Of a stretch of 64,000 bases of DNA, positions 1 through 64,000 are shown in pieces. The number at the start of each line of letters is the position of its first letter. Position 1 is the first letter of the stretch. Both the position numbers and the translations under genes were made by a program. Source of the stretch: Defluviitalea saccharophila (GTDB lineage Bacteria; Bacillota; Clostridia; Lachnospirales; Defluviitaleaceae). The notes under the pieces are model-generated. The model saw only the letters and a list, made by a program, of their open reading frames with translations. It was not told where the DNA came from and did not search any database. The DNA is taken from assembly GCF_038396635.1 (NCBI RefSeq), contig NZ_CP121687.1, positions 2,470,592 through 2,534,591 of the forward strand, written 5' to 3'.

Positions 1-2
1 TC

Positions 3-287
3 CTATTTGTGGCTAAGTCTTCTTTTTTTACTAATTATCTTAGAGTTTTAGACAATACCCATATTGCAATCAATGAAACCATTGTTCCATACAAACTGAA
101 TGCTAAAATGTACTATTTCCCTCAAGCCTATTTAGCTGTACTAGCCTTTATAAAAAAAGGTAAAATAAATCAAGCTCTTAAATCCTTGGGAGATATTCTT
201 ACGGCTAAAGAGGGGGTATTTAGTTTAAGTAATCCAACACCGTTTATGAATTATTTAAAATCTCTAGTTGGGAGAAATATGAAATGA
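3..287 (+). CDS. C-terminal end of an unrecognised protein (5' truncated)
   Basis: The frame is open from the window edge, so only the last roughly 95 residues are seen; the GTG at position 9 need not be the true start. The visible part is basic and hydrophobic, with no signal peptide or motif I recognise. Its stop overlaps the start of the next gene by four bases (ATGA), which indicates translational coupling with the PHP-domain gene. The two following genes act on the envelope or on phosphoesters, so a role in surface glycan synthesis, such as the tail of a glycosyltransferase, is possible but is only inferred from context. Confidence 0.5.
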   Translation, partial: LFVAKSSFFTNYLRVLDNTHIAINETIVPYKLNAKMYYFPQAYLAVLAFIKKGKINQALKSLGDILTAKEGVFSLSNPTPFMNYLKSLVGRNMK

Positions 288-1075
288 AAATATGTTTGCA
301 TATCCATTCTAGATACTCCCATGACTCTGATGTCTCGGTAAAAGATATTATCCATGAGGCAGAGAGACTAGGATATGATGTTATATCTATTACAGATCAC
401 AATACTGTAAAAGGGAGCTTAGAAGCGCTGGAATATAAAGATTCTAATGTTTCTATTATTCCGGGAGCAGAATTTTCTACGGAATTCGGACATGTACTGG
501 CATATTTTATAGATGATTCTATAGAAAAAAATACCCCGAAGGTAGATGAAAAGCGCTTTGACTTTTTTAAGCTGGTAGAAAATATCAGATACATCAATGG
601 TGTGATTATATTGGCACATCCCTTTAACAGTAAGTTAAAAGAGCATATGGAGATTTTAAATAGTATTGATGGCATAGAGAGATACAACGCTCGCTTAGAC
701 TCATTTTATTTTAAAAACAAATCCAATAGCTTTATAAAACCTTTACTAAATAGAAAGAATTTTATTTATCTGGGGGGGCCTGATGCCCATTCCTTAGAAG
801 AATTAAGTCATTGCTATACGATTACAAAAGAATTTTCTTTAGATCCAGAGGCCTTTAAGAAAGCCCTTTTTAACCAAAGTATCGTATATTATAAGACCTC
901 AGTGAATTACGCCATATCAAAAGCAAAGATCCATAATATAAAAAAGTTTAAGCCAAAGCATATAGTCAAAAATATTATAAGAATGATGTATGGAATTTTA
1001 GAAATTGTTTACACTAAAGTACTGAGGTGTAGACAATATGAGATTATATACATTGGCAAGGAAAGTAAACCATAG
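284..1075 (+). CDS. PHP-domain metal-dependent phosphoesterase
   Basis: A 263-residue protein with PHP-family metal-ligand motifs in order: HIHSRYSHDS near residue 5, ITDHNT near 36, PGAEFSTEFGH near 60, AHPFN near 112 and GPDAHS near 165. Members are polymerase- and histidinol-phosphatase-like phosphoesterases that bind two or three metals through His and Asp; this one is a stand-alone, probably cytoplasmic enzyme with unknown substrate. The length fits stand-alone PHP proteins plus a basic C-terminal tail of about 50 residues. The start overlaps the previous stop by four bases, and the end overlaps the next gene by 38 bases, so the three genes look like one operon. Confidence 0.85.
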   Translation: MKICLHIHSRYSHDSDVSVKDIIHEAERLGYDVISITDHNTVKGSLEALEYKDSNVSIIPGAEFSTEFGHVLAYFIDDSIEKNTPKVDEKRFDFFKLVENIRYINGVIILAHPFNSKLKEHMEILNSIDGIERYNARLDSFYFKNKSNSFIKPLLNRKNFIYLGGPDAHSLEELSHCYTITKEFSLDPEAFKKALFNQSIVYYKTSVNYAISKAKIHNIKKFKPKHIVKNIIRMMYGILEIVYTKVLRCRQYEIIYIGKESKP

Positions 1076-2372
1076 GATTAAACAAAAACGAAGAGAAGAC
1101 GCAGGAAAATACTTATCTCCTGTAAGAAGACTTGAAAAATTTTCCGTTCCTGTTGGGGAAAAAGTAGTATCGATGACATTTGACGATGGCCCGATGAATA
1201 TGCCGGCCAATCCGACTCCGGACCCCAAATATGAAAACTGGGGACTCACAAAAATATTAATTGATATTATGGGTGAGTATGGAGCAAGGGGAACTTTTAA
1301 TGTTGTTGGTACGACAGAATATAATTATCCGGATAAACAAGGTATGATCCATAAACCAACCTGGAGCGGCGTGAAGCATGACCACTATCCCCAATTTGGA
1401 AAAGATCAGTATGCAGGGGCAAAGAATCAAAAGGAACTCATTAAAGCACTGATAGACAATGGTCATGAAATTTCAAATCATGGGTACAAACATATCTTAT
1501 TTGGTAAAAACCATTTGGTATATGGCAGCCGAGAGCATTTTTCCAATATCTATGAAGTTGTATCGGATTTGAGACAATTACATGATTTGCTTAAAACTGA
1601 GTTTAATTATGATATAATGATGTCAAGACCGCCGCATTATATTGACAAAATTCCAGATGGTTTTACTTCTTATGATGCTTATGCATTGATGAAATATGAT
1701 TATTTAGCTGCAAGCTTTGATGGAGGGGGTTGGTTGCCTACAGTCGGAGATTATAAAGAAGATGTCAGAAGAATGGTTGAGCCTTTAGAAAATGCATTAA
1801 AGAATGATGCGAATGCATTAGATGGCCAGATCATATTTCAAAAAGACGGCTATAATATGTCTTTAATGACACCGGTAGCCACAGCATTAAAAGAACAATT
1901 AGAAATCTTAAAAAGATACGGATACAAAGTGATTCCTGTAAGAGAATTAAAGCAGAAATATCCTTTTGAAGATTTCTGTGATACATCAAAGAATTTTGAA
2001 ATTGCTAGAGACTTAGACCAAAAAGGATACATAATAGGATATAAAACCAATGAATTTAAACCGGATAAAGAACTGACTATTGGTGAAATGGTCATGATGA
2101 CTTTAACAAAAGATGACTACAAAAAAGCCCTTGAACAAATTTGCAATTCTCCAAGGGATAAGTCGATTTACTTGCAGCAACCGTATTACTTAGGATTTTT
2201 GCACTATAACAGATTGGATTTAATGGACAGAGCCGATTCTATCGCAAAAAAAGAAGACATAGAAAGGTTTTACAAAGAGAGTTTAGGCATTAGTCCATCT
2301 ATTCAAAAGAATGAATTAAAGAGATTTGAATATTTAGAGATAGTAAATGAACTTGTATATCATTTAGTATAA
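1038..2372 (+). CDS. Polysaccharide deacetylase family protein with SLH-like tail
   Basis: A 444-residue NodB-homology protein. The first catalytic motif is SMTFDDGP near residue 46 and the zinc-binding motif is NHGYKH near residue 138. Family members remove N-acetyl groups from peptidoglycan or other amino-sugar polymers using a metal held by Asp and His. After about residue 310 there is a segment (RDLDQKGYIIGYKTNEF onward) resembling an S-layer-homology repeat, which would tether the enzyme to the wall. No clear signal peptide is visible at the basic N-terminus, which is odd for a wall enzyme. The start is the ATG behind GAGGTG at about 1023, inside the 3' end of the PHP gene. Confidence 0.8.
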   Translation: MRLYTLARKVNHRIKQKRREDAGKYLSPVRRLEKFSVPVGEKVVSMTFDDGPMNMPANPTPDPKYENWGLTKILIDIMGEYGARGTFNVVGTTEYNYPDKQGMIHKPTWSGVKHDHYPQFGKDQYAGAKNQKELIKALIDNGHEISNHGYKHILFGKNHLVYGSREHFSNIYEVVSDLRQLHDLLKTEFNYDIMMSRPPHYIDKIPDGFTSYDAYALMKYDYLAASFDGGGWLPTVGDYKEDVRRMVEPLENALKNDANALDGQIIFQKDGYNMSLMTPVATALKEQLEILKRYGYKVIPVRELKQKYPFEDFCDTSKNFEIARDLDQKGYIIGYKTNEFKPDKELTIGEMVMMTLTKDDYKKALEQICNSPRDKSIYLQQPYYLGFLHYNRLDLMDRADSIAKKEDIERFYKESLGISPSIQKNELKRFEYLEIVNELVYHLV

Positions 2373-2391
2373 AATTAGAAAGAGGTAGGGT

Positions 2392-4305
2392 ATGAAGCGA
2401 ATGAAAAGGGTACTAGTTTTTGGCATTTTATTAAGCATGATTTTTAACCTAACATTTACAAAAGTCTACGCAGATGAGACTCCAGAACAAGATAATACAG
2501 TTTCTGAAACAGATATCAATATCATTATTAATGAAGAGTTTTTCAAGCCTTCCGTTAAACCGATTATCAAAAACGGCAGAATATTAGCTCCTTTAAGATC
2601 AATCTTCGAAGCAATGAGCATCGAAGTGGAGTGGAACGCAGAAGAAAGGACTGTATATGCTAGTAAAGAAAATACTACGGTAAAAATAACCATTGATTCG
2701 CCTATGGTTTTCAGGAATGAAGAGCCGGTTGAATTAGATCAGCCGGCGATCATCTACAAAGATAGTACTTATGTTCCTTTAAGATTTGTCGGTGAAGCTT
2801 TTGGTGGGAATGTAGAATGGGATGCAAATAATAAAACCGCTATCATTACTACCAACTTTATTATTCCTCCAAAAATTCAGGAATATACCAACATGAGTAT
2901 CCTTGTAGATAAAAAAAGAGTGAATACTTCCTTTAGTCCTATTATGAGTGATAAAGTTGGTATGGTTCCAGCAGAGCCTGTATTTAGAGCTATGGGTGTT
3001 AAATCCTTCAATGATTATATAACAGGAGAATTTGTTGGAATTAAAGATGGCGTTGAGTTAAGAATCAGCATTGGAGATAAGAAAGCAACTGTCAATGGAT
3101 ATCCAATAACATACCAAGGTAAAATTATAGATTATAATGAGACACTCTATGTTCCGTTAAAATTTATTGAACAAGTTTTTAATGCGACAACAGTATGGAA
3201 TGGATCAACAAAAGAAGTAAGTATCTTTAATAAAGAAGCAACCTTTGCCCTGAAATTCTTAGACAAGGAGTTTATTGGAGGAGGTGTCGTTCCTACCAAT
3301 GCTCCAGAACCTAAAGCTGAGGGCAATACGAGATTAATGATTAGTGACAATCCGGAAACCCTTAGTGAAAGAACGATTCCTTATGATGCAGCGACTCTTT
3401 GGCAGGATATTGTGGAAGAAGATGAGGAATATGTCAACCACATTGTATTCGGATATCATGAAAATAAGTTTGATGAGCCTGTAACCATAGGGATTACAAT
3501 TGAGAATTTATCGGATACCAATGACATTGAGCTTGTGAGTACAAGAGGTGTTGCTAAAACCAGCAGCAGAGGCTGGGGAATATACGATGTGGGATTAAAA
3601 GTAGCTGAACTCAGTATAAGCAATCAACTACCTTACATCCCATTGGATAAAACAGCGATAAGATCTAGAAGTTCACAAGTTATTGACGATTTCTATGTGA
3701 GTTCAGGAAATCTTATTGGATTCCAATATGAATTTAAAGTAAAGAAAAGATCAGGAACCGGAAAACTCAATTATATTATACGTACTGTTATTAGTAAAAA
3801 CGACGGATTGAATCTGACTTCCATAAAAGACAAGCCCCTGCCCCTGGATTATGATAATAAGCATCCAAGGGGAACCTGGACCTTCGCGAATCTGACAACG
3901 GAGCTTCCTACATATGAAGCCGGATCTTGGCAGACTGCCTATTCAATATCTAATGGAAAGACAGATAATATTTTCTCAGCTGAAACCAGCCTGGGAAAAG
4001 AATATGGAACTGTCAGCAATATTGGGCATTATGGAGCTACTTATAAGATCAAGGTTCCGGTTGTAAACAATACTGGGGAAACAAAAACGATTCGTGTTCG
4101 CCTAAATCCAAGGGGAGGACGATGCGCAGCGGCGGTAAAGAATTATGATGGATTCTTTAACATCCCTGAAATGAATTCTGAATATGCATCAACCATTATA
4201 GAGTATGTTTTAGAAGATGGGCAAGAAGAAGTACTGGAATTTGAAATGATGAATGCAGGGGGCTCCAGTCTCCCAATTGCAATTAATATCATAACAGTAA
4301 ACTAA
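2392..4305 (+). CDS. Secreted copper amine oxidase N-terminal (stalk) domain protein
   Basis: A 637-residue exported protein. Residues 1-28 form a signal peptide ending near YADE. Two copper-amine-oxidase-stalk modules follow: residues 37-155, with paired PLRSIFEAM and PLRFVGEAF motifs, and about 170-280, with VPLKFIEQVF. Despite the family name, these modules are surface or wall-binding domains in Clostridia and imply no oxidase activity. The remaining 350 residues look beta-rich and end without an anchor; I recognise no enzyme motif there. AGAGGT precedes the ATG, 19 bases after the deacetylase stop, so it is probably in the same operon. A terminator follows directly. Confidence 0.8.
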   Translation: MKRMKRVLVFGILLSMIFNLTFTKVYADETPEQDNTVSETDINIIINEEFFKPSVKPIIKNGRILAPLRSIFEAMSIEVEWNAEERTVYASKENTTVKITIDSPMVFRNEEPVELDQPAIIYKDSTYVPLRFVGEAFGGNVEWDANNKTAIITTNFIIPPKIQEYTNMSILVDKKRVNTSFSPIMSDKVGMVPAEPVFRAMGVKSFNDYITGEFVGIKDGVELRISIGDKKATVNGYPITYQGKIIDYNETLYVPLKFIEQVFNATTVWNGSTKEVSIFNKEATFALKFLDKEFIGGGVVPTNAPEPKAEGNTRLMISDNPETLSERTIPYDAATLWQDIVEEDEEYVNHIVFGYHENKFDEPVTIGITIENLSDTNDIELVSTRGVAKTSSRGWGIYDVGLKVAELSISNQLPYIPLDKTAIRSRSSQVIDDFYVSSGNLIGFQYEFKVKKRSGTGKLNYIIRTVISKNDGLNLTSIKDKPLPLDYDNKHPRGTWTFANLTTELPTYEAGSWQTAYSISNGKTDNIFSAETSLGKEYGTVSNIGHYGATYKIKVPVVNNTGETKTIRVRLNPRGGRCAAAVKNYDGFFNIPEMNSEYASTIIEYVLEDGQEEVLEFEMMNAGGSSLPIAINIITVN

Positions 4306-4326
4306 CATGAACGAATCCTATGAAGC

Positions 4327-4368
4327 ACCAACTTGATGGAGTTAGTCACTTCATTAAGTTGGTTTTTT
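4327..4368 (+). terminator. Rho-independent terminator after the stalk-domain gene
   Basis: ACCAACTTGATG at 4327-4338 pairs with CATTAAGTTGGT at 4352-4363 with one mismatch, followed by six T. It lies 21 bases after the stop at 4305 and closes the envelope operon. Confidence 0.85.
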
Positions 4369-4406
4369 ATTACATAGGAAATTCCTCTGAATTTCCTATG
4401 TAATAA
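4367..4406. repeat. 40-bp palindromic intergenic repeat, copy 1
   Basis: Two perfect 18-base arms (start TTATTACATAGG) enclose a four-base loop CTCT. A near-identical copy lies at 8942-8981, also directly after a terminator. The shared position and sequence suggest a dispersed small hairpin element or a secondary bidirectional terminator rather than chance. Confidence 0.75.
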
Positions 4407-4585
4407 AGAATCTTCGAGTAGAACATACACTCGCGTATATTGTATTTTGTCGGCTTTGTTTTATTCTATCTTGGTAGTGTAAAGTAGCTTATGAAAAAGT
4501 GAGATATAAAAAAATCACTTCATCTGGAAGTTTTAAAAGCTCAAGTTGTAGTTGATGGTTAGCTTCCGCCACCCTTGATGGCGCA

Positions 4586-4678
4586 GAAAACAATGCTCTG
4601 AATATAGTACCGACGGCGATGGAACTCAAAAACAGATAGATTTTACCGTCGTACTCACAGCATTGTAGCATTGTTTTC
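4586..4678. other. Nested inverted repeats in the IS downstream end
   Basis: GAAAACAATGCT at 4586-4597 pairs perfectly with its complement at 4667-4678. Inside it GTACCGACGG at 4607-4616 pairs with CCGTCGTAC at 4646-4654 with one bulge. A further small UUCG-type hairpin lies near 4697-4708. The minus strand across this area also encodes a 60-codon open frame (4489-4671). Possible roles are a transposase transcript 3' structure, protection against read-through, or a non-coding RNA; nothing decides between them. Confidence 0.5.
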
Positions 4679-4755
4679 CTTACCCCATAAAGGGCAAGTC
4701 CCTTCGGGATGGCTAAAAAGTTTCCTCGGGCTTAAGAATCTAAAAACAGATAGCC

Positions 4756-6204
4756 CTAGCTCGATTGAGACTTCTGCATCTGTAGAATGGTCTGCTGACC
4801 AAGAAAGAGAAGCAACTGCCATTTGCCAGGCATATTACTTGCATTTTGAAGTAAGGCTACTTCATTTAAAGGACGTTTCCAGCTGTATAAATCATGGGGA
4901 CGAAGGAAGTTATAGTAGGCAACCCACAGACTAACGCCATAGGCTGCACCATCTTCACTACCATAACCACAAGTAACTCGATAGGAAGCTTTAAAGGTAC
5001 GATTCAGTCGTTCGATCATCTGTTTAAAAGGACGAAATTTTTTCGATACAGCATCATCATTGGATAGCCCAATAACTTGAGTAATATCAAAAAACTTTTG
5101 TTCCTTTAAAGCAAACTGCTGAGCAGCTAAAGGATAGGCGCTGTAACCATCAGCAATAAACTTAAAAGCTTTTGGAAGACCATTCTTAAAGTTATTAAGA
5201 GCCATACGCATAGCTAAAATACAAGGCCCAACACCACGATTATCAGAAACCTGATAACCGAGAATGGACTTGGAAACAGCATCCATTATAAACCAAATAT
5301 ATCCCTTGATGCCTTTTACCTTGATATAAGTCTCATCTGCAGCAAGGGTAGAAGAAGGTTTATAGTCGTAGGTATCCACAAAAGGTTTAATAAGCACAGC
5401 GGCAGTACGTGCATAATTAGCAACCATGGTATGAGAAATAGAGACACCATGGATATCTCTTAAAGCTTGAGCAGTTTTTCGAAGTGAAAGTCCAAGATTA
5501 ACATGATAAGTAAGGCAAAGCCCCATGATATGAGCTGATTGTTTCTTGAATTTAAAGGAAGTAGCCCAAGACGGTAAAGGGTTTAAATCCATGTCAAAGA
5601 AATCTAGAGTGAATTCACGGTAGATGTAGTGAAGTTTATAATTATGCTTTTTTGAAGGACTTAAGTCTTTAGGCAGCTTCTTAAGATTAGCAGTGTAATA
5701 GGAACAGTTCTTGTTTACACACTTGTGAACACGGAAGTGTTTCCGATCTTTCTTAGGAGTAAGTGAATGTCCACAATAAGGACATACAAAAGTGATCGGT
5801 GTTTTAACTATTTCACCGGTTACAAATGTCTGGCCACAAATCTTGCACTGAAACTGACCTTTACCGCCATTATTATCGTAGAGATACTGATGAGGAGCAT
5901 TGCAAAGAGGGCAAACAGTATCTTCGGGAACTGTTCTAGGTTTATTCTTTTGAGTACGAACAGGCTTTAAAACTTTACCATACTTCCATTGATAGTAATC
6001 AAGAAGGAAATGAAAGTCCTGTTTTTCAAACTTCCGGATAATGGGAAGTTTGTCAGTTTTAAATTTTTGGTAATCAGGGCTATTAGAATCATCGAAAGCC
6101 CACTGTTTAAGAGGGATATGCTTTGAGATAAATAATAATAAATCAAAAATTTGTTTATGCAAGTATTGAATATATAGTAGTAAGTAAGTTATAATTGAGT
6201 CCAT
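4756..6204 (-). CDS. DDE transposase with zinc-ribbon N-terminus (IS6/IS240-like)
   Basis: A 482-residue transposase. The N-terminal third carries several zinc-ribbon cysteine pairs (CPLC, CKIC, CPYC, CVNKNC), suited to binding DNA ends. The catalytic core has the acidic residues in ADETYIKVKG, ADGYSAYP and IERLNRTFK, spaced as in the IS6/IS240 DDE domain, followed by YNFLRPH. Classical IS6 transposases are about 230 residues, so this is a long variant with an extended DNA-binding region. The frame is intact and lies within matched terminal repeats and a perfect target duplication, so the element may be active. Confidence 0.85.
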   Translation of the reverse strand: MDSIITYLLLYIQYLHKQIFDLLLFISKHIPLKQWAFDDSNSPDYQKFKTDKLPIIRKFEKQDFHFLLDYYQWKYGKVLKPVRTQKNKPRTVPEDTVCPLCNAPHQYLYDNNGGKGQFQCKICGQTFVTGEIVKTPITFVCPYCGHSLTPKKDRKHFRVHKCVNKNCSYYTANLKKLPKDLSPSKKHNYKLHYIYREFTLDFFDMDLNPLPSWATSFKFKKQSAHIMGLCLTYHVNLGLSLRKTAQALRDIHGVSISHTMVANYARTAAVLIKPFVDTYDYKPSSTLAADETYIKVKGIKGYIWFIMDAVSKSILGYQVSDNRGVGPCILAMRMALNNFKNGLPKAFKFIADGYSAYPLAAQQFALKEQKFFDITQVIGLSNDDAVSKKFRPFKQMIERLNRTFKASYRVTCGYGSEDGAAYGVSLWVAYYNFLRPHDLYSWKRPLNEVALLQNASNMPGKWQLLLFLGQQTILQMQKSQSS

Positions 6205-6382
6205 AACAATGACCTTTCTATTCTGTTTTTTTGGTGTTGTAGGAGACTCAATTATAACAGAAAACAGGGGGTCATTGTTTTTTTATTTAAAAAAACTCTG
6301 TAACCCTTGATATATAAAGAAGTTGTAACAAACAACGGGGTGTCATACTTGACACTACCTCTATCTTTTAGGGGGGCATACA

Positions 6383-7476
6383 ATGAAAAGACAGTGGATA
6401 CCAGAGATACAAATCATGAGGGGAATCTTGATCTTTTGTGTGGTGCTTATTCATGTTTTATATATTCCCATTAGCAGACTCAATGCATTAACCATGACCT
6501 ACAGTATATATTATGCATTCAATAGAGCCATTCAGTTTGCGGTTCCGGGGTTTATATTCATCGCTTCCATTTTAATGACTTATAATTTAGAGCAGGAAAA
6601 AATGGATGCGCTGAAGTTTTATAAGAGAAAGATTAATGTGATATTAATGCCCTATTTGTTTTGGAGTGTTGTATATATTTTGTGCAGATATTTTGTTGGA
6701 GCCATAGAATATCAGCAATTGATCTCTGTTTCTGACTGGGCCTTTTGGATTTTATTTGGAAAGGGTTATTCCCATCTTTACTTTATGTCCGTTATTATTC
6801 AAGTATATCTCTTAGCACCTTTACTGATTGGGCTTATACAAAGGCTGAAAAAAATCATTTTGTAACACTGATTACTGGTATAGGAATACAAATTATTTTT
6901 TATTGGATCAATAAGCTTTATATTTATAAAATTTTTCCCTATCCTGCAACTTTATTCTATTGGTATTTTATAATTGTGTGGTTAGGCCTTTGGATTGGAT
7001 GCAATTATTCTCAGCGGCTTCAAATCATGGAGAAATATTTTAAACCCATCCTTTTTATAGTGTTAATCTCCATGGGGTTTTACATAAAAATGTGTTTTGA
7101 TATAGAACTGAGTAGACCCATTAATAATTTTACTTTTCAAATGTTATGGTATGTATATGTATTTTTTGCCTCCACCATTATTCTAAAGGTATCAAGAGCG
7201 ATAACCTTAAGGGATAACGGTATTAAGTTTATATTTAATAAAATGGGCAAGTATTCTTTTTCAATATATTTGATTCATCCCTTTATTGTGACAGCTCTTA
7301 AAGACATTGTAAAAACCAATAATCCAATAGTATTGACGCTTTTTACTATAATAGCCCCTATAATGATCATCATAGCATCCATATTTACAGCTAAATTTCT
7401 ACAGAAAATGAAAAGCATCGTTTTATTTCAAGGAAAGTTTACTGTTGATCAGCATCATAGAGAACACAGAGTATAA
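6383..7476 (+). pseudogene. Acyltransferase 3 family membrane protein, frameshifted
   Basis: Two overlapping frames together spell one acyltransferase-3 protein of about 365 residues. The first part (6383-6865) has the family start, with RGILIFCVVLIH and several membrane segments. The second (in frame from about 6850 to 7476) continues with membrane segments and ends after KYSFSIYLIHPF. The break is at a run of seven A at 6848-6854; one extra A would restore the frame. Such enzymes O-acetylate surface glycans at the membrane. The start follows AGGGGGG, and the IS right end lies 23 bases upstream. The break may be a true mutation, transcriptional slippage or a sequencing error. Confidence 0.75.
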
Positions 7477-7484
7477 TTCCTTGC

Positions 7485-7554
7485 TGTTGATAAATACATA
7501 TTGTTTACCATAAAAATACATTTCATCCACAAAATGTGGATAAAATGTGGATAA
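7485..7554. promoter_or_regulatory. DnaA-box cluster outside oriC
   Basis: Two perfect DnaA boxes in the same orientation, TGTGGATAA at 7535-7543 and 7546-7554, start 11 bases apart. One-mismatch boxes lie at 7523-7531 (TCATCCACA) and 7485-7493 (TGTTGATAA). No dnaA, dnaN or other replication-origin gene is nearby. Boxes this dense usually bind DnaA; here the site may titrate DnaA or regulate the downstream gene. Confidence 0.65.
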
Positions 7555-7588
7555 GTGGTAATAAAAGGATGTATAAAAATAATACTCA

Positions 7589-7617
7589 TTGAATTCTATG
7601 TAGATTTATGATATCTT
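7589..7617 (+). promoter_or_regulatory. Probable sigma-A promoter for the Mn riboswitch transcript
   Basis: TTGAAT at 7589-7594, a 17-base spacer, then TATCTT at 7612-7617. The start would fall about seven bases later, just before the riboswitch at about 7629. The -10 is weak. Confidence 0.45.
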
Positions 7618-7628
7618 TATATTCGTAA

Positions 7629-7781
7629 AGTTAAAGGGGAGTAGCTGTAGCGGATGCTATAAATAGAATCAACATACTGGCTTTTGCCTGGTTCTATTTG
7701 CTTTAGAATCTGTTCTAAAGAAGCGAGACTTTTAGCTTAGTAAAGTATGTTTTTTTACTAAGCCTAAAGTTTCGCTTTTTT
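7629..7781 (+). promoter_or_regulatory. yybP-ykoY (Mn2+) riboswitch with terminator platform
   Basis: The leader begins with AAAGGGGAGTAGC at 7633-7645 and closes with GCGAGAC at about 7723-7729, the two hallmark strands of the yybP-ykoY manganese aptamer. Immediately after, GCGAGACTTTTAGC through TTAGTAAA pairs with TTTACTAAGCCTAAAG through TTCGC (7754-7775), then runs into six T. Aptamer closure and terminator share the GCGAGAC strand, so this reads as a transcriptional ON switch: Mn2+ binding would stop the terminator from forming. The downstream gene is a GDT1/TMEM165 family transporter, a known target of this class. Confidence 0.9.
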
Positions 7782-7804
7782 ATGTGCTAAGAGGAGGAAA
7801 TAAG

Positions 7805-8917
7805 ATGTTAAGGGAGTATCTACAAGCATTACTTTTTATTTTTATAGCTGAAATGGGGGATAAAACCCAGATTCTAGCTATGATGTTTGCGACAAAATAC
7901 AAAATGTCACAAGTACTTCTAGGGGTATTAATCGGTTCTTTTTTAAATCATGGTGTAGCGGTTTTATTTGGCTCATTAATTGGCGGGATGATTCCTGCCA
8001 ATGTACTGCAAATCATTGCAGGCAGTGCCTTTATCTTCTTTGCGTTATGGTCTTTAAAGGAAGATGATGACGAAGATGAAGAGGAAGGTGTAAGAAAATT
8101 AGGTCCTGTATTTACCGTTGCAGCAGCTTTTTTCATTGGAGAATTAGGGGACAAGACACAGCTGACAGCCATAACCCTGTCAGTAGACGCTGCTCATCCT
8201 TTCGTCATATTGCTCGGAACTGTCAGCGGAATGTTATTAACCAGCGGAGTAGGCATTATTGTAGGAAGTAAAATAGGAGATAAAATTCCCGAGTTATTCA
8301 TGAAATTTATTGCCTATGGATTATTCTTAGTTTTTGGAAGTATGAAACTGTATACCTCCTTGCCTGAACACTATATCAATATATTTAGCGTATCTGGATT
8401 TATAGTATTCATTGTGATTTGTTCGGCATTCCTTATTAAGCCTATAATAGATAAGAAGAAAAAAGGAGAAAAATCATCCTATCAAAAAGCAGCTATGACT
8501 CTACATGACTACATGAATCAGATGAAAAGCAACTTTGATAATATCTGTCTTGGAGAGAATAAATGCGGTCACTGTGAGGGGCAAAACTGTCTTGTGGGTT
8601 ATACCAAAGATATGATTAAAGAGGGAATAGAACAGGGAACAATAACAAATCCAATTGAAACAGACAGCCGTGAAGTCTGGGCAAAGAAAGCATTTGATCA
8701 TGCAAAAATAGTAGATAGTTTGAAATTTACATTAAAATATCTTATGGATAATTACAAAGACTTACAGAAGAGGGATATGTCCAATGCCATAAGAAATTCA
8801 TTGGAGATGGCTTTATTTGAAGAAACATTAGAATTTCATGGAGATATTAATATGTACTTAGAACATATAAAAGAAAAAAATCCATTCATTATGGAGGAGC
8901 TTAGAAAGAGCTTATAA
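7805..8917 (+). CDS. GDT1/TMEM165 (UPF0016) family transporter with C-terminal Cys domain
   Basis: A 370-residue membrane protein. Two copies of the family signature, AEMGDKTQ near residue 15 and GELGDKTQ near 115, lie in two three-helix repeats split by an acidic loop (EDDDEDEEE). Bacterial relatives export Mn2+, which matches the manganese riboswitch directly upstream. Unusually, about 145 residues follow the last membrane segment (from about 225), a soluble, mainly helical extension containing a CX5CX2CX4C cluster (CLGENKCGHCEGQNC). Typical bacterial members end near 190-230 residues. The start is the ATG after GAGGAGGA rather than the GTG at 7784, which lies against the terminator. Confidence 0.88.
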   Translation: MLREYLQALLFIFIAEMGDKTQILAMMFATKYKMSQVLLGVLIGSFLNHGVAVLFGSLIGGMIPANVLQIIAGSAFIFFALWSLKEDDDEDEEEGVRKLGPVFTVAAAFFIGELGDKTQLTAITLSVDAAHPFVILLGTVSGMLLTSGVGIIVGSKIGDKIPELFMKFIAYGLFLVFGSMKLYTSLPEHYINIFSVSGFIVFIVICSAFLIKPIIDKKKKGEKSSYQKAAMTLHDYMNQMKSNFDNICLGENKCGHCEGQNCLVGYTKDMIKEGIEQGTITNPIETDSREVWAKKAFDHAKIVDSLKFTLKYLMDNYKDLQKRDMSNAIRNSLEMALFEETLEFHGDINMYLEHIKEKNPFIMEELRKSL

Positions 8918-8949
8918 GGGCGGTGATGAACCGTCCTTGTTTTATTTAC
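8916..8949 (+). terminator. Terminator after the GDT1-family gene
   Basis: AAGGGCGGT at 8916-8924 pairs with ACCGTCCTT at 8930-8938, followed by TGTTTTATTT. It starts within the stop codon. Confidence 0.75.
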
Positions 8950-8981
8950 ATAGGAAATTCCTCTGAATTCCCATGTAATAA
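8942..8981. repeat. 40-bp palindromic intergenic repeat, copy 2
   Basis: Differs from the copy at 4367-4406 by one inserted and one deleted base; the core ACATAGGAAATTCCTCTGAA is identical. It again sits directly behind a terminator. The stem has one bulge in this copy. Confidence 0.75.
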
Positions 8982-9014
8982 AAATCATTTATCATCCTTC
9001 CAAAAAAAACCGGT

Positions 9015-9042
9015 TTGCAAAATGTTAAGAAAATGTTACAAT
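9015..9042 (+). promoter_or_regulatory. Sigma-A promoter of the LysM/SleB gene
   Basis: TTGCAA at 9015-9020, a 16-base spacer, then TACAAT at 9037-9042, 60 bases before the ATG at 9102. Confidence 0.6.
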
Positions 9043-9101
9043 ATTAATAAATAAGTTAACACCTTTGATACAAATGTAAAAAAAATTTAAAGGATGATAA
9101 T

Positions 9102-10088
9102 ATGAAACGATTGATTACAAAACTTGTATCTCTTCTTATACTTATTGGTGCCCCATCCAGTGCTTTTGCATCCTCTTATATCATGCATACTGTAAAGCCA
9201 GGGGACAGCCTAAATAGCATTGCTCAAGAACATAAAGTAAGTTACAATCAGTTAACGAACTTAAATGGAAAAGAAGAGTTATATGCAGGAAGCTTGGTAA
9301 AAATTCGTCCGATTGCTGGCAATAAAGATATTCGAATTTACTTAAATGACCAAATAGTAACATCCGATACCTCCCCTTATATGGAGAATGGCCGTACTTT
9401 TGTACCTATTCGATTTGTAGCAGAAGCAATAGGAATAGAACAAATCAACTGGAACGGTCAAAATGAAGAAGCTATTCTTATGAAAAACGGTGTTACCATT
9501 TCTCTTCCTATTAGACAGTCTTACGCGATGATAGATAATAAGAGCATTAAATTAGATGCACCGATTAATATATATAATGGAAGAACTTTTGTACCCCTTA
9601 GATTTGTGGCGGAAGCCTTTAACGTAGATGTACAGTGGCAGGAATCCACGGCTTCAGTAAAACTCTATACGAAAGATTACAAGACATTAAGCATTCAAAC
9701 GGAAGTAAAATCTGCATCTTATTCACAAGAAGATTTATACTGGTTATCCAGACTGGTACATGCGGAAGCAGAAGCTGAATCTTTTGAAGGAAAATTAGCT
9801 GTAGCCAACTGCATCATCAACCGCAAAAAGAGCAAGGACTTTCCTAACACCATTAAAGAGGTTATATTTGATAAAAATTGGGGCGTACAGTATACCCCAA
9901 CAGCTAATGGTACAATTTATAATACTCCTTCCGAGGAGAGCGTAAGAGCTGCAAGAATGGCGTTGGAAGGAAACAATAATATCGGAGAAAGCTTATACTT
10001 CTTAAATCCAAAAAAATCAACCAACAGCTGGGTAATTAAGAACAGAACATTTTATAAAAGAATACAGAATCACGATTTCTATTTATAA
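9102..10088 (+). CDS. Secreted cell wall hydrolase: LysM, stalk domain, SleB-type hydrolase
   Basis: A 328-residue exported protein. Residues 1-24 are a signal peptide ending at AFA. A LysM peptidoglycan-binding module follows (about 27-70, HTVKPGDSLNSIAQEH). Next comes a copper-amine-oxidase-like stalk module (about 72-190, with paired VPIRFVAEAIG and VPLRFVAEAFN). The last 115 residues are a hydrolase_2/SleB-type domain with RLVHAEAEAE, whose Glu is the likely catalytic acid. SleB relatives cleave spore cortex or wall glycan, so a role in spore germination or wall turnover is likely. It is a single gene between its own promoter and a strong terminator. Confidence 0.88.
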   Translation: MKRLITKLVSLLILIGAPSSAFASSYIMHTVKPGDSLNSIAQEHKVSYNQLTNLNGKEELYAGSLVKIRPIAGNKDIRIYLNDQIVTSDTSPYMENGRTFVPIRFVAEAIGIEQINWNGQNEEAILMKNGVTISLPIRQSYAMIDNKSIKLDAPINIYNGRTFVPLRFVAEAFNVDVQWQESTASVKLYTKDYKTLSIQTEVKSASYSQEDLYWLSRLVHAEAEAESFEGKLAVANCIINRKKSKDFPNTIKEVIFDKNWGVQYTPTANGTIYNTPSEESVRAARMALEGNNNIGESLYFLNPKKSTNSWVIKNRTFYKRIQNHDFYL

Positions 10089-10091
10089 AAC

Positions 10092-10137
10092 CAATATAAA
10101 AACTGCCAATACATAGTGATTGGCAGTTTTTATATTG
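10092..10137. terminator. Strong terminator after the SleB-type gene
   Basis: CAATATAAAAACTGCCAAT pairs perfectly with its complement at 10119-10137 across an eight-base loop. A- and T-rich arms make it usable in both directions. Confidence 0.85.
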
Positions 10138-10292
10138 AAAATTAAGCTTTCTTATTTCATAAGTACGACGCAGATGCTTTCTTGTATTTTGTATATTTGA
10201 AACTTTCTCTTTTCTATACAAGTTTATGGCAGTATAATGGTTGTAGTATGCACTATAAAAAGTAGAAATATAATACATTAGGGGGTCATCTT

Positions 10293-11795
10293 TTGAAGCT
10301 TTCAGACTTACTTATATACGAAAATATCTTTATTCAGTGCCATGATAATCCTGATGCAGACGCAATTAGTTCAGGATACGGTCTTTATGAGTATTTTAAA
10401 AGCAAAGAAAAAAACGTGAAATTAATATATGGCGGACGTTTTAAGGTCACAAAGCCTAATCTTATTAAAATGATAGAAGAATTGAATATTCCTATAAAAT
10501 ATGTAGATCAATTAACAGTGGGGGATCATGGAGTCCTGATTACGGTAGACTGTCAATATGGCGCAGGAAATGTTACGAAGTTTGATGCAAAAAATATAGC
10601 CATCATCGATCATCATCAGCAAGAAATATATGATGTGGCTATGAGTGAAATCAGGTCTTACCTTGGAAGCTGTGCAACATTAGTATGGCAAATGTTATTG
10701 GATGAGGAGTTTGATGTCAACCAATATAAAAATGTGGCTACTGCCTTATATTATGGGCTTTTTACTGATACGAACAGCTTCATAGAAATTCATCATCCTT
10801 TAGATAAGGATCTAAGAGACAATATTGAATATGATATTAATTTAATAAGAAAACTAAAGAATGCAAACTTTACTTTACAGGACATCGAAATAGCAGGCAT
10901 AGCCCTTATTAGATACTCTTATATTGATGATTACCGCTGTGCAATCTTTAAGGCTCATCCCTGTGATCCGAATATATTGGGATTTATAAGTGATTTGGCA
11001 CTTCAGGTGGATGCAATTGACACTTGTGTTGTTTACAACGAAACCAATGTTGGCGTTAAATTCTCCGTAAGAAGCTGCATAAGGGAAGTAATGGCTTCGG
11101 AGATGGCTGCTTTTCTGGCAGAAGGCATAGGTTCCGGTGGAGGACATATGGATAAGGCGGGAGGCTTTATACACGAAGCGAAATTTGATAGACAATATCC
11201 AGGAATGAATAAGGATGGATACCTGCATAATCGTATAAAAGCGTATTTTGACAGCTTTGATATTATTTATCATAATGATAACAACCTGGATATTGAAAGA
11301 ATGTCCCTTTATAAAAAGAAGAATTTGGTACTAGGCTTTGTTCCGGCAGTAGAGGTATTTAAAGAAGGGACGCCTTTGCTTATCAGAACCATTGAAGGCG
11401 ATATAGATATAGTGTCTTCTCAAAATGTTTATATTATGATAGGAATTAAAGGAGAAGTATATCCTATCAGTAAAGAAAAATTCAATAAAAGCTACAAAAT
11501 AGTCGAGGAACCTTTTAACCTTAAAAATGTAGAATACTTCCCAACGGTTAAGAATAGAGAGACAGGCCAATCCGTCGATTTAAGGGCATATGCGAAAGCT
11601 TGTATATCCACTGGAGAAGTCTATATCTATGCACAACCCCTTCTTAAAAATACAAAAGTGTTTACCAAGTGGGATCCGACTAAATATATGTCAGGAAAAA
11701 CAAATGATTATATTGCAGTAAGACAGGATGATATCGAAGACGTATATATTATTGAAAACTCTATTTTTAATGCAACCTATCAAAAAATATCCTAA
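10293..11795 (+). CDS. DHH/DHHA1 family phosphoesterase with C-terminal extension
   Basis: A 500-residue DHH-superfamily protein. Motifs: CHDNPDADA near residue 16, VDC near 85, the name-giving IIDHHQ at 104-109, and the DHHA1 glycine motif GSGGGHMDKAGGF near 280. Relatives (NrnA, RecJ-like) cleave short oligonucleotides, pAp or cyclic dinucleotide products with Mn2+. NrnA-type proteins are about 310-330 residues; here some 170 further residues follow, ending in GKTNDYIAVRQDDIEDVYII, which loosely resembles PGDYG-type proteins. The start is TTG behind GGGGGT. The LURP-one gene follows after 14 bases, probably co-transcribed. Substrate unknown. Confidence 0.8.
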   Translation: MKLSDLLIYENIFIQCHDNPDADAISSGYGLYEYFKSKEKNVKLIYGGRFKVTKPNLIKMIEELNIPIKYVDQLTVGDHGVLITVDCQYGAGNVTKFDAKNIAIIDHHQQEIYDVAMSEIRSYLGSCATLVWQMLLDEEFDVNQYKNVATALYYGLFTDTNSFIEIHHPLDKDLRDNIEYDINLIRKLKNANFTLQDIEIAGIALIRYSYIDDYRCAIFKAHPCDPNILGFISDLALQVDAIDTCVVYNETNVGVKFSVRSCIREVMASEMAAFLAEGIGSGGGHMDKAGGFIHEAKFDRQYPGMNKDGYLHNRIKAYFDSFDIIYHNDNNLDIERMSLYKKKNLVLGFVPAVEVFKEGTPLLIRTIEGDIDIVSSQNVYIMIGIKGEVYPISKEKFNKSYKIVEEPFNLKNVEYFPTVKNRETGQSVDLRAYAKACISTGEVYIYAQPLLKNTKVFTKWDPTKYMSGKTNDYIAVRQDDIEDVYIIENSIFNATYQKIS

Positions 11796-11809
11796 AGGAG
11801 AGAATTGGT

Positions 11810-12298
11810 ATGCGATATCAAATCAATCAAAAAATATTAAGCTTTGGGGATAACTTTACGATTAAAGATGAATATGGCTCAGAAAAATTCTTTGTTAAAG
11901 GCAAGGTTTTTGCTCTGGGAGATAAGCTTAGAATTTATGATGCCAACGGTGTAGAAAAAGCATATATCGATCAGCAATTATTTAAATTTATGCCGGAATA
12001 CTCGATTTACCTTGAAGGTCAGTATGCTGCGAAGGTTAAAAAGGAATTTACATTCTTTAGACCTCGATTTCACATCGAGAGTGCTTTTGGACAATACAGC
12101 ATAGAAGGAGATTTCTTCGGATATGACTTTAGAATTCTTAAGCAGGGAAGAGTGATAGCATCCATTAGCAAAAAATTCTTTTCCTTTAGGGATTCCTATG
12201 GAGTAGACATCGCAGACGATGAAAACCAAGCTTTGATATTAGCCTTTGTGATTATCATTGATCAAGTCATTCATGATGATCATCATAATAACAATTAA
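11810..12298 (+). CDS. LURP-one-related family protein
   Basis: A 162-residue protein with the tubby-like LURP-one pattern: repeated short beta strands such as FTIKDEYGSEKFFVKGKVFALGD cut by turns, then YSIEGDFFGYDFRI and ASISKKFFSFRDSYGVDI, and a hydrophobic helix before a His/Asn-rich tail. The family is widespread (B. subtilis YxjI is an example) and of unknown biochemical role. AAAGGAGAG precedes the ATG, 14 bases after the DHH gene. A strong terminator follows. Confidence 0.8.
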   Translation: MRYQINQKILSFGDNFTIKDEYGSEKFFVKGKVFALGDKLRIYDANGVEKAYIDQQLFKFMPEYSIYLEGQYAAKVKKEFTFFRPRFHIESAFGQYSIEGDFFGYDFRILKQGRVIASISKKFFSFRDSYGVDIADDENQALILAFVIIIDQVIHDDHHNNN

Positions 12299-12303
12299 AT
12301 TAC

Positions 12304-12334
12304 AAAGCCCTGGATCCTATTGATCCAGGGCTTT
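12304..12334. terminator. Bidirectional terminator between convergent genes
   Basis: AAAGCCCTGGATC pairs perfectly with its complement around loop CTATT. It ends both the LURP-one gene and the first TIR gene. A sister hairpin at 17798-17826 follows the second TIR-protease copy. Confidence 0.85.
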
Positions 12335-12345
12335 ATGATATGATT

Positions 12346-14682
12346 TTATTGGATTTCACCTACATATCTAAAAGCAGAAGACTCTTCACTATACCTGAAA
12401 TAGTACTTACGATGTTCAGTATAATCCAGTATATCATCTGCATATTTAACTATATCCGCATCAATAACGATTCCATCCAATTTCCCTTCTTGATTGAGTG
12501 CTGCTTCAGCTAATTTAACATTTTTAACTTTATAAGAGATATAAGGATTATTATAATGGTCATTGGCGGACTCTACTTTTTTGCTTAGGCCTATATAATA
12601 TTCTAGATCTTCTCTTACATATGTCTCGTGGAAACTAATATTGAGTTTTTTAGGATCCTTATAGTTTTCTTCATAACTTGACAGTCCCAAAGGATTTATA
12701 AGAAGAGACAAAGTGAGTTCAGCTCTTTGAGTGACAAAGTTTAGCCCGAATTGGCCATCGCCTAGTTCTTCAATTCCATCTATATCTGTTGTATAGGTCA
12801 AGTTTTTTCCAATAGGCTGCTCTGAACGTACAAAGCGGTATTTTTCTTGTGAAACTTGATATGCATTTTCTGCAACAGCTATAGCATCTGGAAGTTCAGA
12901 AAAAGTATATATCTCTAATTGATTAAAGTCTATCTTTGTAAGTTGATTTTGTATCGGTATTAAATGTTCTGCAGAAACGGCAAAGTTTAAATCCGCTTCA
13001 CACATACCGGAAGAGGTTACGCCAACGACTTTACCATTTTTATTAAATAATGCCACGCCGGAGTTACCATAAGTCATGGGTATGGAGATTTGAAGCAGAT
13101 GAATCCCTTTATTTGTCCAGGTGTTTGATATTATACAGGAAGAAACATCATTAAAGAGTCCTGAAGGAGAATTAATAGCTACTGCCCATTCGTCTTTTTC
13201 AAATTCATTGATTCCGCCAAGGGTAACCGGCTCAATTCCAATTTGTTCTTTTAATTTTAAAACAGCAAGGTCAAGGTGTGCATCGGCACATACTATTCCT
13301 TCCACAGCCAATGTGGAAGTGTCAGAAAGGCGAACAATAGCGTTTGTGCCACCTTTGATGACATGATAGTTTGTTACAATAAAACCATCTGCAATGAAAA
13401 ATCCACTGCCTTGAGATGTACCCTCAGCAGTATCAACCAGGACTGCTGCTACTTTAGAATTATTTTGCTTTACGATTTCTTTTACAGATTCTAATGCTTC
13501 CTTTTCGATTTTTTCATTTTTTTGATTTAGGTCTTCTTCGGAGATTTCTTTCACAGCAAGGTATTTTAATTCACCCTCTTTTGTTTCAATGATGATTGCA
13601 TTAGTGTATAAGGTGGCTTCTCCCTGGTTAATCCCTTCTTTTTCATAGTCTCTATCGCATATATAATCCAATTTTACAAGATATTCAATACCATGGGGTT
13701 TTTCGTTTTTCCCCATAATGGCTGCTTTTTTAAAGCTGCGTACTTCTGATTGCTCGAGCTCTATTACAGTGGTTTTAGCAAATTCAATAATCTCTTCTTC
13801 TGTAAATCGGCTGGAGTTTAACATATCTTCTTTGAAATAACTAAAGTGAATTCCATTTTTGTCTACAACATTTTTGATAGCTGTTGAATACGATTGAGTA
13901 TAATTGACTGTACTGGTATTTGTAAAGTCGATATCGTCTGTTGAAGTGTTTATGTGCGCTAACCATATTAGGGCAAGCATAAACAAACGAAAACCACGAG
14001 GTAACCATTTAAAAAACTTGCGTGCAGTTTTAGTGTATTCATCCGTATAAGCAGGGGATGAAGAGGGTGCCGTGTTTGTGCTGTAAACTTGATTTGAAGG
14101 TATAGCCGGTTCAGATGTGGTTGGTTCAGATATAGTCGGTTTAGATATAGACTGTTCAGGCATAGTCAATTCCGGTATTATCTGTTCCAGTGAAATTGGT
14201 TCAGGCATAGTGATTCCGGGGATAATCGATTCCGATTTACTTATTTTGGACAGCGTTGAATCTGTTAGATTCGATGGGTTGAATTCCGATGGAAGGACAA
14301 TATTTTTAAGCAGTTTCTCCAGCTGGTCAATAGCCTCATTTAATGAAATTTTTGAGATATCTAAAGTATACGGTGATGATAAATAGTATTCCAAATGCTT
14401 AGAAAGAGAGTCATCTTCAATCTTAAGTGTAACAATGGGCTTATCTTTTTCTTTGGCCTTTCCTACATCTCTTAACACCTGTTGAGAAGAATTCGAGGAA
14501 AATATGACAATTACAGCATGACACTTTTCAATAGCGCTTATCATAGCTTCAATAGGGCTTTGACCGAGTTGTATATCTCTGGTAGGGAGCCAGCATTTTA
14601 CCCCTTTTTGTTCGAGCATATGACCTATTGCTTCAGCAATTATTCTGTCATCAGGGGAATAAGAAACATAAATAAAACTCAT
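12346..14682 (-). CDS. TIR - repeat linker - TM - HtrA-like serine protease (copy 1)
   Basis: A 778-residue multidomain protein. Residues 1-110 are a TIR_2-type domain (YVSYSPDD, CWLPTRDIQLG, IVIFSSNSSQQV). In NADase TIRs a Glu follows this last motif; here it is Asp72. Residues about 140-200 form a Pro/Ser/Glu linker of pentapeptide repeats. A basic stretch and a short hydrophobic segment (LFMLALIWLAHI, about 233-244) would cross the membrane. A region of unknown fold (265-400) precedes a trypsin-like HtrA/S1C domain with His440, Asp471 and Ser541. The serine motif reads GNSGV rather than GNSGG. Topology predicts TIR inside, protease outside. The start follows GAGGTGAA. The frame is intact, but three functional motifs have drifted relative to copy 2. 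Confidence 0.85.
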   Translation of the reverse strand: MSFIYVSYSPDDRIIAEAIGHMLEQKGVKCWLPTRDIQLGQSPIEAMISAIEKCHAVIVIFSSNSSQQVLRDVGKAKEKDKPIVTLKIEDDSLSKHLEYYLSSPYTLDISKISLNEAIDQLEKLLKNIVLPSEFNPSNLTDSTLSKISKSESIIPGITMPEPISLEQIIPELTMPEQSISKPTISEPTTSEPAIPSNQVYSTNTAPSSSPAYTDEYTKTARKFFKWLPRGFRLFMLALIWLAHINTSTDDIDFTNTSTVNYTQSYSTAIKNVVDKNGIHFSYFKEDMLNSSRFTEEEIIEFAKTTVIELEQSEVRSFKKAAIMGKNEKPHGIEYLVKLDYICDRDYEKEGINQGEATLYTNAIIIETKEGELKYLAVKEISEEDLNQKNEKIEKEALESVKEIVKQNNSKVAAVLVDTAEGTSQGSGFFIADGFIVTNYHVIKGGTNAIVRLSDTSTLAVEGIVCADAHLDLAVLKLKEQIGIEPVTLGGINEFEKDEWAVAINSPSGLFNDVSSCIISNTWTNKGIHLLQISIPMTYGNSGVALFNKNGKVVGVTSSGMCEADLNFAVSAEHLIPIQNQLTKIDFNQLEIYTFSELPDAIAVAENAYQVSQEKYRFVRSEQPIGKNLTYTTDIDGIEELGDGQFGLNFVTQRAELTLSLLINPLGLSSYEENYKDPKKLNISFHETYVREDLEYYIGLSKKVESANDHYNNPYISYKVKNVKLAEAALNQEGKLDGIVIDADIVKYADDILDYTEHRKYYFRYSEESSAFRYVGEIQ
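14108..14227. repeat. 15-bp coding minisatellite in TIR-protease copy 1
   Basis: About eight degenerate 15-base units (example GGTTCAGATATAGTC on the plus strand) encode pentapeptides of the form PTxSE or PExxx on the minus strand, between the TIR and membrane segments. In-frame gain or loss of units would change linker length without breaking the frame. Confidence 0.75.
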
Positions 14683-14742
14683 TATTTCACCTCATATAAA
14701 ATACTTACTAGTCACCATATTTTCTCATGGCTTACTTTTGTG

Positions 14743-14797
14743 GGTTGGATGTTGTACTACCCCCATAAATCAGATATCTAGGTCCAACCTATGGGGG
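14743..14797. other. Interleaved inverted repeats (possible pseudoknot) between TIR genes
   Basis: GGTTGGA at 14743-14749 pairs with TCCAACC at 14783-14789. CCCCCATA at 14760-14767 pairs with TATGGGGG at 14790-14797. The order 1-2-1'-2' is that of an H-type pseudoknot on either strand. On the minus strand it lies downstream of the TIR-WD40 stop and about 60 bases upstream of the copy 1 start, so it could affect read-through, stability or translation. Confidence 0.45.
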
Positions 14798-14813
14798 CAG
14801 GGCAGTCTATTTT

Positions 14814-17768
14814 TTATTCAATGATATAATATTTTATCTTTTCTTCTTCACTTAATTCCCGATTTCCCAGCTGTTTTCTTGCCTCTTCTTTTAGGGCATT
14901 GGTATCATAATGGGGCATTAAGATGACTTCGGAGTTATGGGAGCTTAATATAGTTTTTGAATGGCTATCTATATCCAGAATTCTGTCTATCTGCGCAAGT
15001 TTTTTATAATTGCTGGCATTCCAGAATATGCTGTCTCCATATTCTCCAATGGTAATTAGAAGGTTTCCGGCTTCTCTGTAAATACAATGGCTCAAATTAT
15101 TTCTATGGCCTGTAAGTTCTGCTTTCCATTGACCTGTTTTCACATCATAGACCTGAATCGTTTTGTCATCAAGACCTACAAGTAAATCCGAGCCATTATA
15201 GTTAAAAGCCATGGAAACTACGGAGAGATTAGGGGCTTCAATATGGCATATTTCTTTAAAAGTGCTCATGTCAAACAGGTATATGCCATTTTCACCTGCC
15301 AGAGCAAGAAGCGTGCTGTCCTTATTAAATGCTCCTTTTCTTAGAATTAAGTCACTAAAGGAATGAATGATTTCCCCGGTTTGTATATCGTATAAATAGG
15401 CATTTCCGTCCCAATCTATAACCAATAGATTATTACCATTGCCAGAAAAGAGGAAATCACTGATAAAACTATAATCACTGATGGTTAGAACTTCTTTGCA
15501 CTGTAAAATATCCAATACTTTAATTCCATCTCCTGTCTGAAAAGCAGCAAATGTGCCATCAGCGTTATATCTATAATCGGTAAATTCACCAGCAGGGATA
15601 CTTGTTAATTCTTTGAGGGTTGAAAGCTCCCAAAGTCTTAGATAACCGTCTTCAGATAAGGAAATGATTTTGGTATCCGTAGGGTCAAAGCAGGCATCCA
15701 CAACCACTCCTTCAAGCCCTGTAAGTTTTGAAATTAAAGTTTTTTGTTCTATGTCCCAGACATATATAGCAGATTCATCATAATCAAAGGTCAGGGCTTT
15801 TTTGCCATCATTACTGAACTTTCCTGATCTTATAGAAGTGCTGTGGCCTTCCAGTCTTGTTAAATTTGGTGCCTCTATCATTTTCCAAATATATGCCTTG
15901 TTAGCATTGGATGAAGCAGTAGCTATTAGGCCATTGCCCATATCCATGCTCCTGATAGGAGTATTTTGATAAAGTCTCCACCAGTCAATTTCCATTCCGT
16001 TTTGTAGAGAGTAAAATTGAATATTTCCATCGTAGGTTGCAGCCACTATAAAGTCTCCATCTTTAGTGACTATTACAGAATGAACGGCATCTCCATGGGT
16101 AAAGCTATATAACATCTCTTTGGTAGTAGCATTGATCACCCGAACGATTTCGTCCTCTGTAAAAATAACGATGTTAGAGTCTTTAGGACTAAATATCGGA
16201 TATTTTATAGAAGAGCTGTCAACATGGATGGTGGCAAGAGCACTTCCGTCATTTGCTGACCAAATTTGCAGGCTTCCTTTGCCTTTGCTAAGAGGATCAC
16301 TTGTATCAAAATAATTAGAAACTGCAGCGATTTTATTTCCGTCATGACTAAATGCCAGGGAGTAAACATACTCGTAAGTACAGGAAAGGGAGTATAATTC
16401 CTTTTGGTTGATGGTATCAAATACTAAAGTTAAACCATTGTTTGTTCCTACGGCGATTTTTGATCCATCGTTATTAAATTGCAGGCTATAGACATATCCG
16501 TCGTCTAAATTGCTGATAGGAAGACTAAATAATTCTGTTCCGGTTTTAATATCTATTAAATGGAGCATATCAGAACTTAACGCTATTGTTTTCCCGTCAG
16601 GATTTAAGGCGATATGATTAAAATATCCTTCTAATTCCCAGAGCGTTGTTCCGGAGTTTATATCCCAGGCAGCAGCCCCTCGATCGGTTAAAGAGACGAT
16701 GGCTGTACCGTCTTTTGTAAAGAAGGTGTTTCCTTCATCTATAAAAGTAGTATCATAGGGGAAGGAGTGAAGCAGTTCTCCGTTCTCCGTATTCCATAAA
16801 TAGATATTTCCGTCGTTACATACTGTAAAGACCTTTGAACCATCATCGCTGATTTTGATATCTGTTATCCCTTTTCTGTGATTTAAGGCAATATCGCTTA
16901 CGAAATAATAATCTGTTTTATATGCTGCTAATGCCTGGCTTAAGGCATATTCTGCTTCTTCAACATAAGGCCTTTCAGGATGCTCTAAATTAATGGGCAG
17001 TGCTTCTAAGGCAAGAAGCATAGCGGTTCTTCTGTCTCCTTCTTCTAAAAGCTGTTTAGATAAATCGGATAAATATAAGGACTGCCCCCTTAGAGTCTTA
17101 TCAACCTGCAGCTTTAGTTTTAGAGCCTGCCATGCACTAAAAGAGCCAAAAGCAAGAAAGAATAGGGCAGCACTTACCGAAACCGTTACCACTCTTTTAA
17201 TAAACCTTTCCCTATGCCGCTGCTTAAGGTCATCATAATGGCATCCCAATATGGGAGCTAAGAGTCTTAGTATTTCTGTTTTAAGTTTTTTAGACATTTC
17301 TTTTAAGTTTTTTCCTCTGATATCAGCAGCCAGAGGTTCAACTTCTATGAGTTCTTCTGTAATGATTCCATCATCATTTATAGTTTGTTTTGGAATAAAA
17401 CGAAGTTGTTCAGGAAAAGATTCGCTGGGTTCTCCTTCAATTAATAGTGCAAGTATTTTGCCATGACCGTGAAGCTTAGAAAAGGTTTCAATTTCTTTTA
17501 ATACCCATTGAGACTGGGGGGTACGGGGAGAGCAGATGACGATAAGATATTCGGCATTAATCAGTGCTACTTCAATACTGCTCGCAAGATTACTGGAGGT
17601 TGGCAGTTCATCCCTGTCTCTAAAAATGCGATTGATTTTTCTTTTACCTATTTTTTTAGCAATTGAAGAAGGAACTCTAAAGGTTTCCAGCATCTTATGA
17701 AGTTTTTCTGCTATGGTTTTATCTGGTTCTGTATGACGATAACTAATAAATGCTTCATATTTTTTCAT
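14814..17768 (-). CDS. TIR - TM - WD40 repeat membrane protein
   Basis: A 984-residue protein. Residues 1-95 form a TIR domain (FISYRHTEPDK, FRDRDELPTSS, LIVICSPRTPQSQWVLKE) that keeps the glutamate (about Glu92) expected in NADase-type TIRs. A basic region precedes one membrane helix (about 192-213). After a helical linker with a TPR-like stretch (LSKQLLEEGDRRTAMLLALEALP), at least twelve WD40/YVTN-like beta-propeller blades follow from about residue 285, many with the pattern ISDDGSKVFTVCNDGNIYLWN. This suggests two propellers outside the membrane and a TIR effector inside. The start is the ATG after GGAGGC; the ATG five codons upstream overlaps that ribosome site. It lies between two TIR-protease paralogues, all on one strand. 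Confidence 0.85.
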   Translation of the reverse strand: MKKYEAFISYRHTEPDKTIAEKLHKMLETFRVPSSIAKKIGKRKINRIFRDRDELPTSSNLASSIEVALINAEYLIVICSPRTPQSQWVLKEIETFSKLHGHGKILALLIEGEPSESFPEQLRFIPKQTINDDGIITEELIEVEPLAADIRGKNLKEMSKKLKTEILRLLAPILGCHYDDLKQRHRERFIKRVVTVSVSAALFFLAFGSFSAWQALKLKLQVDKTLRGQSLYLSDLSKQLLEEGDRRTAMLLALEALPINLEHPERPYVEEAEYALSQALAAYKTDYYFVSDIALNHRKGITDIKISDDGSKVFTVCNDGNIYLWNTENGELLHSFPYDTTFIDEGNTFFTKDGTAIVSLTDRGAAAWDINSGTTLWELEGYFNHIALNPDGKTIALSSDMLHLIDIKTGTELFSLPISNLDDGYVYSLQFNNDGSKIAVGTNNGLTLVFDTINQKELYSLSCTYEYVYSLAFSHDGNKIAAVSNYFDTSDPLSKGKGSLQIWSANDGSALATIHVDSSSIKYPIFSPKDSNIVIFTEDEIVRVINATTKEMLYSFTHGDAVHSVIVTKDGDFIVAATYDGNIQFYSLQNGMEIDWWRLYQNTPIRSMDMGNGLIATASSNANKAYIWKMIEAPNLTRLEGHSTSIRSGKFSNDGKKALTFDYDESAIYVWDIEQKTLISKLTGLEGVVVDACFDPTDTKIISLSEDGYLRLWELSTLKELTSIPAGEFTDYRYNADGTFAAFQTGDGIKVLDILQCKEVLTISDYSFISDFLFSGNGNNLLVIDWDGNAYLYDIQTGEIIHSFSDLILRKGAFNKDSTLLALAGENGIYLFDMSTFKEICHIEAPNLSVVSMAFNYNGSDLLVGLDDKTIQVYDVKTGQWKAELTGHRNNLSHCIYREAGNLLITIGEYGDSIFWNASNYKKLAQIDRILDIDSHSKTILSSHNSEVILMPHYDTNALKEEARKQLGNRELSEEEKIKYYIIE

Positions 17769-17797
17769 GAGTATTGCCTCCATAGGATTATTTACTA

Positions 17798-17826
17798 AAA
17801 CCCTAGATCATATTGATCTAGGGTTT
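17798..17826 (-). terminator. Terminator-like hairpin after TIR-protease copy 2
   Basis: AAACCCTAGATCA pairs perfectly with its complement around TAT; four T follow on the minus strand. It resembles the hairpin after copy 1 (12304-12334), so the duplicated unit included its terminator. Its weak T-run may allow read-through into the TIR-WD40 gene. Confidence 0.65.
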
Positions 17827-17839
17827 AATGCATATGATT

Positions 17840-20317
17840 TTATTGGATTTCGCCCACATATGTGAAATCATAATTTTCATCGTTAAATCTAAAATAGTAC
17901 GTATGTCTTATGAAAGTCATCTTCTTTTGATTTAGGGTCCTTATAGTATTCTTCATAGTCCCCTGTTATTCCAATAAAATCTATAATATTGGATAAAGCA
18001 TATTCGGCATCATGAATGACATAATCTGGATCGTATGAATCACCGAATGTCTTAGTGAACAGCTCGTCAAATCTACTTATATCTGTTGTATAGGTTAAAT
18101 TTTCCCCAATAGGCTGATCTGAACGTACAAAGCGATATTTACCGTGCGAAGCATTAGTGTTTTTAGTTGCATTTTCCTTTGATGTAGAAGTTGAAACAGA
18201 AGCCAGTAAAGCATTTTGATAGGCCTTTTCTGCTACGGATACAGCATTTGGAAGTTCAGCAAAAGTATAGATATCTAATTCATTAAAGTCTATTCCTTTA
18301 AGTTGATTTTGTACCGATATTAAATGTTCTGCAGAAACTGCAAAGTTCAAATCTGCTTCACCTATACCGGAAGTGGTTACGCCAATTACTTTTCCTTTTT
18401 CATTAAATAATGCACCACCGGAGTTACCATGGGTAATGGGTATTGAGATTTGAATGAGATAAGTACCTACCTTTTCCCAGGTATTTGATATTATACCGGT
18501 AGAAACAGTATTAAAAAGTCCTAAAGGAGAGCCAATGGCTACTGCAACTTCACCTTTTTCAACTTCATTGATTCCACCAAGGTTTACCGGCTCAATTCCA
18601 ACTTGTTCTTTTAGTTTTAGAACAGCCAGGTCAAGCATTGCATCGGCACATACTATTCCATCTACATCTAGTATGGTTTCGTCTGAAAGGTGGACAGCTG
18701 CCTTAGTTCCATCTTTGATGACATGATAGTTTGTTACAATAAAACCATCTGCAATGAAAAATCCGCTGCCTTGAGCGACGCCTTCAGGGACTTCAACCAT
18801 TACTACCACCACTTTAGGATCATTTTGCTGTACGATTTCTTTACAGATTTTAATGACTCTTCTGCAGTGCCGGAAGGAACAAATGATTGCAGGGTATCTT
18901 CAGTAGCAATATTATCATTCCCTTTGAATTCCTGATAAGCTACTTCGATTGCTCCGTTTCTTTTATCAAGATCTTCTTTAGATATTCCTTCCATAGCAAG
19001 GTATTTTAATTCACCATCTTTTGTTTCGATGATAATTGCATTATTGTACAAGGTGACTTCTCCCTGTCTATGTTTAACCCCTTCTTCTGTTTCTATTTCA
19101 TAGTCTGCATAGCATACAAAGTCCAATTTTACAAGATATTCTATACCATGGGGTTTTTCGTTTTTACCCATGACGGCGACATCTTCAAAGCTGCGCACTT
19201 CTAATCCCATCATGGCAAACAAAACATCTTCCTGTATTGGAAATAAAGTATATTCCGGGCCTTGATAAGCATACTTATTATAAAACTCAGCGGAACTGTC
19301 TAGTCGATCAAGTTCCATTACAGCAGTTTTAGCGAATTCTACAATATCTTCTTCTGTAAATCTGCTGGAGTTTGACGTATCCTCTTTGAAATAACTAAAG
19401 TGAATTCCATTCTTGTCTACAATATCCGTTATATTTGTTGAAGATGACTCAGTATAATTGACTCCGGTGGTACCTTCAGAGTCGGTATTTTCTACTGGAG
19501 TATTTATAATTCCTAACAATGCTACTCCTACCATGAATAAACCGATAATGATTCCAACCCCAAAGAAAATGCCTATCGTTTTTAGAACTTTGGTTGCAGA
19601 TTTATTTTCTCCATGGCTAGAAGCAGGATATGAAGATGTTGTCACAGGGGTATTAGGAATCTGATTTGAAGGTAGAGCCGGTTGAGGCGCATTCTGTTCT
19701 TGTATGGTCTGTGCTGATACAGTCTGCTCAAGGATAGTGGATTCTGGTGCAGCCACTTCTGATACAGCTGGTTCTGAAACCGTCGGCTGCGGTTCAGTTT
19801 GTTCCGATGCAGTCAGTTCTGATACAGTCTGCTCCGGTATAGCACGTTCGGGGATAGCTGACTCAGGCTCACTAGTTTCAGGAATAGTGGAATCCGTATT
19901 AGATTCGCTATATTCAGACGGTGGCATAATATTTTTAAGTATTTCTGCAAGCTGATCAATAGTCTCATTTATTGTATTTTTTGTAGCATCTAAAGTAAAA
20001 GGAGTTGATAAATAGTATTCTAAATGTTTAGAAGGTGGGATATCCTGAATTTTAAGTGTAACAATGATTTTGTCTTTTTCTACTGCCTTTCCTACCTCTC
20101 TTAAAACTTGTTGAGAAGAGTTGGAATTAGAGGAAAAGATGACGATTACGGCATTACACTTTTCAATAGCGTTAATTACAGCTTCACCATAGCTTTGACC
20201 TAGTTGTACATCTCTAGCAGGAATCCAGCATTTTAAGCCTTTTTCCTCTAATCCATTACATATTGCTTCAGCAACCGCTTTGTCATTAGAGGAATAGGAA
20301 AGATAAATATAACTCAT
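17840..20317 (-). pseudogene. TIR - repeat linker - TM - HtrA-like protease (copy 2), broken
   Basis: A paralogue of the gene at 12346-14682 in two frames. The first piece (20317-18803, 504 residues) has a TIR domain with the conserved Glu74, a pentapeptide-repeat linker and a full-length membrane helix (IGIFFGVGIIIGLFMVGVAL). It ends prematurely in SYSKMILKWW. The second piece (to 17889) has an intact HtrA-like domain (TNYHV, MLDLAVL, GNSGGALF). Comparison with copy 1 shows one A missing from an A-run near 18838-18843. A further loss of about 80 codons with frame change near 17915 leaves the true C-terminal motif (YYFRF...YVGEIQ) out of frame, ending at 17840. GAGGTGAA precedes the ATG. Confidence 0.85.
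19695..19889. repeat. 15-bp coding minisatellite in TIR-protease copy 2
   Basis: About thirteen degenerate 15-base units (example AGTTCTGATACAGTC on the plus strand) encode pentapeptides such as TVSEQ and AVSEP. The unit length matches the array in copy 1, but the number differs (about thirteen against eight). Confidence 0.8.
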
Positions 20318-20417
20318 TGCTTCACCTCATACCAAAATATTTTTTATCCACCATATTTGATCATGTCTTACTCTAGTGGATTTTAACTTAAAAAAAGGCT
20401 CTTTTTAACATTAATAG

Positions 20418-20446
20418 TATATATTAAAGAGAAAATATTGACAATA
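20418..20446 (-). promoter_or_regulatory. Sigma-A promoter of the TIR cluster
   Basis: On the minus strand TTGTCA (20446-20441), a 17-base spacer, then TATACT (20423-20418), about 100 bases upstream of the TIR copy 2 ATG. It is the best promoter match in the intergenic region and could drive the whole cluster. Confidence 0.65.
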
Positions 20447-20561
20447 CTGAATTCATTTTTTCCTCTCATCTAGGGGATTCTCCAAAGGGCATTTTTTATA
20501 TGTATATTTAACTGGTTTTAGGACAAAATTTTCAATATACAAAGGAAAGGAGAGCCAATAT

Positions 20562-22475
20562 ATGAGTGAAATAACATTAGAAAAACCCGAAGGCAGAATA
20601 AGCTACCATGATTCCGTAGAGGAAATGGTAAAACGCATTCGGGAAGACGGTATGTCCAATGTATTCGATAGATGGGATTTACAAGAAAAGATACGCTGCA
20701 AATTCTGTCTGGAGGGCTTAAGCTGTCAGCTTTGTTCCCAAGGCCCTTGCAGAATAAGTGAAAAAGGCGGACAGGATAAAGGTGTCTGCGGTATCGGCCC
20801 GGATGCCATGGCAATGAGAAACCTGCTTCTTAGAAATATTATGGGTGCGGGGACTTACAGCCACCATGCCTATGAAGCCTTTAGAACTCTAAGAGCCACA
20901 GGAGAAGGAAAAACGCCTTTCAAAATTAAAGATGTGGATAAACTTAAGTGGATGTGTGAAAAAGTTGGGATTGGCGTAAGTCAGGATATGAATAAAATGG
21001 CCATTGAACTGGCTGACTTCCTGGAGCATCAACTGCGAATCGGAACCGACGAACCGAATATTATGGTTGAAGTCTTTGCGCCGAAAAAAAGAAAGCAGCT
21101 CTGGCGAGATCTGCATATTTATCCTGCAGGGGTAACCCATGAAGAACAAATATGTGTAGCAAGTTGCCTTACCAATGTAGATGGTGACCATGTTTCCTTA
21201 GCAAAGAAAGCCTTAAGACTAGGCCTGGCGACGATTTATAATGCCCAAATAGGCCTGGAAATGACTCAGGATATATTGTTTGGAACTCCAAAACCCCACG
21301 AAGTTACAGTGGACTTAGGTATTATGGACCCCGATTATATCAACATTGTATTTAACGGGCATCAGCCTTGGGCAGGGGTTGCAACCATACAAAAAGTAAG
21401 GGATCCGAAAGTTCAGGAAAGAGCAAAGGCAGCAGGGGCTAAGGGACTTAGAATAGTAGGTTCCATTGAAACAGGACAAGAACTCCTTCAAAGATTTGAA
21501 GTGGATGATGTATTTGTAGGGCTTATGGGGAACTGGCTAGCCATCGAACCTCTCTTGGCTACGGGAACCGTAGATGTCATGGCGATGGAAGAAAACTGTT
21601 CTCCACCGGCTATTGACATGTATGCTGAAAAATATCAGGTCACCCTGGTGAGTGTAAGTACGATTGTCTCTATGCCAGGACTGGAGCATGCAATTCCTTA
21701 TCATCCTGATAAAGTAGATGAAATGGCAGATACCTTAATTGATTTGGCAATCGAAAACTTTAAAAAGAGAAAAGGCAAGGTAGAGCCTAAGGTTCCAAAG
21801 ATTACTACAAAGGCGATTGCCGGATTTTCCACAGAAGCGGTACTTGAGGCCCTTGGAAATAAATTAGATCCGTTGGTGGATGTTATTAAAGCAGGAAAAA
21901 TCAAAGGCGTTGTTGCCCTTGCTAACTGTTCTACATTGCGAAACGGTCCTCAGGATTGGAATACTGTTAATTTAACAAAGCAACTCATTAAAAAAGATAT
22001 CCTGGTTGTCAGCGGTGGCTGTGGAAACCATGCCTTAGAAGTGGCAGGATTATGTAATCTGGATGCTGTAAATCTGGCAGGAGAAGGCTTAAAAGAAATT
22101 TGCAATGCCTTAAAGATTCCACCGGTACTGAGCTTTGGTACCTGTACCGATACAGGAAGAATTTCCATGCTGGTGACTGCTTTAGCGGATCACTTGGATG
22201 TGGATGTATCGGATCTTCCGATTGCCGTAACAGCGCCGGAATGGATGGAACAAAAAGCAACCATTGACGGAGTATTTGCCATAGCTTATGGGGCATATAC
22301 CCATCTGTCTCCTACACCGTTTATTACCGGGGCACCTGCATTGGTTAAATTATTAACTGAAGATGTAGAAGGATTAACTGGCGGAAAAGTAGCCTTAGGA
22401 GACAATCCGGTAGAAGTAGCCAATAACATAGAAGCACATATTATTTCAAAACGAAAGAAATTGGGGCTTAATTAA
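20562..22475 (+). CDS. CooS-family protein (CO dehydrogenase-like) lacking a C-cluster Cys
   Basis: A 637-residue CooS-fold protein. The N-terminal FeS cysteines are present: C46, C49, C55, C58, C63 and C76 (SQGPCRI). Of the C-cluster ligands I can see the His in NGHQP (about H267) and cysteines in ENCS, ANCST, GGCGN and GTCTD. The motif that is ICCTG in true CO dehydrogenases reads SIETG at 301-305, so one cluster cysteine is absent. Such deviant proteins are known; Carboxydothermus CooS-V carries an Fe/S/O cluster and does not oxidise CO. No cooC, cooF or acetyl-CoA synthase gene is adjacent. An oxidoreductase acting on small N or O compounds is likelier than a CO dehydrogenase. AAAGGAGAG precedes the ATG. 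Confidence 0.85.
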   Translation: MSEITLEKPEGRISYHDSVEEMVKRIREDGMSNVFDRWDLQEKIRCKFCLEGLSCQLCSQGPCRISEKGGQDKGVCGIGPDAMAMRNLLLRNIMGAGTYSHHAYEAFRTLRATGEGKTPFKIKDVDKLKWMCEKVGIGVSQDMNKMAIELADFLEHQLRIGTDEPNIMVEVFAPKKRKQLWRDLHIYPAGVTHEEQICVASCLTNVDGDHVSLAKKALRLGLATIYNAQIGLEMTQDILFGTPKPHEVTVDLGIMDPDYINIVFNGHQPWAGVATIQKVRDPKVQERAKAAGAKGLRIVGSIETGQELLQRFEVDDVFVGLMGNWLAIEPLLATGTVDVMAMEENCSPPAIDMYAEKYQVTLVSVSTIVSMPGLEHAIPYHPDKVDEMADTLIDLAIENFKKRKGKVEPKVPKITTKAIAGFSTEAVLEALGNKLDPLVDVIKAGKIKGVVALANCSTLRNGPQDWNTVNLTKQLIKKDILVVSGGCGNHALEVAGLCNLDAVNLAGEGLKEICNALKIPPVLSFGTCTDTGRISMLVTALADHLDVDVSDLPIAVTAPEWMEQKATIDGVFAIAYGAYTHLSPTPFITGAPALVKLLTEDVEGLTGGKVALGDNPVEVANNIEAHIISKRKKLGLN

Positions 22476-22480
22476 TACAG

Positions 22481-22522
22481 AATGACGAGGAGATAGTTTT
22501 GACTATTCCCTCGTCATTTTTT
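22481..22522 (+). terminator. Terminator after the CooS-family gene
   Basis: AATGACGAGG pairs with CCTCGTCATT at about 22509-22518, with extra pairing in between, followed by six T. Confidence 0.85.
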
Positions 22523-22565
22523 GTTATATAATAAATGCAAGTACTATTTTTAGGGGGGAGATACA

Positions 22566-23426
22566 ATGGAAAATCAGTGGCTTAAAGTCAGTACGAAAGC
22601 AGAAGGAGCAGAGCTGACAAGTATTCTGCTAAAAAAAGATAACACCGAATATTTATGGCAGGGAGATCCTAAAATATGGGGAAGACATGCGCCCATTTTG
22701 TTCCCCATTGTAGGAAGGCTTAAAGAAAATAGATGCACCATTGATGGAAAAGAATATCATATGACCCAGCATGGATTTGCGAGAGACATGACTTTTGATA
22801 TCCTGGAAGAATCCGAGGAGCATATTCTATATCAGCTGACAAGCAATGAAGATACCCTTAAACATTATCCCTATCGTTTTCAATTAAGAGTGGAGTACAT
22901 ATTAAAAGAAAAAAGTATCATAATAAAGTATTCCGTGAAAAATATCGATGATCAAAAAATATATTTTTCAATTGGTGCCCATCCCGGATTTAATTGCCCT
23001 CTCTTAGAAGGGGAAAGCATGGAAGACTATGTCTTGGAATTTGAAAAAGAAGAAGTTTTAGATAAAATGTGCTTGGATAATGGGCTCATTTTAGAAGAAA
23101 AACAACCCTTCTTAAATCATGAAAAAACAATTTCACTCACAAAGGATTTATTTATTAATGATGCCCTTATTGTAGAAAATACAGCATCTAAGTCCATCAC
23201 TTTAAAAAGCACGAAGTCCAATAAATCAGTATGTGTTACCTTTGATGAGTTTCGATATTTAGGCATTTGGTCAAAGCCTGAGGGAGCACCGTTTGTATGT
23301 ATTGAACCTTGGCTTGGCATTGCAGACTATAAAGATAAAACAGTAGATTTTAAGGACAAAGCAGGAATTCTATCCCTTGATCCTGAAGAAGAATCCCAAT
23401 GTTCCTATATCATTAGCATTGAGTAA
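22566..23426 (+). CDS. Aldose 1-epimerase family protein (LacX-like)
   Basis: A 286-residue galactose-mutarotase-fold protein. It has the family entry motif WGRHAPILFPIVGRL near residue 38, the catalytic-region His in QHGFARD near 69, GAHPGFNCPL near 138 and a C-terminal CIEPWLGIAD. It interconverts alpha and beta anomers of hexoses or their phosphates in the cytoplasm. The length fits the bacterial LacX-like subgroup. It stands alone between two terminators, with GGGGGAG before the ATG, so no pathway is indicated by neighbours. Confidence 0.85.
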   Translation: MENQWLKVSTKAEGAELTSILLKKDNTEYLWQGDPKIWGRHAPILFPIVGRLKENRCTIDGKEYHMTQHGFARDMTFDILEESEEHILYQLTSNEDTLKHYPYRFQLRVEYILKEKSIIIKYSVKNIDDQKIYFSIGAHPGFNCPLLEGESMEDYVLEFEKEEVLDKMCLDNGLILEEKQPFLNHEKTISLTKDLFINDALIVENTASKSITLKSTKSNKSVCVTFDEFRYLGIWSKPEGAPFVCIEPWLGIADYKDKTVDFKDKAGILSLDPEEESQCSYIISIE

Positions 23427-23429
23427 TAT

Positions 23430-23474
23430 AAAAACTCCTTTTTGGCATAATCTGAAAACCAAAAAGGAGTTTTT
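23430..23474. terminator. Bidirectional terminator between convergent genes
   Basis: AAAAACTCCTTTTTGG pairs perfectly with CCAAAAAGGAGTTTTT. It serves the epimerase gene and the chemoreceptor gene. Confidence 0.9.
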
Positions 23475-23490
23475 CTTATGGATATGAGTA

Positions 23491-24489
23491 TTAATTTTTA
23501 TAAGTATCTATAAGCTGTTGAAGAGCATTCAATTTGTTTGCCATATGGTCGCTTAATTGTTTTAGCTCTCCAATAGATTGCACTTGAATATGATTGTTTT
23601 GTTTTAATTCACCATAGATATCGTCCCCTTGATGGGAAGTAGCCGCAGCCGCAGCAGCATCAACCGTATCTGAAATGTATTTCATATTTTTTAAGATCAA
23701 ATCAATGGTTTTATTGATAGTGCTGGATTGAGAAAGAATCGTGTCAACAAATTGGCTGATGCTTTCAAAAGCATCTCCTGCCTTATTAACTGCTGTAACT
23801 GTTTCAGTAACTTCAGCAGCACTGCTGGACATAATTTCGGAGATTTCTGTTGTTTGTTTTTGTAATCCGGAAATTAAGTTGGTGATGTCTTCTGCTGATT
23901 TTGAAGATTGTTCTGCTAATTTACGTACTTCTTCAGCAACAACGGCAAAACCTTTACCATGTTCCCCTGCTCTTGCTGCTTCGATGGAAGCATTTAAAGC
24001 AAGAAGATTGGTTTGGCTGGAGATACTGGTAATGATCTGAGAAATATTACCGATTTCACTGGAACTTTTGTTTAAGGAAGAAATCGTATGATTGGTTCTT
24101 TCAATTGTATTTTTCAGTTTGTTAATTTTATTAATAGATTCTTCAACATATACTTGGCCGTCTTTTGCAGTTTTAACCGCATTGCCTGCGATCTCGTTCA
24201 TAGATTCAATACTATCTGAAATATGTTTTGTTTCAGTGGCAAGAGAATCATACTGATTTGTAATATCTGCTAATTGAGAGACATTATTCATATAAGAAGG
24301 TGCTTGCTGATTTAAAAGGGATGAAATAGACTCTGAAGCATCGGATGCCGCAGATATAATATCTTTTAATTCGTCCACACTGGTTTTTACAGGATTTAAA
24401 GCGTCGTCAAATTGGCGAATTAATTCTTTTTGTAGATTTTCATTTTGTTGAGTTGCTTTTTCTTCTTGTTTCTTTCTAAAGATTCCCAT
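23491..24489 (-). CDS. Soluble methyl-accepting chemotaxis-type signalling protein
   Basis: A 332-residue protein made almost only of a chemoreceptor cytoplasmic coiled coil. The conserved hairpin tip is near residues 160-195 ([20 protein letters not shown], then [17 protein letters not shown]). No membrane segment and no recognisable ligand domain are present; the N-terminal 60 residues are charged and helical. It would signal to CheA/CheW from the cytoplasm, but no chemotaxis gene is adjacent. GGAGGG precedes the ATG. Its 5' region carries a palindrome, ATTATGATCATAAT near 24532-24545, that could be an operator. Confidence 0.88.
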
Positions 24490-24684
24490 AGTAAACCCTC
24501 CTGTAATATAGTTTCAGATTATCATAGACCTATTATGATCATAATAATAAATTAGTCCGTTTAAAAAATCTATGACGATTGATCTGCTAACCTTTATTAT
24601 AAATCATATAATATAGAAAGAAAAGGAGAAATTTTTTGTTATTTGTAATAATTTAGAAGAAATAATGGAAAACAGAATTATCTC

Positions 24685-24713
24685 TTGGTATGAAGTAGAA
24701 TAAAGGGTATAAT
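24685..24713 (+). promoter_or_regulatory. Sigma-A promoter of the deacetylase lipoprotein gene
   Basis: TTGGTA, a 17-base spacer, then a perfect TATAAT at 24708-24713, 37 bases upstream of the ATG. Confidence 0.75.
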
Positions 24714-24749
24714 ATAAAATGACATAACTTAACTTAGGAGAGATGAAAA

Positions 24750-25877
24750 ATGAATAAAAGCTTTAAACACAGTTTAGCCTTCTTATTGGCCCTAAGTATC
24801 CTGTTTGGACTAACAGCCTGTGCAAAAAATGATAAGGTAATTCAAGAAGAACAAAAAATCAATGAAAGGGTTGAGATTCCGGATACGACTGAGACAGAAG
24901 CACCGAAAGAAGAAAATAAGGAAGATAATGAAGCAAAAGAAGAAAGTGTTGAGATAGATTACCAAAAAGTAAGACCCAATGAATTAGGACATATCATGAT
25001 TATTATGTACCATGGGATTGTAGAAAGCAATCCACCGAGCCCCTATCAAAGAACTGTAGAAGGACTTAAAGAAGATTTAAAATATCTCTATGAAAATGGC
25101 TACAGACCTATATCCATGAGGGACTACATAGACAATAATATTTCTGTAGAAGCAGGATGTACTCCGGTTATACTGACATTTGACGATGGCATCAGTTCAA
25201 GTTTTTCATTAATCGAAGAAAATGGAGAACTCAAACCGACCCCTGATAGTGCCGTAGACATTATGAATAGATTTTATGAAGAACATCCTGACTTTGGAAG
25301 ACATGCGGTGTTTTATATCAATGGAGATAATGATCCCTTTGCTGGAGCAGGAACGTTTAAAGAAAGGGTAGAGTATCTAATCAATAATGGATACGAAGTA
25401 TCCAATCATACCTATTCCCATGCCCATTTATCAAAACTGGGTGCAGAGGAAATACAGGAACAAATTGGCAAAGTAGATCAGATGATTAAAGAAGCATTGC
25501 CCGGATATATATTAGATTCCTTCTCCTATCCTTTTGGAGAAAGACCTAAGGAGGAATTAAGGCATCTAATCGAAAAAGGAAGCTATAACAGCAAAGAATA
25601 CAGCTACAAAATAGGGCTTAGGGAAGGCCCCAGCGGACCTTTTGTTCCCATTAATCATATTAAATTTGATCCCTTGAATGTTCCAAGAGTCAGAGGTTCC
25701 AGGGGAGAAGAAGGAGATTTAGGCTGGTATTTGGAGTATTATGAAAAGCATCCGGAGTATAGATATATTTCCGATGGAAACCCTAATCGTATTGCGATAC
25801 CTAAAAGTGAGGAAGAAAATGTTAATAAGGATAGTTTAGGAGATAAGGAATTATATGTGTATACAATAGAAGACTAA
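24750..25877 (+). CDS. Polysaccharide deacetylase lipoprotein
   Basis: A 375-residue exported protein. The first 24 residues form a lipoprotein signal ending in LTAC, so it is likely anchored by lipid on the outer membrane face. An acidic linker precedes a NodB-type deacetylase domain: MIIMYHGI near residue 87, VILTFDDG near 142 and SNHTYSHAH near 220. The family removes N-acetyl groups from peptidoglycan or capsular glycans with a metal ion. It is transcribed from its own promoter and followed by a small hairpin before addB. It is the second of three deacetylases in the window. Confidence 0.85.
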   Translation: MNKSFKHSLAFLLALSILFGLTACAKNDKVIQEEQKINERVEIPDTTETEAPKEENKEDNEAKEESVEIDYQKVRPNELGHIMIIMYHGIVESNPPSPYQRTVEGLKEDLKYLYENGYRPISMRDYIDNNISVEAGCTPVILTFDDGISSSFSLIEENGELKPTPDSAVDIMNRFYEEHPDFGRHAVFYINGDNDPFAGAGTFKERVEYLINNGYEVSNHTYSHAHLSKLGAEEIQEQIGKVDQMIKEALPGYILDSFSYPFGERPKEELRHLIEKGSYNSKEYSYKIGLREGPSGPFVPINHIKFDPLNVPRVRGSRGEEGDLGWYLEYYEKHPEYRYISDGNPNRIAIPKSEEENVNKDSLGDKELYVYTIED

Positions 25878-25902
25878 AAGAAGCTGGAAACAGCTTCTTT
25901 TG
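25878..25902 (+). terminator. Short terminator between deacetylase and addB
   Basis: AAGAAGCTG, loop GAAA, then CAGCTTCTT and a short T-run (TTTTGT). The T-run is weak, so read-through into addB is possible. Confidence 0.6.
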
Positions 25903-25929
25903 TATAAAAGTAATTTTGGAGGAATAACT

Positions 25930-28900
25930 GTGAGCATTAGATATATATTAGGCCGTTCCGGTACGGGAAAGACCCGTTTTATCTATAATGATATCAAACA
26001 AAAAATCAGGGAACAAAGCGGCAAGCCCTTAATATTGATCGTGCCCGAGCAATTTAATTTTCAGGCCCATAAGGATTTAATTAAAGTATTAGATGAAAAA
26101 GGAATGATGGGTGTTGAGATTCTGAGTTTCCAGCGATTAGCCCATAGGGTTTTTGAAGAAGTCGGAGGACCTAGCGAGAAGTTGTTAGGGGATTTAGGAA
26201 GAAACATGGTCCTTAGAAAAGTGATTGACGGAATGGAAGACGAACTTCAGATTCTTAATAAATCCGTCAAACAGCCAGGCTTCATGCAGACCCTGGGAAA
26301 TATTATTTCCGAGTTTCAGCAGTATGATATTGTTCCAGAGACTTTAGTAGAAAAAAGAGATATTGTAAGAAGCACCATCCTTAAAGCTAAACTGAATGAT
26401 TTGTGTTTGGTATTTCAGGGGTTTAAAGACTACATGACAAAAAAATACATCACCTCCGAGGAAATCCTGGATATCTTGGCAAATAAAATTGAGGAGTGCC
26501 GCTTCCTGGAAGGAGCGCATATATGGATTGATGGATTTTATGGTTTTACTCCCCAGCAGTATAGAATTATCTACCAGCTTCTTAAAAAGGCAGAAATCGT
26601 ACATATTGCTCTTACTTTGGACCCTGGTGTGGATTTGTTTTCACCCTGCGATGAGGGGGACCCTTTCTGCGAGAGCAGAAAAACCTTTGATAAGCTCAAT
26701 AAAATTACAGCTTTATATAATGTGAAATTAGAAGAACCCATTAAGTTATCCAATAACAATATCACTTCCAATAAAAATACAGAACTGATTCACTTGGAAA
26801 AAGAATATTTTAATTATCCTTGCACGCCCTATGAAAAAGAAACAGAATATATAAAACTATACATTGCCGCTAATCCCTATAGTGAAATAGAACAAACGGC
26901 AAAGCAAATTTTAGAATTTGTACAAAACAAGGGATACCGTTATAGGGATATTGCTGTTGTTACGGGAAGCATTTCTAAATATCAAAAAATCATAGAAGGC
27001 ATTTTCAAAGAGTATAATATTCCCTATTTTATTGATATCAAACAAGATATCTTGTCCCATCCTTTAGTTGAACTCATCCGGGCAGCTCTTGAAATTATAA
27101 TGAACAACTGGTCTTATGAAAGCATGTTTAGATATCTTAAAACCAGATTCACAGGCATTGATGAAGAAGAGATAGATATTTTAGAAAACTATGTTTTAGC
27201 CTATGGCATAAGAGGGGTTAATAAATGGACCAAAGAAGACTGGGATAAGAAAACCTTAGACGATTTGGACGATGTGATTAAAAAGGAATATGAAGAAAGC
27301 CTTTTAGAGAGAATCAATAATACGAGAAAACAAGTGGCAGCACCACTTTTGATCTTCCATCAAAAGTTAAAAAACAGGCAAAAGCATTCCGTTAGAGGGA
27401 TTACTGCAGCCTTGTATGAATTAATTGAAGATTTGGGGGTAAAAGAACGCCTCTTGGAATTTATCAATCATTTTATGGAAAACAATCAATTGATTTTAGC
27501 AAAGCAAAATGTGCAGATTTGGGATTTGGTTGTGGAATTATTTGATAAGATGGTTGAAATACTAGGAGACGAAGAAGTCACCTTAAAAGAGTATGCCAAA
27601 ATACTGGATGCCGGACTTGAACAGTGCAAAATGGGTCTTGTGCCTCCTGCCCTGGACCAGGTAGTGGTGGCAGACCTGGAAAGATCAAGACTTCCTCATA
27701 TAAAGGCACTAATTGTTATTGGTGTCAATGACGGTGTTCTTCCTGCAGTAACCGAAGAACTGGGCATATTCTCCAATGAAGAAAGAGGAGAAATGAGTCA
27801 AATGGGCTTGGAATTAGCTCCTGACGGCAGAAGAAGAGCATTCGAAGAACAATTTCTTATTTATTCAGGCTTAACAAAGCCGGAGGAGTATCTACAGCTT
27901 AGTTTTTCTATGGGGGACGAAGAAGGAAAAGCCCTAAGACCTTCCGTTATTATTTCAAGGATCAAAAAGATTTTCCCCCATATTTATGAAATCAGTGATT
28001 TGCAAAATTCCAAGGAAGGAAGTATTTCTGCCCCGGTACCTACATTCCATTATTTAGGGCTGGAATTAAGAGATATCCTTGAAAAGGGAGAACTTTGCGA
28101 TATATGGAAGGATGTATATAGCTGGTATTTTTCACAGGAAGATTGGAAAGATAAGGCGAAAATTACGGTGAATGGCCTCTTTCATACCAACCAGGAAAAT
28201 TATCTCACAACCAGGAGTGTAAAAACCCTATATGGAAACAGAATATATTCCAGCGTTTCCAGATTAGAAAAGTTTGCCGCTTGTCCTTTTGGGTATTTTG
28301 TAGAATACGGTTTAAAAGCTAAGGAAAGAAAAACATATCAGATTAACATGCCTGATCTCGGCAGACTTTTTCACAGCGCTTTGGATATTTTTTCGCAGAA
28401 GCTTCAAAACAGGGGGATTGAGTGGAAGGATTTAGATCAGGACACAAGCAATGCTTTAGTAGAGCAGACGATGGACGAGATTGCCCCTAAACTCGGTAAT
28501 GAGATTTTATTAAGTACTGCAAGGAACAAATATTTGCTGGTACGCTTAAAAAGAATTACTAAAAGAGCCGTTTGGGCTCTTACGGAGCAAATTAAAAGAG
28601 GAAATTTTGAGCCTTTAGGCTTTGAAGTCGGCTTCGGAGAAGATTACAAGCTTCCTCCTATAGTGGTTGAACTGAAGAGCGGAGAAAAGATTATCCTGAC
28701 AGGAAGAATTGACAGAGTGGATATTTTTGACGAAAACAATAAAGCCTATATCAAGATTATTGATTATAAATCGGGCAATAGGATTTTTAATCTGGCAGAT
28801 ATCTTTTACGGTATTCAGCTGCAGCTGCTTCTTTATCTGGATGCTTTTTTAGAACATGGAGAAGAGGTGTTGCATAAGGAATTGCTGCCGGCAGGTGTTT

Positions 28901-29361
28901 TTTATTTTAAAATTGATGATCCTTTAATTCATCTGGAAAAAGAAGTATCGGAAGAAGAGATGGAAAAACGATTGTTAAAGAATTTAAAGCTGTCCGGTAT
29001 GGTATTGGAAGATATAGATGTGATTAAACAAATGGACAACACCCTAAAAAGGTATTCTGACATTCTTCCAGTTACTCTGACTAAGGATGGAGTTGATAAG
29101 CGTTCATCCACTGCTACCCTGGAAGAATTCAATGCCCTAAGGCAATATGTACGCGATATCGTAGCAGAACTTGGAGAAGAAATCTTAAAAGGAAATGTAA
29201 AGGTAAGCCCTTATAAAAGTGGCAAGAATACGTCTTGTAATTATTGCCTGTATAAGTCGGTCTGCCAGTTTGATACGCTTCTTGAGGATAATCAATACCG
29301 GATTCTTAAGAATCTAAAAAAAGAAGAAATCTGGCAGAAGTTAAAACAAGATGAGAGATAA
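25930..29361 (+). CDS. addB: AddB, helicase-exonuclease AddAB subunit B
   Basis: A protein of about 1143 residues. It begins with a Walker A motif (GRSGTGKT) and shows the UvrD-like but degenerate helicase body of AddB. The C-terminal third carries the RecB-type nuclease domain with a GRIDRVD and IIDYKSG motif near 940-960, and an iron-sulphur staple made of an early cysteine (AACPFGYF) plus three at the end (CNYCLYKSVC). With AddA it resects double-strand breaks up to a Chi site for RecA. GTG at 25930 behind GGAGGA is the start; a longer reading frame upstream overlaps the hairpin. addA lies two genes downstream. Confidence 0.93.
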   Translation: MSIRYILGRSGTGKTRFIYNDIKQKIREQSGKPLILIVPEQFNFQAHKDLIKVLDEKGMMGVEILSFQRLAHRVFEEVGGPSEKLLGDLGRNMVLRKVIDGMEDELQILNKSVKQPGFMQTLGNIISEFQQYDIVPETLVEKRDIVRSTILKAKLNDLCLVFQGFKDYMTKKYITSEEILDILANKIEECRFLEGAHIWIDGFYGFTPQQYRIIYQLLKKAEIVHIALTLDPGVDLFSPCDEGDPFCESRKTFDKLNKITALYNVKLEEPIKLSNNNITSNKNTELIHLEKEYFNYPCTPYEKETEYIKLYIAANPYSEIEQTAKQILEFVQNKGYRYRDIAVVTGSISKYQKIIEGIFKEYNIPYFIDIKQDILSHPLVELIRAALEIIMNNWSYESMFRYLKTRFTGIDEEEIDILENYVLAYGIRGVNKWTKEDWDKKTLDDLDDVIKKEYEESLLERINNTRKQVAAPLLIFHQKLKNRQKHSVRGITAALYELIEDLGVKERLLEFINHFMENNQLILAKQNVQIWDLVVELFDKMVEILGDEEVTLKEYAKILDAGLEQCKMGLVPPALDQVVVADLERSRLPHIKALIVIGVNDGVLPAVTEELGIFSNEERGEMSQMGLELAPDGRRRAFEEQFLIYSGLTKPEEYLQLSFSMGDEEGKALRPSVIISRIKKIFPHIYEISDLQNSKEGSISAPVPTFHYLGLELRDILEKGELCDIWKDVYSWYFSQEDWKDKAKITVNGLFHTNQENYLTTRSVKTLYGNRIYSSVSRLEKFAACPFGYFVEYGLKAKERKTYQINMPDLGRLFHSALDIFSQKLQNRGIEWKDLDQDTSNALVEQTMDEIAPKLGNEILLSTARNKYLLVRLKRITKRAVWALTEQIKRGNFEPLGFEVGFGEDYKLPPIVVELKSGEKIILTGRIDRVDIFDENNKAYIKIIDYKSGNRIFNLADIFYGIQLQLLLYLDAFLEHGEEVLHKELLPAGVFYFKIDDPLIHLEKEVSEEEMEKRLLKNLKLSGMVLEDIDVIKQMDNTLKRYSDILPVTLTKDGVDKRSSTATLEEFNALRQYVRDIVAELGEEILKGNVKVSPYKSGKNTSCNYCLYKSVCQFDTLLEDNQYRILKNLKKEEIWQKLKQDER

Positions 29362-29393
29362 ACTTCCTAAGGATATAGAAAAGAGGTATACAT

Positions 29394-30575
29394 ATGACAG
29401 AAAAAGGTTATTATAAAAACCCTTATTTAAGCCAGTGGACTGCAGAAATTCAAGGCATTATACCTAAGGACGATCAATTTTTGTTGGTTCTTGACAAAAC
29501 CTATTTTTATCCGGAAGGAGGGGGACAACCTTCCGATCGGGGAACCATTGACGGAATAGACGTGTTAGATGTATTTGAAAAAGACGATATGGTATTTCAT
29601 GTCGTACCTAAGGTTCCAGATAACAGTAAGGTGGACTGCAAAATAGATTTTAACCGCCGCTTTGAACATATGCAGCAGCATACAGGAGAACATATTTTGG
29701 CAGCAACCTTTTATCGGCTGTATAAGGGCGTGAGCAATGCTTTTCACATGGGAGAGGACTATGTATCCATAGATATCAGTCTTCCTGAAGTAACCCCTGC
29801 CATGGTAAAAGAAGTCGAAGAAGCAGTCAATGAAGTCATTTATAAGAATGTTCCGGTGAAAACCTATATGAAAGATTTAGAAGGTGCAAAGCTTCTGCCC
29901 CTTAGAAAGCAGCCTAAAGTAGATGAAGATATTAGAGTCGTTGAAATTGAAGAAGTAGACTTTTGTCCCTGCTGCGGCACCCATGTTGCTTCAACGGGGG
30001 AAGTAGGCATCCTAAAGATTTTAAAAACAGAAAAATCCAAAGGAATGACAAGAATCTATTTCCAATGCGGAAGAAAGGCTCTTCAAGATTACGGCAAAAA
30101 GCATGAAATTATTTCAGCTTTATTTGAAAAGTTTTCAGCCAACGAAAATACCCTTTTAGAAAAAATTGAAAAATACATGGAAGATGTGAAAAAAACAGAA
30201 GCGTTAGTGAAGGAACTTCGCCAGGAACTCTCCATTTGCGAAGCACAAAAATTGGTTAAAGACGCAAGAAAGCTGGTTGTATACGGCAATTATAAAAAGA
30301 AAACCATAAATGATATTATGTTTATTGCAAAAGAAGTATTTCAAATGGGAGACTATATTTTTATAGGGGTATCCCTGGAAGAGAAAAAGTTATTTTTATC
30401 CCATAACACGGACTTGCTTCTTCATTGTGGGAATCTCTTAAAAGATGTTATGAAAAATTATAATGCCAGGGGTGGAGGCAATGCCACACAAGCCCAGGCA
30501 AGCTTTCAAACAGAAGAGGAACTTAAAAAATGTGCAGAAAACTTACGCCAAATCTGCCAGGGATTAGACGATTAA
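29394..30575 (+). CDS. Alanyl-tRNA editing protein (AlaX-like, DHHA1)
   Basis: A 393-residue protein related to the editing half of alanyl-tRNA synthetase. Residues 1-90 are the beta-barrel domain (FYPEGGGQPSDRG). The zinc site is QQHTGEH near residue 93 and CPCCGTH near 188. A coiled coil (245-300) leads into a DHHA1 domain with the glycine motif NARGGGNATQAQ near 363. It hydrolyses Ser-tRNA(Ala) or Gly-tRNA(Ala) in trans. AAGAGGT precedes the ATG, 32 bases after addB. Its place between addB and addA suggests co-transcription, not a role in recombination. Confidence 0.88.
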   Translation: MTEKGYYKNPYLSQWTAEIQGIIPKDDQFLLVLDKTYFYPEGGGQPSDRGTIDGIDVLDVFEKDDMVFHVVPKVPDNSKVDCKIDFNRRFEHMQQHTGEHILAATFYRLYKGVSNAFHMGEDYVSIDISLPEVTPAMVKEVEEAVNEVIYKNVPVKTYMKDLEGAKLLPLRKQPKVDEDIRVVEIEEVDFCPCCGTHVASTGEVGILKILKTEKSKGMTRIYFQCGRKALQDYGKKHEIISALFEKFSANENTLLEKIEKYMEDVKKTEALVKELRQELSICEAQKLVKDARKLVVYGNYKKKTINDIMFIAKEVFQMGDYIFIGVSLEEKKLFLSHNTDLLLHCGNLLKDVMKNYNARGGGNATQAQASFQTEEELKKCAENLRQICQGLDD

Positions 30576-30599
30576 TAGACAGAATGTGGAGGACGTAGT

Positions 30600-31103
30600 A
30601 TGAAGAATATTGTTTTAATAGGAATGCCGGGGGCAGGAAAAAGTACCTTAGGTGTTATTTTGGCAAAAACCTTAAAGATGCCTTTTGTGGATACGGATCT
30701 TATCATTCAGCAAACTCAAAACAGACTTTTGCAGGAGATTATTGAAGAGGACGGCATTGATGTCTTTCTTTCCATAGAAGAAAAAGCTATATTAGATTTA
30801 GATGTACAGGGCAGTGTCATAGCTACAGGTGGCAGTGTAGTTTTAAAGCCCGAGGGAATGAAACATTTAAAAGAAAACGGCTTTGTTGTATATCTCCAGT
30901 TGCCCTATATGGAAATCGAAAAAAGAATCCGTAATATTACTACAAGGGGTATTGTCATGCAAAAAGGGCAAACCCTACTTCAAGTATATGATGAAAGAGT
31001 TCCCCTGTACGAAAAGTATGGAGATGCAATGATCAGATGTATGGGAAAAAACATGGAGCAGATTACAAAAGAAGTTAAAAAATTATGGGAGGGCATTAAA
31101 TAG
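30600..31103 (+). CDS. aroK: Shikimate kinase
   Basis: A 167-residue P-loop kinase. The Walker A motif is GMPGAGKST at residue 8, the substrate-binding aspartates are in VDTD near 31, the glycine motif reads ATGGSV near 77 (GGG in most members), and a lid arginine lies in TTRGI. It phosphorylates shikimate at the 3-hydroxyl in chorismate synthesis. The stop TAG shares its last base with the GTG start of addA, so the two are translationally coupled. No other aro gene is in the window. Confidence 0.85.
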   Translation: MKNIVLIGMPGAGKSTLGVILAKTLKMPFVDTDLIIQQTQNRLLQEIIEEDGIDVFLSIEEKAILDLDVQGSVIATGGSVVLKPEGMKHLKENGFVVYLQLPYMEIEKRIRNITTRGIVMQKGQTLLQVYDERVPLYEKYGDAMIRCMGKNMEQITKEVKKLWEGIK

Positions 31104-34100
31104 TGCAGTGGACAAATGAACAACAAGCGGCAATTGATACACGAGGATGCGATTTGTTGGTTGCTGCTGCAGCGGGCTCAGGGAAAACGGCTGTATTGGT
31201 AGAACGTATTGTTAAGCTGATTACGGATGCCAGTCATCCAACCGATGTAGATTCTCTTTTAGTTGTAACCTTTACCAATGCTGCCGCAGCAGAGATGAGG
31301 GAGCGTCTGGGAGAAGCCATCTCTAAAAAATTAGAAGAAGATCCTAAAAATACACATCTTCAAAAGCAGCTTACTCTTCTTAACAGGGCTTCCATCTCCA
31401 CAATCCATTCCTTCTGTTTAGAAGTGATCAGGAATCATTTTCATTTGCTTGATTTGGACCCTTCTTTTAGGATAGCCAATGAAACGGAAATGCTGCTTTT
31501 AAAAAATGACTTAATCGAAGTGCTTTTTGAAGAGCTTTATGAAAAGGAAGAAGAGGGATTTCATTCTTTGGTAGAAAGCTATGGAGGCAAAAAAGAAGAT
31601 ACAGACCTCCAGGACATGATTCTTCGGATATATGATTTTATTCAAAGCAATCCATGGCCGGAGGAATGGCTTAAAGAGCAGGTAGAGCGCTTTAATCCCC
31701 ACAGAAATGAAGAGTTTGATCGTACACCCTGGGCAAGCATTATAAAAGAACAGGTCAAAACAGAAGCGGAGGGATTGCTTGAAATCGCAAATCATGCCCT
31801 AGCTTTTTGCTTTGAGCCAAACGGACCAGAAAAATATATAGACGCCCTAGAAGACGATATCAGGATACTTAAGAAAATCATCACCCTTTGTGAAGGAAAT
31901 ACGAAAGATTTATATTCATTTGCTCAACAAATAGGTTTTACGAAATTAGCAACCTATAGGAATAATGAAGGTGTTGATTTTATAGATGAAGTAAAAAAGC
32001 TTAGGGATATCGTCAAAGAGGGTATACAAAAAGGCCTACAAGGAAAGATTTTCTTTAAGGCTCCTGAAGGGATGATGGAAGATGTACATAAAGTATTTCC
32101 GGTTATGAAAGCCTTGGAAAAAGTTATCATTGAATTTTCAAATCGCTTCCAAACTGCAAAAAAAGAAATGGGCGTTATAGATTTTAGTGATATAGAGCAT
32201 TACTGCCTAAAGATTCTTTTAGACGAAAAAAGTACTCCGGAAGAAATTATACCTTCTTTGGCAGCTCTTGATTTAAGAGAAAAGTACAAGGAGATTCTAA
32301 TCGACGAATATCAGGACAGCAACCTGGTTCAGGAGACGATCCTTGGAGTAATCTCAAAAAAAGATACGGCTCATCCCAATCGTTTTATGGTAGGGGACGT
32401 AAAGCAGAGTATTTATCGTTTCCGTTTGGCGAAACCGGATTTGTTTATTGAGAAATACAACTCTTTTTCGGATGATGGACAAGGAACACAACAGCGTATC
32501 GATTTGTTTCAAAACTTTAGAAGCAGAGAAACTATTCTTCACGGGGTAAACTTTATATTCAGACAGCTAATGACGCCAGCTCTGGGAGAAATCGAATATG
32601 ACGAAAAAGCAGCCCTAAACCCTGGAGCAGCTTATCCTGAAAGAGACGCCCTTAATACGGGAGGGCCTATAGAACTCCATTTGATCGAGTCGGAGAGCAT
32701 AAACGATGAATCTGAGGAAGCCAATGGGGAAGAAAACAAAGTCGTGGAAGAGCTAGAAGACCTTACAAATATTGAACTGGAAGCAAAAATCGTAACCCAA
32801 AGAATTCATCAGCTTATGAGGGATGAGGAACCTTTTTGGGTATATGATAAGAAGCTCGGAGACTATAGAAGGGTAGAATATCGAGATATTGTGATTTTAC
32901 TTCGTACTACTTCAAGCTGGTCCAATATCTTTATGGAAGAACTATCAAGGGGCGGTATACCGGCTTATGCAGATGTTTCATCGGGATATTTTGATGCGGT
33001 GGAGATAAAAACAATTCTTAGTTTACTGCAGATTATCGATAATCCACGGCAGGATATTCCCCTTGTTACGGTACTCCGTTCTCCCATGGTTTTTTTAAAT
33101 GCTGACGAATTGGTTGAAATTCGAACAGCCTTTCCTCAGAGTGATTTTTATGAATCCCTTCGAAAATATATTGAAGGGTGTCTGGAAGAAACCGAATTAA
33201 CAAGGAAGGTAAAAGTCTTTCTTGAGAATCTTAAAAGGTGGAGGAAAGAAGCAGCCCATATTTCCATTGATGAACTTCTTTGGATGCTATACACCGAAAC
33301 TAATTATTATAATTATTTGGGCGCTATGCCGGGAGGAGCCCAAAGGCAGGCAAACCTAAGAATCCTGAGAGATCGGGCAGCAAGCTATGAAAATACCAGC
33401 TTCAAGGGATTGTTTAATTTCATTCGATTCATAGAAAGAATGCAGAAAAAGCAAGGGGATATGGGAGCGGCTAAGATTGTAGGCGAAAATGAAAACATCG
33501 TTCGAATTATGAGCATACATAAAAGCAAAGGCTTGGAATTCCCTGTTGTTTTTGTTTCCGGTTTAGGCAAGCAGTTTAATCTTCAGGATTTACATCAGCC
33601 AATCCTCCTCCATCAGGATTTAGGTTTGGGCCCCGACTTTATAGATTATGAAAGAAGAATTGCCTATGTAACGGCGCCAAAGCTGGCTGTTAAAAATAAG
33701 ATCATGATGGAAACCCTTTCAGAAGAAATGAGAATTCTATATGTTGCCCTTACAAGAGCTAAGGAAAAGCTGATTTTAACAGGAACCATAAAGGATATAG
33801 AAAGCCATGCTAAGAAATGGTCAAGGCAGGTAACCTCAAAAAATGAGGAGCTTTCACCCTACATCCTTTCAAAAGCTAAGACATATTTAGAGTGGATTGG
33901 ATTAAGCTTAGTTAGACATAGGGATGGAGAAAGAATAAGGAACTGGGCAAATTGTCTTAAGACCCCTGTAGAAAGTCTCTATGAAGACATTTCCCAATGG
34001 ACGATTTATAGTTGGTCCAAAAAAGATATTGCCCTTCAGGATGAAAACAAAACCAAAGAAAAAGAGCGCATATTAGAAGAACTATTAAACTGGGATTGGA

Positions 34101-34834
34101 GCAAAGCCTACAGTCCCTATAAAGAAGAGATTTTTAATAAATTGTCCTGGAAATATCCTTATGAAGAAGCAACTTCTTTATCCGTGATGGTATCTGTTTC
34201 AGAACTTAAAAGACAGCATGAAAAAGATATGCTTGAAGAGCAGAGTACATCCATTTTTGGAGAAACCGGACTTTCAAGGCCCGCTTTCATTGAACAAACT
34301 CAAGGGTTAAATTCCACAGAAAAAGGTATCTTAATGCATTTTGTCATGAAGCATCTTAATCTGGATGAAGCGAAGGACTATACAGAGATCGAAAATCAAC
34401 TGCTTAAAATGGAAACAAAAGGCCTGCTGTCAGAAGAAGAAAGAAAAGCAGTTTCTATTAAAGCATTGCTTCATTTCTCCAGATCTTCATTGGCTCAGAG
34501 GATTAAAGAGAGCATTCAAGTAAAGAAAGAAGTACCTTTTATTCTTTCCCTTAGTGCCAGGGAAATTTATAAAGAACTTCAATCCGATGAAGAAGTATTT
34601 GTGAGAGGAATCATCGACTGCTATTTTGAAGAAGAAGACGGGGTTGTGTTGATTGATTACAAAACAGATGCCATCTTTGAGAAAGAAAATCCCGAAAGGG
34701 AAATAGAGCAATTGATGAAAAAATACGAGGTGCAGGTTAACTTATATGCAAGAGCAATCGAAGAGATTACAGGTAAAAAAGTAAAAGAAAAATGCCTCTA
34801 CCTATTTAGTATAGGAAAAGCTGTGTTCTATTAA
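31103..34834 (+). CDS. addA: AddA, helicase-nuclease AddAB subunit A
   Basis: A 1243-residue UvrD-type helicase. Motif Q and Walker A lie at the N-terminus (TNEQQAAI, then AAAGSGKTAVL), followed by VVTFTNAAAAEMRERL, the Walker B-like LIDEYQDSN near 400, VGDVKQSIYRFR near 431, SIHKSKGLEFPVV near 800 and LYVALTRAKEKL near 883. The C-terminus has the RecB-family nuclease motif VLIDYKTD. It is the 3'-5' helicase and nuclease partner of AddB. The GTG start overlaps the aroK stop by one base. A strong bidirectional terminator follows. Confidence 0.95.
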   Translation: MQWTNEQQAAIDTRGCDLLVAAAAGSGKTAVLVERIVKLITDASHPTDVDSLLVVTFTNAAAAEMRERLGEAISKKLEEDPKNTHLQKQLTLLNRASISTIHSFCLEVIRNHFHLLDLDPSFRIANETEMLLLKNDLIEVLFEELYEKEEEGFHSLVESYGGKKEDTDLQDMILRIYDFIQSNPWPEEWLKEQVERFNPHRNEEFDRTPWASIIKEQVKTEAEGLLEIANHALAFCFEPNGPEKYIDALEDDIRILKKIITLCEGNTKDLYSFAQQIGFTKLATYRNNEGVDFIDEVKKLRDIVKEGIQKGLQGKIFFKAPEGMMEDVHKVFPVMKALEKVIIEFSNRFQTAKKEMGVIDFSDIEHYCLKILLDEKSTPEEIIPSLAALDLREKYKEILIDEYQDSNLVQETILGVISKKDTAHPNRFMVGDVKQSIYRFRLAKPDLFIEKYNSFSDDGQGTQQRIDLFQNFRSRETILHGVNFIFRQLMTPALGEIEYDEKAALNPGAAYPERDALNTGGPIELHLIESESINDESEEANGEENKVVEELEDLTNIELEAKIVTQRIHQLMRDEEPFWVYDKKLGDYRRVEYRDIVILLRTTSSWSNIFMEELSRGGIPAYADVSSGYFDAVEIKTILSLLQIIDNPRQDIPLVTVLRSPMVFLNADELVEIRTAFPQSDFYESLRKYIEGCLEETELTRKVKVFLENLKRWRKEAAHISIDELLWMLYTETNYYNYLGAMPGGAQRQANLRILRDRAASYENTSFKGLFNFIRFIERMQKKQGDMGAAKIVGENENIVRIMSIHKSKGLEFPVVFVSGLGKQFNLQDLHQPILLHQDLGLGPDFIDYERRIAYVTAPKLAVKNKIMMETLSEEMRILYVALTRAKEKLILTGTIKDIESHAKKWSRQVTSKNEELSPYILSKAKTYLEWIGLSLVRHRDGERIRNWANCLKTPVESLYEDISQWTIYSWSKKDIALQDENKTKEKERILEELLNWDWSKAYSPYKEEIFNKLSWKYPYEEATSLSVMVSVSELKRQHEKDMLEEQSTSIFGETGLSRPAFIEQTQGLNSTEKGILMHFVMKHLNLDEAKDYTEIENQLLKMETKGLLSEEERKAVSIKALLHFSRSSLAQRIKESIQVKKEVPFILSLSAREIYKELQSDEEVFVRGIIDCYFEEEDGVVLIDYKTDAIFEKENPEREIEQLMKKYEVQVNLYARAIEEITGKKVKEKCLYLFSIGKAVFY

Positions 34835-34868
34835 AAAGAGCCGTCCAGTTGAAGTGGACGGCTCTTTA
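34835..34868. terminator. Bidirectional terminator between addA and htpG
   Basis: AAAGAGCCGTCCA pairs perfectly with TGGACGGCTCTTT; both sides have A/T tracts, serving both convergent genes. Confidence 0.9.
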
Positions 34869-34871
34869 ACT

Positions 34872-36743
34872 TTAGAATTGAGCAACTTTAGATAATAATA
34901 GATTGCTTCTGTCGATGAATTTATTCATCGCTTCGGAATCTAAAGGCTCATGGCTTAACATAGCCAAGTCATATACCTGCTCGCAGAGCATTTGAATGAG
35001 TTCTTTATGTTCTTCTGCATCTGCTTTCTCAGCAATGGTTTGAATCAATTTATTGTTTTTATTGAGCACAAGGGTTTGTTCTTTTGGGAACATATTTGGT
35101 ATATTCATTCCGCCGAACATTTTGCTCATTTCTTCCATTCTTCTTGATTGTTCAGAAAGAAGAATCATAGCAGAAACATTCTCAGATTTTAAGTTTTCAA
35201 CCTGAACTTTTAACTCTTGGTTATTTAGATTGTCCTTAAAGATTTTTTCAAGTTTTTCTTGAAGGGCCTTATTTTCAGCTTCATCTTTTTTGTCATCTTC
35301 AGCTTTAAGATGTTCAGAGATATCCGCATCGATTCTGTTAAAGGAAATGCCGCTTTCATGCATTTCAATATGAGAAATAAATGGATTGTCTATGTTAGAG
35401 TTTAGGATAACGGCTTCCATGTTATTGTCTTTAAACAATTTGATATATTGTGCCTGTTGACGTTCATCGGTTACATAGAACACTTTATCCTTATGTTTGG
35501 ATTCATTTCTTTCTAAGTATTCTTTTAGAGTTACGTAATCCCCATTAATGGTTTTATAGATGATAATATCCTTTACCTTTTCATAAAATTTAGGTTCCCT
35601 CAGTGCGCCGTATTTTATAAATGGATGGATATCATCCCAGTATTTAATGTAGTCATCTTTTTGATTCTTGTAGAGGGATGTTAATTTATCAGCCACTTTT
35701 TTCGTAATGTAGTTTGAGATTTTTGTTACATAGCCATCGTTTTGTAGAAAACTTCTGGATACATTAAGAGGCAAGTCGGGGCAGTCCAGAGTTCCTTTAA
35801 GGAGCAGAAGGAATTCAGGAATCACTTCTTTAATATTATCCGCCACAAATACTTGGTTATTAAATAATTTGATCTTGCCTTCTATGGTATCAAATTCATT
35901 CTTAAGTTTTGGGAAGTACAGGATTCCTTTAAGATTGAAAGGATAATCCATATTCAAATGAATCCAGAAAAGAGGTTCGTTAAAATCCATGAATACTTTT
36001 CTATAGAATGCTTTATATTCTTCTTCCGTACAATCATTAGGGTGTTTTAACCATAGAGGATGAGGATCATTGATTGGTTTGGGTTCTTCTTTTTCCTCTT
36101 TATCTTTTTCTTGAACAGTTTCAAGATAAATTTCTACTGGCATAAAGCCGCAGTATTTTTCTAAAATCTGACGAAGCTTGTATTCATTTAAGAATTCTTT
36201 GCCTTCTTCTCCAACATAAAGGGTAATGGTCGTTCCTCTTTCACTGCGGTCGGAGTCTTCCATTTCATATTCTGTTCCTCCGGTGCAAATCCAGCGGACA
36301 GGCGCGGCATTTTCCTGGTAGGACAGGGTATCAATTTGAACTTTTTCTGCTACCATAAATGCAGAATAAAAACCAAGTCCAAAATGTCCTATGATTTGAT
36401 CTTTATCCATCTTGTCCTTATATTTTTCTAAGAAATCTTCTGCACCGGAGAAGGCGATTTGGTTAATGTATTTTTTCACTTCTTCTCCTGTCATACCAAT
36501 TCCGTTGTCGCAGACCTTGATGATTTTATTTTTTTCATCCAATATGACTTGTATTTTATACTGTGTATTTTCAGGGACAGAGGCTTCTCCCATGGCAACT
36601 AATTTCTTTAATTTTAAAATTGCATCGGAGCCATTGGAAACCAATTCTCGAATAAAGATATCATGATCGGAGTACAACCATTTTTTGATAATCGGAAAAA
36701 TATTCTCGCTATGTATGGATAAATTGCCTTTTTCATGAGACAT
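34872..36743 (-). CDS. htpG: HtpG, Hsp90-family chaperone
   Basis: A 623-residue Hsp90. The GHKL ATPase motifs are in the N-terminal domain: IRELVSNGSDA near residue 25, DNGIGMT near 83 and IGHFGLGFYSAFMV near 118. The middle domain has the catalytic-loop region SRSFLQND. It folds and remodels proteins in the cytoplasm using ATP. The ATG at 36743 behind AGGGAGAG begins MSHEKGNLSIHSE, the usual HtpG start; a longer frame upstream lies in the promoter. A perfect CIRCE element and a good promoter lie upstream, so HrcA control and heat induction are expected. Confidence 0.95.
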   Translation of the reverse strand: MSHEKGNLSIHSENIFPIIKKWLYSDHDIFIRELVSNGSDAILKLKKLVAMGEASVPENTQYKIQVILDEKNKIIKVCDNGIGMTGEEVKKYINQIAFSGAEDFLEKYKDKMDKDQIIGHFGLGFYSAFMVAEKVQIDTLSYQENAAPVRWICTGGTEYEMEDSDRSERGTTITLYVGEEGKEFLNEYKLRQILEKYCGFMPVEIYLETVQEKDKEEKEEPKPINDPHPLWLKHPNDCTEEEYKAFYRKVFMDFNEPLFWIHLNMDYPFNLKGILYFPKLKNEFDTIEGKIKLFNNQVFVADNIKEVIPEFLLLLKGTLDCPDLPLNVSRSFLQNDGYVTKISNYITKKVADKLTSLYKNQKDDYIKYWDDIHPFIKYGALREPKFYEKVKDIIIYKTINGDYVTLKEYLERNESKHKDKVFYVTDERQQAQYIKLFKDNNMEAVILNSNIDNPFISHIEMHESGISFNRIDADISEHLKAEDDKKDEAENKALQEKLEKIFKDNLNNQELKVQVENLKSENVSAMILLSEQSRRMEEMSKMFGGMNIPNMFPKEQTLVLNKNNKLIQTIAEKADAEEHKELIQMLCEQVYDLAMLSHEPLDSEAMNKFIDRSNLLLSKVAQF

Positions 36744-36778
36744 ATGATTCTCTCCCTTCTTTTGTTTTCTTACATAAT

Positions 36779-36806
36779 GATATATCACAAAAAATAAAAA
36801 TGTCAA
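36779..36806 (-). promoter_or_regulatory. Sigma-A promoter of htpG
   Basis: On the minus strand a perfect TTGACA (36806-36801), a 16-base spacer, then TATATC (36784-36779). The CIRCE element ends eight bases upstream of the -35. Confidence 0.7.
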
Positions 36807-36813
36807 GAAAAAA

Positions 36814-36840
36814 TTAGCACTCAATAAGAATGAGTGCTAA
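36814..36840. promoter_or_regulatory. CIRCE operator (HrcA binding site)
   Basis: TTAGCACTC, nine bases, GAGTGCTAA: an exact match to the CIRCE inverted repeat. It lies between the divergent htpG and CBS-domain genes, next to the htpG -35. HrcA would repress htpG and could also affect the CBS gene. Confidence 0.95.
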
Positions 36841-36922
36841 TAAAACTTTTGGATATATATAAGATTTCTTTATTAGCTTTATATGGTATAATATAATTAA
36901 TAATTAAAAAAGGGGGATAAGC

Positions 36923-37300
36923 ATGACAATTAAAGACATTATGAATGATGAAGTTCATATGGTAATGCCTCAGGATACTTTGGAAAAAACTCTATCCATA
37001 ATGGAAAGCAAGAAACTCAACGGGCTGCCTGTTGTCAATGAAGAGAAGCAATTAGTAGGATTTATCGTTAAAGCGGATATATATAGATTTTTAGGTGTAA
37101 CAGGGCATTATGAAACCTGTCCTGTAGAATGGGCCATGAGCAAAGATGTGGTAACAGCCATGCCGGAGGAAACAGTCAAAGAAGCTGCTAAAAGGCTTAG
37201 GAACCATAACATTATTGGAATGCCTGTCATGGAGAATGGAAGAGTGGTTGGAATGATTTCTCTTGAAAATATAGTAGATCTTTATATTTCAAATAATTAA
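36923..37300 (+). CDS. CBS-domain pair protein
   Basis: A 125-residue protein consisting of two CBS motifs: residues 1-60 (IKDIMNDEVHMVMPQDTL, then GLPVVNEEKQLVGFIVKADI) and 68-122 (VTAMPEETVKEAAKRL, then GMPVMENGRVVGMISLENI). CBS pairs sense adenine nucleotides such as AMP or ATP and regulate a partner. None is encoded next door. GGGGGAT precedes the ATG, and a TATAAT at 36887-36892 is the likely -10. A terminator follows. Confidence 0.9.
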   Translation: MTIKDIMNDEVHMVMPQDTLEKTLSIMESKKLNGLPVVNEEKQLVGFIVKADIYRFLGVTGHYETCPVEWAMSKDVVTAMPEETVKEAAKRLRNHNIIGMPVMENGRVVGMISLENIVDLYISNN

Positions 37301-37326
37301 AGTAAGAGCTGTGCTCTTACTTTTTT
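37299..37326 (+). terminator. Terminator after the CBS-domain gene
   Basis: AAGTAAGAGC pairs with GCTCTTACTT around TGT, followed by a T-run. Confidence 0.85.
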
Positions 37327-37338
37327 CTATCTTTTTTC

Positions 37339-37800
37339 TTATTCTACAAAAATCTGAGCTTCTCTAAAGAAGGAGCGGATATATTCATCCCATTCGTATT
37401 CATCCGATTTATCAAGGACAAAATTTTTTAAAGCCACACCGGTGGTGCAGGTAAGCTTTTCCTGAGAATAAATTAAGTTGATAAATAATGCAGAAACATC
37501 CTTAGAAAACTTATTCAGTGTATCACCATTGGCAGATAAGACAAATTTAAAATATGTAGGGGTTTTTTCTCCCTTTATAATGTTAAAAACATAGGGCTTT
37601 ATTTCTTCCCATAAAACATAATTCCTAGTATACATTTCCCGTTCATCGGTATCAAAAAAAGATTTGTTCAAAATCCCATCAATATTGAATTTCGTAAAGG
37701 TATGAACTTCAACAGTTCTCACTTCAAAATCATCAAACAAATCGCCTTTAAGAAGCATACCCATTGTTTTTTTTACGTCAATGATATTTAATGTAATCAT
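37339..37800 (-). CDS. DUF5721 family protein
   Basis: A protein of about 153 residues beginning MITLNIIDVKKTMGMLLKGD and containing the conserved-looking FTKFNIDGILNKSFFD and EEIKPYVFNIIKGEKTP. It resembles the DUF5721 family found next to housekeeping genes in Clostridia; no enzymatic motif is visible and the function is unknown. The ATG at 37800 is preferred because it follows GGGG at suitable spacing and the preceding codons look non-coding. truA is 69 bases upstream on the same strand, so the two may be co-transcribed. Confidence 0.7.
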   Translation of the reverse strand: MITLNIIDVKKTMGMLLKGDLFDDFEVRTVEVHTFTKFNIDGILNKSFFDTDEREMYTRNYVLWEEIKPYVFNIIKGEKTPTYFKFVLSANGDTLNKFSKDVSALFINLIYSQEKLTCTTGVALKNFVLDKSDEYEWDEYIRSFFREAQIFVE

Positions 37801-37869
37801 ACAATACCCCAATCCTTCTTGCTTTAGTAATATGATAGACCCAAACCAATAAAAATACAAGGCAGAAAT

Positions 37870-38607
37870 CTAATACGTGACCTTTTGAAGAAAAAGCCCA
37901 TGGGGAGGAACATTCGGACCTGCAAGAGGTCTTTCTTTTTTGCCTAAAATTGCTTTAACATCTTCCGGAAGTATTTTGTTTAGCCCAACTTCTATAAGGG
38001 TTCCTGTGATAATTCTTACCATATTATATAGGAAGCCATTTCCCTCAAAGGAAATATCTATGTAGGTATCTTTTTGGATAAAATCTATTTTTGAGATGGT
38101 TCTAACAGTGGATTTCTTTTTGGATTTAAGGTTGGTAAAACTTCTAAAATCATGTTCTCCTATAAGATAAGAAGAAGCTTTTTTCATTTTATCAATGTCT
38201 AAAGGCTGTGGCACATGATAGCGGTATTTTCTTTCGAATACATTATGAATTAAGCCATTATCTATTTGGTAAATGTATTGTTTTCTTTTGGCGTTATATC
38301 TGGCATGGAAATGATCATCGACGATTTCGGCATCATATACCGCAATATCACCGGGAAGATATTGATAACAATATTCAATAATTTCCTGAGGCTTAACAGA
38401 AGTACTGGTTTTAAAATTGGCGACCTGTCCTCGGGCATGAACGCCCCCATCGGTTCTTCCCGAACCGATTAATTCTATGTTTTCATTTAACATTTTAGAA
38501 AGGACATTTTCAATTTTGCCTTGAATGGTCTGCTCATTATTTCCTAGCCTTTGCCAGCCGTAATAACGACTTCCGTCATAGGCAATCATCAGTTTTATAT
38601 TTTGCAT
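37870..38607 (-). CDS. truA: tRNA pseudouridine synthase A
   Basis: A 245-residue TruA. The catalytic aspartate lies in SGRTDGGVHARGQ near residue 50; the N-terminus IAYDGSRYYGWQ and the later DFRSFTNLKSKKKSTVRTI and FLYNMVRIITGTL are typical. It isomerises uridines 38-40 in the anticodon arm. The length fits the family. AAGGAGCG precedes the ATG. In many Firmicutes truA follows ecfT and ribosomal-protein genes; here it is separate from them. Confidence 0.92.
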   Translation of the reverse strand: MQNIKLMIAYDGSRYYGWQRLGNNEQTIQGKIENVLSKMLNENIELIGSGRTDGGVHARGQVANFKTSTSVKPQEIIEYCYQYLPGDIAVYDAEIVDDHFHARYNAKRKQYIYQIDNGLIHNVFERKYRYHVPQPLDIDKMKKASSYLIGEHDFRSFTNLKSKKKSTVRTISKIDFIQKDTYIDISFEGNGFLYNMVRIITGTLIEVGLNKILPEDVKAILGKKERPLAGPNVPPHGLFLQKVTY

Positions 38608-38632
38608 AGAAGCGCTCCTTTTAAAATATCTA

Positions 38633-38669
38633 TAATAATAGGGACGAAGAATATTCGCCCCTATTATAT
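38633..38669 (-). terminator. Probable terminator after ndh2
   Basis: TAATAATAGGGACGAA pairs with TTCGCCCCTATTATA apart from one mismatch around GAATA. The downstream T-run on the minus strand is interrupted, so termination may be partial. Confidence 0.6.
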
Positions 38670-38682
38670 AACTTATATTTAA

Positions 38683-40434
38683 TTATTTCCATAGATTAAT
38701 TTTAATCTTTTTATTGTTTACGAAATATCTCCATTGTCTCATAAGATATGGGATCAGATAATGGTCTACGCCAAAGGCTCTTCCAGCTCCGCCTAACATT
38801 GGAATGGAAGAAGCTAAGAACCATAAATCGTTAAGTCCTGTAGAAAGTAAGAAGTTAATATTCATACCAATGGATACAATCGCTGCAATAAATGTAAAGG
38901 TACCGGTAATAAATGCTAGTCCAAGTCCTAATTCCGTAAGGATAATTACTTTTTGGAACAACATAGCGTTAGGAACAATGAGTGTATCAACAATCCATGC
39001 GTACCAACTTGGGGTATGATTTGAAACGAGTTGCATGATAGAAGCTCCGGTGGTTGCATCCGCATTGCTTCCGGCAAGCATTTCGTATTCAAGCCATCCG
39101 CCACTAGCTTTTTCAAGACCTGACATAAGCCACATGTATCCAAGATATAGTCTTAACAGCACTAACCAGAAGGTAGGAGTTAATCTCTCTAAATGACTGT
39201 GGATAATGCCTTTTTTATGTCTTACACCCCAAAGCTCATGCTTTAAGTAATTTACAATGAGTTCAAATCCGCCAATTCCAAAGAGGTAATGGATGTTAAC
39301 CAAATGTTTCATAAAGATTGCAGGGAATCCGGATAATTTGACACCCATCAAATCTGCAACCCCATAGTTTTTGCCAAGTGAAACCATTACGCCATGAAGT
39401 TTTGGTTCGCCTTTTTCCAATTCTTTATTGCGAATAAGATTTAATATGTTTTTCGCTGCAATTGTTCCTGTTTCTAAAGCAGCTTCAACCAGTGCAGGCA
39501 GAGGTTTATTGTCTTTTGTGATAAAGAGGGCATAGTCACCCACTGCAAACACGTTCTTATAAGGAGTTCTTGTATATTCATCTACGCAAACTCTTTCGCC
39601 TCTTCCTTTTTCCAGCTTCAGTTCTGTGAAGCATCGGTTAGCTTGTACCCCACCGGTCCAAATCAGTGTATGAGATTCGATGACATCTTTATCGTTTAAT
39701 ACGAAAGATGTTTCATTCACTTTTGTGATTCTGGATTCTGTAAGGATTTCTACCTTTAATTTATTCTTGAGATATTTTACAGCTTTCTCAATCAAAGAAT
39801 CATCTAAAATAGGAAGTATTTTAGGCAATGCTTCAATAAGAATAAGTCTTACTTCATTTCTATTCACATTATATTGTTCTGCCAAATCGTTTACCCAAAA
39901 AGCCAGTTCTCCAATCATTTCGGTTCCGGTAAAGCCACCGCCGCCTACTGCAAAAGTAAGGTAAGACTTTCTCTTTGCAGGATCTTTTTCTGAAGAAGCT
40001 TTTTGGAACATCTTTAAAATATGTTCTTTAATTACTAAAGAATCCTTATGGGACCATAGAGTAAAGCTATGTTCTTTCATACCTTCTATGCCGAAGAAAT
40101 TAGGTTCACTTCCTATGCCCATAATAAGGTAGTCATAGGGATAAGTATTGTTTTCTGATCTTAATACTTGTCCTTCAAAATCGACATCTTGGATATAATC
40201 TTGAACAACATGGACATCAGTATATTGGAAAATACTTCTTAAATGAACCAATACTCCATCTTCTTCAATACGGTTTCCAGCAATCTCATGGAGTTCTGTA
40301 AGAAGTGTATGATACGGATTTTTATCTATAATATAAATTTCAATATCATCGGCCTTCTTTTTCTTTTTGTTCAAGGTTAGTGCAGCTTGTATTCCACCGT
40401 AGCCGGCACCAAGTATTACTACTTTTTTACTCAT
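38683..40434 (-). CDS. ndh2: Type II NADH dehydrogenase with C-terminal DoxX-like membrane domain
   Basis: A 583-residue FAD protein. It begins with the Rossmann motif VVILGAGYGGIQAA and shows NDH-2 features: DKNPYHTLLTELHEIA, the NADH-binding FAVGGGGFTGTEMIGELA near residue 160, and FAVGDYALF near 300. About 170 residues after the oxidoreductase part form four membrane helices of DoxX type (LVLLRLYLGYMWLMSGLEK). Ndh2 with such a membrane tail feeds electrons from NADH into a dedicated quinone pool in flavin-based extracellular electron transfer. It is divergent from the flavin lipoprotein and ApbE genes, which supports that role. The ATG at 40434 follows AAGGAGG; an ATG eight codons upstream lacks a site. 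Confidence 0.85.
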   Translation of the reverse strand: MSKKVVILGAGYGGIQAALTLNKKKKKADDIEIYIIDKNPYHTLLTELHEIAGNRIEEDGVLVHLRSIFQYTDVHVVQDYIQDVDFEGQVLRSENNTYPYDYLIMGIGSEPNFFGIEGMKEHSFTLWSHKDSLVIKEHILKMFQKASSEKDPAKRKSYLTFAVGGGGFTGTEMIGELAFWVNDLAEQYNVNRNEVRLILIEALPKILPILDDSLIEKAVKYLKNKLKVEILTESRITKVNETSFVLNDKDVIESHTLIWTGGVQANRCFTELKLEKGRGERVCVDEYTRTPYKNVFAVGDYALFITKDNKPLPALVEAALETGTIAAKNILNLIRNKELEKGEPKLHGVMVSLGKNYGVADLMGVKLSGFPAIFMKHLVNIHYLFGIGGFELIVNYLKHELWGVRHKKGIIHSHLERLTPTFWLVLLRLYLGYMWLMSGLEKASGGWLEYEMLAGSNADATTGASIMQLVSNHTPSWYAWIVDTLIVPNAMLFQKVIILTELGLGLAFITGTFTFIAAIVSIGMNINFLLSTGLNDLWFLASSIPMLGGAGRAFGVDHYLIPYLMRQWRYFVNNKKIKINLWK

Positions 40435-40607
40435 AAAATCATCCTCCTTATAAGACATATTATTAACAACTCAATGCACATTAACTCATACTAATTATAT
40501 CAAAATAAAATTAAAAAGTATAATTTAAAAACCAACGATTTCGAGAGGATTACTAAGAATGAGTGAGCTATTTGGACTCTAGCATATGAAAATTAATTAT
40601 GTTAACT

Positions 40608-40636
40608 TTGACAAAAAAATGTCGCAATAATACAAT
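40608..40636 (+). promoter_or_regulatory. Strong sigma-A promoter of the flavin lipoprotein gene
   Basis: A perfect TTGACA at 40608-40613, a 17-base spacer, then TACAAT at 40631-40636, 46 bases upstream of the ATG. The near-consensus match suggests high expression. Confidence 0.8.
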
Positions 40637-40681
40637 GTGATAGTAACAATAATTTTTAATTACAAAGAGGAGGGCGCTATA

Positions 40682-41521
40682 ATGAAAAAAATTATAGCTT
40701 TGGCATTGGCATTAGGATTATCCTTTAGTGCATTAACTGGATGCGGTGCTAAGAAAGAAGAAGCTACACCACCTGCTGATACAACACAAACTCAAACAGA
40801 ACAACCAGCAGAAACAAAAGAAGAAGCTGGCGGAGCAGCATTAGCTGACGGTACTTACAAAGCAGAAGGCGATGCTTTTGATGATCACGGTTGGAAACCA
40901 ATCATTACTCTTGAAGTAAAAGATGGTAAGATCGTTGCAGTTGATTACGATGAAATCAACGAAGAAGGTACATTAAAAGAAACTAACGAAGATTACAATG
41001 CAAGAATGAAAGAAAAAACTAATATAGGACCTGCAGAAGCATTCCCACAATTAGAGCAAGCGCTCATTGAAAAACAAGATGTTGACGCAGTAGACACAGT
41101 AACTGGTGCAACTCATGGTTCCGATAGCTTCAAAGAAATGGTTAAGAAAGCTTTAGCAGCAGGACCAGTAGCAGCAGATGCATCAGGTGCATTAAAAGAT
41201 GGTACTTATACAGCAGAAGGTGACGCTTTTGATGACCACGGCTGGAAACCAATCATTACGATCGAAGTAAAAGATGGTAAAATCGCAGCAGTTGATTACA
41301 ATGAAATCAACGAAGAAGGTACATTAAAAGAAACTGATGAAGCATACAATAAAAATATGAAAGCTAAAGTTAACATAGGACCTGCAGAAGCATTCCCACA
41401 ATTAGAACAAGCATTAATTGAAAAACAAGATGTAGATGCAGTGGATGTTGTAACTGGTGCAACTCATGGTTCCGAAAGCTTCAAAGAAATGGCTAAAAAG
41501 GCTTTAGAAGCTGCAAAATAA
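40682..41521 (+). CDS. pplA: Lipoprotein with two FMN-binding domains (PplA-like)
   Basis: A 279-residue lipoprotein. The signal ends in the lipobox LTGC (Cys21), followed by a Thr/Gln/Glu-rich linker. Two almost identical FMN-binding domains follow (about 56-160 and 172-277), each with GDAFDDHGWKPIIT and the flavinylation motif VTGATHGS, whose Thr would take FMN by a phosphoester bond. The next gene encodes ApbE, the enzyme that makes this bond. In Listeria PplA such a protein passes electrons from the membrane to outside acceptors. AGAGGAGG precedes the ATG at 40682; the frame upstream overlaps the promoter. Confidence 0.88.
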   Translation: MKKIIALALALGLSFSALTGCGAKKEEATPPADTTQTQTEQPAETKEEAGGAALADGTYKAEGDAFDDHGWKPIITLEVKDGKIVAVDYDEINEEGTLKETNEDYNARMKEKTNIGPAEAFPQLEQALIEKQDVDAVDTVTGATHGSDSFKEMVKKALAAGPVAADASGALKDGTYTAEGDAFDDHGWKPIITIEVKDGKIAAVDYNEINEEGTLKETDEAYNKNMKAKVNIGPAEAFPQLEQALIEKQDVDAVDVVTGATHGSESFKEMAKKALEAAK

Positions 41522-41538
41522 TAAATAATTATTATTTT

Positions 41539-41572
41539 CAATTCCCCGAGAGTTATCTTGGGGAATTGTTTT
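41539..41572 (+). terminator. Terminator between pplA and apbE
   Basis: CAATTCCCCGAGA pairs with TCTTGGGGAATTG apart from one wobble, followed by TTTTC. It partly separates the abundant lipoprotein transcript from apbE. Confidence 0.8.
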
Positions 41573-41597
41573 CATGCCTTCCTTTAAAAATTGTCAA

Positions 41598-41627
41598 TTG
41601 ATATTTATTAATTATAAGCGATATAAT
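41598..41627 (+). promoter_or_regulatory. Probable promoter of the apbE-eet operon
   Basis: TTGATA at 41598-41603, an 18-base spacer and a perfect TATAAT at 41622-41627, 44 bases before the apbE ATG. Confidence 0.6.
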
Positions 41628-41670
41628 ATATAATAAACAAGTTGAGAATAAAATATAAGTTGGTGAATAA

Positions 41671-42711
41671 ATGAAAAAAAATATATTTTTAATGCTCTTA
41701 ATTACAATCATAGCTATTCTTTCAGGATGTGCAAGCAATAAAGGAAAGAATACAGTAATTAAGGAAGAAATCTATGCTCTTGGTACAGTCATTCAAATAC
41801 AGATCTATGATGCTGATGAGGAAAAAGCAAAAAAGGCCATAGAAGAGTCAGAAAAGAGAGTCCAGGAAATAGAAAATAAAATGACTGTTAATAAAGAAAA
41901 GAGTGAGGTTATTTTAATAAACGAAAATTCCGGTATAAATTCCGTTCAAGTAAGCCCGGATACATTTTATGTTATTCAAAAAGCTAAAAAATATAGTGAT
42001 TTATCAGGTGGTGCCTTTGATCTTACCGTTGAACCGATCGTAAAACTATGGGGCATCGGAACAGAGAATGCCAGGGTACCCAAGCAGGAAGAGATAGATG
42101 CTTTACTTGGTCTGGTGGATTATAATGATGTAGTACTGGATGAAAGTACGAATCAAGTAAAACTAAACAGAGAAGGACAAGCTATTGATTTAGGGGCAAT
42201 TGCCAAAGGTTATGCGGGGGATGAAGTAAAAAAGATATTAAAGGAGCATGGTATAAAAACTGCTTTTGTTAATTTAGGAGGAAACGTCGTTACCCTGGGC
42301 AGCAAGCTGGATGGTTCACCCTGGCGTATAGGGGTTCAAAATCCTTTGGATGAAAGAGGTAAACATATTGCGGTGATAGAAGTTGTGGATGAAACCCTTG
42401 TAACTTCAGGAAACTATGAAAGATATTTTATCGAAGACGGGAAAAGATACCATCATATCATTGATCCTAAAACAGGTTATCCGGCAGAAGCCGGAATTAT
42501 AAGCAGCACAATTGTAACCAATAGTTCCATTGATGCAGATGCCCTCTCCACCAGTGTTTACGTTTTAGGACTGGAAAAAGGGATGGAGCTAATAGAAAGC
42601 TTAGAGAATGTGGAAGCAGTTATTGTTACGGAAGATAAAAAAATCTATGTTACATCGGGATTAAAAGATCGATTTAAATTGGAAAATGAAGAGTTCCAAC
42701 TGGCCAACTAG
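41671..42711 (+). CDS. apbE: ApbE family FAD:protein FMN transferase (FmnB-like lipoprotein)
   Basis: A 346-residue lipoprotein (lipobox LSGC near residue 19). ApbE motifs are in order: GTVIQIQIYDAD near 35, SGGAFDLTVEPIVKLWG near 112, IDLGAIAKGYAGDE near 172, FVNLGGNVVTLG near 198 and the Mg-binding DADALSTSVYVLG near 290. It moves FMN from FAD to threonine in exported proteins, here most likely the two-domain lipoprotein upstream. It heads a tight group with the NusG-II, Gx and polyprenyl synthase genes, which fits the flavin-based electron transfer locus of Firmicutes. Confidence 0.92.
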   Translation: MKKNIFLMLLITIIAILSGCASNKGKNTVIKEEIYALGTVIQIQIYDADEEKAKKAIEESEKRVQEIENKMTVNKEKSEVILINENSGINSVQVSPDTFYVIQKAKKYSDLSGGAFDLTVEPIVKLWGIGTENARVPKQEEIDALLGLVDYNDVVLDESTNQVKLNREGQAIDLGAIAKGYAGDEVKKILKEHGIKTAFVNLGGNVVTLGSKLDGSPWRIGVQNPLDERGKHIAVIEVVDETLVTSGNYERYFIEDGKRYHHIIDPKTGYPAEAGIISSTIVTNSSIDADALSTSVYVLGLEKGMELIESLENVEAVIVTEDKKIYVTSGLKDRFKLENEEFQLAN

Positions 42712-42732
42712 ATCTTTAAAGAGGAGAGTAAA

Positions 42733-43116
42733 ATGAAAAAAGGGGATAAAATCGTTGCAATAGGTGTATTCGCTTTGATTTTGATCAGTTCTTTAACTGT
42801 GGGACTATACAGATATTTTAATAAAGGAAAACCGATGAATGCAAAAATCATCCAAAATCAAAAAGTCATAGAAGTGATTGATTTAAATTCAGTAGAAGAA
42901 CCAAGAGAATGGAAGATAGAAGAAGAAAACGGAGGGTTCAATACCATCCGAGTGGAAAATGGAAGGATTCGCTTTATTGATGCGGATTGTCCCGATTTGG
43001 TTTGTGTTCATTCAGGGTGGTTATCAGAACCGGGAGCCATAGCAGTATGCCTACCTCATAAATTATCCATCCATATTGAAGGGATAAACGAAGAAATTGA
43101 TCAGGTATCCTATTGA
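42733..43116 (+). CDS. eetA: NusG domain II-containing membrane protein (EetA-like)
   Basis: A 127-residue protein with one N-terminal membrane helix (about 7-26) and an outside domain with the NusG-II pattern: DADCPDLVCVHSGWLSEPGA followed by AVCLPHKLSIHI. Three conserved cysteines are visible. In Listeria the equivalent EetA is needed for extracellular electron transfer together with EetB. AGAGGAG precedes the ATG, 21 bases after apbE. The assignment rests on domain type plus the surrounding genes. Confidence 0.82.
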   Translation: MKKGDKIVAIGVFALILISSLTVGLYRYFNKGKPMNAKIIQNQKVIEVIDLNSVEEPREWKIEEENGGFNTIRVENGRIRFIDADCPDLVCVHSGWLSEPGAIAVCLPHKLSIHIEGINEEIDQVSY

Positions 43117-43179
43117 GTGTATTTGCGGGGAGCAGTATGAACTTTGAGTATGCCAAAGATAGATAGAATGGTGGTTATC

Positions 43180-43704
43180 ATGGTAAAAACAAAACGATTG
43201 GTATTTTTGTCTTTATTGGTTGGAATCGCACTTATTATTTATATTATAGAGGCGCAGATTCCGGTTCTCTTTCCGGGGGTAAAACTGGGACTTGCAAATA
43301 TCATCTCTTTATTTGCATTATTGCTTTTAGGATGGAAAGAAGCACTCATTATAGTGGTTTTAAGAACAGTGATGGGTTCTATTTTTGGAGGAAGTGTCTC
43401 CGCATTCTTCTTTAGTATTGTTGGAGGACTCCTTAGTAATATTGTTATGATTTTACTGTATAAATACTTTAAAGATTTTTTAGGACTGGGCTCCATAAGT
43501 ATTTGTGGAGCAATTTTTCATAATGCAGGGCAGCTGCTGGTAGCAGCTTTTATTATTCAAGATTTAAGAATATACTTTTACCTCCCGATTCTTCTGATAT
43601 CCGGGGTAATCACAGGATATTTTGTAGGAATCAGTACAAGTTTTCTGTATCAGCATTTTGAAAAAACAGATTGGGCGAAACAACTTAGAAGGGAAGAAAT
43701 TTAG
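43180..43704 (+). CDS. eetB: Gx transporter family membrane protein (EetB-like)
   Basis: A protein of about 174 residues with five or six membrane helices. It contains FPGVKLGLANIISLFALLLLGWKE and RTVMGSIFGGSVSAFFFSIVGG, typical of Gx transporters, also annotated as heptaprenyl diphosphate synthase component I. It resembles the S-component fold of ECF transporters and is the EetB partner in electron transfer loci. The start is uncertain: ATG at 43180 gives the usual N-terminus; ATG at 43150 and 43168 and TTG at 43144 are in frame. Its stop abuts the next ATG. Confidence 0.8.
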   Translation: MVKTKRLVFLSLLVGIALIIYIIEAQIPVLFPGVKLGLANIISLFALLLLGWKEALIIVVLRTVMGSIFGGSVSAFFFSIVGGLLSNIVMILLYKYFKDFLGLGSISICGAIFHNAGQLLVAAFIIQDLRIYFYLPILLISGVITGYFVGISTSFLYQHFEKTDWAKQLRREEI

Positions 43705-44661
43705 ATGAGTTTGTGGGAAGCTTATCCTGAAATACATGAGGAATTAATTAAAGTAGAAAATTATATGAAAAAGGCTGTTCCCTCCAGAAAGAAAATTCTA
43801 ACAGAAATTAGTTTAGAATTAATAGAATCCGGAGGTAAGAGATTAAGACCGGCTTTTGTGATCTTAGGTGCAAAATGCGGCAAATATGATCCCGAAAAGA
43901 TTATTCCCCTCGGAGCCGCAATAGAATTATTGCATACAGCAACCCTTGTCCATGACGATATCATTGACGATTCGCAGCTTAGAAGGGGAAAAACGACGGT
44001 TCAAGCAAAATATGGACGGGACATGGCCGTATATACGGGAGATTACCTGTTTACAAAAGCTTTTATGATACTATCAGACAAAACCTCTTTTGAGCATTTA
44101 AACAGAATAGCACAAGGAGTTAAGGCAATTTGTGAAGGTGAAATTGATCAATATGAAATCAAATACAATACCAATGTTACCGTAACGGATTACTTAAAGA
44201 GAATATATAGAAAAACAGCGGTACTGTTTGTCATGAGTATTTTGGTAGGGGCCTATGAAGGCAAATGTAAGAGAAAGACTTTAAACGCCCTTGGAAAATT
44301 TGCAGCTTATTTTGGAATGGCGTTTCAAATCAGAGACGATCTTCTGGATTATACATCTACGGAGAAAATAGAAGGAAAGCCCATAGGCAACGATATCAAA
44401 CAAGGGATTTATACCCTGCCTCTTTTATTTGCTTTGCAAGACAATAACGTCAATCAGGAAATAAAAGAACTCTTAAGCAAAAAAGAGCATATAGAAAAAG
44501 AGGAAATCGATCGAGTGATTGATTTAGTAAAAGAAACCAACGCCTTAAAAGAAACCAAGGCGTTAAAAGATAAATTTATTCGTAAAGCCTATGACGCCCT
44601 TGATAACCTTTCTGATGGAACTTATAAAGATATAACAAAAGGCTTGCTCCAATTATTATAA
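43705..44661 (+). CDS. Polyprenyl diphosphate synthase (heptaprenyl-type, DmkB-like)
   Basis: A 318-residue trans-prenyltransferase. It has both aspartate-rich motifs: first HDDIIDD with RRG near residue 88, second FQIRDDLLDYT near 212, plus GGKRLRP near 50. It chains isoprene units onto an allylic diphosphate to make the side chain of menaquinone or demethylmenaquinone. The start directly follows the stop of the Gx gene. In Listeria the corresponding dmkB sits in the electron transfer locus and supplies its quinone; the ring prenyltransferase dmkA is not in this window. Confidence 0.88.
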   Translation: MSLWEAYPEIHEELIKVENYMKKAVPSRKKILTEISLELIESGGKRLRPAFVILGAKCGKYDPEKIIPLGAAIELLHTATLVHDDIIDDSQLRRGKTTVQAKYGRDMAVYTGDYLFTKAFMILSDKTSFEHLNRIAQGVKAICEGEIDQYEIKYNTNVTVTDYLKRIYRKTAVLFVMSILVGAYEGKCKRKTLNALGKFAAYFGMAFQIRDDLLDYTSTEKIEGKPIGNDIKQGIYTLPLLFALQDNNVNQEIKELLSKKEHIEKEEIDRVIDLVKETNALKETKALKDKFIRKAYDALDNLSDGTYKDITKGLLQLL

Positions 44662-44676
44662 GATTTCAGAATATAT

Positions 44677-44714
44677 AATCCTCCCTCTGAATAAAAATAT
44701 GAAGAGGGGGGATT
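44677..44714 (+). promoter_or_regulatory. Hairpin terminator that also masks the pdaB ribosome site
   Basis: AATCCTCCCTCT at 44677-44688 pairs with AGAGGGGGGATT at 44703-44714 (one wobble), then TTTT-like bases. The 3' arm is itself the Shine-Dalgarno of the gene starting at 44720. It would end the upstream operon and keep pdaB translation low from read-through RNA. Confidence 0.65.
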
Positions 44715-44719
44715 TTCTT

Positions 44720-45538
44720 ATGAAAATTTACGTCATTCATATGAAAGGAATTATAAAAATAGTTTGTGCCTTTCTTCTAATAATAATTTCTATGGGATTG
44801 TCAAAACCCTATGTTACGGAAGTCTTTAATAACGTTTCCAGCAAACAGCAAAGAAAGATTCCCATTTATTGCGTAGAAAGAGGAGACAATAAAATATCCA
44901 TCTCGTTTGATGCCGCTTGGGGTGCAGACGATACGGATGATATCCTAAAAATTCTCGATAAACATGGTGTAAAAGCTACATTCTTTTTAGTTGGTGATTG
45001 GGTGAGAAAATACCCTGAAGAAGTGAAGAAAATTGCTGCGGCAGGCCATGACATAGGTAATCACTCCAATAAACATCCTCATATGGGGCAATTGTCAAAA
45101 GAGGGGAATAAAAAAGAACTCATGGCAGCTCATGAAGCAGTGAAAAAGCTTACAGGGATTGATATGAATTTATTCAGACCGCCCTTTGGAGAATACAATA
45201 ATACAGTCATAGAAGCAGCAGAAGAGTGTGGTTATTACACAATTCAGTGGGACGTGGATTCCCTTGATTGGAAAGAGTTCGGAACGGACCCCTTGATTAA
45301 GCAAGTATTAGGCAATAAGCAGCTAGGAAGCGGTTCTATTATCTTGTTCCATAATAATGCAAAGTACACCAAGGATGCATTAGATACGATTATTACGGGA
45401 TTAAAGCAGCAGGGCTATGAACTTGTCCCTATTTCCCAGCTTATTCTTAAGAAAAATTATTATATAGATCATGAAGGCAGACAAAGACCGATAAAAGACA
45501 ATAAGCAGGCAAGCTTAAAAGTCAAAATAAAAAAGTAA
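44720..45538 (+). CDS. pdaB: PdaB-like sporulation polysaccharide deacetylase
   Basis: A protein of about 272 residues with an N-terminal membrane anchor (about 10-33) and a NodB deacetylase domain: ISISFDAAWGADDT near 55 (the usual DDG is AWG here, as in PdaB-type proteins), IGNHSNKHPHM near 110, FRPPFGEYN near 145 and a C-terminal ILFHNN. PdaB is made in sporulation and keeps the cortex stable. The ATG at 44720 follows AGAGGGGGGAT; the ATG at 44699 lies inside the hairpin. The gene is separated from the quinone operon by that hairpin. Confidence 0.82.
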   Translation: MKIYVIHMKGIIKIVCAFLLIIISMGLSKPYVTEVFNNVSSKQQRKIPIYCVERGDNKISISFDAAWGADDTDDILKILDKHGVKATFFLVGDWVRKYPEEVKKIAAAGHDIGNHSNKHPHMGQLSKEGNKKELMAAHEAVKKLTGIDMNLFRPPFGEYNNTVIEAAEECGYYTIQWDVDSLDWKEFGTDPLIKQVLGNKQLGSGSIILFHNNAKYTKDALDTIITGLKQQGYELVPISQLILKKNYYIDHEGRQRPIKDNKQASLKVKIKK

Positions 45539-45551
45539 GCCATTTGACTTA

Positions 45552-45743
45552 CTAAGAATCAGAATTTTTTTTGCCAGGAACAGTTTGCTGTTCAATTACT
45601 TTATAAATTAATGCATCTAATTTTCTACTTAATTGTTGAACAAGGGGATCTAATAAATTATAGTTTCGCTGTTCTAATAGAGTATCCAACGCAGTTTTTA
45701 GAAGTTCAATTTCTTCTGTCGTATAACTTTTATTTTTACTCAT
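45552..45743 (-). CDS. Spo0E-like aspartyl-phosphate phosphatase
   Basis: A 63-residue protein with the Spo0E-family signature LSRKLDALIYKV in the second helix (pattern S..LD..I). Members dephosphorylate Spo0A-P and so delay sporulation. The length is typical. The ATG at 45743 behind AGAGGGGG is the start; upstream in-frame codons lack a site. It converges with pdaB, with only 13 bases between stops. Confidence 0.85.
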   Translation of the reverse strand: MSKNKSYTTEEIELLKTALDTLLEQRNYNLLDPLVQQLSRKLDALIYKVIEQQTVPGKKNSDS

Positions 45744-46046
45744 ATATACCCCCTCTTTTACAATAATAATAGTTATTCTCAATTATAGAGGATAATTTAT
45801 ATAATTTAGATGTACTGAATAAAATATCTATTAAAGTAATATTATGTAATTACATATTACTATAAAAATACAAGCATAGGAAGCAAAGATGGAATTAAAT
45901 GTATAGGTATTCCATCCTATAGACATACCTTTAAATGTATTAATCTTTATACTTTAGTGTATGATGAAAAAAAATAGAAGTGAGTTAAAATGTAAATATT
46001 ATTTAATATAATGAAATATATACTTAAGGCCGCATAAAATGCGGCT
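45744..46046. other. Gene-free stretch with one folded element
   Basis: About 300 AT-rich bases without a plausible gene. The only strong structure is a two-part hairpin at 45876-45920: ATAGGA and TGGAAT pair with ATTCCA and TCCTAT in order, with an internal loop. It may be a terminator or small RNA; the upstream part should hold the Spo0E-like promoter on the minus strand. Confidence 0.4.
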
Positions 46047-46253
46047 TTAAGTCTGCTTTTCATTCATTTGGATTCTTACGTCTCCTCTTCCAGGAGTGGA
46101 ATGCTTAGAATTTAGCTGAGCTTTTTGAGATTTTGCTTCTCTTCCTGTTGGACGGTCTCCGGATTGAAAATGCATACTAGCAGTAGAAGTTTCGTGTTCG
46201 AAATCTACTTTATTATGAAAAATATTAGGATTGTGAAGATCATTAGACATCAT
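46047..46253 (-). CDS. Small hydrophilic protein, unknown
   Basis: A predicted 68-residue protein, rich in His, Ser, Asn and Lys, with no membrane segment or cysteine. It starts at the ATG pair behind AAAGGAGAG (46253 or 46250). Composition and size resemble small spore or stress proteins, but I recognise no family. The strong ribosome site and isolated position support a real gene. A hairpin (GCCGCAT/ATGCGGC, 46029-46044) next to the stop is its likely terminator. Confidence 0.55.
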   Translation of the reverse strand: MMSNDLHNPNIFHNKVDFEHETSTASMHFQSGDRPTGREAKSQKAQLNSKHSTPGRGDVRIQMNEKQT

Positions 46254-46457
46254 TATCAGCTCTCCTTTATTAGAGAATCCGTACATATTTAGCTTTCCCT
46301 GATTAAAAAAGATGATTCATATTTTAAAATTTGGAAAAGATATAAAGAAGTCTTATTTTATTTCAAACAAAATAAGATGATTTGCGTATATAATAAAGAA
46401 TTAAATATTTTGCTAAAAAAAGATGGTATAATATACAATAAAAAAAGGAGGATTATT

Positions 46458-46835
46458 ATGAGTGAAGAAACAAGAATGATATTAAAGATGGTGGATGAAG
46501 GCAAACTTACACCGGAGCAAGCTGTAGAGATGTTAAAGGCTGTTGGTGCTGACGAAGTACGTAGTGACAGAGATCAAACCGAACATAAAGGCGAGGAATT
46601 TGTTCAAGATTTGGATAGATGGGGCAAAGAATTGGCACAAAAAATGGGCAGTGCAGTAAAAGATTTAGAACCTAAATTAAGAAAAATGCTGCAGATCATG
46701 GTACAAAACACAATGAAGACCGTTGAAGAAGTGGGAAGAGTATTTAGAGAACAAAAAGAGCAAAATGAACAAAATGAGCAGGAACATCCTGCTGAAGAAA
46801 GCGAAACATATGACGAATACGATCAAAATGAATAA
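46458..46835 (+). CDS. Small protein with N-terminal SHOCT-like domain
   Basis: A 125-residue protein. Residues 1-35 (RMILKMVDEGKLTPEQAVEML) are a SHOCT/YvlB-like N-terminal helix pair that often mediates oligomerisation. A helical middle and a very Glu/Gln-rich tail follow. No membrane helix is seen. In relatives this domain precedes envelope-stress (LiaX/YvlB-type) modules, absent here. AAGGAGG precedes the ATG; a likely -10 TATAAT lies about 28 bases upstream. Function unknown. Confidence 0.7.
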   Translation: MSEETRMILKMVDEGKLTPEQAVEMLKAVGADEVRSDRDQTEHKGEEFVQDLDRWGKELAQKMGSAVKDLEPKLRKMLQIMVQNTMKTVEEVGRVFREQKEQNEQNEQEHPAEESETYDEYDQNE

Positions 46836-46848
46836 TACCCCTGCAAAT

Positions 46849-46876
46849 AAAAAGAGGCCTAGAATGAGCCTCTTTT
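46849..46876. terminator. Bidirectional terminator between convergent genes
   Basis: AAAAGAGGC pairs with GCCTCTTTT, serving the SHOCT-like gene and the aldo/keto reductase gene. Confidence 0.85.
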
Positions 46877-47873
46877 AGTTTTTTAAAATTTGTTCTATTT
46901 TATTGAGTTCTTCTTCCGTAAACTCCAGATGATTAAGGGCAGCAACATTATCTTCTATTTGACTTACTTTACTTGCACCGACCAATGCGGAAGTAACGCG
47001 GCCCTTTCTAAGCACCCACGCCAGAGCCATTTGAGCTAAACTTTGACCTCTTTCTTTGGCAATTTCATTTAAGCTGTGGATTTTATTTAATTTTTCTGGG
47101 GTAATGTCACTTTCATTTAAGAAGATTGAAGTGGATTTAGCAGCCCGGGAATCGGCAGGGATATCTTTTAAATATTTATTGGTTAAAAGCCCTTGAGCCA
47201 ATGGAGAGTAGACAATCGAGCCAACGCCTTCTTCTTCTAAAAGATCCAGAAGTCCTTCATCTTCTATCGAGCGGTTAAACATAGAATAGGAAGGCTGATG
47301 AATCAGGCAAGGAGTACCTAATTCTTTTAAAATTTTGATTGCCTGTTTTGCCTGCTCCGGTTTATACTTGGAAATTCCTACATAAAGTGCTTTTCCTTGT
47401 CGTACAGCAGTTGCCAGGGCACCCATCGTTTCTTCAAGAGGTGTTTCGGGATCAGGTCTGTGAGAATAGAAAATGTCCACATAGTCAAGCCCCATTCTCT
47501 TTAAGCTTTGGTCCAGACTTGCAAGGATATGTTTTCGAGACCCCCATTCTCCATAAGGACCTTCCCACATATAATGTCCTGCTTTTGTAGAAATGATCAT
47601 CTCATCCCGATAGGGTTTAAAATCCAGTTTCATCATTTTTCCGAAGTTCTCTTCAGCTGAACCTGGAGGGGGACCATAATTATTGGCAAGGTCAAAATGA
47701 GTAATACCAAGATCGAATGCACGGCGAGCAATGGCTCGGCTGTTTTCAAATACGTCTACACCTCCAAAATTATGCCATAAACCAAGGGATATGGCAGGAA
47801 GTTTAAGTCCGCTTTTTCCGCAGCGGTTATATTTCATCGATACATATCTGGTACTGCATGCCTGATATTCCAT
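46875..47873 (-). CDS. Aldo/keto reductase, YghZ/Gpr-like
   Basis: A protein of about 332 residues, closely resembling E. coli YghZ (L-glyceraldehyde-3-phosphate reductase). Shared stretches include CGKSGLKLPAISLGLWHNFG, DLANNYGPPPGSAEENFG and SLDQSLKRMGLDYVDIFYSH. The catalytic Tyr is in NNYGPP and the Lys in STKAGH. It uses NADPH to reduce aldehydes in the cytoplasm, probably for methylglyoxal or other reactive aldehydes. The ATG at 47873 is preferred because GAGAGG sits nine bases before it; the ATG at 47882 touches that site. Confidence 0.88.
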   Translation of the reverse strand: MEYQACSTRYVSMKYNRCGKSGLKLPAISLGLWHNFGGVDVFENSRAIARRAFDLGITHFDLANNYGPPPGSAEENFGKMMKLDFKPYRDEMIISTKAGHYMWEGPYGEWGSRKHILASLDQSLKRMGLDYVDIFYSHRPDPETPLEETMGALATAVRQGKALYVGISKYKPEQAKQAIKILKELGTPCLIHQPSYSMFNRSIEDEGLLDLLEEEGVGSIVYSPLAQGLLTNKYLKDIPADSRAAKSTSIFLNESDITPEKLNKIHSLNEIAKERGQSLAQMALAWVLRKGRVTSALVGASKVSQIEDNVAALNHLEFTEEELNKIEQILKN

Positions 47874-48054
47874 AACATCCATCCTCTCATTTTAGTAATC
47901 CATTTTTCAGTAATAGAGTGAACCTATACCTGAAATTTATGTAGCAGATGCATAGTAGAATAAATACTAGACATCTTTTACTAAAATAATTATAGCATAG
48001 GGAAAATTTAGTTAAACCCCGTTTTGTGAATGCTTATAAATTTTTATATACCTA

Positions 48055-48083
48055 TTGCATATACATTTTCAGTGTGATAATAT
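48055..48083 (+). promoter_or_regulatory. Promoter of glnN
   Basis: TTGCAT at 48055-48060, a 17-base spacer, then TAATAT at 48078-48083. It gives a leader of about 130 bases before the GTG at 48221. Confidence 0.65.
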
Positions 48084-48145
48084 ACTCACAGATTATTGAT
48101 AAGGCAATTTGAGTTATTTTGTCGCAGCATTCTTTGAAATCACAG

Positions 48146-48175
48146 CGTTCTCAAGATCCATTGAGGACGTTTTTT
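48146..48175 (+). terminator. Intrinsic terminator inside the glnN leader (attenuator candidate)
   Basis: CGTTCTCAA pairs with TTGAGGACG (one G-T pair) around the hexaloop GATCCA, followed by six T. It lies between the promoter and the glnN ribosome site at about 48207. A TTTGAG upstream (48110-48115) could compete for the CTCAA arm. Conditional read-through would regulate the gene. Confidence 0.7.
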
Positions 48176-48220
48176 ATATATCAATTTGACGCTTTTAAAT
48201 GGATTATAGGAGGAAAAACA

Positions 48221-50341
48221 GTGAATAAAAAATATCAAGGAAACCCATTAACAGAGAATTTTGGTTCCAATGTATTTAACGATTCCACCATGAGAGAAAG
48301 ACTGCCAAAAGAAACGTATAAAGCATTAAAGAAAACAATCGATGAAGGGGCAACTTTGGATTTAAAAATTGCTGAAGTCGTTGCCAATGCTATGAAAGAC
48401 TGGGCAATTGAAAGAGGTGCCACCCACTATACTCACTGGTTCCAGCCCATGACCGGGATGACAGCAGAAAAACACGACTCTTTCATATCTCCCACATCCG
48501 ATGGCCGTGTGATTATGGAGTTTTCGGGGAAAGAATTAATTAAAGGGGAATCCGATGCTTCATCCTTTCCTTCAGGGGGACTCCGTGCTACCTTTGAGGC
48601 CAGAGGATATACAGCATGGGATTGTACCTCTCCTGCATTCTTAAAAGAAGACGCTAATGGGATAACATTATACATTCCAACGGCATTTTGTTCCTATACA
48701 GGAGATGCACTGGATAAAAAGACTCCTTTGCTTCGTTCCATGGAAGCCATTTCAAAACAAGCCCTAAGAATATTAAGATTATTTGGCAATACTACAACCA
48801 AAAAAGTAATTACCACCGTTGGGGCAGAGCAGGAATACTTTTTAGTAGATAAAAAGTTATATGAGAAAAGAAAGGACTTAATTTTTACCGGAAGAACTTT
48901 ATTTGGTGCTTTGCCTCCAAAAGGCCAGGAAAAAGAAGACCATTATTACGGCAGCATCAAAGAAAGAGTTGCAGCATTCATGCAGGAGCTGGATATCGAA
49001 CTTTGGAAGCTGGGGGTACCTGCTAAAACAAAACATAACGAAGTTGCACCGGCTCAATTTGAAATTGCTCCAATTTTTGATACTACCAATGTAGCAGCCG
49101 ACCATAATCAGCTGATTATGGAGACTCTTAAAAAAGTTGCCGACAGACATGGCTTTGCTTGTCTGCTTCATGAAAAGCCCTTTGCAGGAGTAAACGGCTC
49201 AGGAAAACATAATAACTGGTCACTTTCTACAGATGACGGGCAAAATCTCTTAAAGCCTGGTCGTACGCCCCATGAAAATATTCAATTTTTATTATTCCTG
49301 ACTGCGATTATTAAAGCGGTTGACTTGCATGCGGATCTGCTTAGGGTGTCTGCTGCAAATCCGGGGAACGATCATAGATTAGGTGCCAATGAAGCGCCGC
49401 CGGCAATTATTTCTATTTTCCTGGGAGACCAGTTAACCGAGATTTTAGAGCAAATAGAGACAGGATGCGATGTATGCTCTAAAGAAAGAGAAATTCTTGA
49501 GATCGGTGTATCTACTTTACCTCAGATGCGTAAAGATACCACCGACAGAAACAGAACCTCTCCTTTTGCCTTTACAGGAAATAAATTTGAATTTAGAATG
49601 GTTCCTTCTTCTGCATCCATATCCGATCCGAATGTCATTACCAATACGATTGTAGCAGATGTACTCTGTGAAATGGCAGATGAACTGGAACAAGCAGAAG
49701 ACTTTGATAAAGCAGTGAGAAAACTCTTAAGAAGAACAATTCGTGAACATAAACGAGTAATTTTTAATGGAAATGGATATTCTAATGAATGGATAGAAGA
49801 AGCAGCCAGAAGAGGCCTTCCCAATATAGCCTCTACGGTTGAGGCTATTCCTGCCCTCATTACGGAAAAAGCCATTAATTTATTTGAAAGACATAAAGTA
49901 CTTTCTAAAACCGAACTTTGTTCCAGATTTGAAATTTTACTGGAAGATTACATCAATACCATTACTATTGAAGCAAAGACGATGCTTCTTATGGCAAAGC
50001 GTCAGATTTTACCTGTGGGCATAAAGTTCTCTGCACAAGTGGCAGAATCCATCTCAAAGATTAAAAACATTGGCGATTTTGATGTAAGTGCTCAGGTGGA
50101 ATTACTAGAAGAGGTAACCAAAACTTTGGCTTCCTTTAAACGCAACCTCAATAATTTAGAAGAAGCTGCCCATAAAGCATCCAATATGGAAGCAGACTCT
50201 TATAAAAAAGCATGTTACTACCGTGATGTAGTTTGTGCGGAAATGAAAAAATTAAGAGAAGATGCAGACCATCTTGAAACTATCATTGATGAAGAGATTT
50301 GGCCTATGCCCACTTACAGTGATTTGCTTTTCCAACTTTAA
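48221..50341 (+). CDS. glnN: Glutamine synthetase type III
   Basis: A 706-residue type III synthetase, far longer than GlnA (about 450). Signatures include [11 protein letters not shown] near residue 75, [11 protein letters not shown] near 205, [14 protein letters not shown] near 270, the ATP/ammonia loop region [12 protein letters not shown] near 325 and [16 protein letters not shown] near 445. It joins ammonia to glutamate with ATP. The GTG start follows TAGGAGGA; the frame continues upstream, but it crosses the leader terminator. hflX follows after 35 bases. Confidence 0.95.
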
Positions 50342-50376
50342 TTATTCTCTAAATTTTTTATAAAGGAGAAATATCT

Positions 50377-51636
50377 TTGGACGAACAATTATTTGAAAAC
50401 ACAGAACCCATTGAAAAGGTTATTCTTGTGGGAGTAGATACGGAAGAAAATATAGAAGAAAGCATTGACGAACTGGAAGAATTGGCGGATACTGCAGGAG
50501 CCGTTACACTGGATAAAGTCATTCAAAAGAGGGATAATATTCATCCCTCCACCTATATAGGAAAAGGAAAAATTGAGGAGCTTAAAAACAGGATAAACGA
50601 GATAGGTGCAACAGGAATTATCTGTGATGATGAACTTTCTCCTGCTCAAATGAGAAACCTGGAAAAAATGCTTGAATGCAAAGTCATGGACAGGACAATG
50701 CTTATCTTAGATATTTTTGCCCAAAGAGCCAAATCAAAAGAAGGTAAGATTCAAGTAGAACTGGCTCAGCTTAGATATCAGCTTTCAAGACTTGCAGGCT
50801 CAGGGGCTGCTTTATCCAGATTAGGTGGAGGTATAGGAACAAGAGGTCCAGGGGAAAAGAAATTAGAAACAGACAGAAGATATATTAGAGGCCGTATCAG
50901 CCAATTAAAAGCTGAATTAGAGGAGATAGAAACCCATAGGGAATTGATTCGTACCAGAAGAAAAAAAGTAGGGACCCCTCTCATTGCTATTGTAGGCTAT
51001 ACCAATGCAGGGAAGTCCACCCTGCTTAACACCCTTTCCAAGGCAGACGTATTGGCTGAGGACAAATTATTTGCTACCCTTGACCCAACTACAAGAAGCA
51101 TTATACTTCCCGGCGGATCAGAAGTGTTGATTACCGATACGGTAGGATTTATAAGAAAGCTGCCCCATCATTTAATCAAGGCCTTTAGATCCACCTTGGA
51201 AGAAGCCCAGTACGCCGATATTCTTCTTCATGTGATAGACGGCACCAGTCCAAGCATTGAGTCCCATATGAAGACCGTTTATGAAACTTTAGAAAAATTA
51301 AATGCTCTAGGGAAACCAATCATTACTTTGTATAACAAAATGGATGTTGGTGTTTCCAACCATCTTCCTACAGATCCAAAGGCAGAAAAGACCTTTAAAG
51401 TCTCTGCCAAAACGTCGGAAGGCTTAAATGAAGTTCTTTTAGAAATAGAAAATATCTTAAAAGCGGGCAGAAAAGTACTAAAAGCCTTAATTCCTTACTC
51501 CGATACGGGGATGCTTCAATTGATACGAGGTCAGGGAGAAAAGACCCTGGAGGACTATAGAGAAGACGGCATTTATATAGAAGCCAATGTGAATGAAGAA
51601 GTTTATCGTAAGCTGGAGAAATATATAGTTAAATAG
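50377..51636 (+). CDS. hflX: GTPase HflX
   Basis: A 419-residue ribosome-associated GTPase. The HflX-specific N-terminal domain contains ARAKSKEGKIQVELAQLRY and GTRGPGEKKLETDRR near residue 150-165. The G domain begins GYTNAGKSTL (G1) near 205, with DTVGF (G3) and NKMD (G4). It binds the large subunit and rescues or splits stalled ribosomes, notably in heat stress. The start is TTG behind AAAGGAGA. It probably shares the glnN transcript. Confidence 0.92.
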   Translation: MDEQLFENTEPIEKVILVGVDTEENIEESIDELEELADTAGAVTLDKVIQKRDNIHPSTYIGKGKIEELKNRINEIGATGIICDDELSPAQMRNLEKMLECKVMDRTMLILDIFAQRAKSKEGKIQVELAQLRYQLSRLAGSGAALSRLGGGIGTRGPGEKKLETDRRYIRGRISQLKAELEEIETHRELIRTRRKKVGTPLIAIVGYTNAGKSTLLNTLSKADVLAEDKLFATLDPTTRSIILPGGSEVLITDTVGFIRKLPHHLIKAFRSTLEEAQYADILLHVIDGTSPSIESHMKTVYETLEKLNALGKPIITLYNKMDVGVSNHLPTDPKAEKTFKVSAKTSEGLNEVLLEIENILKAGRKVLKALIPYSDTGMLQLIRGQGEKTLEDYREDGIYIEANVNEEVYRKLEKYIVK

Positions 51637-51694
51637 TAGATTTTCTCTTAAATGCAAAAAAAAATATCGCAAATAATCAAACTGTTTAACGGTA

Positions 51695-51735
51695 TTCGAC
51701 AGCGATTATAAAATATTAAAATTCATTATGTCGAA
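51695..51735. promoter_or_regulatory. Two perfect Spo0A boxes
   Basis: TTCGACA at 51695-51701 (0A box on the minus strand) and TGTCGAA at 51729-51735 (plus strand), facing each other. They lie 120-160 bases upstream of the small gene at 51856, whose TATAAT is near 51796. Spo0A-P activation or repression of that gene is likely. Confidence 0.6.
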
Positions 51736-51855
51736 ATCCTGAATATACACTTGAATATTGCGAAATATTATTGTGGTTTTTTTCTTCTGTTTTGCTATAA
51801 TACCCTTGAAAGTAATGGTACTTTAAGCCAAAGATAATTACGGGGGGTTATTGTA

Positions 51856-52164
51856 ATGCTTGCAAAATTCTTAGAAGGAACCAGAAATTGCTGTACACCA
51901 AACGGAGGAACGATTCAACTGGAATATTTTCTACTGGAGAAAGAAAGCAAAAACAGTTTGTCTAAAACCTACGGAATCGAAATTGTAAAAAAATGTATGC
52001 ATTTTGGAGAAACAATTTATACCGAAACGGATCAGATAGATTCTCTTACCCATGAAAAAGAAAGAGCGCAGGAAATTATTAATAAACTCATTGCCAATAC
52101 CGTTACACCAATTTCGATGCTTAATATAATAGATGATTTGATGGATGAAACACCTTGGGCATAA
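51856..52164 (+). CDS. DUF6514-like small protein
   Basis: A 102-residue protein with GTIQLEYFLLEKESK near residue 18, YGIEIVKKC near 39, and a C-terminal IANTVTPISMLNIIDDLMDE. This pattern resembles DUF6514, a small family of sporulating Clostridia with unknown function. No export signal or membrane segment. GGGGGG lies before the ATG. Two 0A boxes upstream suggest expression at the onset of sporulation. The stop lies within its own terminator hairpin. Confidence 0.7.
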   Translation: MLAKFLEGTRNCCTPNGGTIQLEYFLLEKESKNSLSKTYGIEIVKKCMHFGETIYTETDQIDSLTHEKERAQEIINKLIANTVTPISMLNIIDDLMDETPWA

Positions 52165-52180
52165 TAACAAGGTGTTTTTA
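52149..52180 (+). terminator. Terminator overlapping the DUF6514 stop
   Basis: AACACCTT at 52149-52156, inside the last codons, pairs with AAGGTGTT and is followed by a T-run. Confidence 0.75.
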
Positions 52181-52291
52181 AATTTCTTTTTATTGAGTTA
52201 TGTTAACCAAAGGCAAATTTATTAAACTAAATATTAATATTATATGATATAATAATTACCATATCGAGTTTTATTTTAGAGGAGAAGAACT

Positions 52292-52960
52292 ATGCTAAAA
52301 AGATTTAAAACTGTATTACAGCCTGCCGAGGCAGAAATCATAGAAAAAAAGTCAAGATTTATAGCCACGGTACGACCGGTTAAGAATGAAGAAGAAGCCC
52401 AGGCTTTTATAGAAGAAATGAGAAAGAAGTACTGGGATGCAACCCATAATGTATTTGCTTATCAAATTGGGGAAAGAGACCAGATACAGAGATTTAGCGA
52501 CGACGGCGAACCCAGCGGAACGGCAGGATTGCCTGTTTTAAATGTATTGAAAGGAGATGAGCTTAAAAATACTGCCATTGTCGTAACAAGATATTTTGGC
52601 GGAACCCTTCTTGGAACAGGGGGGCTGGTGCGAGCCTATGGAAGAAGTGCCAGGGAAGGGGTTTTGGCAGCCAAAATCGTTGAAAAGGTACTGTATTCTG
52701 TTTTTCATGTAGTGACCGATTACTCTCGACTGGGGAAAATACAGTATGAAATTCTTCAAATGGGGAATGTTATTCACGATACGATCTATACGGACGAAAT
52801 CGCTTTTGTTACTTTGGTGGAAGAAGGCAATGAAGAAAAATTTATTAGTAAAATTACTGAGATTAGTGGTGCTCAAGCACAGATCAAGCAAATAAAACAT
52901 GTGTATGGCGCATGGATAGATAACCAATTAACTATTGAGGAAATTAATGAGGAGGAATAG
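52292..52960 (+). CDS. YigZ/IMPACT family protein
   Basis: A 222-residue UPF0029 protein: KKSRFIATVRPV near residue 19, RFSDDGEPSGTAGLPVLNVL near 69 and VVTRYFGGTLLGTGGLVRAYG near 95, then a C-terminal ferredoxin-like half. It resembles E. coli YigZ and eukaryotic IMPACT, thought to bind translation factors or nucleic acid; biochemical function is not firm. AGAGGAG precedes the ATG. It overlaps no gene but runs into the CoA-binding gene with two bases between, so they are an operon. Confidence 0.9.
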   Translation: MLKRFKTVLQPAEAEIIEKKSRFIATVRPVKNEEEAQAFIEEMRKKYWDATHNVFAYQIGERDQIQRFSDDGEPSGTAGLPVLNVLKGDELKNTAIVVTRYFGGTLLGTGGLVRAYGRSAREGVLAAKIVEKVLYSVFHVVTDYSRLGKIQYEILQMGNVIHDTIYTDEIAFVTLVEEGNEEKFISKITEISGAQAQIKQIKHVYGAWIDNQLTIEEINEEE

Positions 52961-52962
52961 TT

Positions 52963-53349
52963 ATGACACCTGAACAATTAATGGAAAAGAAAATTTGGGC
53001 AGTGGTGGGTGCAACCATTGATCAAGAAAAGTATGGATATAAGATTTATAAAGCATTAAAAGATGCAGGGTATACGGTTTATCCTGTTAGTCCTAAGTAT
53101 GATGAGATCGATGGGGATAAAGCCTACAAAAGTTTAGGGGATTTGCCCCAAAAGCCTGAAGTGGTGGATTTTGTGGTTAATCCAAAGGTAGGATTAGGCG
53201 TTGTAAAGGAATGTGCTGAACTAGGAATTAAAAATATTTGGCTTCAGCCGGGGACAGTAAGCGATGAACTTCTTACACTGGCTGAAGAAAAAGGTATTAA
53301 TGCCGTTCAGGCTTGTGTATTGGTTGCCCTGCGCACCATGGGAAAATAA
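52963..53349 (+). CDS. CoA-binding domain protein (YccU-like)
   Basis: A 128-residue Rossmann protein. The N-terminal VVGATIDQEKYGYKIYKAL and YPVSPKYDEIDGDKAYKSL match the CoA_binding_2 family; IKNIWLQPGTVSDELL is typical of the C-terminal half. Structures of relatives hold CoA, but cellular function is unknown. GAGGAGG overlaps the yigZ end. The next gene, cysK, has its own promoter-like region. Confidence 0.88.
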   Translation: MTPEQLMEKKIWAVVGATIDQEKYGYKIYKALKDAGYTVYPVSPKYDEIDGDKAYKSLGDLPQKPEVVDFVVNPKVGLGVVKECAELGIKNIWLQPGTVSDELLTLAEEKGINAVQACVLVALRTMGK

Positions 53350-53375
53350 AAAATTAAGAATATATGGAAAAAGTA

Positions 53376-53444
53376 TTGACAAATCAGAAAAATATATAGT
53401 AAAATAAACCAAAACCATAAATTCCGATAAAGATTATAGGAATT
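53376..53444 (+). promoter_or_regulatory. cysK promoter with a possible CymR-type operator
   Basis: A perfect TTGACA at 53376-53381 with weak -10 candidates (GTAAAA at 17 bases). Downstream, AATTCC at 53420-53425 and GGAATT at 53439-53444 form an inverted repeat preceded by TTATA. The ATAGGAATT half resembles the cysteine regulator CymR site of Firmicutes. Its place between promoter and ribosome site would allow repression. Confidence 0.4.
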
Positions 53445-53459
53445 AAAGGAGGAAGCGAA

Positions 53460-54383
53460 ATGAGTAAAGTGTATAATTCCGTTACTGAATTAATCGGCAA
53501 TACCCCTATTGTTAAATTAAATAAGTTAGTAGATGCAGACAGTGCAGACGTTTATGTAAAGTTGGAATGGTATAACCCTGGAAGCAGTGTAAAAGACAGA
53601 ATTGCCCTCAATATGATAGAAGCTGCAGAAAAAGCAGGTAAAATAAAGCCAGGTGACACTATTGTAGAACCTACCAGTGGAAATACAGGAATAGGTTTAG
53701 CGATGATTGGAGCAGCTAAAGGCTATCGAGTTATATTAACCATGCCCGATACCATGAGTTTAGAAAGAAGAAAACTCTTAAAAGCATTTGGTGCAGAACT
53801 TCATTTAACGCCTGGTGCAGAAGGAATGACAGGTGCGATCAATAAAGCTAAGGAATTAGTGGAACAAGAAGGCTACTTCATGCCACAGCAATTTGAAAAC
53901 CCAGCAAACCCTGAAATTCATCGCAAAACAACCGGAAAAGAAATTTTAGAAGCTATGGGTACAGATATAGACGCATTTGTATCTGCCATAGGAACTGGCG
54001 GAACCATTACAGGCTGCGGTCAAGTCTTAAAAGAAGCCATTCCGAATATAGAAATTGTAGCAGTTGAACCTGCTAAATCTGCTGTATTATCAGGAGAAAA
54101 GAAAGGCCCTCACGTGATCCAAGGAATTGGTGCTGGATTTATTCCAGACGTATTGGATACGAAAGTCTATGATTCCATTGAAAAGATTGCAGACGAAGAA
54201 GCGTTAGAGACTGCAAGAAGAATGGCAAAAGAAGAAGGTATTCTTGTAGGAATTTCTTCCGGTGCTGCTATTGCCGCTGCCCTAAAAGTTGCTAAAAGAC
54301 TTGGCAAAGGCAAAAAAGTTGTAACCATTTCCCCAAGTTACGGAGAAAGATATTTAAGTACAGTATTATTTAATCAAGACTAA
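53460..54383 (+). CDS. cysK: Cysteine synthase A
   Basis: A 307-residue PLP enzyme. The lysine that binds PLP is in [10 protein letters not shown] near residue 45, the substrate loop is [10 protein letters not shown] near 69, the phosphate loop is GTGGTITG near 178, and [10 protein letters not shown] lies near 268. It makes cysteine from O-acetylserine and sulphide. AAAGGAGGA precedes the ATG. A terminator follows. No cysE is adjacent. Confidence 0.94.
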
Positions 54384-54393
54384 TCTAAACATA

Positions 54394-54429
54394 CAATATC
54401 CCCTTGAATTTTATTTCAAGGGGATATTT
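54394..54429 (+). terminator. Terminator after cysK
   Basis: AATATCCCCTTGAA pairs perfectly with TTCAAGGGGATATT, followed by T-rich sequence. Confidence 0.85.
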
Positions 54430-54594
54430 GCTATTTAAAAAGCTTATGACTTATGTATTGTAGACCTTCTGCTCATTATGATACGATGAACACTGTTAGG
54501 CATACTAGAATAGGCATAAATACATCATATCTTTTTATGAGGCATTTATGTTTTATATACTTTTACAAAATACACAAGATGGAGAGGAATTACT

Positions 54595-55311
54595 ATGATT
54601 AAAGCCATTTTCTTTGACTTAGATAATACCTTATGGGATCATGACAAAGCACAGGAAAAATCAATAGAAAGTGTTTACGGATATTTAAAAAAGCTTCATC
54701 CCATTCCAGATGATAAGGATACTTTTGCAAAGATTTATACTCATTGCAATGACAAAGTATGGGATGCCTATAAAAAAGGGCTGCTAAAGCATGAAGAAGT
54801 ACGCATCAATCGTTTTATTGATTTACTGGAGCACTATGATATTAGAGATAGAGAATTAGCGATCACATTAAATGAATTATACATATCCATTTATCCCACA
54901 TGGACTTTTTTGGTAGAGGGAGCAAAAGAGCTATTGGAAGAATTAATAAAAAAGTATCCTCTAGGAATCGTTACGAATGGTTTTCCAGAAACTCAAGCAA
55001 TCAAATTAGAGCGATCGGATTTAAAGAAATACTTTAAGTGGTTTATATATTCTGGGGAAGTGGGAAAGGCTAAACCCCATCCGGAGATTTTTGATTTTGC
55101 CATGAAAAAAGCTCATATCTTACATAAAGAGGCTTTATTTATCGGAGATGATTTTGAGGCAGATATCATAGGTGCAAAGATTGTAGGACTAAAAACCATA
55201 TGGTTTAATCCTAAAGGGAAAGTTGAACCAAGACAAGACCAGTATGCTGATTATATCGTTTCAAGTTTGAAACAAATAAGCGATATTGTCAAATTTCAAG
55301 AATCATGCTAA
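54595..55311 (+). CDS. HAD family hydrolase (YjjG-like)
   Basis: A 238-residue HAD-superfamily IA enzyme: motif I FFDLDNTLWD near residue 6, motif II VTNGF near 124, motif III KAKPHPEIF near 155, motif IV IGDDFEADIIGAK near 179. Relatives are pyrimidine 5'-nucleotidases or general phosphatases acting in the cytoplasm. GGAGAGG precedes the ATG. The next gene, a YebC homologue, starts 37 bases after the stop and may be co-transcribed. Confidence 0.85.
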   Translation: MIKAIFFDLDNTLWDHDKAQEKSIESVYGYLKKLHPIPDDKDTFAKIYTHCNDKVWDAYKKGLLKHEEVRINRFIDLLEHYDIRDRELAITLNELYISIYPTWTFLVEGAKELLEELIKKYPLGIVTNGFPETQAIKLERSDLKKYFKWFIYSGEVGKAKPHPEIFDFAMKKAHILHKEALFIGDDFEADIIGAKIVGLKTIWFNPKGKVEPRQDQYADYIVSSLKQISDIVKFQESC

Positions 55312-55347
55312 AATGTTTGAGATACAAGAATGTTAGGAGGAAATTGA

Positions 55348-56085
55348 ATGTCAGGGCATTCTAAGTTTGCCAATATAAAACACAAAAAAGAAAAGGCTGA
55401 TGCCAAGAAGGGAAAAATATTTACTAAACTTGGCAGAGAAATAGCAGTTGCCGTTAAAGAAGGCGGTTCAGATCCTGCAAACAATGCGAAATTAAGAGAC
55501 GTTATTGCAAAAGCAAAATCAAACAATATGCCTAATGATACCATAGAAAGAAGCATCAAAAAAGCGGCAGGAGATGTATCTGGAGTTAGTTATGAGTCTA
55601 TTACTTATGAAGGCTACGGTCCTAGCGGAGTAGCTGTTATAGTAGAAGTATTAACAGATAATAAAAATCGTACAGCAGCCAATGTTCGCCATGCTTTCAC
55701 AAAAGGTGGAGGAAACATGGGAACCACTGGATGCGTATCCTTTATGTTTGATAAAAAAGGACAAATCATCATTGAAAGAAGCGACGACATCGACGAAGAT
55801 GAGCTTATGATGCTTGCCCTGGATGCCGGAGCAGAAGATTTTAATGCAGAAGAAGAAGGATACGAAGTCTTAACAGCCCCTGAGGATTTTTCTGCTGTGA
55901 GAGAAGCCATTGAAAAAGCAGGAGTTAAGATGGCATCAGCAGAAATCGCAATGATTCCACAGACAACGACAACCTTAACAAATGAGCAAGACATAAAGAA
56001 AATGAGAACATTATTAGATATTCTTGAAGACGATGACGATGTTCAGGAAGTGTATCATAACTGGGATGAACCAGAGGAAGAGTAA
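55348..56085 (+). CDS. YebC/PmpR family translation or transcription factor
   Basis: A 245-residue protein with the family N-terminus [20 protein letters not shown] and the signature [16 protein letters not shown], followed by [20 protein letters not shown] and an acidic C-terminus. Long described as a transcription regulator; recent work on YebC/TACO1 relatives points to help in translating proline stretches. TTAGGAGGA precedes the ATG. A terminator follows. Confidence 0.93.
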
Positions 56086-56116
56086 ACAGTTTTCTTAATA
56101 TGATACAAAAGGATTT

Positions 56117-56162
56117 AGCCTTCTACTGGAAATATTTAAGCTATTTCTATAGAAGGCTTTTT
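56117..56162 (+). terminator. Terminator after yebC
   Basis: AGCCTTCTA pairs with TAGAAGGCT, with a second stem inside, then a T-run at 56157-56162. Confidence 0.8.
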
Positions 56163-56341
56163 GATTATCTTTTTTAGTATGCTAGTAAAAAAATCTTTAT
56201 CCAAGGATGGATAAGTCTATGGGATAGAAGAGTAGCAGCTAAATTCTTGATATGTTTAGAGAATGATCATCCCTAAAGGAAACAATAATAAATAAAAACA
56301 GTATAGAATGATAGACTGATCTAATTTAGTGGAGGAAAATC

Positions 56342-57706
56342 ATGCCTAAGAAAAACGAAATATATGAAACGCTTGTTGAAGAGGTAATATTTCCAAACAA
56401 AGGAATAGCCTATATAGATGGTAAAAAGGTAATTATAAAAAACGCTATAAAAGGACAAAAAGTAAAAGTACGCATTACCAAGAAGAGAAGAGACAAAATA
56501 GAAGCTTCAATTATAGAAGTTTTAGAAAGAGCTCCTATAGAAAAAGAAGCAGCTTGTCCTCATTTTGGAATATGTGGAGGATGCACCTATCAAACCTTGC
56601 CCTACGATGAACAGCTTAAACTCAAACAAAATCAAGTAAAAAGATTACTCGATAACGCAGGAATAGAAGGATATGAGTTTCTAGATATTGTGCCCAGTCC
56701 ATCAGAATATTCCTATCGTAATAAGATGGAATTCTCCTTTGGTGACGTAGAAAAAGACGGGGATCTGGCTTTAGGTATGCATAAAAAGGGCAGTTTCTAT
56801 GAAATGGTTACTGTAGAAGGCTGCCAAATCGTAGATGAAGACTTTACAAAAATTATGATGACAGTACTTGAATACTTTAAGGAGAGAAAAATTCCCTTTT
56901 ATCATAATAGAAGACACGAAGGCTATCTTCGCCATTTGGTAGTACGAAAAAGTTCAAAGCTGGGCGAGATTTTAGTCAATTTAGTCACCAGTTCACAGAT
57001 GGACATGGATTTATCAGGTTTAGTTAAAGAAATACTTGAACTTAAACTTGAAGGCGAAGTTAAAGGAATACTTCATACCATTAATGACAGTTTGGCAGAT
57101 GTTGTTCAAAGTGACGAAACCCGCATTCTTTTCGGACAGGATTATTTTATGGAAGAACTCTTGGGACTGAAATTTAAAATATCAGCCTTTTCCTTCTTTC
57201 AAACCAATTCCTTAGGAGCAGAAAGACTTTATTCCGTAGTGAGAGACTTTGCCGGCTCCACAAAGGATAAAATCATATTCGATTTATATTGTGGCACAGG
57301 AACCATCGCACAAATCATGGCAGACGTATCCAAGAAAGTCATAGGTATCGAAATCGTAGAAGAAGCAGTAGAAGCAGCCAAAGAAAACGCCAAATTAAAC
57401 GGTCTGGATAACTGCGAATTCATTGCCGGAGACGTGCTGACAAAAGTAGACGAACTAAAAGACAAGCCAGATTTAATCATCTTAGATCCACCACGAGACG
57501 GCATCCACCCCAAAGCCATCCATAAAATCATAAACTTCGGCGCCCCACAGATGGTATATGTATCCTGCAAACCAACATCCTTGGCAAGAGATTTGAAAGT
57601 GTTTGTAGAGAACGGCTATAAAGTGGAAAAGGTACAGTGCGTGGACATGTTTCCCCATACCCCACACGTTGAGTGCGTGACATTGATGTCAAGGGTTGAG
57701 AAGTAG
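56342..57706 (+). CDS. rlmD: 23S rRNA (uracil-C5)-methyltransferase, RlmD-like
   Basis: A 454-residue methyltransferase. An N-terminal TRAM domain (about 6-60) is followed by a 4Fe-4S cysteine cluster (CPHFGICGGC near 75, partner cysteine later). SAM-binding FDLYCGTGTIAQIM lies near 310, and the catalytic region has DPPRDG near 380, the nucleophile Cys in YVSCKPTSLARD near 405 and HVECVTLM at the end. It methylates a uracil in 23S rRNA; Firmicute members may act at U747 and U1939. GTGGAGGA precedes the ATG. Confidence 0.92.
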   Translation: MPKKNEIYETLVEEVIFPNKGIAYIDGKKVIIKNAIKGQKVKVRITKKRRDKIEASIIEVLERAPIEKEAACPHFGICGGCTYQTLPYDEQLKLKQNQVKRLLDNAGIEGYEFLDIVPSPSEYSYRNKMEFSFGDVEKDGDLALGMHKKGSFYEMVTVEGCQIVDEDFTKIMMTVLEYFKERKIPFYHNRRHEGYLRHLVVRKSSKLGEILVNLVTSSQMDMDLSGLVKEILELKLEGEVKGILHTINDSLADVVQSDETRILFGQDYFMEELLGLKFKISAFSFFQTNSLGAERLYSVVRDFAGSTKDKIIFDLYCGTGTIAQIMADVSKKVIGIEIVEEAVEAAKENAKLNGLDNCEFIAGDVLTKVDELKDKPDLIILDPPRDGIHPKAIHKIINFGAPQMVYVSCKPTSLARDLKVFVENGYKVEKVQCVDMFPHTPHVECVTLMSRVEK

Positions 57707-57729
57707 GGGTATTCAAAACACTGATAAAT

Positions 57730-57810
57730 AAAGGGTTTTCAAGGTTGTAAGATTTTCTGTCTGATGTCTGGCAGTCCTCTTAACCTTGGAAATCCTTATT
57801 TTTATTTATT
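57730..57810 (+). terminator. Large terminator hairpin after rlmD
   Basis: AAGGGTTTTCAAGGTT pairs with AACCTTGGAAATCCTT (57782-57797) using two G-T pairs, then TTATTTTTATTT. The loop contains a smaller stem. The remaining bases to 57950 show repeated GGGTTGAG/GGGTCGAG words but no gene. Confidence 0.75.
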
Positions 57811-57956
57811 GAGGAAACAGGTCGACTGTAAAAAAGTGTGTAGGGTTGAGTTGACAGATTAGATAAAATCGTAGGGTCGAGGAGATAGGATAGATATACA
57901 TGGGGTTAAACAGATAATTGATTGAGAAAACACTTAGTAATTTAGGACTAAAGAAC

Positions 57957-57984
57957 TTGAAATTATAGCGCAATGCGCTATAAT
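57957..57984 (+). promoter_or_regulatory. Promoter of the C5 methyltransferase embedded in a palindrome
   Basis: TTGAAA at 57957-57962, a 16-base spacer and a perfect TATAAT at 57979-57984. The spacer and -10 form one palindrome, ATTATAGCGCA and its complement around a central A (57962-57984). A dimeric regulator bound here would block the promoter. The centre contains two GCGC words, which could also be methylation sites. Confidence 0.75.
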
Positions 57985-58020
57985 GATAGTAGAAATTAAA
58001 ACTTAAAGAGGAGATTCACT

Positions 58021-59037
58021 ATGATTAATATAAAGAAAAAGTCGCTTTCTGGTTTTACTTTTATCGATTTATTTGCAGGATTAGGTGGTTTTCGAATTGC
58101 ATTAGAATCGCTGGGTGCAAAATGTGTTTATTCAAGTGAATGGGATGAACCTGTAAGAGAAGTTTATGCAGAGAATTTTGGAGATATCCCTGATGGAGAC
58201 ATTACTCAAGTAGATGAAAACTCTATTCCTGATCATGATATTCTATGTGCTGGATTTCCATGTCAGGCTTTCTCAATAAGTGGGAAACAGCGTGGATTTG
58301 AAGATAGTAGAGGTACATTATTTTTTGATGTCGCAAGAATTGTGAAAGCTAAGAAGCCAAAGGTAGTTTTTATGGAAAATGTTAAGAATTTTGCTTCTCA
58401 TGATAATGGTAATACTTTGTCCGTGGTAAAAACCATTATGGAAGAGTTGGGGTATACATTCCATCAGAGAGTTTTAAACGCTGCTGATTATGGAATTCCT
58501 CAAAAGAGAGAGCGTATTTACATGGTTTGCTTTAGAAATGATTTAGACATTGAAGAGTTTAATTTTCCAAAGCCTTTCCCATTGAAAAAACATGTTGAAG
58601 ACTTTTTATTAGAAGATGAAAGCCAGGTAGAACATCTATACATACAGAGGCCAGATACTTATTTCAATGGGGTGGAAGATAACAAGTACAGTAACAAACC
58701 AATTAGATTAGGAATAGTAAATAAAGGCGGTCAAGGTGAAAGAATATATAGTGTAAAAGGGATAGCGATTACGCTATCGGCTAACGGTGGAGGAATATTT
58801 GCCAAAACGGGAGGATACTTAATTAATGGAAAAACCAGAAAATTGCATCCTAGAGAATGTGCTAGACTAATGGGGTTTCCAGATAGTTACAAAATTTGCA
58901 AGAGTGATAATCAAGCCTATAAGCAATTTGGTAATTCTGTAGTTATTGATGTTTTGCAACTGATTGGTCAAGAGATAGGAAGTGCCATGGAGGGAGCAAA
59001 GAATGAGGGAAATAGAATTCAGACAATGGCTATCTAA
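58021..59037 (+). CDS. DNA (cytosine-5-)-methyltransferase
   Basis: A 338-residue C5 methyltransferase with the ten-motif layout: motif I FIDLFAGLGGF at about 14, motif IV GFPCQ with the catalytic Cys81, motif VI MENV at 118-121, motif VIII QKRERIYMV at 161, the target-recognition region about 190-280, and motif X KQFGNSVVIDV. It methylates cytosine in a sequence I cannot predict. AGAGGAG precedes the ATG, and its promoter overlaps a palindrome, so its level is probably controlled. The small gene at 59003 overlaps its end by 35 bases. Confidence 0.93.
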   Translation: MINIKKKSLSGFTFIDLFAGLGGFRIALESLGAKCVYSSEWDEPVREVYAENFGDIPDGDITQVDENSIPDHDILCAGFPCQAFSISGKQRGFEDSRGTLFFDVARIVKAKKPKVVFMENVKNFASHDNGNTLSVVKTIMEELGYTFHQRVLNAADYGIPQKRERIYMVCFRNDLDIEEFNFPKPFPLKKHVEDFLLEDESQVEHLYIQRPDTYFNGVEDNKYSNKPIRLGIVNKGGQGERIYSVKGIAITLSANGGGIFAKTGGYLINGKTRKLHPRECARLMGFPDSYKICKSDNQAYKQFGNSVVIDVLQLIGQEIGSAMEGAKNEGNRIQTMAI

Positions 59038-59311
59038 AAATAATATATCCAAAAAGATGCAAAGTGATCTTGTGTCGAGATTGAAACGTTTTGAAAAGGC
59101 GATAGAAAACTGCGATATTGATGAGCAATATCGCAGTGATAAGTTTTATTACCTATTCTCCCTTTTTCAAAACAAAGGTTTAAATGACAATATGAATAAG
59201 TTTAAAAATGTAGATTTGCCAATTGGTAAATACCAGCTTAGTATATTTAAGTATGCACTAAATAAGTATAAGCAATTCATTGAGGACGAGATTACCTCAA
59301 AGCCTGAATGA
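59003..59311 (+). CDS. Small SAM-like helical protein in the R-M locus
   Basis: A predicted 102-residue, helix-rich basic protein. The N-terminus (FRQWLSKNNISKKMQSDLVSRLKRFEKAI) resembles the four-helix SAM-like DNA-binding domain at the start of some restriction and integrase proteins, and YALNKYKQFIEDEI fits its last helix. No nuclease residues are visible. It overlaps the upstream methyltransferase by 35 bases and the convergent methyltransferase-nuclease gene by 20. ATG at 59003 follows GGGAG. It may be a DNA-binding subunit or a remnant of a larger nuclease. Confidence 0.55.
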   Translation: MREIEFRQWLSKNNISKKMQSDLVSRLKRFEKAIENCDIDEQYRSDKFYYLFSLFQNKGLNDNMNKFKNVDLPIGKYQLSIFKYALNKYKQFIEDEITSKPE

Positions 59312-61067
59312 ACTCATCTGGTCCAATACCGCTTTTATTTGACTTTAAGTCAATTGAAAAAATGACGTTTGCATTAAATGTATTAGAAAGCTTTCTGATT
59401 TCGTATTCAGAGTCTCGTAGAGAGAACATATATTCATAACCGTGTAATAGGAAACGTTGGTTGTGTAAGGATTCCGCTGAAACGACAAAAAGCTTGCCAG
59501 CATCTGTTCTTGAGCTTTCAATATTATAGCCATTGGATTTAATATAGTTTAGAACATTGGATATATTACTCTTTCCAACATGACTTGACCCACTGCGTTT
59601 AACTCTGTATTTAGCACTAACATTAAAATATTCACTAAATCTTTCAACAGGTAAAATAGTATAGTTATTTGTTATAAAATAGCGAGCACCCTTATTTCTG
59701 TAGCTGTCGATAATCCAATTTGAAAAGATTTCAGAACCATTATTCATTACTATATCTTTTCCTGCTGTTCCAGCCTCCTTAAACTCGTCAAATTGGGCAT
59801 TCATATGTTCAATGATTTGTTTTGCGTATGTATTAATTGGAGTGGTATTTAGACGGCTATAAATAAATGTACTTGATGCAATATCTGGTAGCAAAACAAA
59901 TTGACCACATTGTGCTGGAGAGTGCTTTGCATCAATGTAAAAAATATTGCCAGACTTAGTTGTAACTTTAATGTCTGGTATAGTGGAGTCAGATCCCCCC
60001 TCATGTTTAAAGCTTGCATAATCACCGAATTTTCTATTTAAATATTCGGTACAGTCAATTTCAAAATCTTCCCATATTGATGACATTATATTACCTCCTC
60101 TTTTTTTAAGATGTTTAATGATACAATCACCTAACTTTTTAATGACATTAACTGTCATTGCATTTCCAGCCTGCATAAGTAAGTGTCTATTTGTAACACT
60201 GTCTTTTACTTTTTCTGCATATTGTACAGGAAAACCTTGTAAAAGTAGTGCTTCAAAACCTGTTAGTTCTTTAATGGCATGATTTTTTATGTAAAAGATC
60301 CCGTCTCTTTGAGAGCGTAAAGTTGGCACCTTTCCACGGTATAACCTTAAATCTGACATTCTTGTATCGATTATAAGTAATTCTTCATCCAAGAAATCTG
60401 TTGGTACATACTTTCCCTGATTTGTTGGGTTTTTTAGGTAATATGTGAATTTTTCAAGATTAATCTCTGATATATCGTTGTTTGAATCAATTAAATAATT
60501 TTCTAAACCAGGTACGGGCTCTACTGTTGGCCATTCGAAGCCATCGGCAGAAAGATTCGATTTTTTATCAAATCCAATGAAATATACTCGTTGCCGCATT
60601 TGAGGAACGCCGTAATCAAGGCTGTTTAAAACCTTATAAACAACTGAGTATCCAATATCATCAAATTCAGTCATAATCTTTTTAATTGTTGCACCTTTGT
60701 CATGGCTCACAAGTCCACGTACATTTTCTAATATGAAACATTTCGGGCGAGTCTCGTTAAGGATTCTTATAAGGTGAAAAATGATCTGCCCTCTATCATC
60801 ATTAAATCCTGCTTTTCTACCTATGACAGAGAATGTCTGACAAGGGAATCCTGCAATTAGAAGATCAAATGATGGTAGAGTTTCACTTTTAATTTTTTTT
60901 AAGTTTCCATAATTCTTTTCATTTTCAGTATCAAACATCTGTTTATATGTTGCTACCGATAGTCTACTTGTATCTGAATAACCGACACATCTTAATCCAC
61001 TTTGCTCTAAACCGAGCCTTCCGGCTCCGATTCCCGAACAAAAGTCGAAAAATGTATTTATTTTCAT
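59292..61067 (-). CDS. Fused C5 DNA methyltransferase - PD-(D/E)XK nuclease (type II R-M)
   Basis: A 591-residue fusion. Residues 1-320 are a complete C5 methyltransferase: FFDFCSGIGAG (I), GFPCQTFS with Cys76 (IV), LENVRG (VI), PQMRQRVYFIG (VIII) and AGNAMTVNV (X). Residues 328-591 look like a restriction endonuclease with a PD-(D/E)XK core: IPDIK about 363 and YIDAK about 377-381, spaced as expected. Exactly at the junction lies AAGAGGAGG seven bases before an in-frame ATG (60086), a full ribosome site, so the nuclease could also be made alone. GGAGGT precedes the first ATG. The controller gene ends 41 bases upstream. Cognate sequence unknown. Confidence 0.85.
   Translation of the reverse strand: MKINTFFDFCSGIGAGRLGLEQSGLRCVGYSDTSRLSVATYKQMFDTENEKNYGNLKKIKSETLPSFDLLIAGFPCQTFSVIGRKAGFNDDRGQIIFHLIRILNETRPKCFILENVRGLVSHDKGATIKKIMTEFDDIGYSVVYKVLNSLDYGVPQMRQRVYFIGFDKKSNLSADGFEWPTVEPVPGLENYLIDSNNDISEINLEKFTYYLKNPTNQGKYVPTDFLDEELLIIDTRMSDLRLYRGKVPTLRSQRDGIFYIKNHAIKELTGFEALLLQGFPVQYAEKVKDSVTNRHLLMQAGNAMTVNVIKKLGDCIIKHLKKRGGNIMSSIWEDFEIDCTEYLNRKFGDYASFKHEGGSDSTIPDIKVTTKSGNIFYIDAKHSPAQCGQFVLLPDIASSTFIYSRLNTTPINTYAKQIIEHMNAQFDEFKEAGTAGKDIVMNNGSEIFSNWIIDSYRNKGARYFITNNYTILPVERFSEYFNVSAKYRVKRSGSSHVGKSNISNVLNYIKSNGYNIESSRTDAGKLFVVSAESLHNQRFLLHGYEYMFSLRDSEYEIRKLSNTFNANVIFSIDLKSNKSGIGPDEFIQALR
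60086..60100 (-). promoter_or_regulatory. Internal ribosome binding site at the methyltransferase-nuclease junction
   Basis: On the minus strand GAGGAGGT (60100-60093), a short gap, then ATG at 60086, in frame with both halves of the fused gene. Strong internal sites are rare inside coding sequence, and it sits precisely where the methyltransferase homology ends. Confidence 0.7.
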
Positions 61068-61108
61068 AATGACCTCCGTATATTTGCTTAGACTTCTGCT
61101 TAATAAGG

Positions 61109-61312
61109 CTAGTCTTTTATTATTTCAACGATATCGGAAATATCGCAGTCAAGTGCTTTACAAACTTTAGTTAAAGTTTCTGTACTTACATTTTCATTCT
61201 TCGCCATTTTAGTAATGGAAGATGAGCTTATTCCTGCAGCTATCTGTAAATCTTTCTTTTTCATATCTTTGTCGATAAGTAATTTCCATAATTTTTTATA
61301 ACTTATGGACAT
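61109..61312 (-). CDS. Small HTH (XRE-type) controller protein
   Basis: A 67-residue single-domain helix-turn-helix protein (KKKDLQIAAGISSSSITKMAKN covers the turn region; ending in ALDCDISDIVEI). The size and position directly before the methyltransferase-nuclease gene match C-proteins, which time restriction after methylation. ATG at 61312 behind GAGAGGTGG is preferred to the TTG codon before it. An inverted repeat at 61347-61376 in its 5' region is a candidate binding site. A close paralogue lies across the transposase at 63318. Confidence 0.88.
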   Translation of the reverse strand: MSISYKKLWKLLIDKDMKKKDLQIAAGISSSSITKMAKNENVSTETLTKVCKALDCDISDIVEIIKD

Positions 61313-61346
61313 CAATTTCCACCTCTCAACTTCTACATTAAAAGAA

Positions 61347-61376
61347 GTAAAGTGGCTTAATAATAGGCCACTTTAC
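61347..61376. promoter_or_regulatory. 10-bp inverted repeat upstream of the controller gene
   Basis: GTAAAGTGGC and GCCACTTTAC, perfect arms, separated by ten AT-rich bases (containing TATTAT on the minus strand). It lies 35-64 bases upstream of the controller ATG and may be a C-box-like operator spanning the -10; a transcript hairpin is the alternative. Confidence 0.5.
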
Positions 61377-61524
61377 AAGTCCTTTTTCAAGTATATCACC
61401 TCAAAATGTAAAAAACAATGCTTAAAGCATGAATAATCATGCGATAGCAAGATTTTCATGCAGAATCGATTGAAAGCTCTTTATTACGATGTTACAATAT
61501 TATCCAAGGACTTAATAGTAAAAT

Positions 61525-61665
61525 GAAATGCCACTTTGTAAAGTGAGATGCAACATTCGTAACCGACAACTAAATATTTGTAAACGAGACGCAGCTTTTG
61601 AAATCAGAATGCAGGTTTTGTAAACGAAAAGCCACCTTTGTAATTCAAATGCAGTTTGATTTTTT
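61525..61665. repeat. Seven degenerate ~20-bp tandem repeats beside the IS30 transposase
   Basis: Units of 19-21 bases of the form GAAATGCNACTTTTGTAAAC run head to tail from 61525. A single unit in inverted orientation (CGAAATGCAACCCTTTCG, minus strand) lies on the other side of the transposase at 63243-63262. The arrangement resembles subterminal transposase-binding sites or the repeated ends of IS21-type elements. The wider 61313-61794 stretch holds no credible gene. Confidence 0.6.
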
Positions 61666-61794
61666 GCTTTTTCTGGCGTATGATATAGAAAATAGGCATG
61701 CCAAAAGGAAGTCAACCCCCTCTCGATTTTTTTGTAATCGGAGAATCGACCCCTTTTCTTAGTTCTTAATGAGCTGTTGGCGGCACTTTTTATA

Positions 61795-63093
61795 TTATTT
61801 TTTGAGAAGAGATGGTTTTAACATGATGTCACTGGTGGGTACCGGCGAACATCCTAGTTTATGTAATACCTCTTCTCCGTGGTAAAAGCTGAACGTTTCG
61901 TATGGGCTACGGTTGTTCAGCTTTTTTCTTTTGTAAGAATTGATATGGTTCATCATCAAGCTGATATCTTCCTGTGTTAGGTTGTTGAAACTGGTTCCCT
62001 TTGGAAGAATTCGGCGGATTAGTCCATGGTTAACTTCAATAGCCCCCTTTTGGTATGGACTTCCTGCATCACAGTAAAATACATTGGTACGAAGTCCAGT
62101 GAATTTTTCGTCGCTATATTCGATTGCTTTGGGATTAGAAAATTCACTGCCATTATCAGTTAGAATAACCGGAAATAGTTTCTTAAAAAGAGGCTTTCCA
62201 AGCTTATCGTAGAGCATTTCAAATATGTCAGTAACTGACTTTGAAGTATTGGCATCTCTTAGAAAAGCTAGCATTTGACTAGTTTCAACAAAGTGAATTG
62301 TAAGTAGACATTTTCCTCCCTTACTTCCTATTACGGAATCCATCTGTACTACAGAAGTTTCCGGATTTTTATCAAGAAATGCAAGAAAAGCTTCATGGTT
62401 ACGTCCAATACGACAACCTTTATCCACTTTGAATTCCGGTTTTTTATATCGCTCACGAAATTTAACCTTGCGTGGTAAATCGATATTTCTAACATCAAAC
62501 AAGCAGGCATCGATGTAGTTATAGATGGTTTTTTCACTGCACATCAACTCTTCTTGATGAATAACATATATCTGATGTATCGATTGCCCTCTTTGAACTA
62601 GTGGGGAAATGATTGAATTAAGTCTTTTTATCTCTTCTTCGGATATGCAAAGTCCTCTTCTGGATTGCGATATTGACTCATGTGCCTTGATGTGGGCATT
62701 CTCTGCATCATATATGTTTTTAAGTAGGGAACATTTACCCAATGTAACACAGCCATTACAAACATATGGGACCCTAAATCTTGCTGTACAGATTTCTAGA
62801 ACAAAGTCGGTACAGTTATTATTGCAAGTAGGGCAAAGCTTACAATAGATCGAAGTTTTTCTCGTGCAGTCTTTACCGCATACATTTTTGTTTCTACAGT
62901 TGAAGCGGTTTTTGCATGCATTGAAAGGGAAACCTGGAAATCCTGTAGCAACTTCAGAACTGTACTTACGTATCTCCCTTGATATAGTAGTTGGATTTTT
63001 ATCTAATCTACGACTGATTTCTTTGAAAGAAAGGCTTTCTTTTAGATATTTCTGTAGTTCAAGTCTTTCCTCATAAGTGAAAAATTTAGACAT
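61795..63093 (-). CDS. IS30 family transposase
   Basis: A 432-residue transposase. The N-terminal helix-turn-helix (FTYEERLELQKYLKES, then FKEISRRLDKNPTTISREI) is typical of IS30. It has a cysteine-rich insertion (CRNKNVCGKDC, CKLCPTC) and a DDE core with VVQMDSVIG, LTDNGSEFSNP and QKGAIEVNHGLIRR, followed by NNRSPYETF. The frame is intact. GGAGGAT precedes the ATG. It lies in the restriction island between two controller genes, a sign of active exchange there. Confidence 0.92.
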   Translation of the reverse strand: MSKFFTYEERLELQKYLKESLSFKEISRRLDKNPTTISREIRKYSSEVATGFPGFPFNACKNRFNCRNKNVCGKDCTRKTSIYCKLCPTCNNNCTDFVLEICTARFRVPYVCNGCVTLGKCSLLKNIYDAENAHIKAHESISQSRRGLCISEEEIKRLNSIISPLVQRGQSIHQIYVIHQEELMCSEKTIYNYIDACLFDVRNIDLPRKVKFRERYKKPEFKVDKGCRIGRNHEAFLAFLDKNPETSVVQMDSVIGSKGGKCLLTIHFVETSQMLAFLRDANTSKSVTDIFEMLYDKLGKPLFKKLFPVILTDNGSEFSNPKAIEYSDEKFTGLRTNVFYCDAGSPYQKGAIEVNHGLIRRILPKGTSFNNLTQEDISLMMNHINSYKRKKLNNRSPYETFSFYHGEEVLHKLGCSPVPTSDIMLKPSLLKK

Positions 63094-63152
63094 ATATCCT
63101 CCGTTCTGCCACCAACATATCTAGGATATATGATTTAGAAACTTTTGAAAAC

Positions 63153-63179
63153 AAAAAGACTGGCTAAGCCAATCTTTTT
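63153..63179. terminator. Hairpin upstream of the IS30 transposase
   Basis: AAAAAGACTGGC and GCCAATCTTTTT pair around TAA with one mismatch. It may shield the transposase gene from outside transcription. Confidence 0.55.
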
Positions 63180-63317
63180 GCAAGCCAAGATGCAACCATC
63201 TGGCATATATATTTTATTAGACATTTTTATGTTAATCTGAATTCGAAAGGGTTGCATTTCGATTTTCAATTTAGGCCAATGATATCATGTAATTATACAT
63301 ACATAGAGGTGATTAGA

Positions 63318-63530
63318 ATGGCAATTAGTTATAAAAAGCTTTGGAAGCTTCTTATTGATAGAGATATGAAAAAGAAAGACTTACAAAAACTTGCAGGCAT
63401 TAGTTCTGCTACGATAACAAAGCTTGGTAAAAACGAAAATGTTAGTACAGAAATAATACAAAAAATATGCATTGCTCTGAAATGTGATGTCTGCGATATT
63501 ATGGAAATGGATGATACCAAACGGAGTTAA
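63318..63530 (+). CDS. Small HTH (XRE-type) controller protein, paralogue
   Basis: A 70-residue helix-turn-helix protein very similar to the one at 61109-61312: both begin with ISYKKLWKLLID and share KKKDLQ, GIS and KNENVSTE. It differs by a Lys/Arg-rich end (MDDTKRS). The ATG follows GAGGTGATTAGA. It is divergent from its twin, with the IS30-like element between them, and lies 42 bases before hsdM, so it could regulate the type I system. Confidence 0.88.
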   Translation: MAISYKKLWKLLIDRDMKKKDLQKLAGISSATITKLGKNENVSTEIIQKICIALKCDVCDIMEMDDTKRS

Positions 63531-63572
63531 TACTTATTATTGTTAAATATCAAACAAATGGAGGCTTGTTTA

Positions 63573-64000
63573 ATGATAAATATAAGAAAATTAGAATCTG
63601 AATTATGGGAATCTGCGGATCTCTTACGTCAAGGTTCTAAATTAAGTTCTCAAGAATATTGCATGCCGGTTCTTGGTTTAATCTTTTTGCGTTATGCATA
63701 TAGCCGGTTTAAATATGTAGAGGCAGAAATACTAAAAGACCGTCCTGTACGTAATGGTCGTGTACTTCCCGTTGAGTCAAGTGATTTTAAGCAAAAAAGC
63801 GCTATTTTTTTACCTGAAAAGGCTCGATATGATTATCTGCTCAATTTGCCAGACGATGCTGATTGTGGGAAAGCAGTCAATGAAGCTATGGAGCTTATTG
63901 AGGCAGAGAGTACTCAATTGAAAGGAATATTACCTAAAACATATACTTCTTTTAGAAATGATTTGTTGAAAGAATTGTTGCGTATTTTTAACAATAGTGC
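63573..64000 (+). CDS. hsdM: Type I restriction-modification methyltransferase HsdM (3' truncated)
   Basis: The first 142 codons are in the window and the frame is open at the edge. LESELWESADLLRQGSKLSS and YCMPVLGLIFLRYAYSRF are the N-terminal helical domain of type I HsdM, and the later KARYDYLLNLP fits too. HsdM with HsdS methylates adenine in a bipartite site; HsdR would cleave. The SAM-binding and NPPF motifs lie beyond the window. GGAGG precedes the ATG by ten bases. Confidence 0.9.
   Translation, partial: MINIRKLESELWESADLLRQGSKLSSQEYCMPVLGLIFLRYAYSRFKYVEAEILKDRPVRNGRVLPVESSDFKQKSAIFLPEKARYDYLLNLPDDADCGKAVNEAMELIEAESTQLKGILPKTYTSFRNDLLKELLRIFNNS

Follow-up and report, generated by a model that had tools for sequence, protein, structure and literature searches.

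The closest described relative of the protein considered here is CooS-V of Carboxydothermus hydrogenoformans, for which the structures 7B7Q, 7B7T, 7B95, 7B97 and 7B9A have been reported (PMC9311411). The available part of that work characterizes CooS-V by the type of its cluster, an absence of CO activity and reductase behavior. Its hybrid cluster is coordinated by Glu295; His259, Cys338, Cys449, Cys480, Cys521 and Glu556 are also named at the cluster, with Asn337 nearby. Databanks annotate CooS-V proteins as CO dehydrogenases (PMC9311411). Proteins of this type fall in structural group D-1 of clade D, which is defined, in the accessible text of PMC6344411, by a Glu in place of the first cluster-C Cys, a type III D cluster, a Tyr in place of the acid-base His, a Lys that is kept and an extra Glu that is added. 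Group D-1 shares its active-site residue set with HCP, the hydroxylamine reductase (PMC6344411). More distant comparisons are offered by the Ni,Fe-CODHs (CODH-II, CODH-IV and D. vulgaris CooS).

A gene for a protein of this kind lies in the stretch of DNA analyzed here (“the window”), which covers 64,000 nt of the Defluviitalea saccharophila genome, a single contig of 3.01 Mb that is 99.26% complete (Table 1). The encoded protein has in common with CooS-V its length, its fold, the listed cluster ligands, the bridging-cluster cysteines, the extra Glu and the Cys-to-Glu change. The listed ligands do not differ between the two. With the Ni,Fe-CODHs it shares the scaffold, the B cluster and five of the six cluster-C ligands, but at 32%–38% identity it differs from them in having Glu for Cys295, Tyr for the acid-base His and the added Glu563.

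Table 1. Features of the window around the CooS-V-type gene
Feature	Position in window	Strand	Basis or remark
CooS-V-type (clade D, group D-1) hybrid-cluster protein gene	20562..22475	+	637 aa; ORF, profile and structure matches
Glu303 codon, at the Cys295 position of Ni,Fe-CODHs	21468..21470	+	phmmer alignment; Glu in 80/80 orthologs
D-type Cys46 and Cys49; B-cluster Cys55, 58, 63 and 76	20697..20789	+	Alignment, ortholog conservation
Other hybrid-cluster ligands His267, Cys346, Cys456, Cys487, Cys528, Glu563	21360..22250	+	Alignment; roles as described in the available part of PMC9311411
Two-box element GTATA (20502-20506), N17, CAAAATT (20524-20530)	20502..20530	+	Ends 31 nt before ATG; candidate promoter
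Likely ribosome-binding site AGGAG	20548..20552	+	Sequence
TIR-domain gene, divergent from the CooS-V-type gene	18803-20317	-	Domain match
Aldose 1-epimerase gene	22566-23426	+	Domain match
TIR and trypsin-like fusion gene	12346-14682	-	Domain matches
WD40-repeat protein gene	14814-17783	-	989 aa
Trypsin-like gene	17889-18812	-	10-nt overlap with the TIR-domain gene 18803-20317

Cluster ligands and family assignment

What kind of CooS protein is this? The initial annotation, made from the letters alone, had pointed to SIETG in place of the ICCTG motif of CO dehydrogenases, and residues 301–305 do read SIETG. In the phmmer alignments, the Glu303 column holds SIESG in 7b7q and the CCTG segment in 6t7j, 6elq and 6b6v; the counterpart of Glu303 is Glu295 in CooS-V and Cys295 in CODH-II. 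No other Cys of the protein falls in that column, so the alignment leaves the proposed loss of the cysteine standing. Calling the cysteine “missing” was less apt: it is absent, but it is rather replaced by Glu, which is a cluster ligand in CooS-V (PMC9311411).

The substitution is neither a chance change nor an error, because Glu is kept at this position in 80/80 orthologs. The set comprises the best 80 of 237 relatives found, 77.7%–99.7% identical to the window protein and with some near-duplicates among them; of the named records, a metagenome-assembled “Candidatus Epulonipiscium” contig (L004) comes nearest. A record titled Calditrichales (L047) also carries a D-1 gene, 81% identical; its title looks wrong because its spoIIR match equals that of a genome from the window's own class (G140) in contig number, coordinates and score. 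The initial reading that the other cluster ligands are present holds throughout the same best 80 of 237 relatives: His267, Asn345, Cys346, Cys456, Cys487, Cys528, Glu563 and Lys565 are unchanged in 80/80, as are the four B-cluster cysteines, the two D-type cysteines and Tyr99. Across these relatives and the window protein, 224/637 positions are invariant, ligands included.

These positions match the published descriptions closely. His267, Cys346, Cys456, Cys487, Cys528 and Glu563 are the counterparts of the further CooS-V residues named at the cluster, and Asn345 stands for Asn337. By eye, in the 7b7q alignment, Tyr99 occupies the column of His93, the acid-base His. The full cluster-C cysteine set of active Ni,Fe-CODHs is not found, Glu303 standing in its place, and Glu563 is the extra glutamate as in hybrid-cluster proteins. 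Thus, the published D-1 definition fits the protein in Glu303, the other cluster-C ligands, Tyr99, Lys565 and Glu563.

Family and structure searches agree. The protein scores 900.6 bits against the NCBI model for the anaerobic CODH catalytic subunit (TIGR01702, cut-off 478) and falls far under the cut-offs of two hydroxylamine reductase (HCP) models (52.1 and 51.3 bits versus 367 and 360.8). The top solved sequence is 7b7q, at 877 bits, with 6t7j as the runner-up at 440 bits. An AlphaFold2 model built from a 23-sequence alignment (mean pLDDT 80.8, with residues 1–69 mostly below 50) confirms the fold: in a Foldseek search of the PDB, 7b9a and 7b7q come first at 62% identity over 623 columns, and the next match is at 38%. 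The protein is therefore nearer to CooS-V than to other CODHs by bits (877 versus 440) and by identity (62% versus 38%). From sequence score, ligand positions and fold, it is almost certainly a CooS-V-type protein of clade D, structural group D-1, which bears out the likeness to deviant CooS proteins suggested at the outset. As a member of a group already defined in PMC6344411, it is unremarkable, and its type is not new.

Could it still be a working CO dehydrogenase, with Glu303 substituting for Cys? The TIGR01702 score and a possible link between D-1 and CO oxidation in Methanosarcina acetivorans (PMC6344411) speak for this. Against it, the nearest solved relative, with the same ligands, is without Ni and showed no detectable CO activity, and the C295A and C295E variants of CODH-II were unable to oxidize CO, according to the available part of PMC9311411; in addition, no CdhC-type domain was found in the genome and no maturation gene adjoins. 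A CO-oxidizing enzyme is thus very unlikely, and by this analysis the protein very probably lacks CO activity. After CooS-V, it would form a homodimer in which a [2Fe-2S] cluster links the subunits and each subunit carries a [4Fe-4S] B cluster; the active site would have a nickel-free [4Fe-3S-nO] cluster with His267, Glu303, Cys346, Cys456, Cys487, Cys528 and Glu563 as ligands. Reduction would open the hybrid cluster to substrates, and the enzyme would then hand low-potential electrons to a small oxidant, which is the most likely chemistry on the analogy with CooS-V. Hydroxylamine, one of the substrates first suggested for assay, has already been tried on CooS-V, with very slow turnover (kcat 0.13 per s; PMC9311411).

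Genome and gene neighborhood

No maturation or ferredoxin gene adjoins the window gene, in agreement with the initial annotation; the neighbors are a TIR-domain gene and an aldose 1-epimerase gene. The TIR-domain gene is the near end of a cluster at window 12346-20317 (-), in which the adjacent trypsin-like and TIR genes together match the fusion gene (63% and 51% identity), as if they were a split second copy. When ORFs up to three places from the gene were clustered for the window and 79 loci (L004 was left out as near-identical), no general neighbor family emerged, the commonest being present at 13 of the 69 loci where the gene was located. Over all 80 of these loci, the window included, a same-strand ORF lies within 100 nt upstream at 7/80 and downstream at 5/80; among the remaining loci, five have no ORF at all on one side. 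This agrees with a 2026 survey (PMC13056359), the available part of which reports 64% of clade D genes without an operon neighbor, describes no clear neighborhood pattern for the clade and leaves it out of the operon discussion.

A prismane-family search of the source genome finds three places: the window gene, a gene at 1091110 that we take to be HCP from its family score and N-terminal motif, and a second CooS gene at 2637953 (L003 1297-3264, -). The second CooS has an intact CCTG motif and is flanked by a gene resembling cysteine synthase and by one for an NMT1-type substrate-binding protein. A CdhC-type acetyl-CoA synthase domain has no match in this genome.

Other parts of the window hold further loci. 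At 38683-44661, an NADH dehydrogenase-like gene (-) is succeeded by one whose product has two FMN-binding domains, and then by genes for ApbE, NusG domain II, heptaprenyl diphosphate synthase component I and a polyprenyl synthetase; the stretch resembles the locus for flavin-based extracellular electron transfer in Listeria. Two convergent C-5 cytosine methyltransferase genes lie at 58021-61067, the second with a long C-terminal extra part that has no Pfam match and is possibly a fused nuclease. Transposase-like genes are found at 4756-6204 (-), with IS240- and IS66-type DDE matches, and at 61795-63093 (-), with an HTH_38 match only; the latter is presumably of IS30 type. As for the second CooS, an arrangement beside an NMT1-type substrate-binding protein has been described for clade B (PMC6344411).

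The upstream element and forespore promoters

The sole new lead on the window gene lies in its control region. The two-box element upstream of the gene resembles promoters of the forespore sigma factors sigma-G and sigma-F, and we regard it as a putative promoter. The last 110 nt upstream of cooS-V carry a recurring pattern across orthologs of several genera (best 80 of 237 relatives). The expression [GA][CT]ATA-N13-16-G[GA]NNAN[ACT][ACT]T matches 42/81 upstream regions (these relatives and the window), as against 3.07 on average (8 at most) over 200 rounds of first-order resampling, and 5/158 stretches further upstream; a few of the 42, at odd distances, are probably chance matches. In a Desulfosporosinus locus (L017), the sequence upstream of cooS-V reads ACATA-N18-CAAACTTT. 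Within the source genome, the second CooS gene has no two-box match in the 145 nt upstream, and the HCP-like gene has a weaker match whose end lies 77 nt upstream of the start. Genome-wide, a relaxed pattern occurs at 94 places versus 70 for the reversed control, and an earlier pattern at 25 versus 50 for its control, so a single match means little and the weight lies in conservation. Seven of the 30 relaxed-pattern places for which DNA was returned (of the 94) stand shortly 5′ of an ORF by a simple rule; one of these belongs to a SASP gene, where GTATA-N18-CATACTT stands 21 nt upstream of the ATG.

The consensuses tabulated for B. subtilis are GTATA / GGNAANAMTR for sigma-F and GNATA / CAWAMTA for sigma-G (PMC3416734). 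When 80 cooS-V upstream regions (the window and 79 others; L018 was dropped as too short) were scored with B. subtilis consensuses against those of 598 other genes from the same loci, they exceeded the controls for sigma-F (p 8.6e-9), sigma-G (p 2.4e-9) and sigma-E (p 1.5e-11), with no excess for sigma-K (p 0.65) or sigma-A (p 0.59). On our reading of the sequences, the sigma-E signal comes largely from a CATATTT box. The element fits the sigma-E −35 consensus but not the −10, and a sigma-E promoter is still conceivable. Scores within two of the maximum are reached by 2.5% of cooS-V regions versus 1.0% of controls for sigma-E, 12.5% versus 2.3% for sigma-F and 57.5% versus 26.6% for sigma-G.

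As yardsticks, spoIIR, gpr and SASP genes were fetched from 25 genomes (the source genome and those of 24 loci). spoIIR marks sigma-F, gpr both factors and the SASP genes sigma-G (background found in part in PMC3416734 and PMC3789822). Some yardstick start codons are wrong, those of spoIIR in L095, L100, L103 and L110 and of a SASP gene in L184 being set inside the gene; the spoIIR comparison is weak because its “upstream” is then partly coding. The AAACTT core, chosen from cooS-V itself, occurs in 38/80 cooS-V, 5/30 SASP, 1/25 spoIIR, 2/25 gpr and 35/598 control upstream regions, and in 8.7% of shuffled cooS-V sequences. It ends 28–36 nt before the start codon in 29 of the 38 cooS-V regions that have it, and is scattered in controls. 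In 20 further SASP upstream regions, fetched after the choice of the core from the Clostridium genomes of the set, it occurs in nine (p 1.9e-6 versus the controls). The excess is smaller when all SASP genes (14/50) are set against AT-rich controls (25/254) and shuffles (13%). A reading in which sigma-F alone is responsible was considered and set aside: spoIIR has the GTATA box, but the AAACTT core in only one of 25 cases, some of them with wrong starts.

A further comparison used a two-box rule. It asks for at least 4/5 matches to GNATA and at least 6/7 to CAWAMTW, 17–18 nt apart, where the final W relaxes the published A and was adopted after the sequences had been seen. It is satisfied by 65/80 cooS-V and 40/50 SASP regions (25/30 in the first set and 15/20 in the second), 13/25 gpr and 11/25 spoIIR regions, versus 200/598 controls, 111/254 AT-rich controls and 30% of shuffled cooS-V sequences. 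With a perfect −10 box, the counts are 18/80 for cooS-V, 14/30 and 10/20 for SASP, 2/25 for gpr, 0/25 for spoIIR and 11/598 for controls. At the wrong spacing of 11–12 nt, they are 34/80 for cooS-V and 194/598 for controls; at 23–24 nt, cooS-V is still above controls (40/80 versus 166/598, p 7.1e-5). Base composition therefore explains part of the two-box signal, given this residual excess and the result with AT-rich controls. A weight matrix (PWM) built on 25 cooS-V elements exceeds a score of 6 in 65% of the 80 cooS-V regions (training rows included) and in 5% of the 598 controls, and in 2/30 SASP, 3/25 spoIIR and 0/25 gpr regions; its score distributions are shifted for spoIIR (p 0.0004) and SASP (p 0.011) but not for gpr (p 0.33). 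Since so few yardsticks match the matrix, the likeness to forespore promoters rests mainly on the two-box tests. Like the cooS-V element, the sigma-G promoters of SASP genes in Clostridium and in the source genome have boxes about 17–18 nt apart and a −10 box like CAAACTT or CATACTT, as in L196 and L211 (GGATA-N17-CAAACTTATA). The last −10 base is T in the window and in many cooS-V elements, and A in the published sigma-G consensus; use in the forespore is what this likeness would suggest.

There is also a reading in which the same CooS-V-type enzyme serves vegetative cells, either in housekeeping or under stress (nitrosative stress, oxidative stress or redox sensing); the upstream element would then be some other sort of promoter, or an operator, and its likeness to forespore promoters incidental. 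The raised sigma-E scores and AT-rich controls are in its favor, as are the presence of an HCP-like gene in the same genome and the stress or redox-sensing roles proposed in PMC9311411 and PMC13056359. Against it stand the boxes, spacing and −10 core that the element has in common with promoters of SASP genes in these genomes, and the absence of a raised sigma-A score. We regard the vegetative reading as a real but lesser possibility, and forespore expression of the window gene as fairly probable from the upstream sequences.

Sporulation and a possible spore role

Is the gene associated with sporulation? The source genome has sigG, spoIIR, gpr and SASP genes. In a sample of 293 Clostridia genomes, a D-1 gene (at least 72% identity) is present in 22, including partial matches in G142 and G120; other CooS matches are at most 40% identical, apart from one 64% fragment. 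spoIIR scores above its cut-off in 22/22 D-1 genomes versus 189/271 others (Fisher p 5.3e-4, uncorrected for ancestry), which also tells against a vegetative role, and in 29/38 genomes that have other CooS matches only (G050 included; p 0.011 versus 22/22). Among the 80 orthologs, spoIIR was found at 69 of the 74 loci examined, and the five without it are metagenome-assembled genomes. The 64%-identical fragment, at G050:C9:10027-10713, has one internal TGA and one TAA and is perhaps a decayed copy. Might the window gene itself be a functionless, decaying CODH gene? It is solitary in the window, and G050 retains just this fragment with its two stop codons. The window ORF, in contrast, is open and full-length, its relatives are highly constrained (the invariant positions counted above for the best 80 of 237) and the upstream element is kept across several genera, which makes decay extremely improbable.

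The literature gives mixed indications. In C. sporogenes, exosporium gel band 3 contained a “Carbon monoxide dehydrogenase” (G9F4A5, 68.4 kDa) together with SpoIVA (PMC4942563); this protein may or may not be of the D-1 subtype. Since abundant cell proteins, elongation factor Tu among them, are also on that list, contamination is possible (PMC4942563). Apart from this list, we recognized no link of CODH or CooS to forespore sigma factors or spores among the open-license titles and abstract beginnings listed, and none of four CODH and HCP terms occurs in PMC6362236. For C. autoethanogenum, expression of each of the three CODH genes is reported, that of the orphan cooS2 during growth, and inactivation of cooS2 had mild effects on growth (PMC4895105). 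From PMC6344411 and PMC13056359, cooS2 appears to be a clade D gene; its expression in growing cells favors the vegetative reading and speaks against a spore-only role. Outside the bacteria, D-1 has been reported in the archaeon M. acetivorans (PMC6344411), so a spore role could apply to the Clostridia branch alone; the available part of PMC13056359 assigns all three M. acetivorans CODHs to clade A.

Taken as a whole, the window gene very probably encodes a CooS-V-type hybrid-cluster enzyme that is not a CODH and that is, in Clostridia, a likely product of the forespore, to judge from its upstream region. In endospore-forming Clostridia, the source organism included, sigma-G, and perhaps sigma-F too, probably directs transcription of the gene in the forespore. 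Forespore transcription would mean that the protein is deposited in the spore, where the enzyme might act in protection, germination or outgrowth. That the Clostridia CooS-V (D-1) proteins are low-potential reductases made in the forespore under sigma-G or sigma-F, and stored in the spore to protect or wake it, is a proposition that we hold to be evenly balanced.

What would this mean for the family? If the spore reading is true, it would account both for the solitary gene and for near-normal growth upon inactivation. The CooS-V proteins, labeled CO dehydrogenases in databanks, have had no job assigned to them. A control region like that of spore genes would give them a time and a place, the forespore, and this lead would turn the purpose of CooS-V into a question open to reporter, proteomics and mutant experiments.
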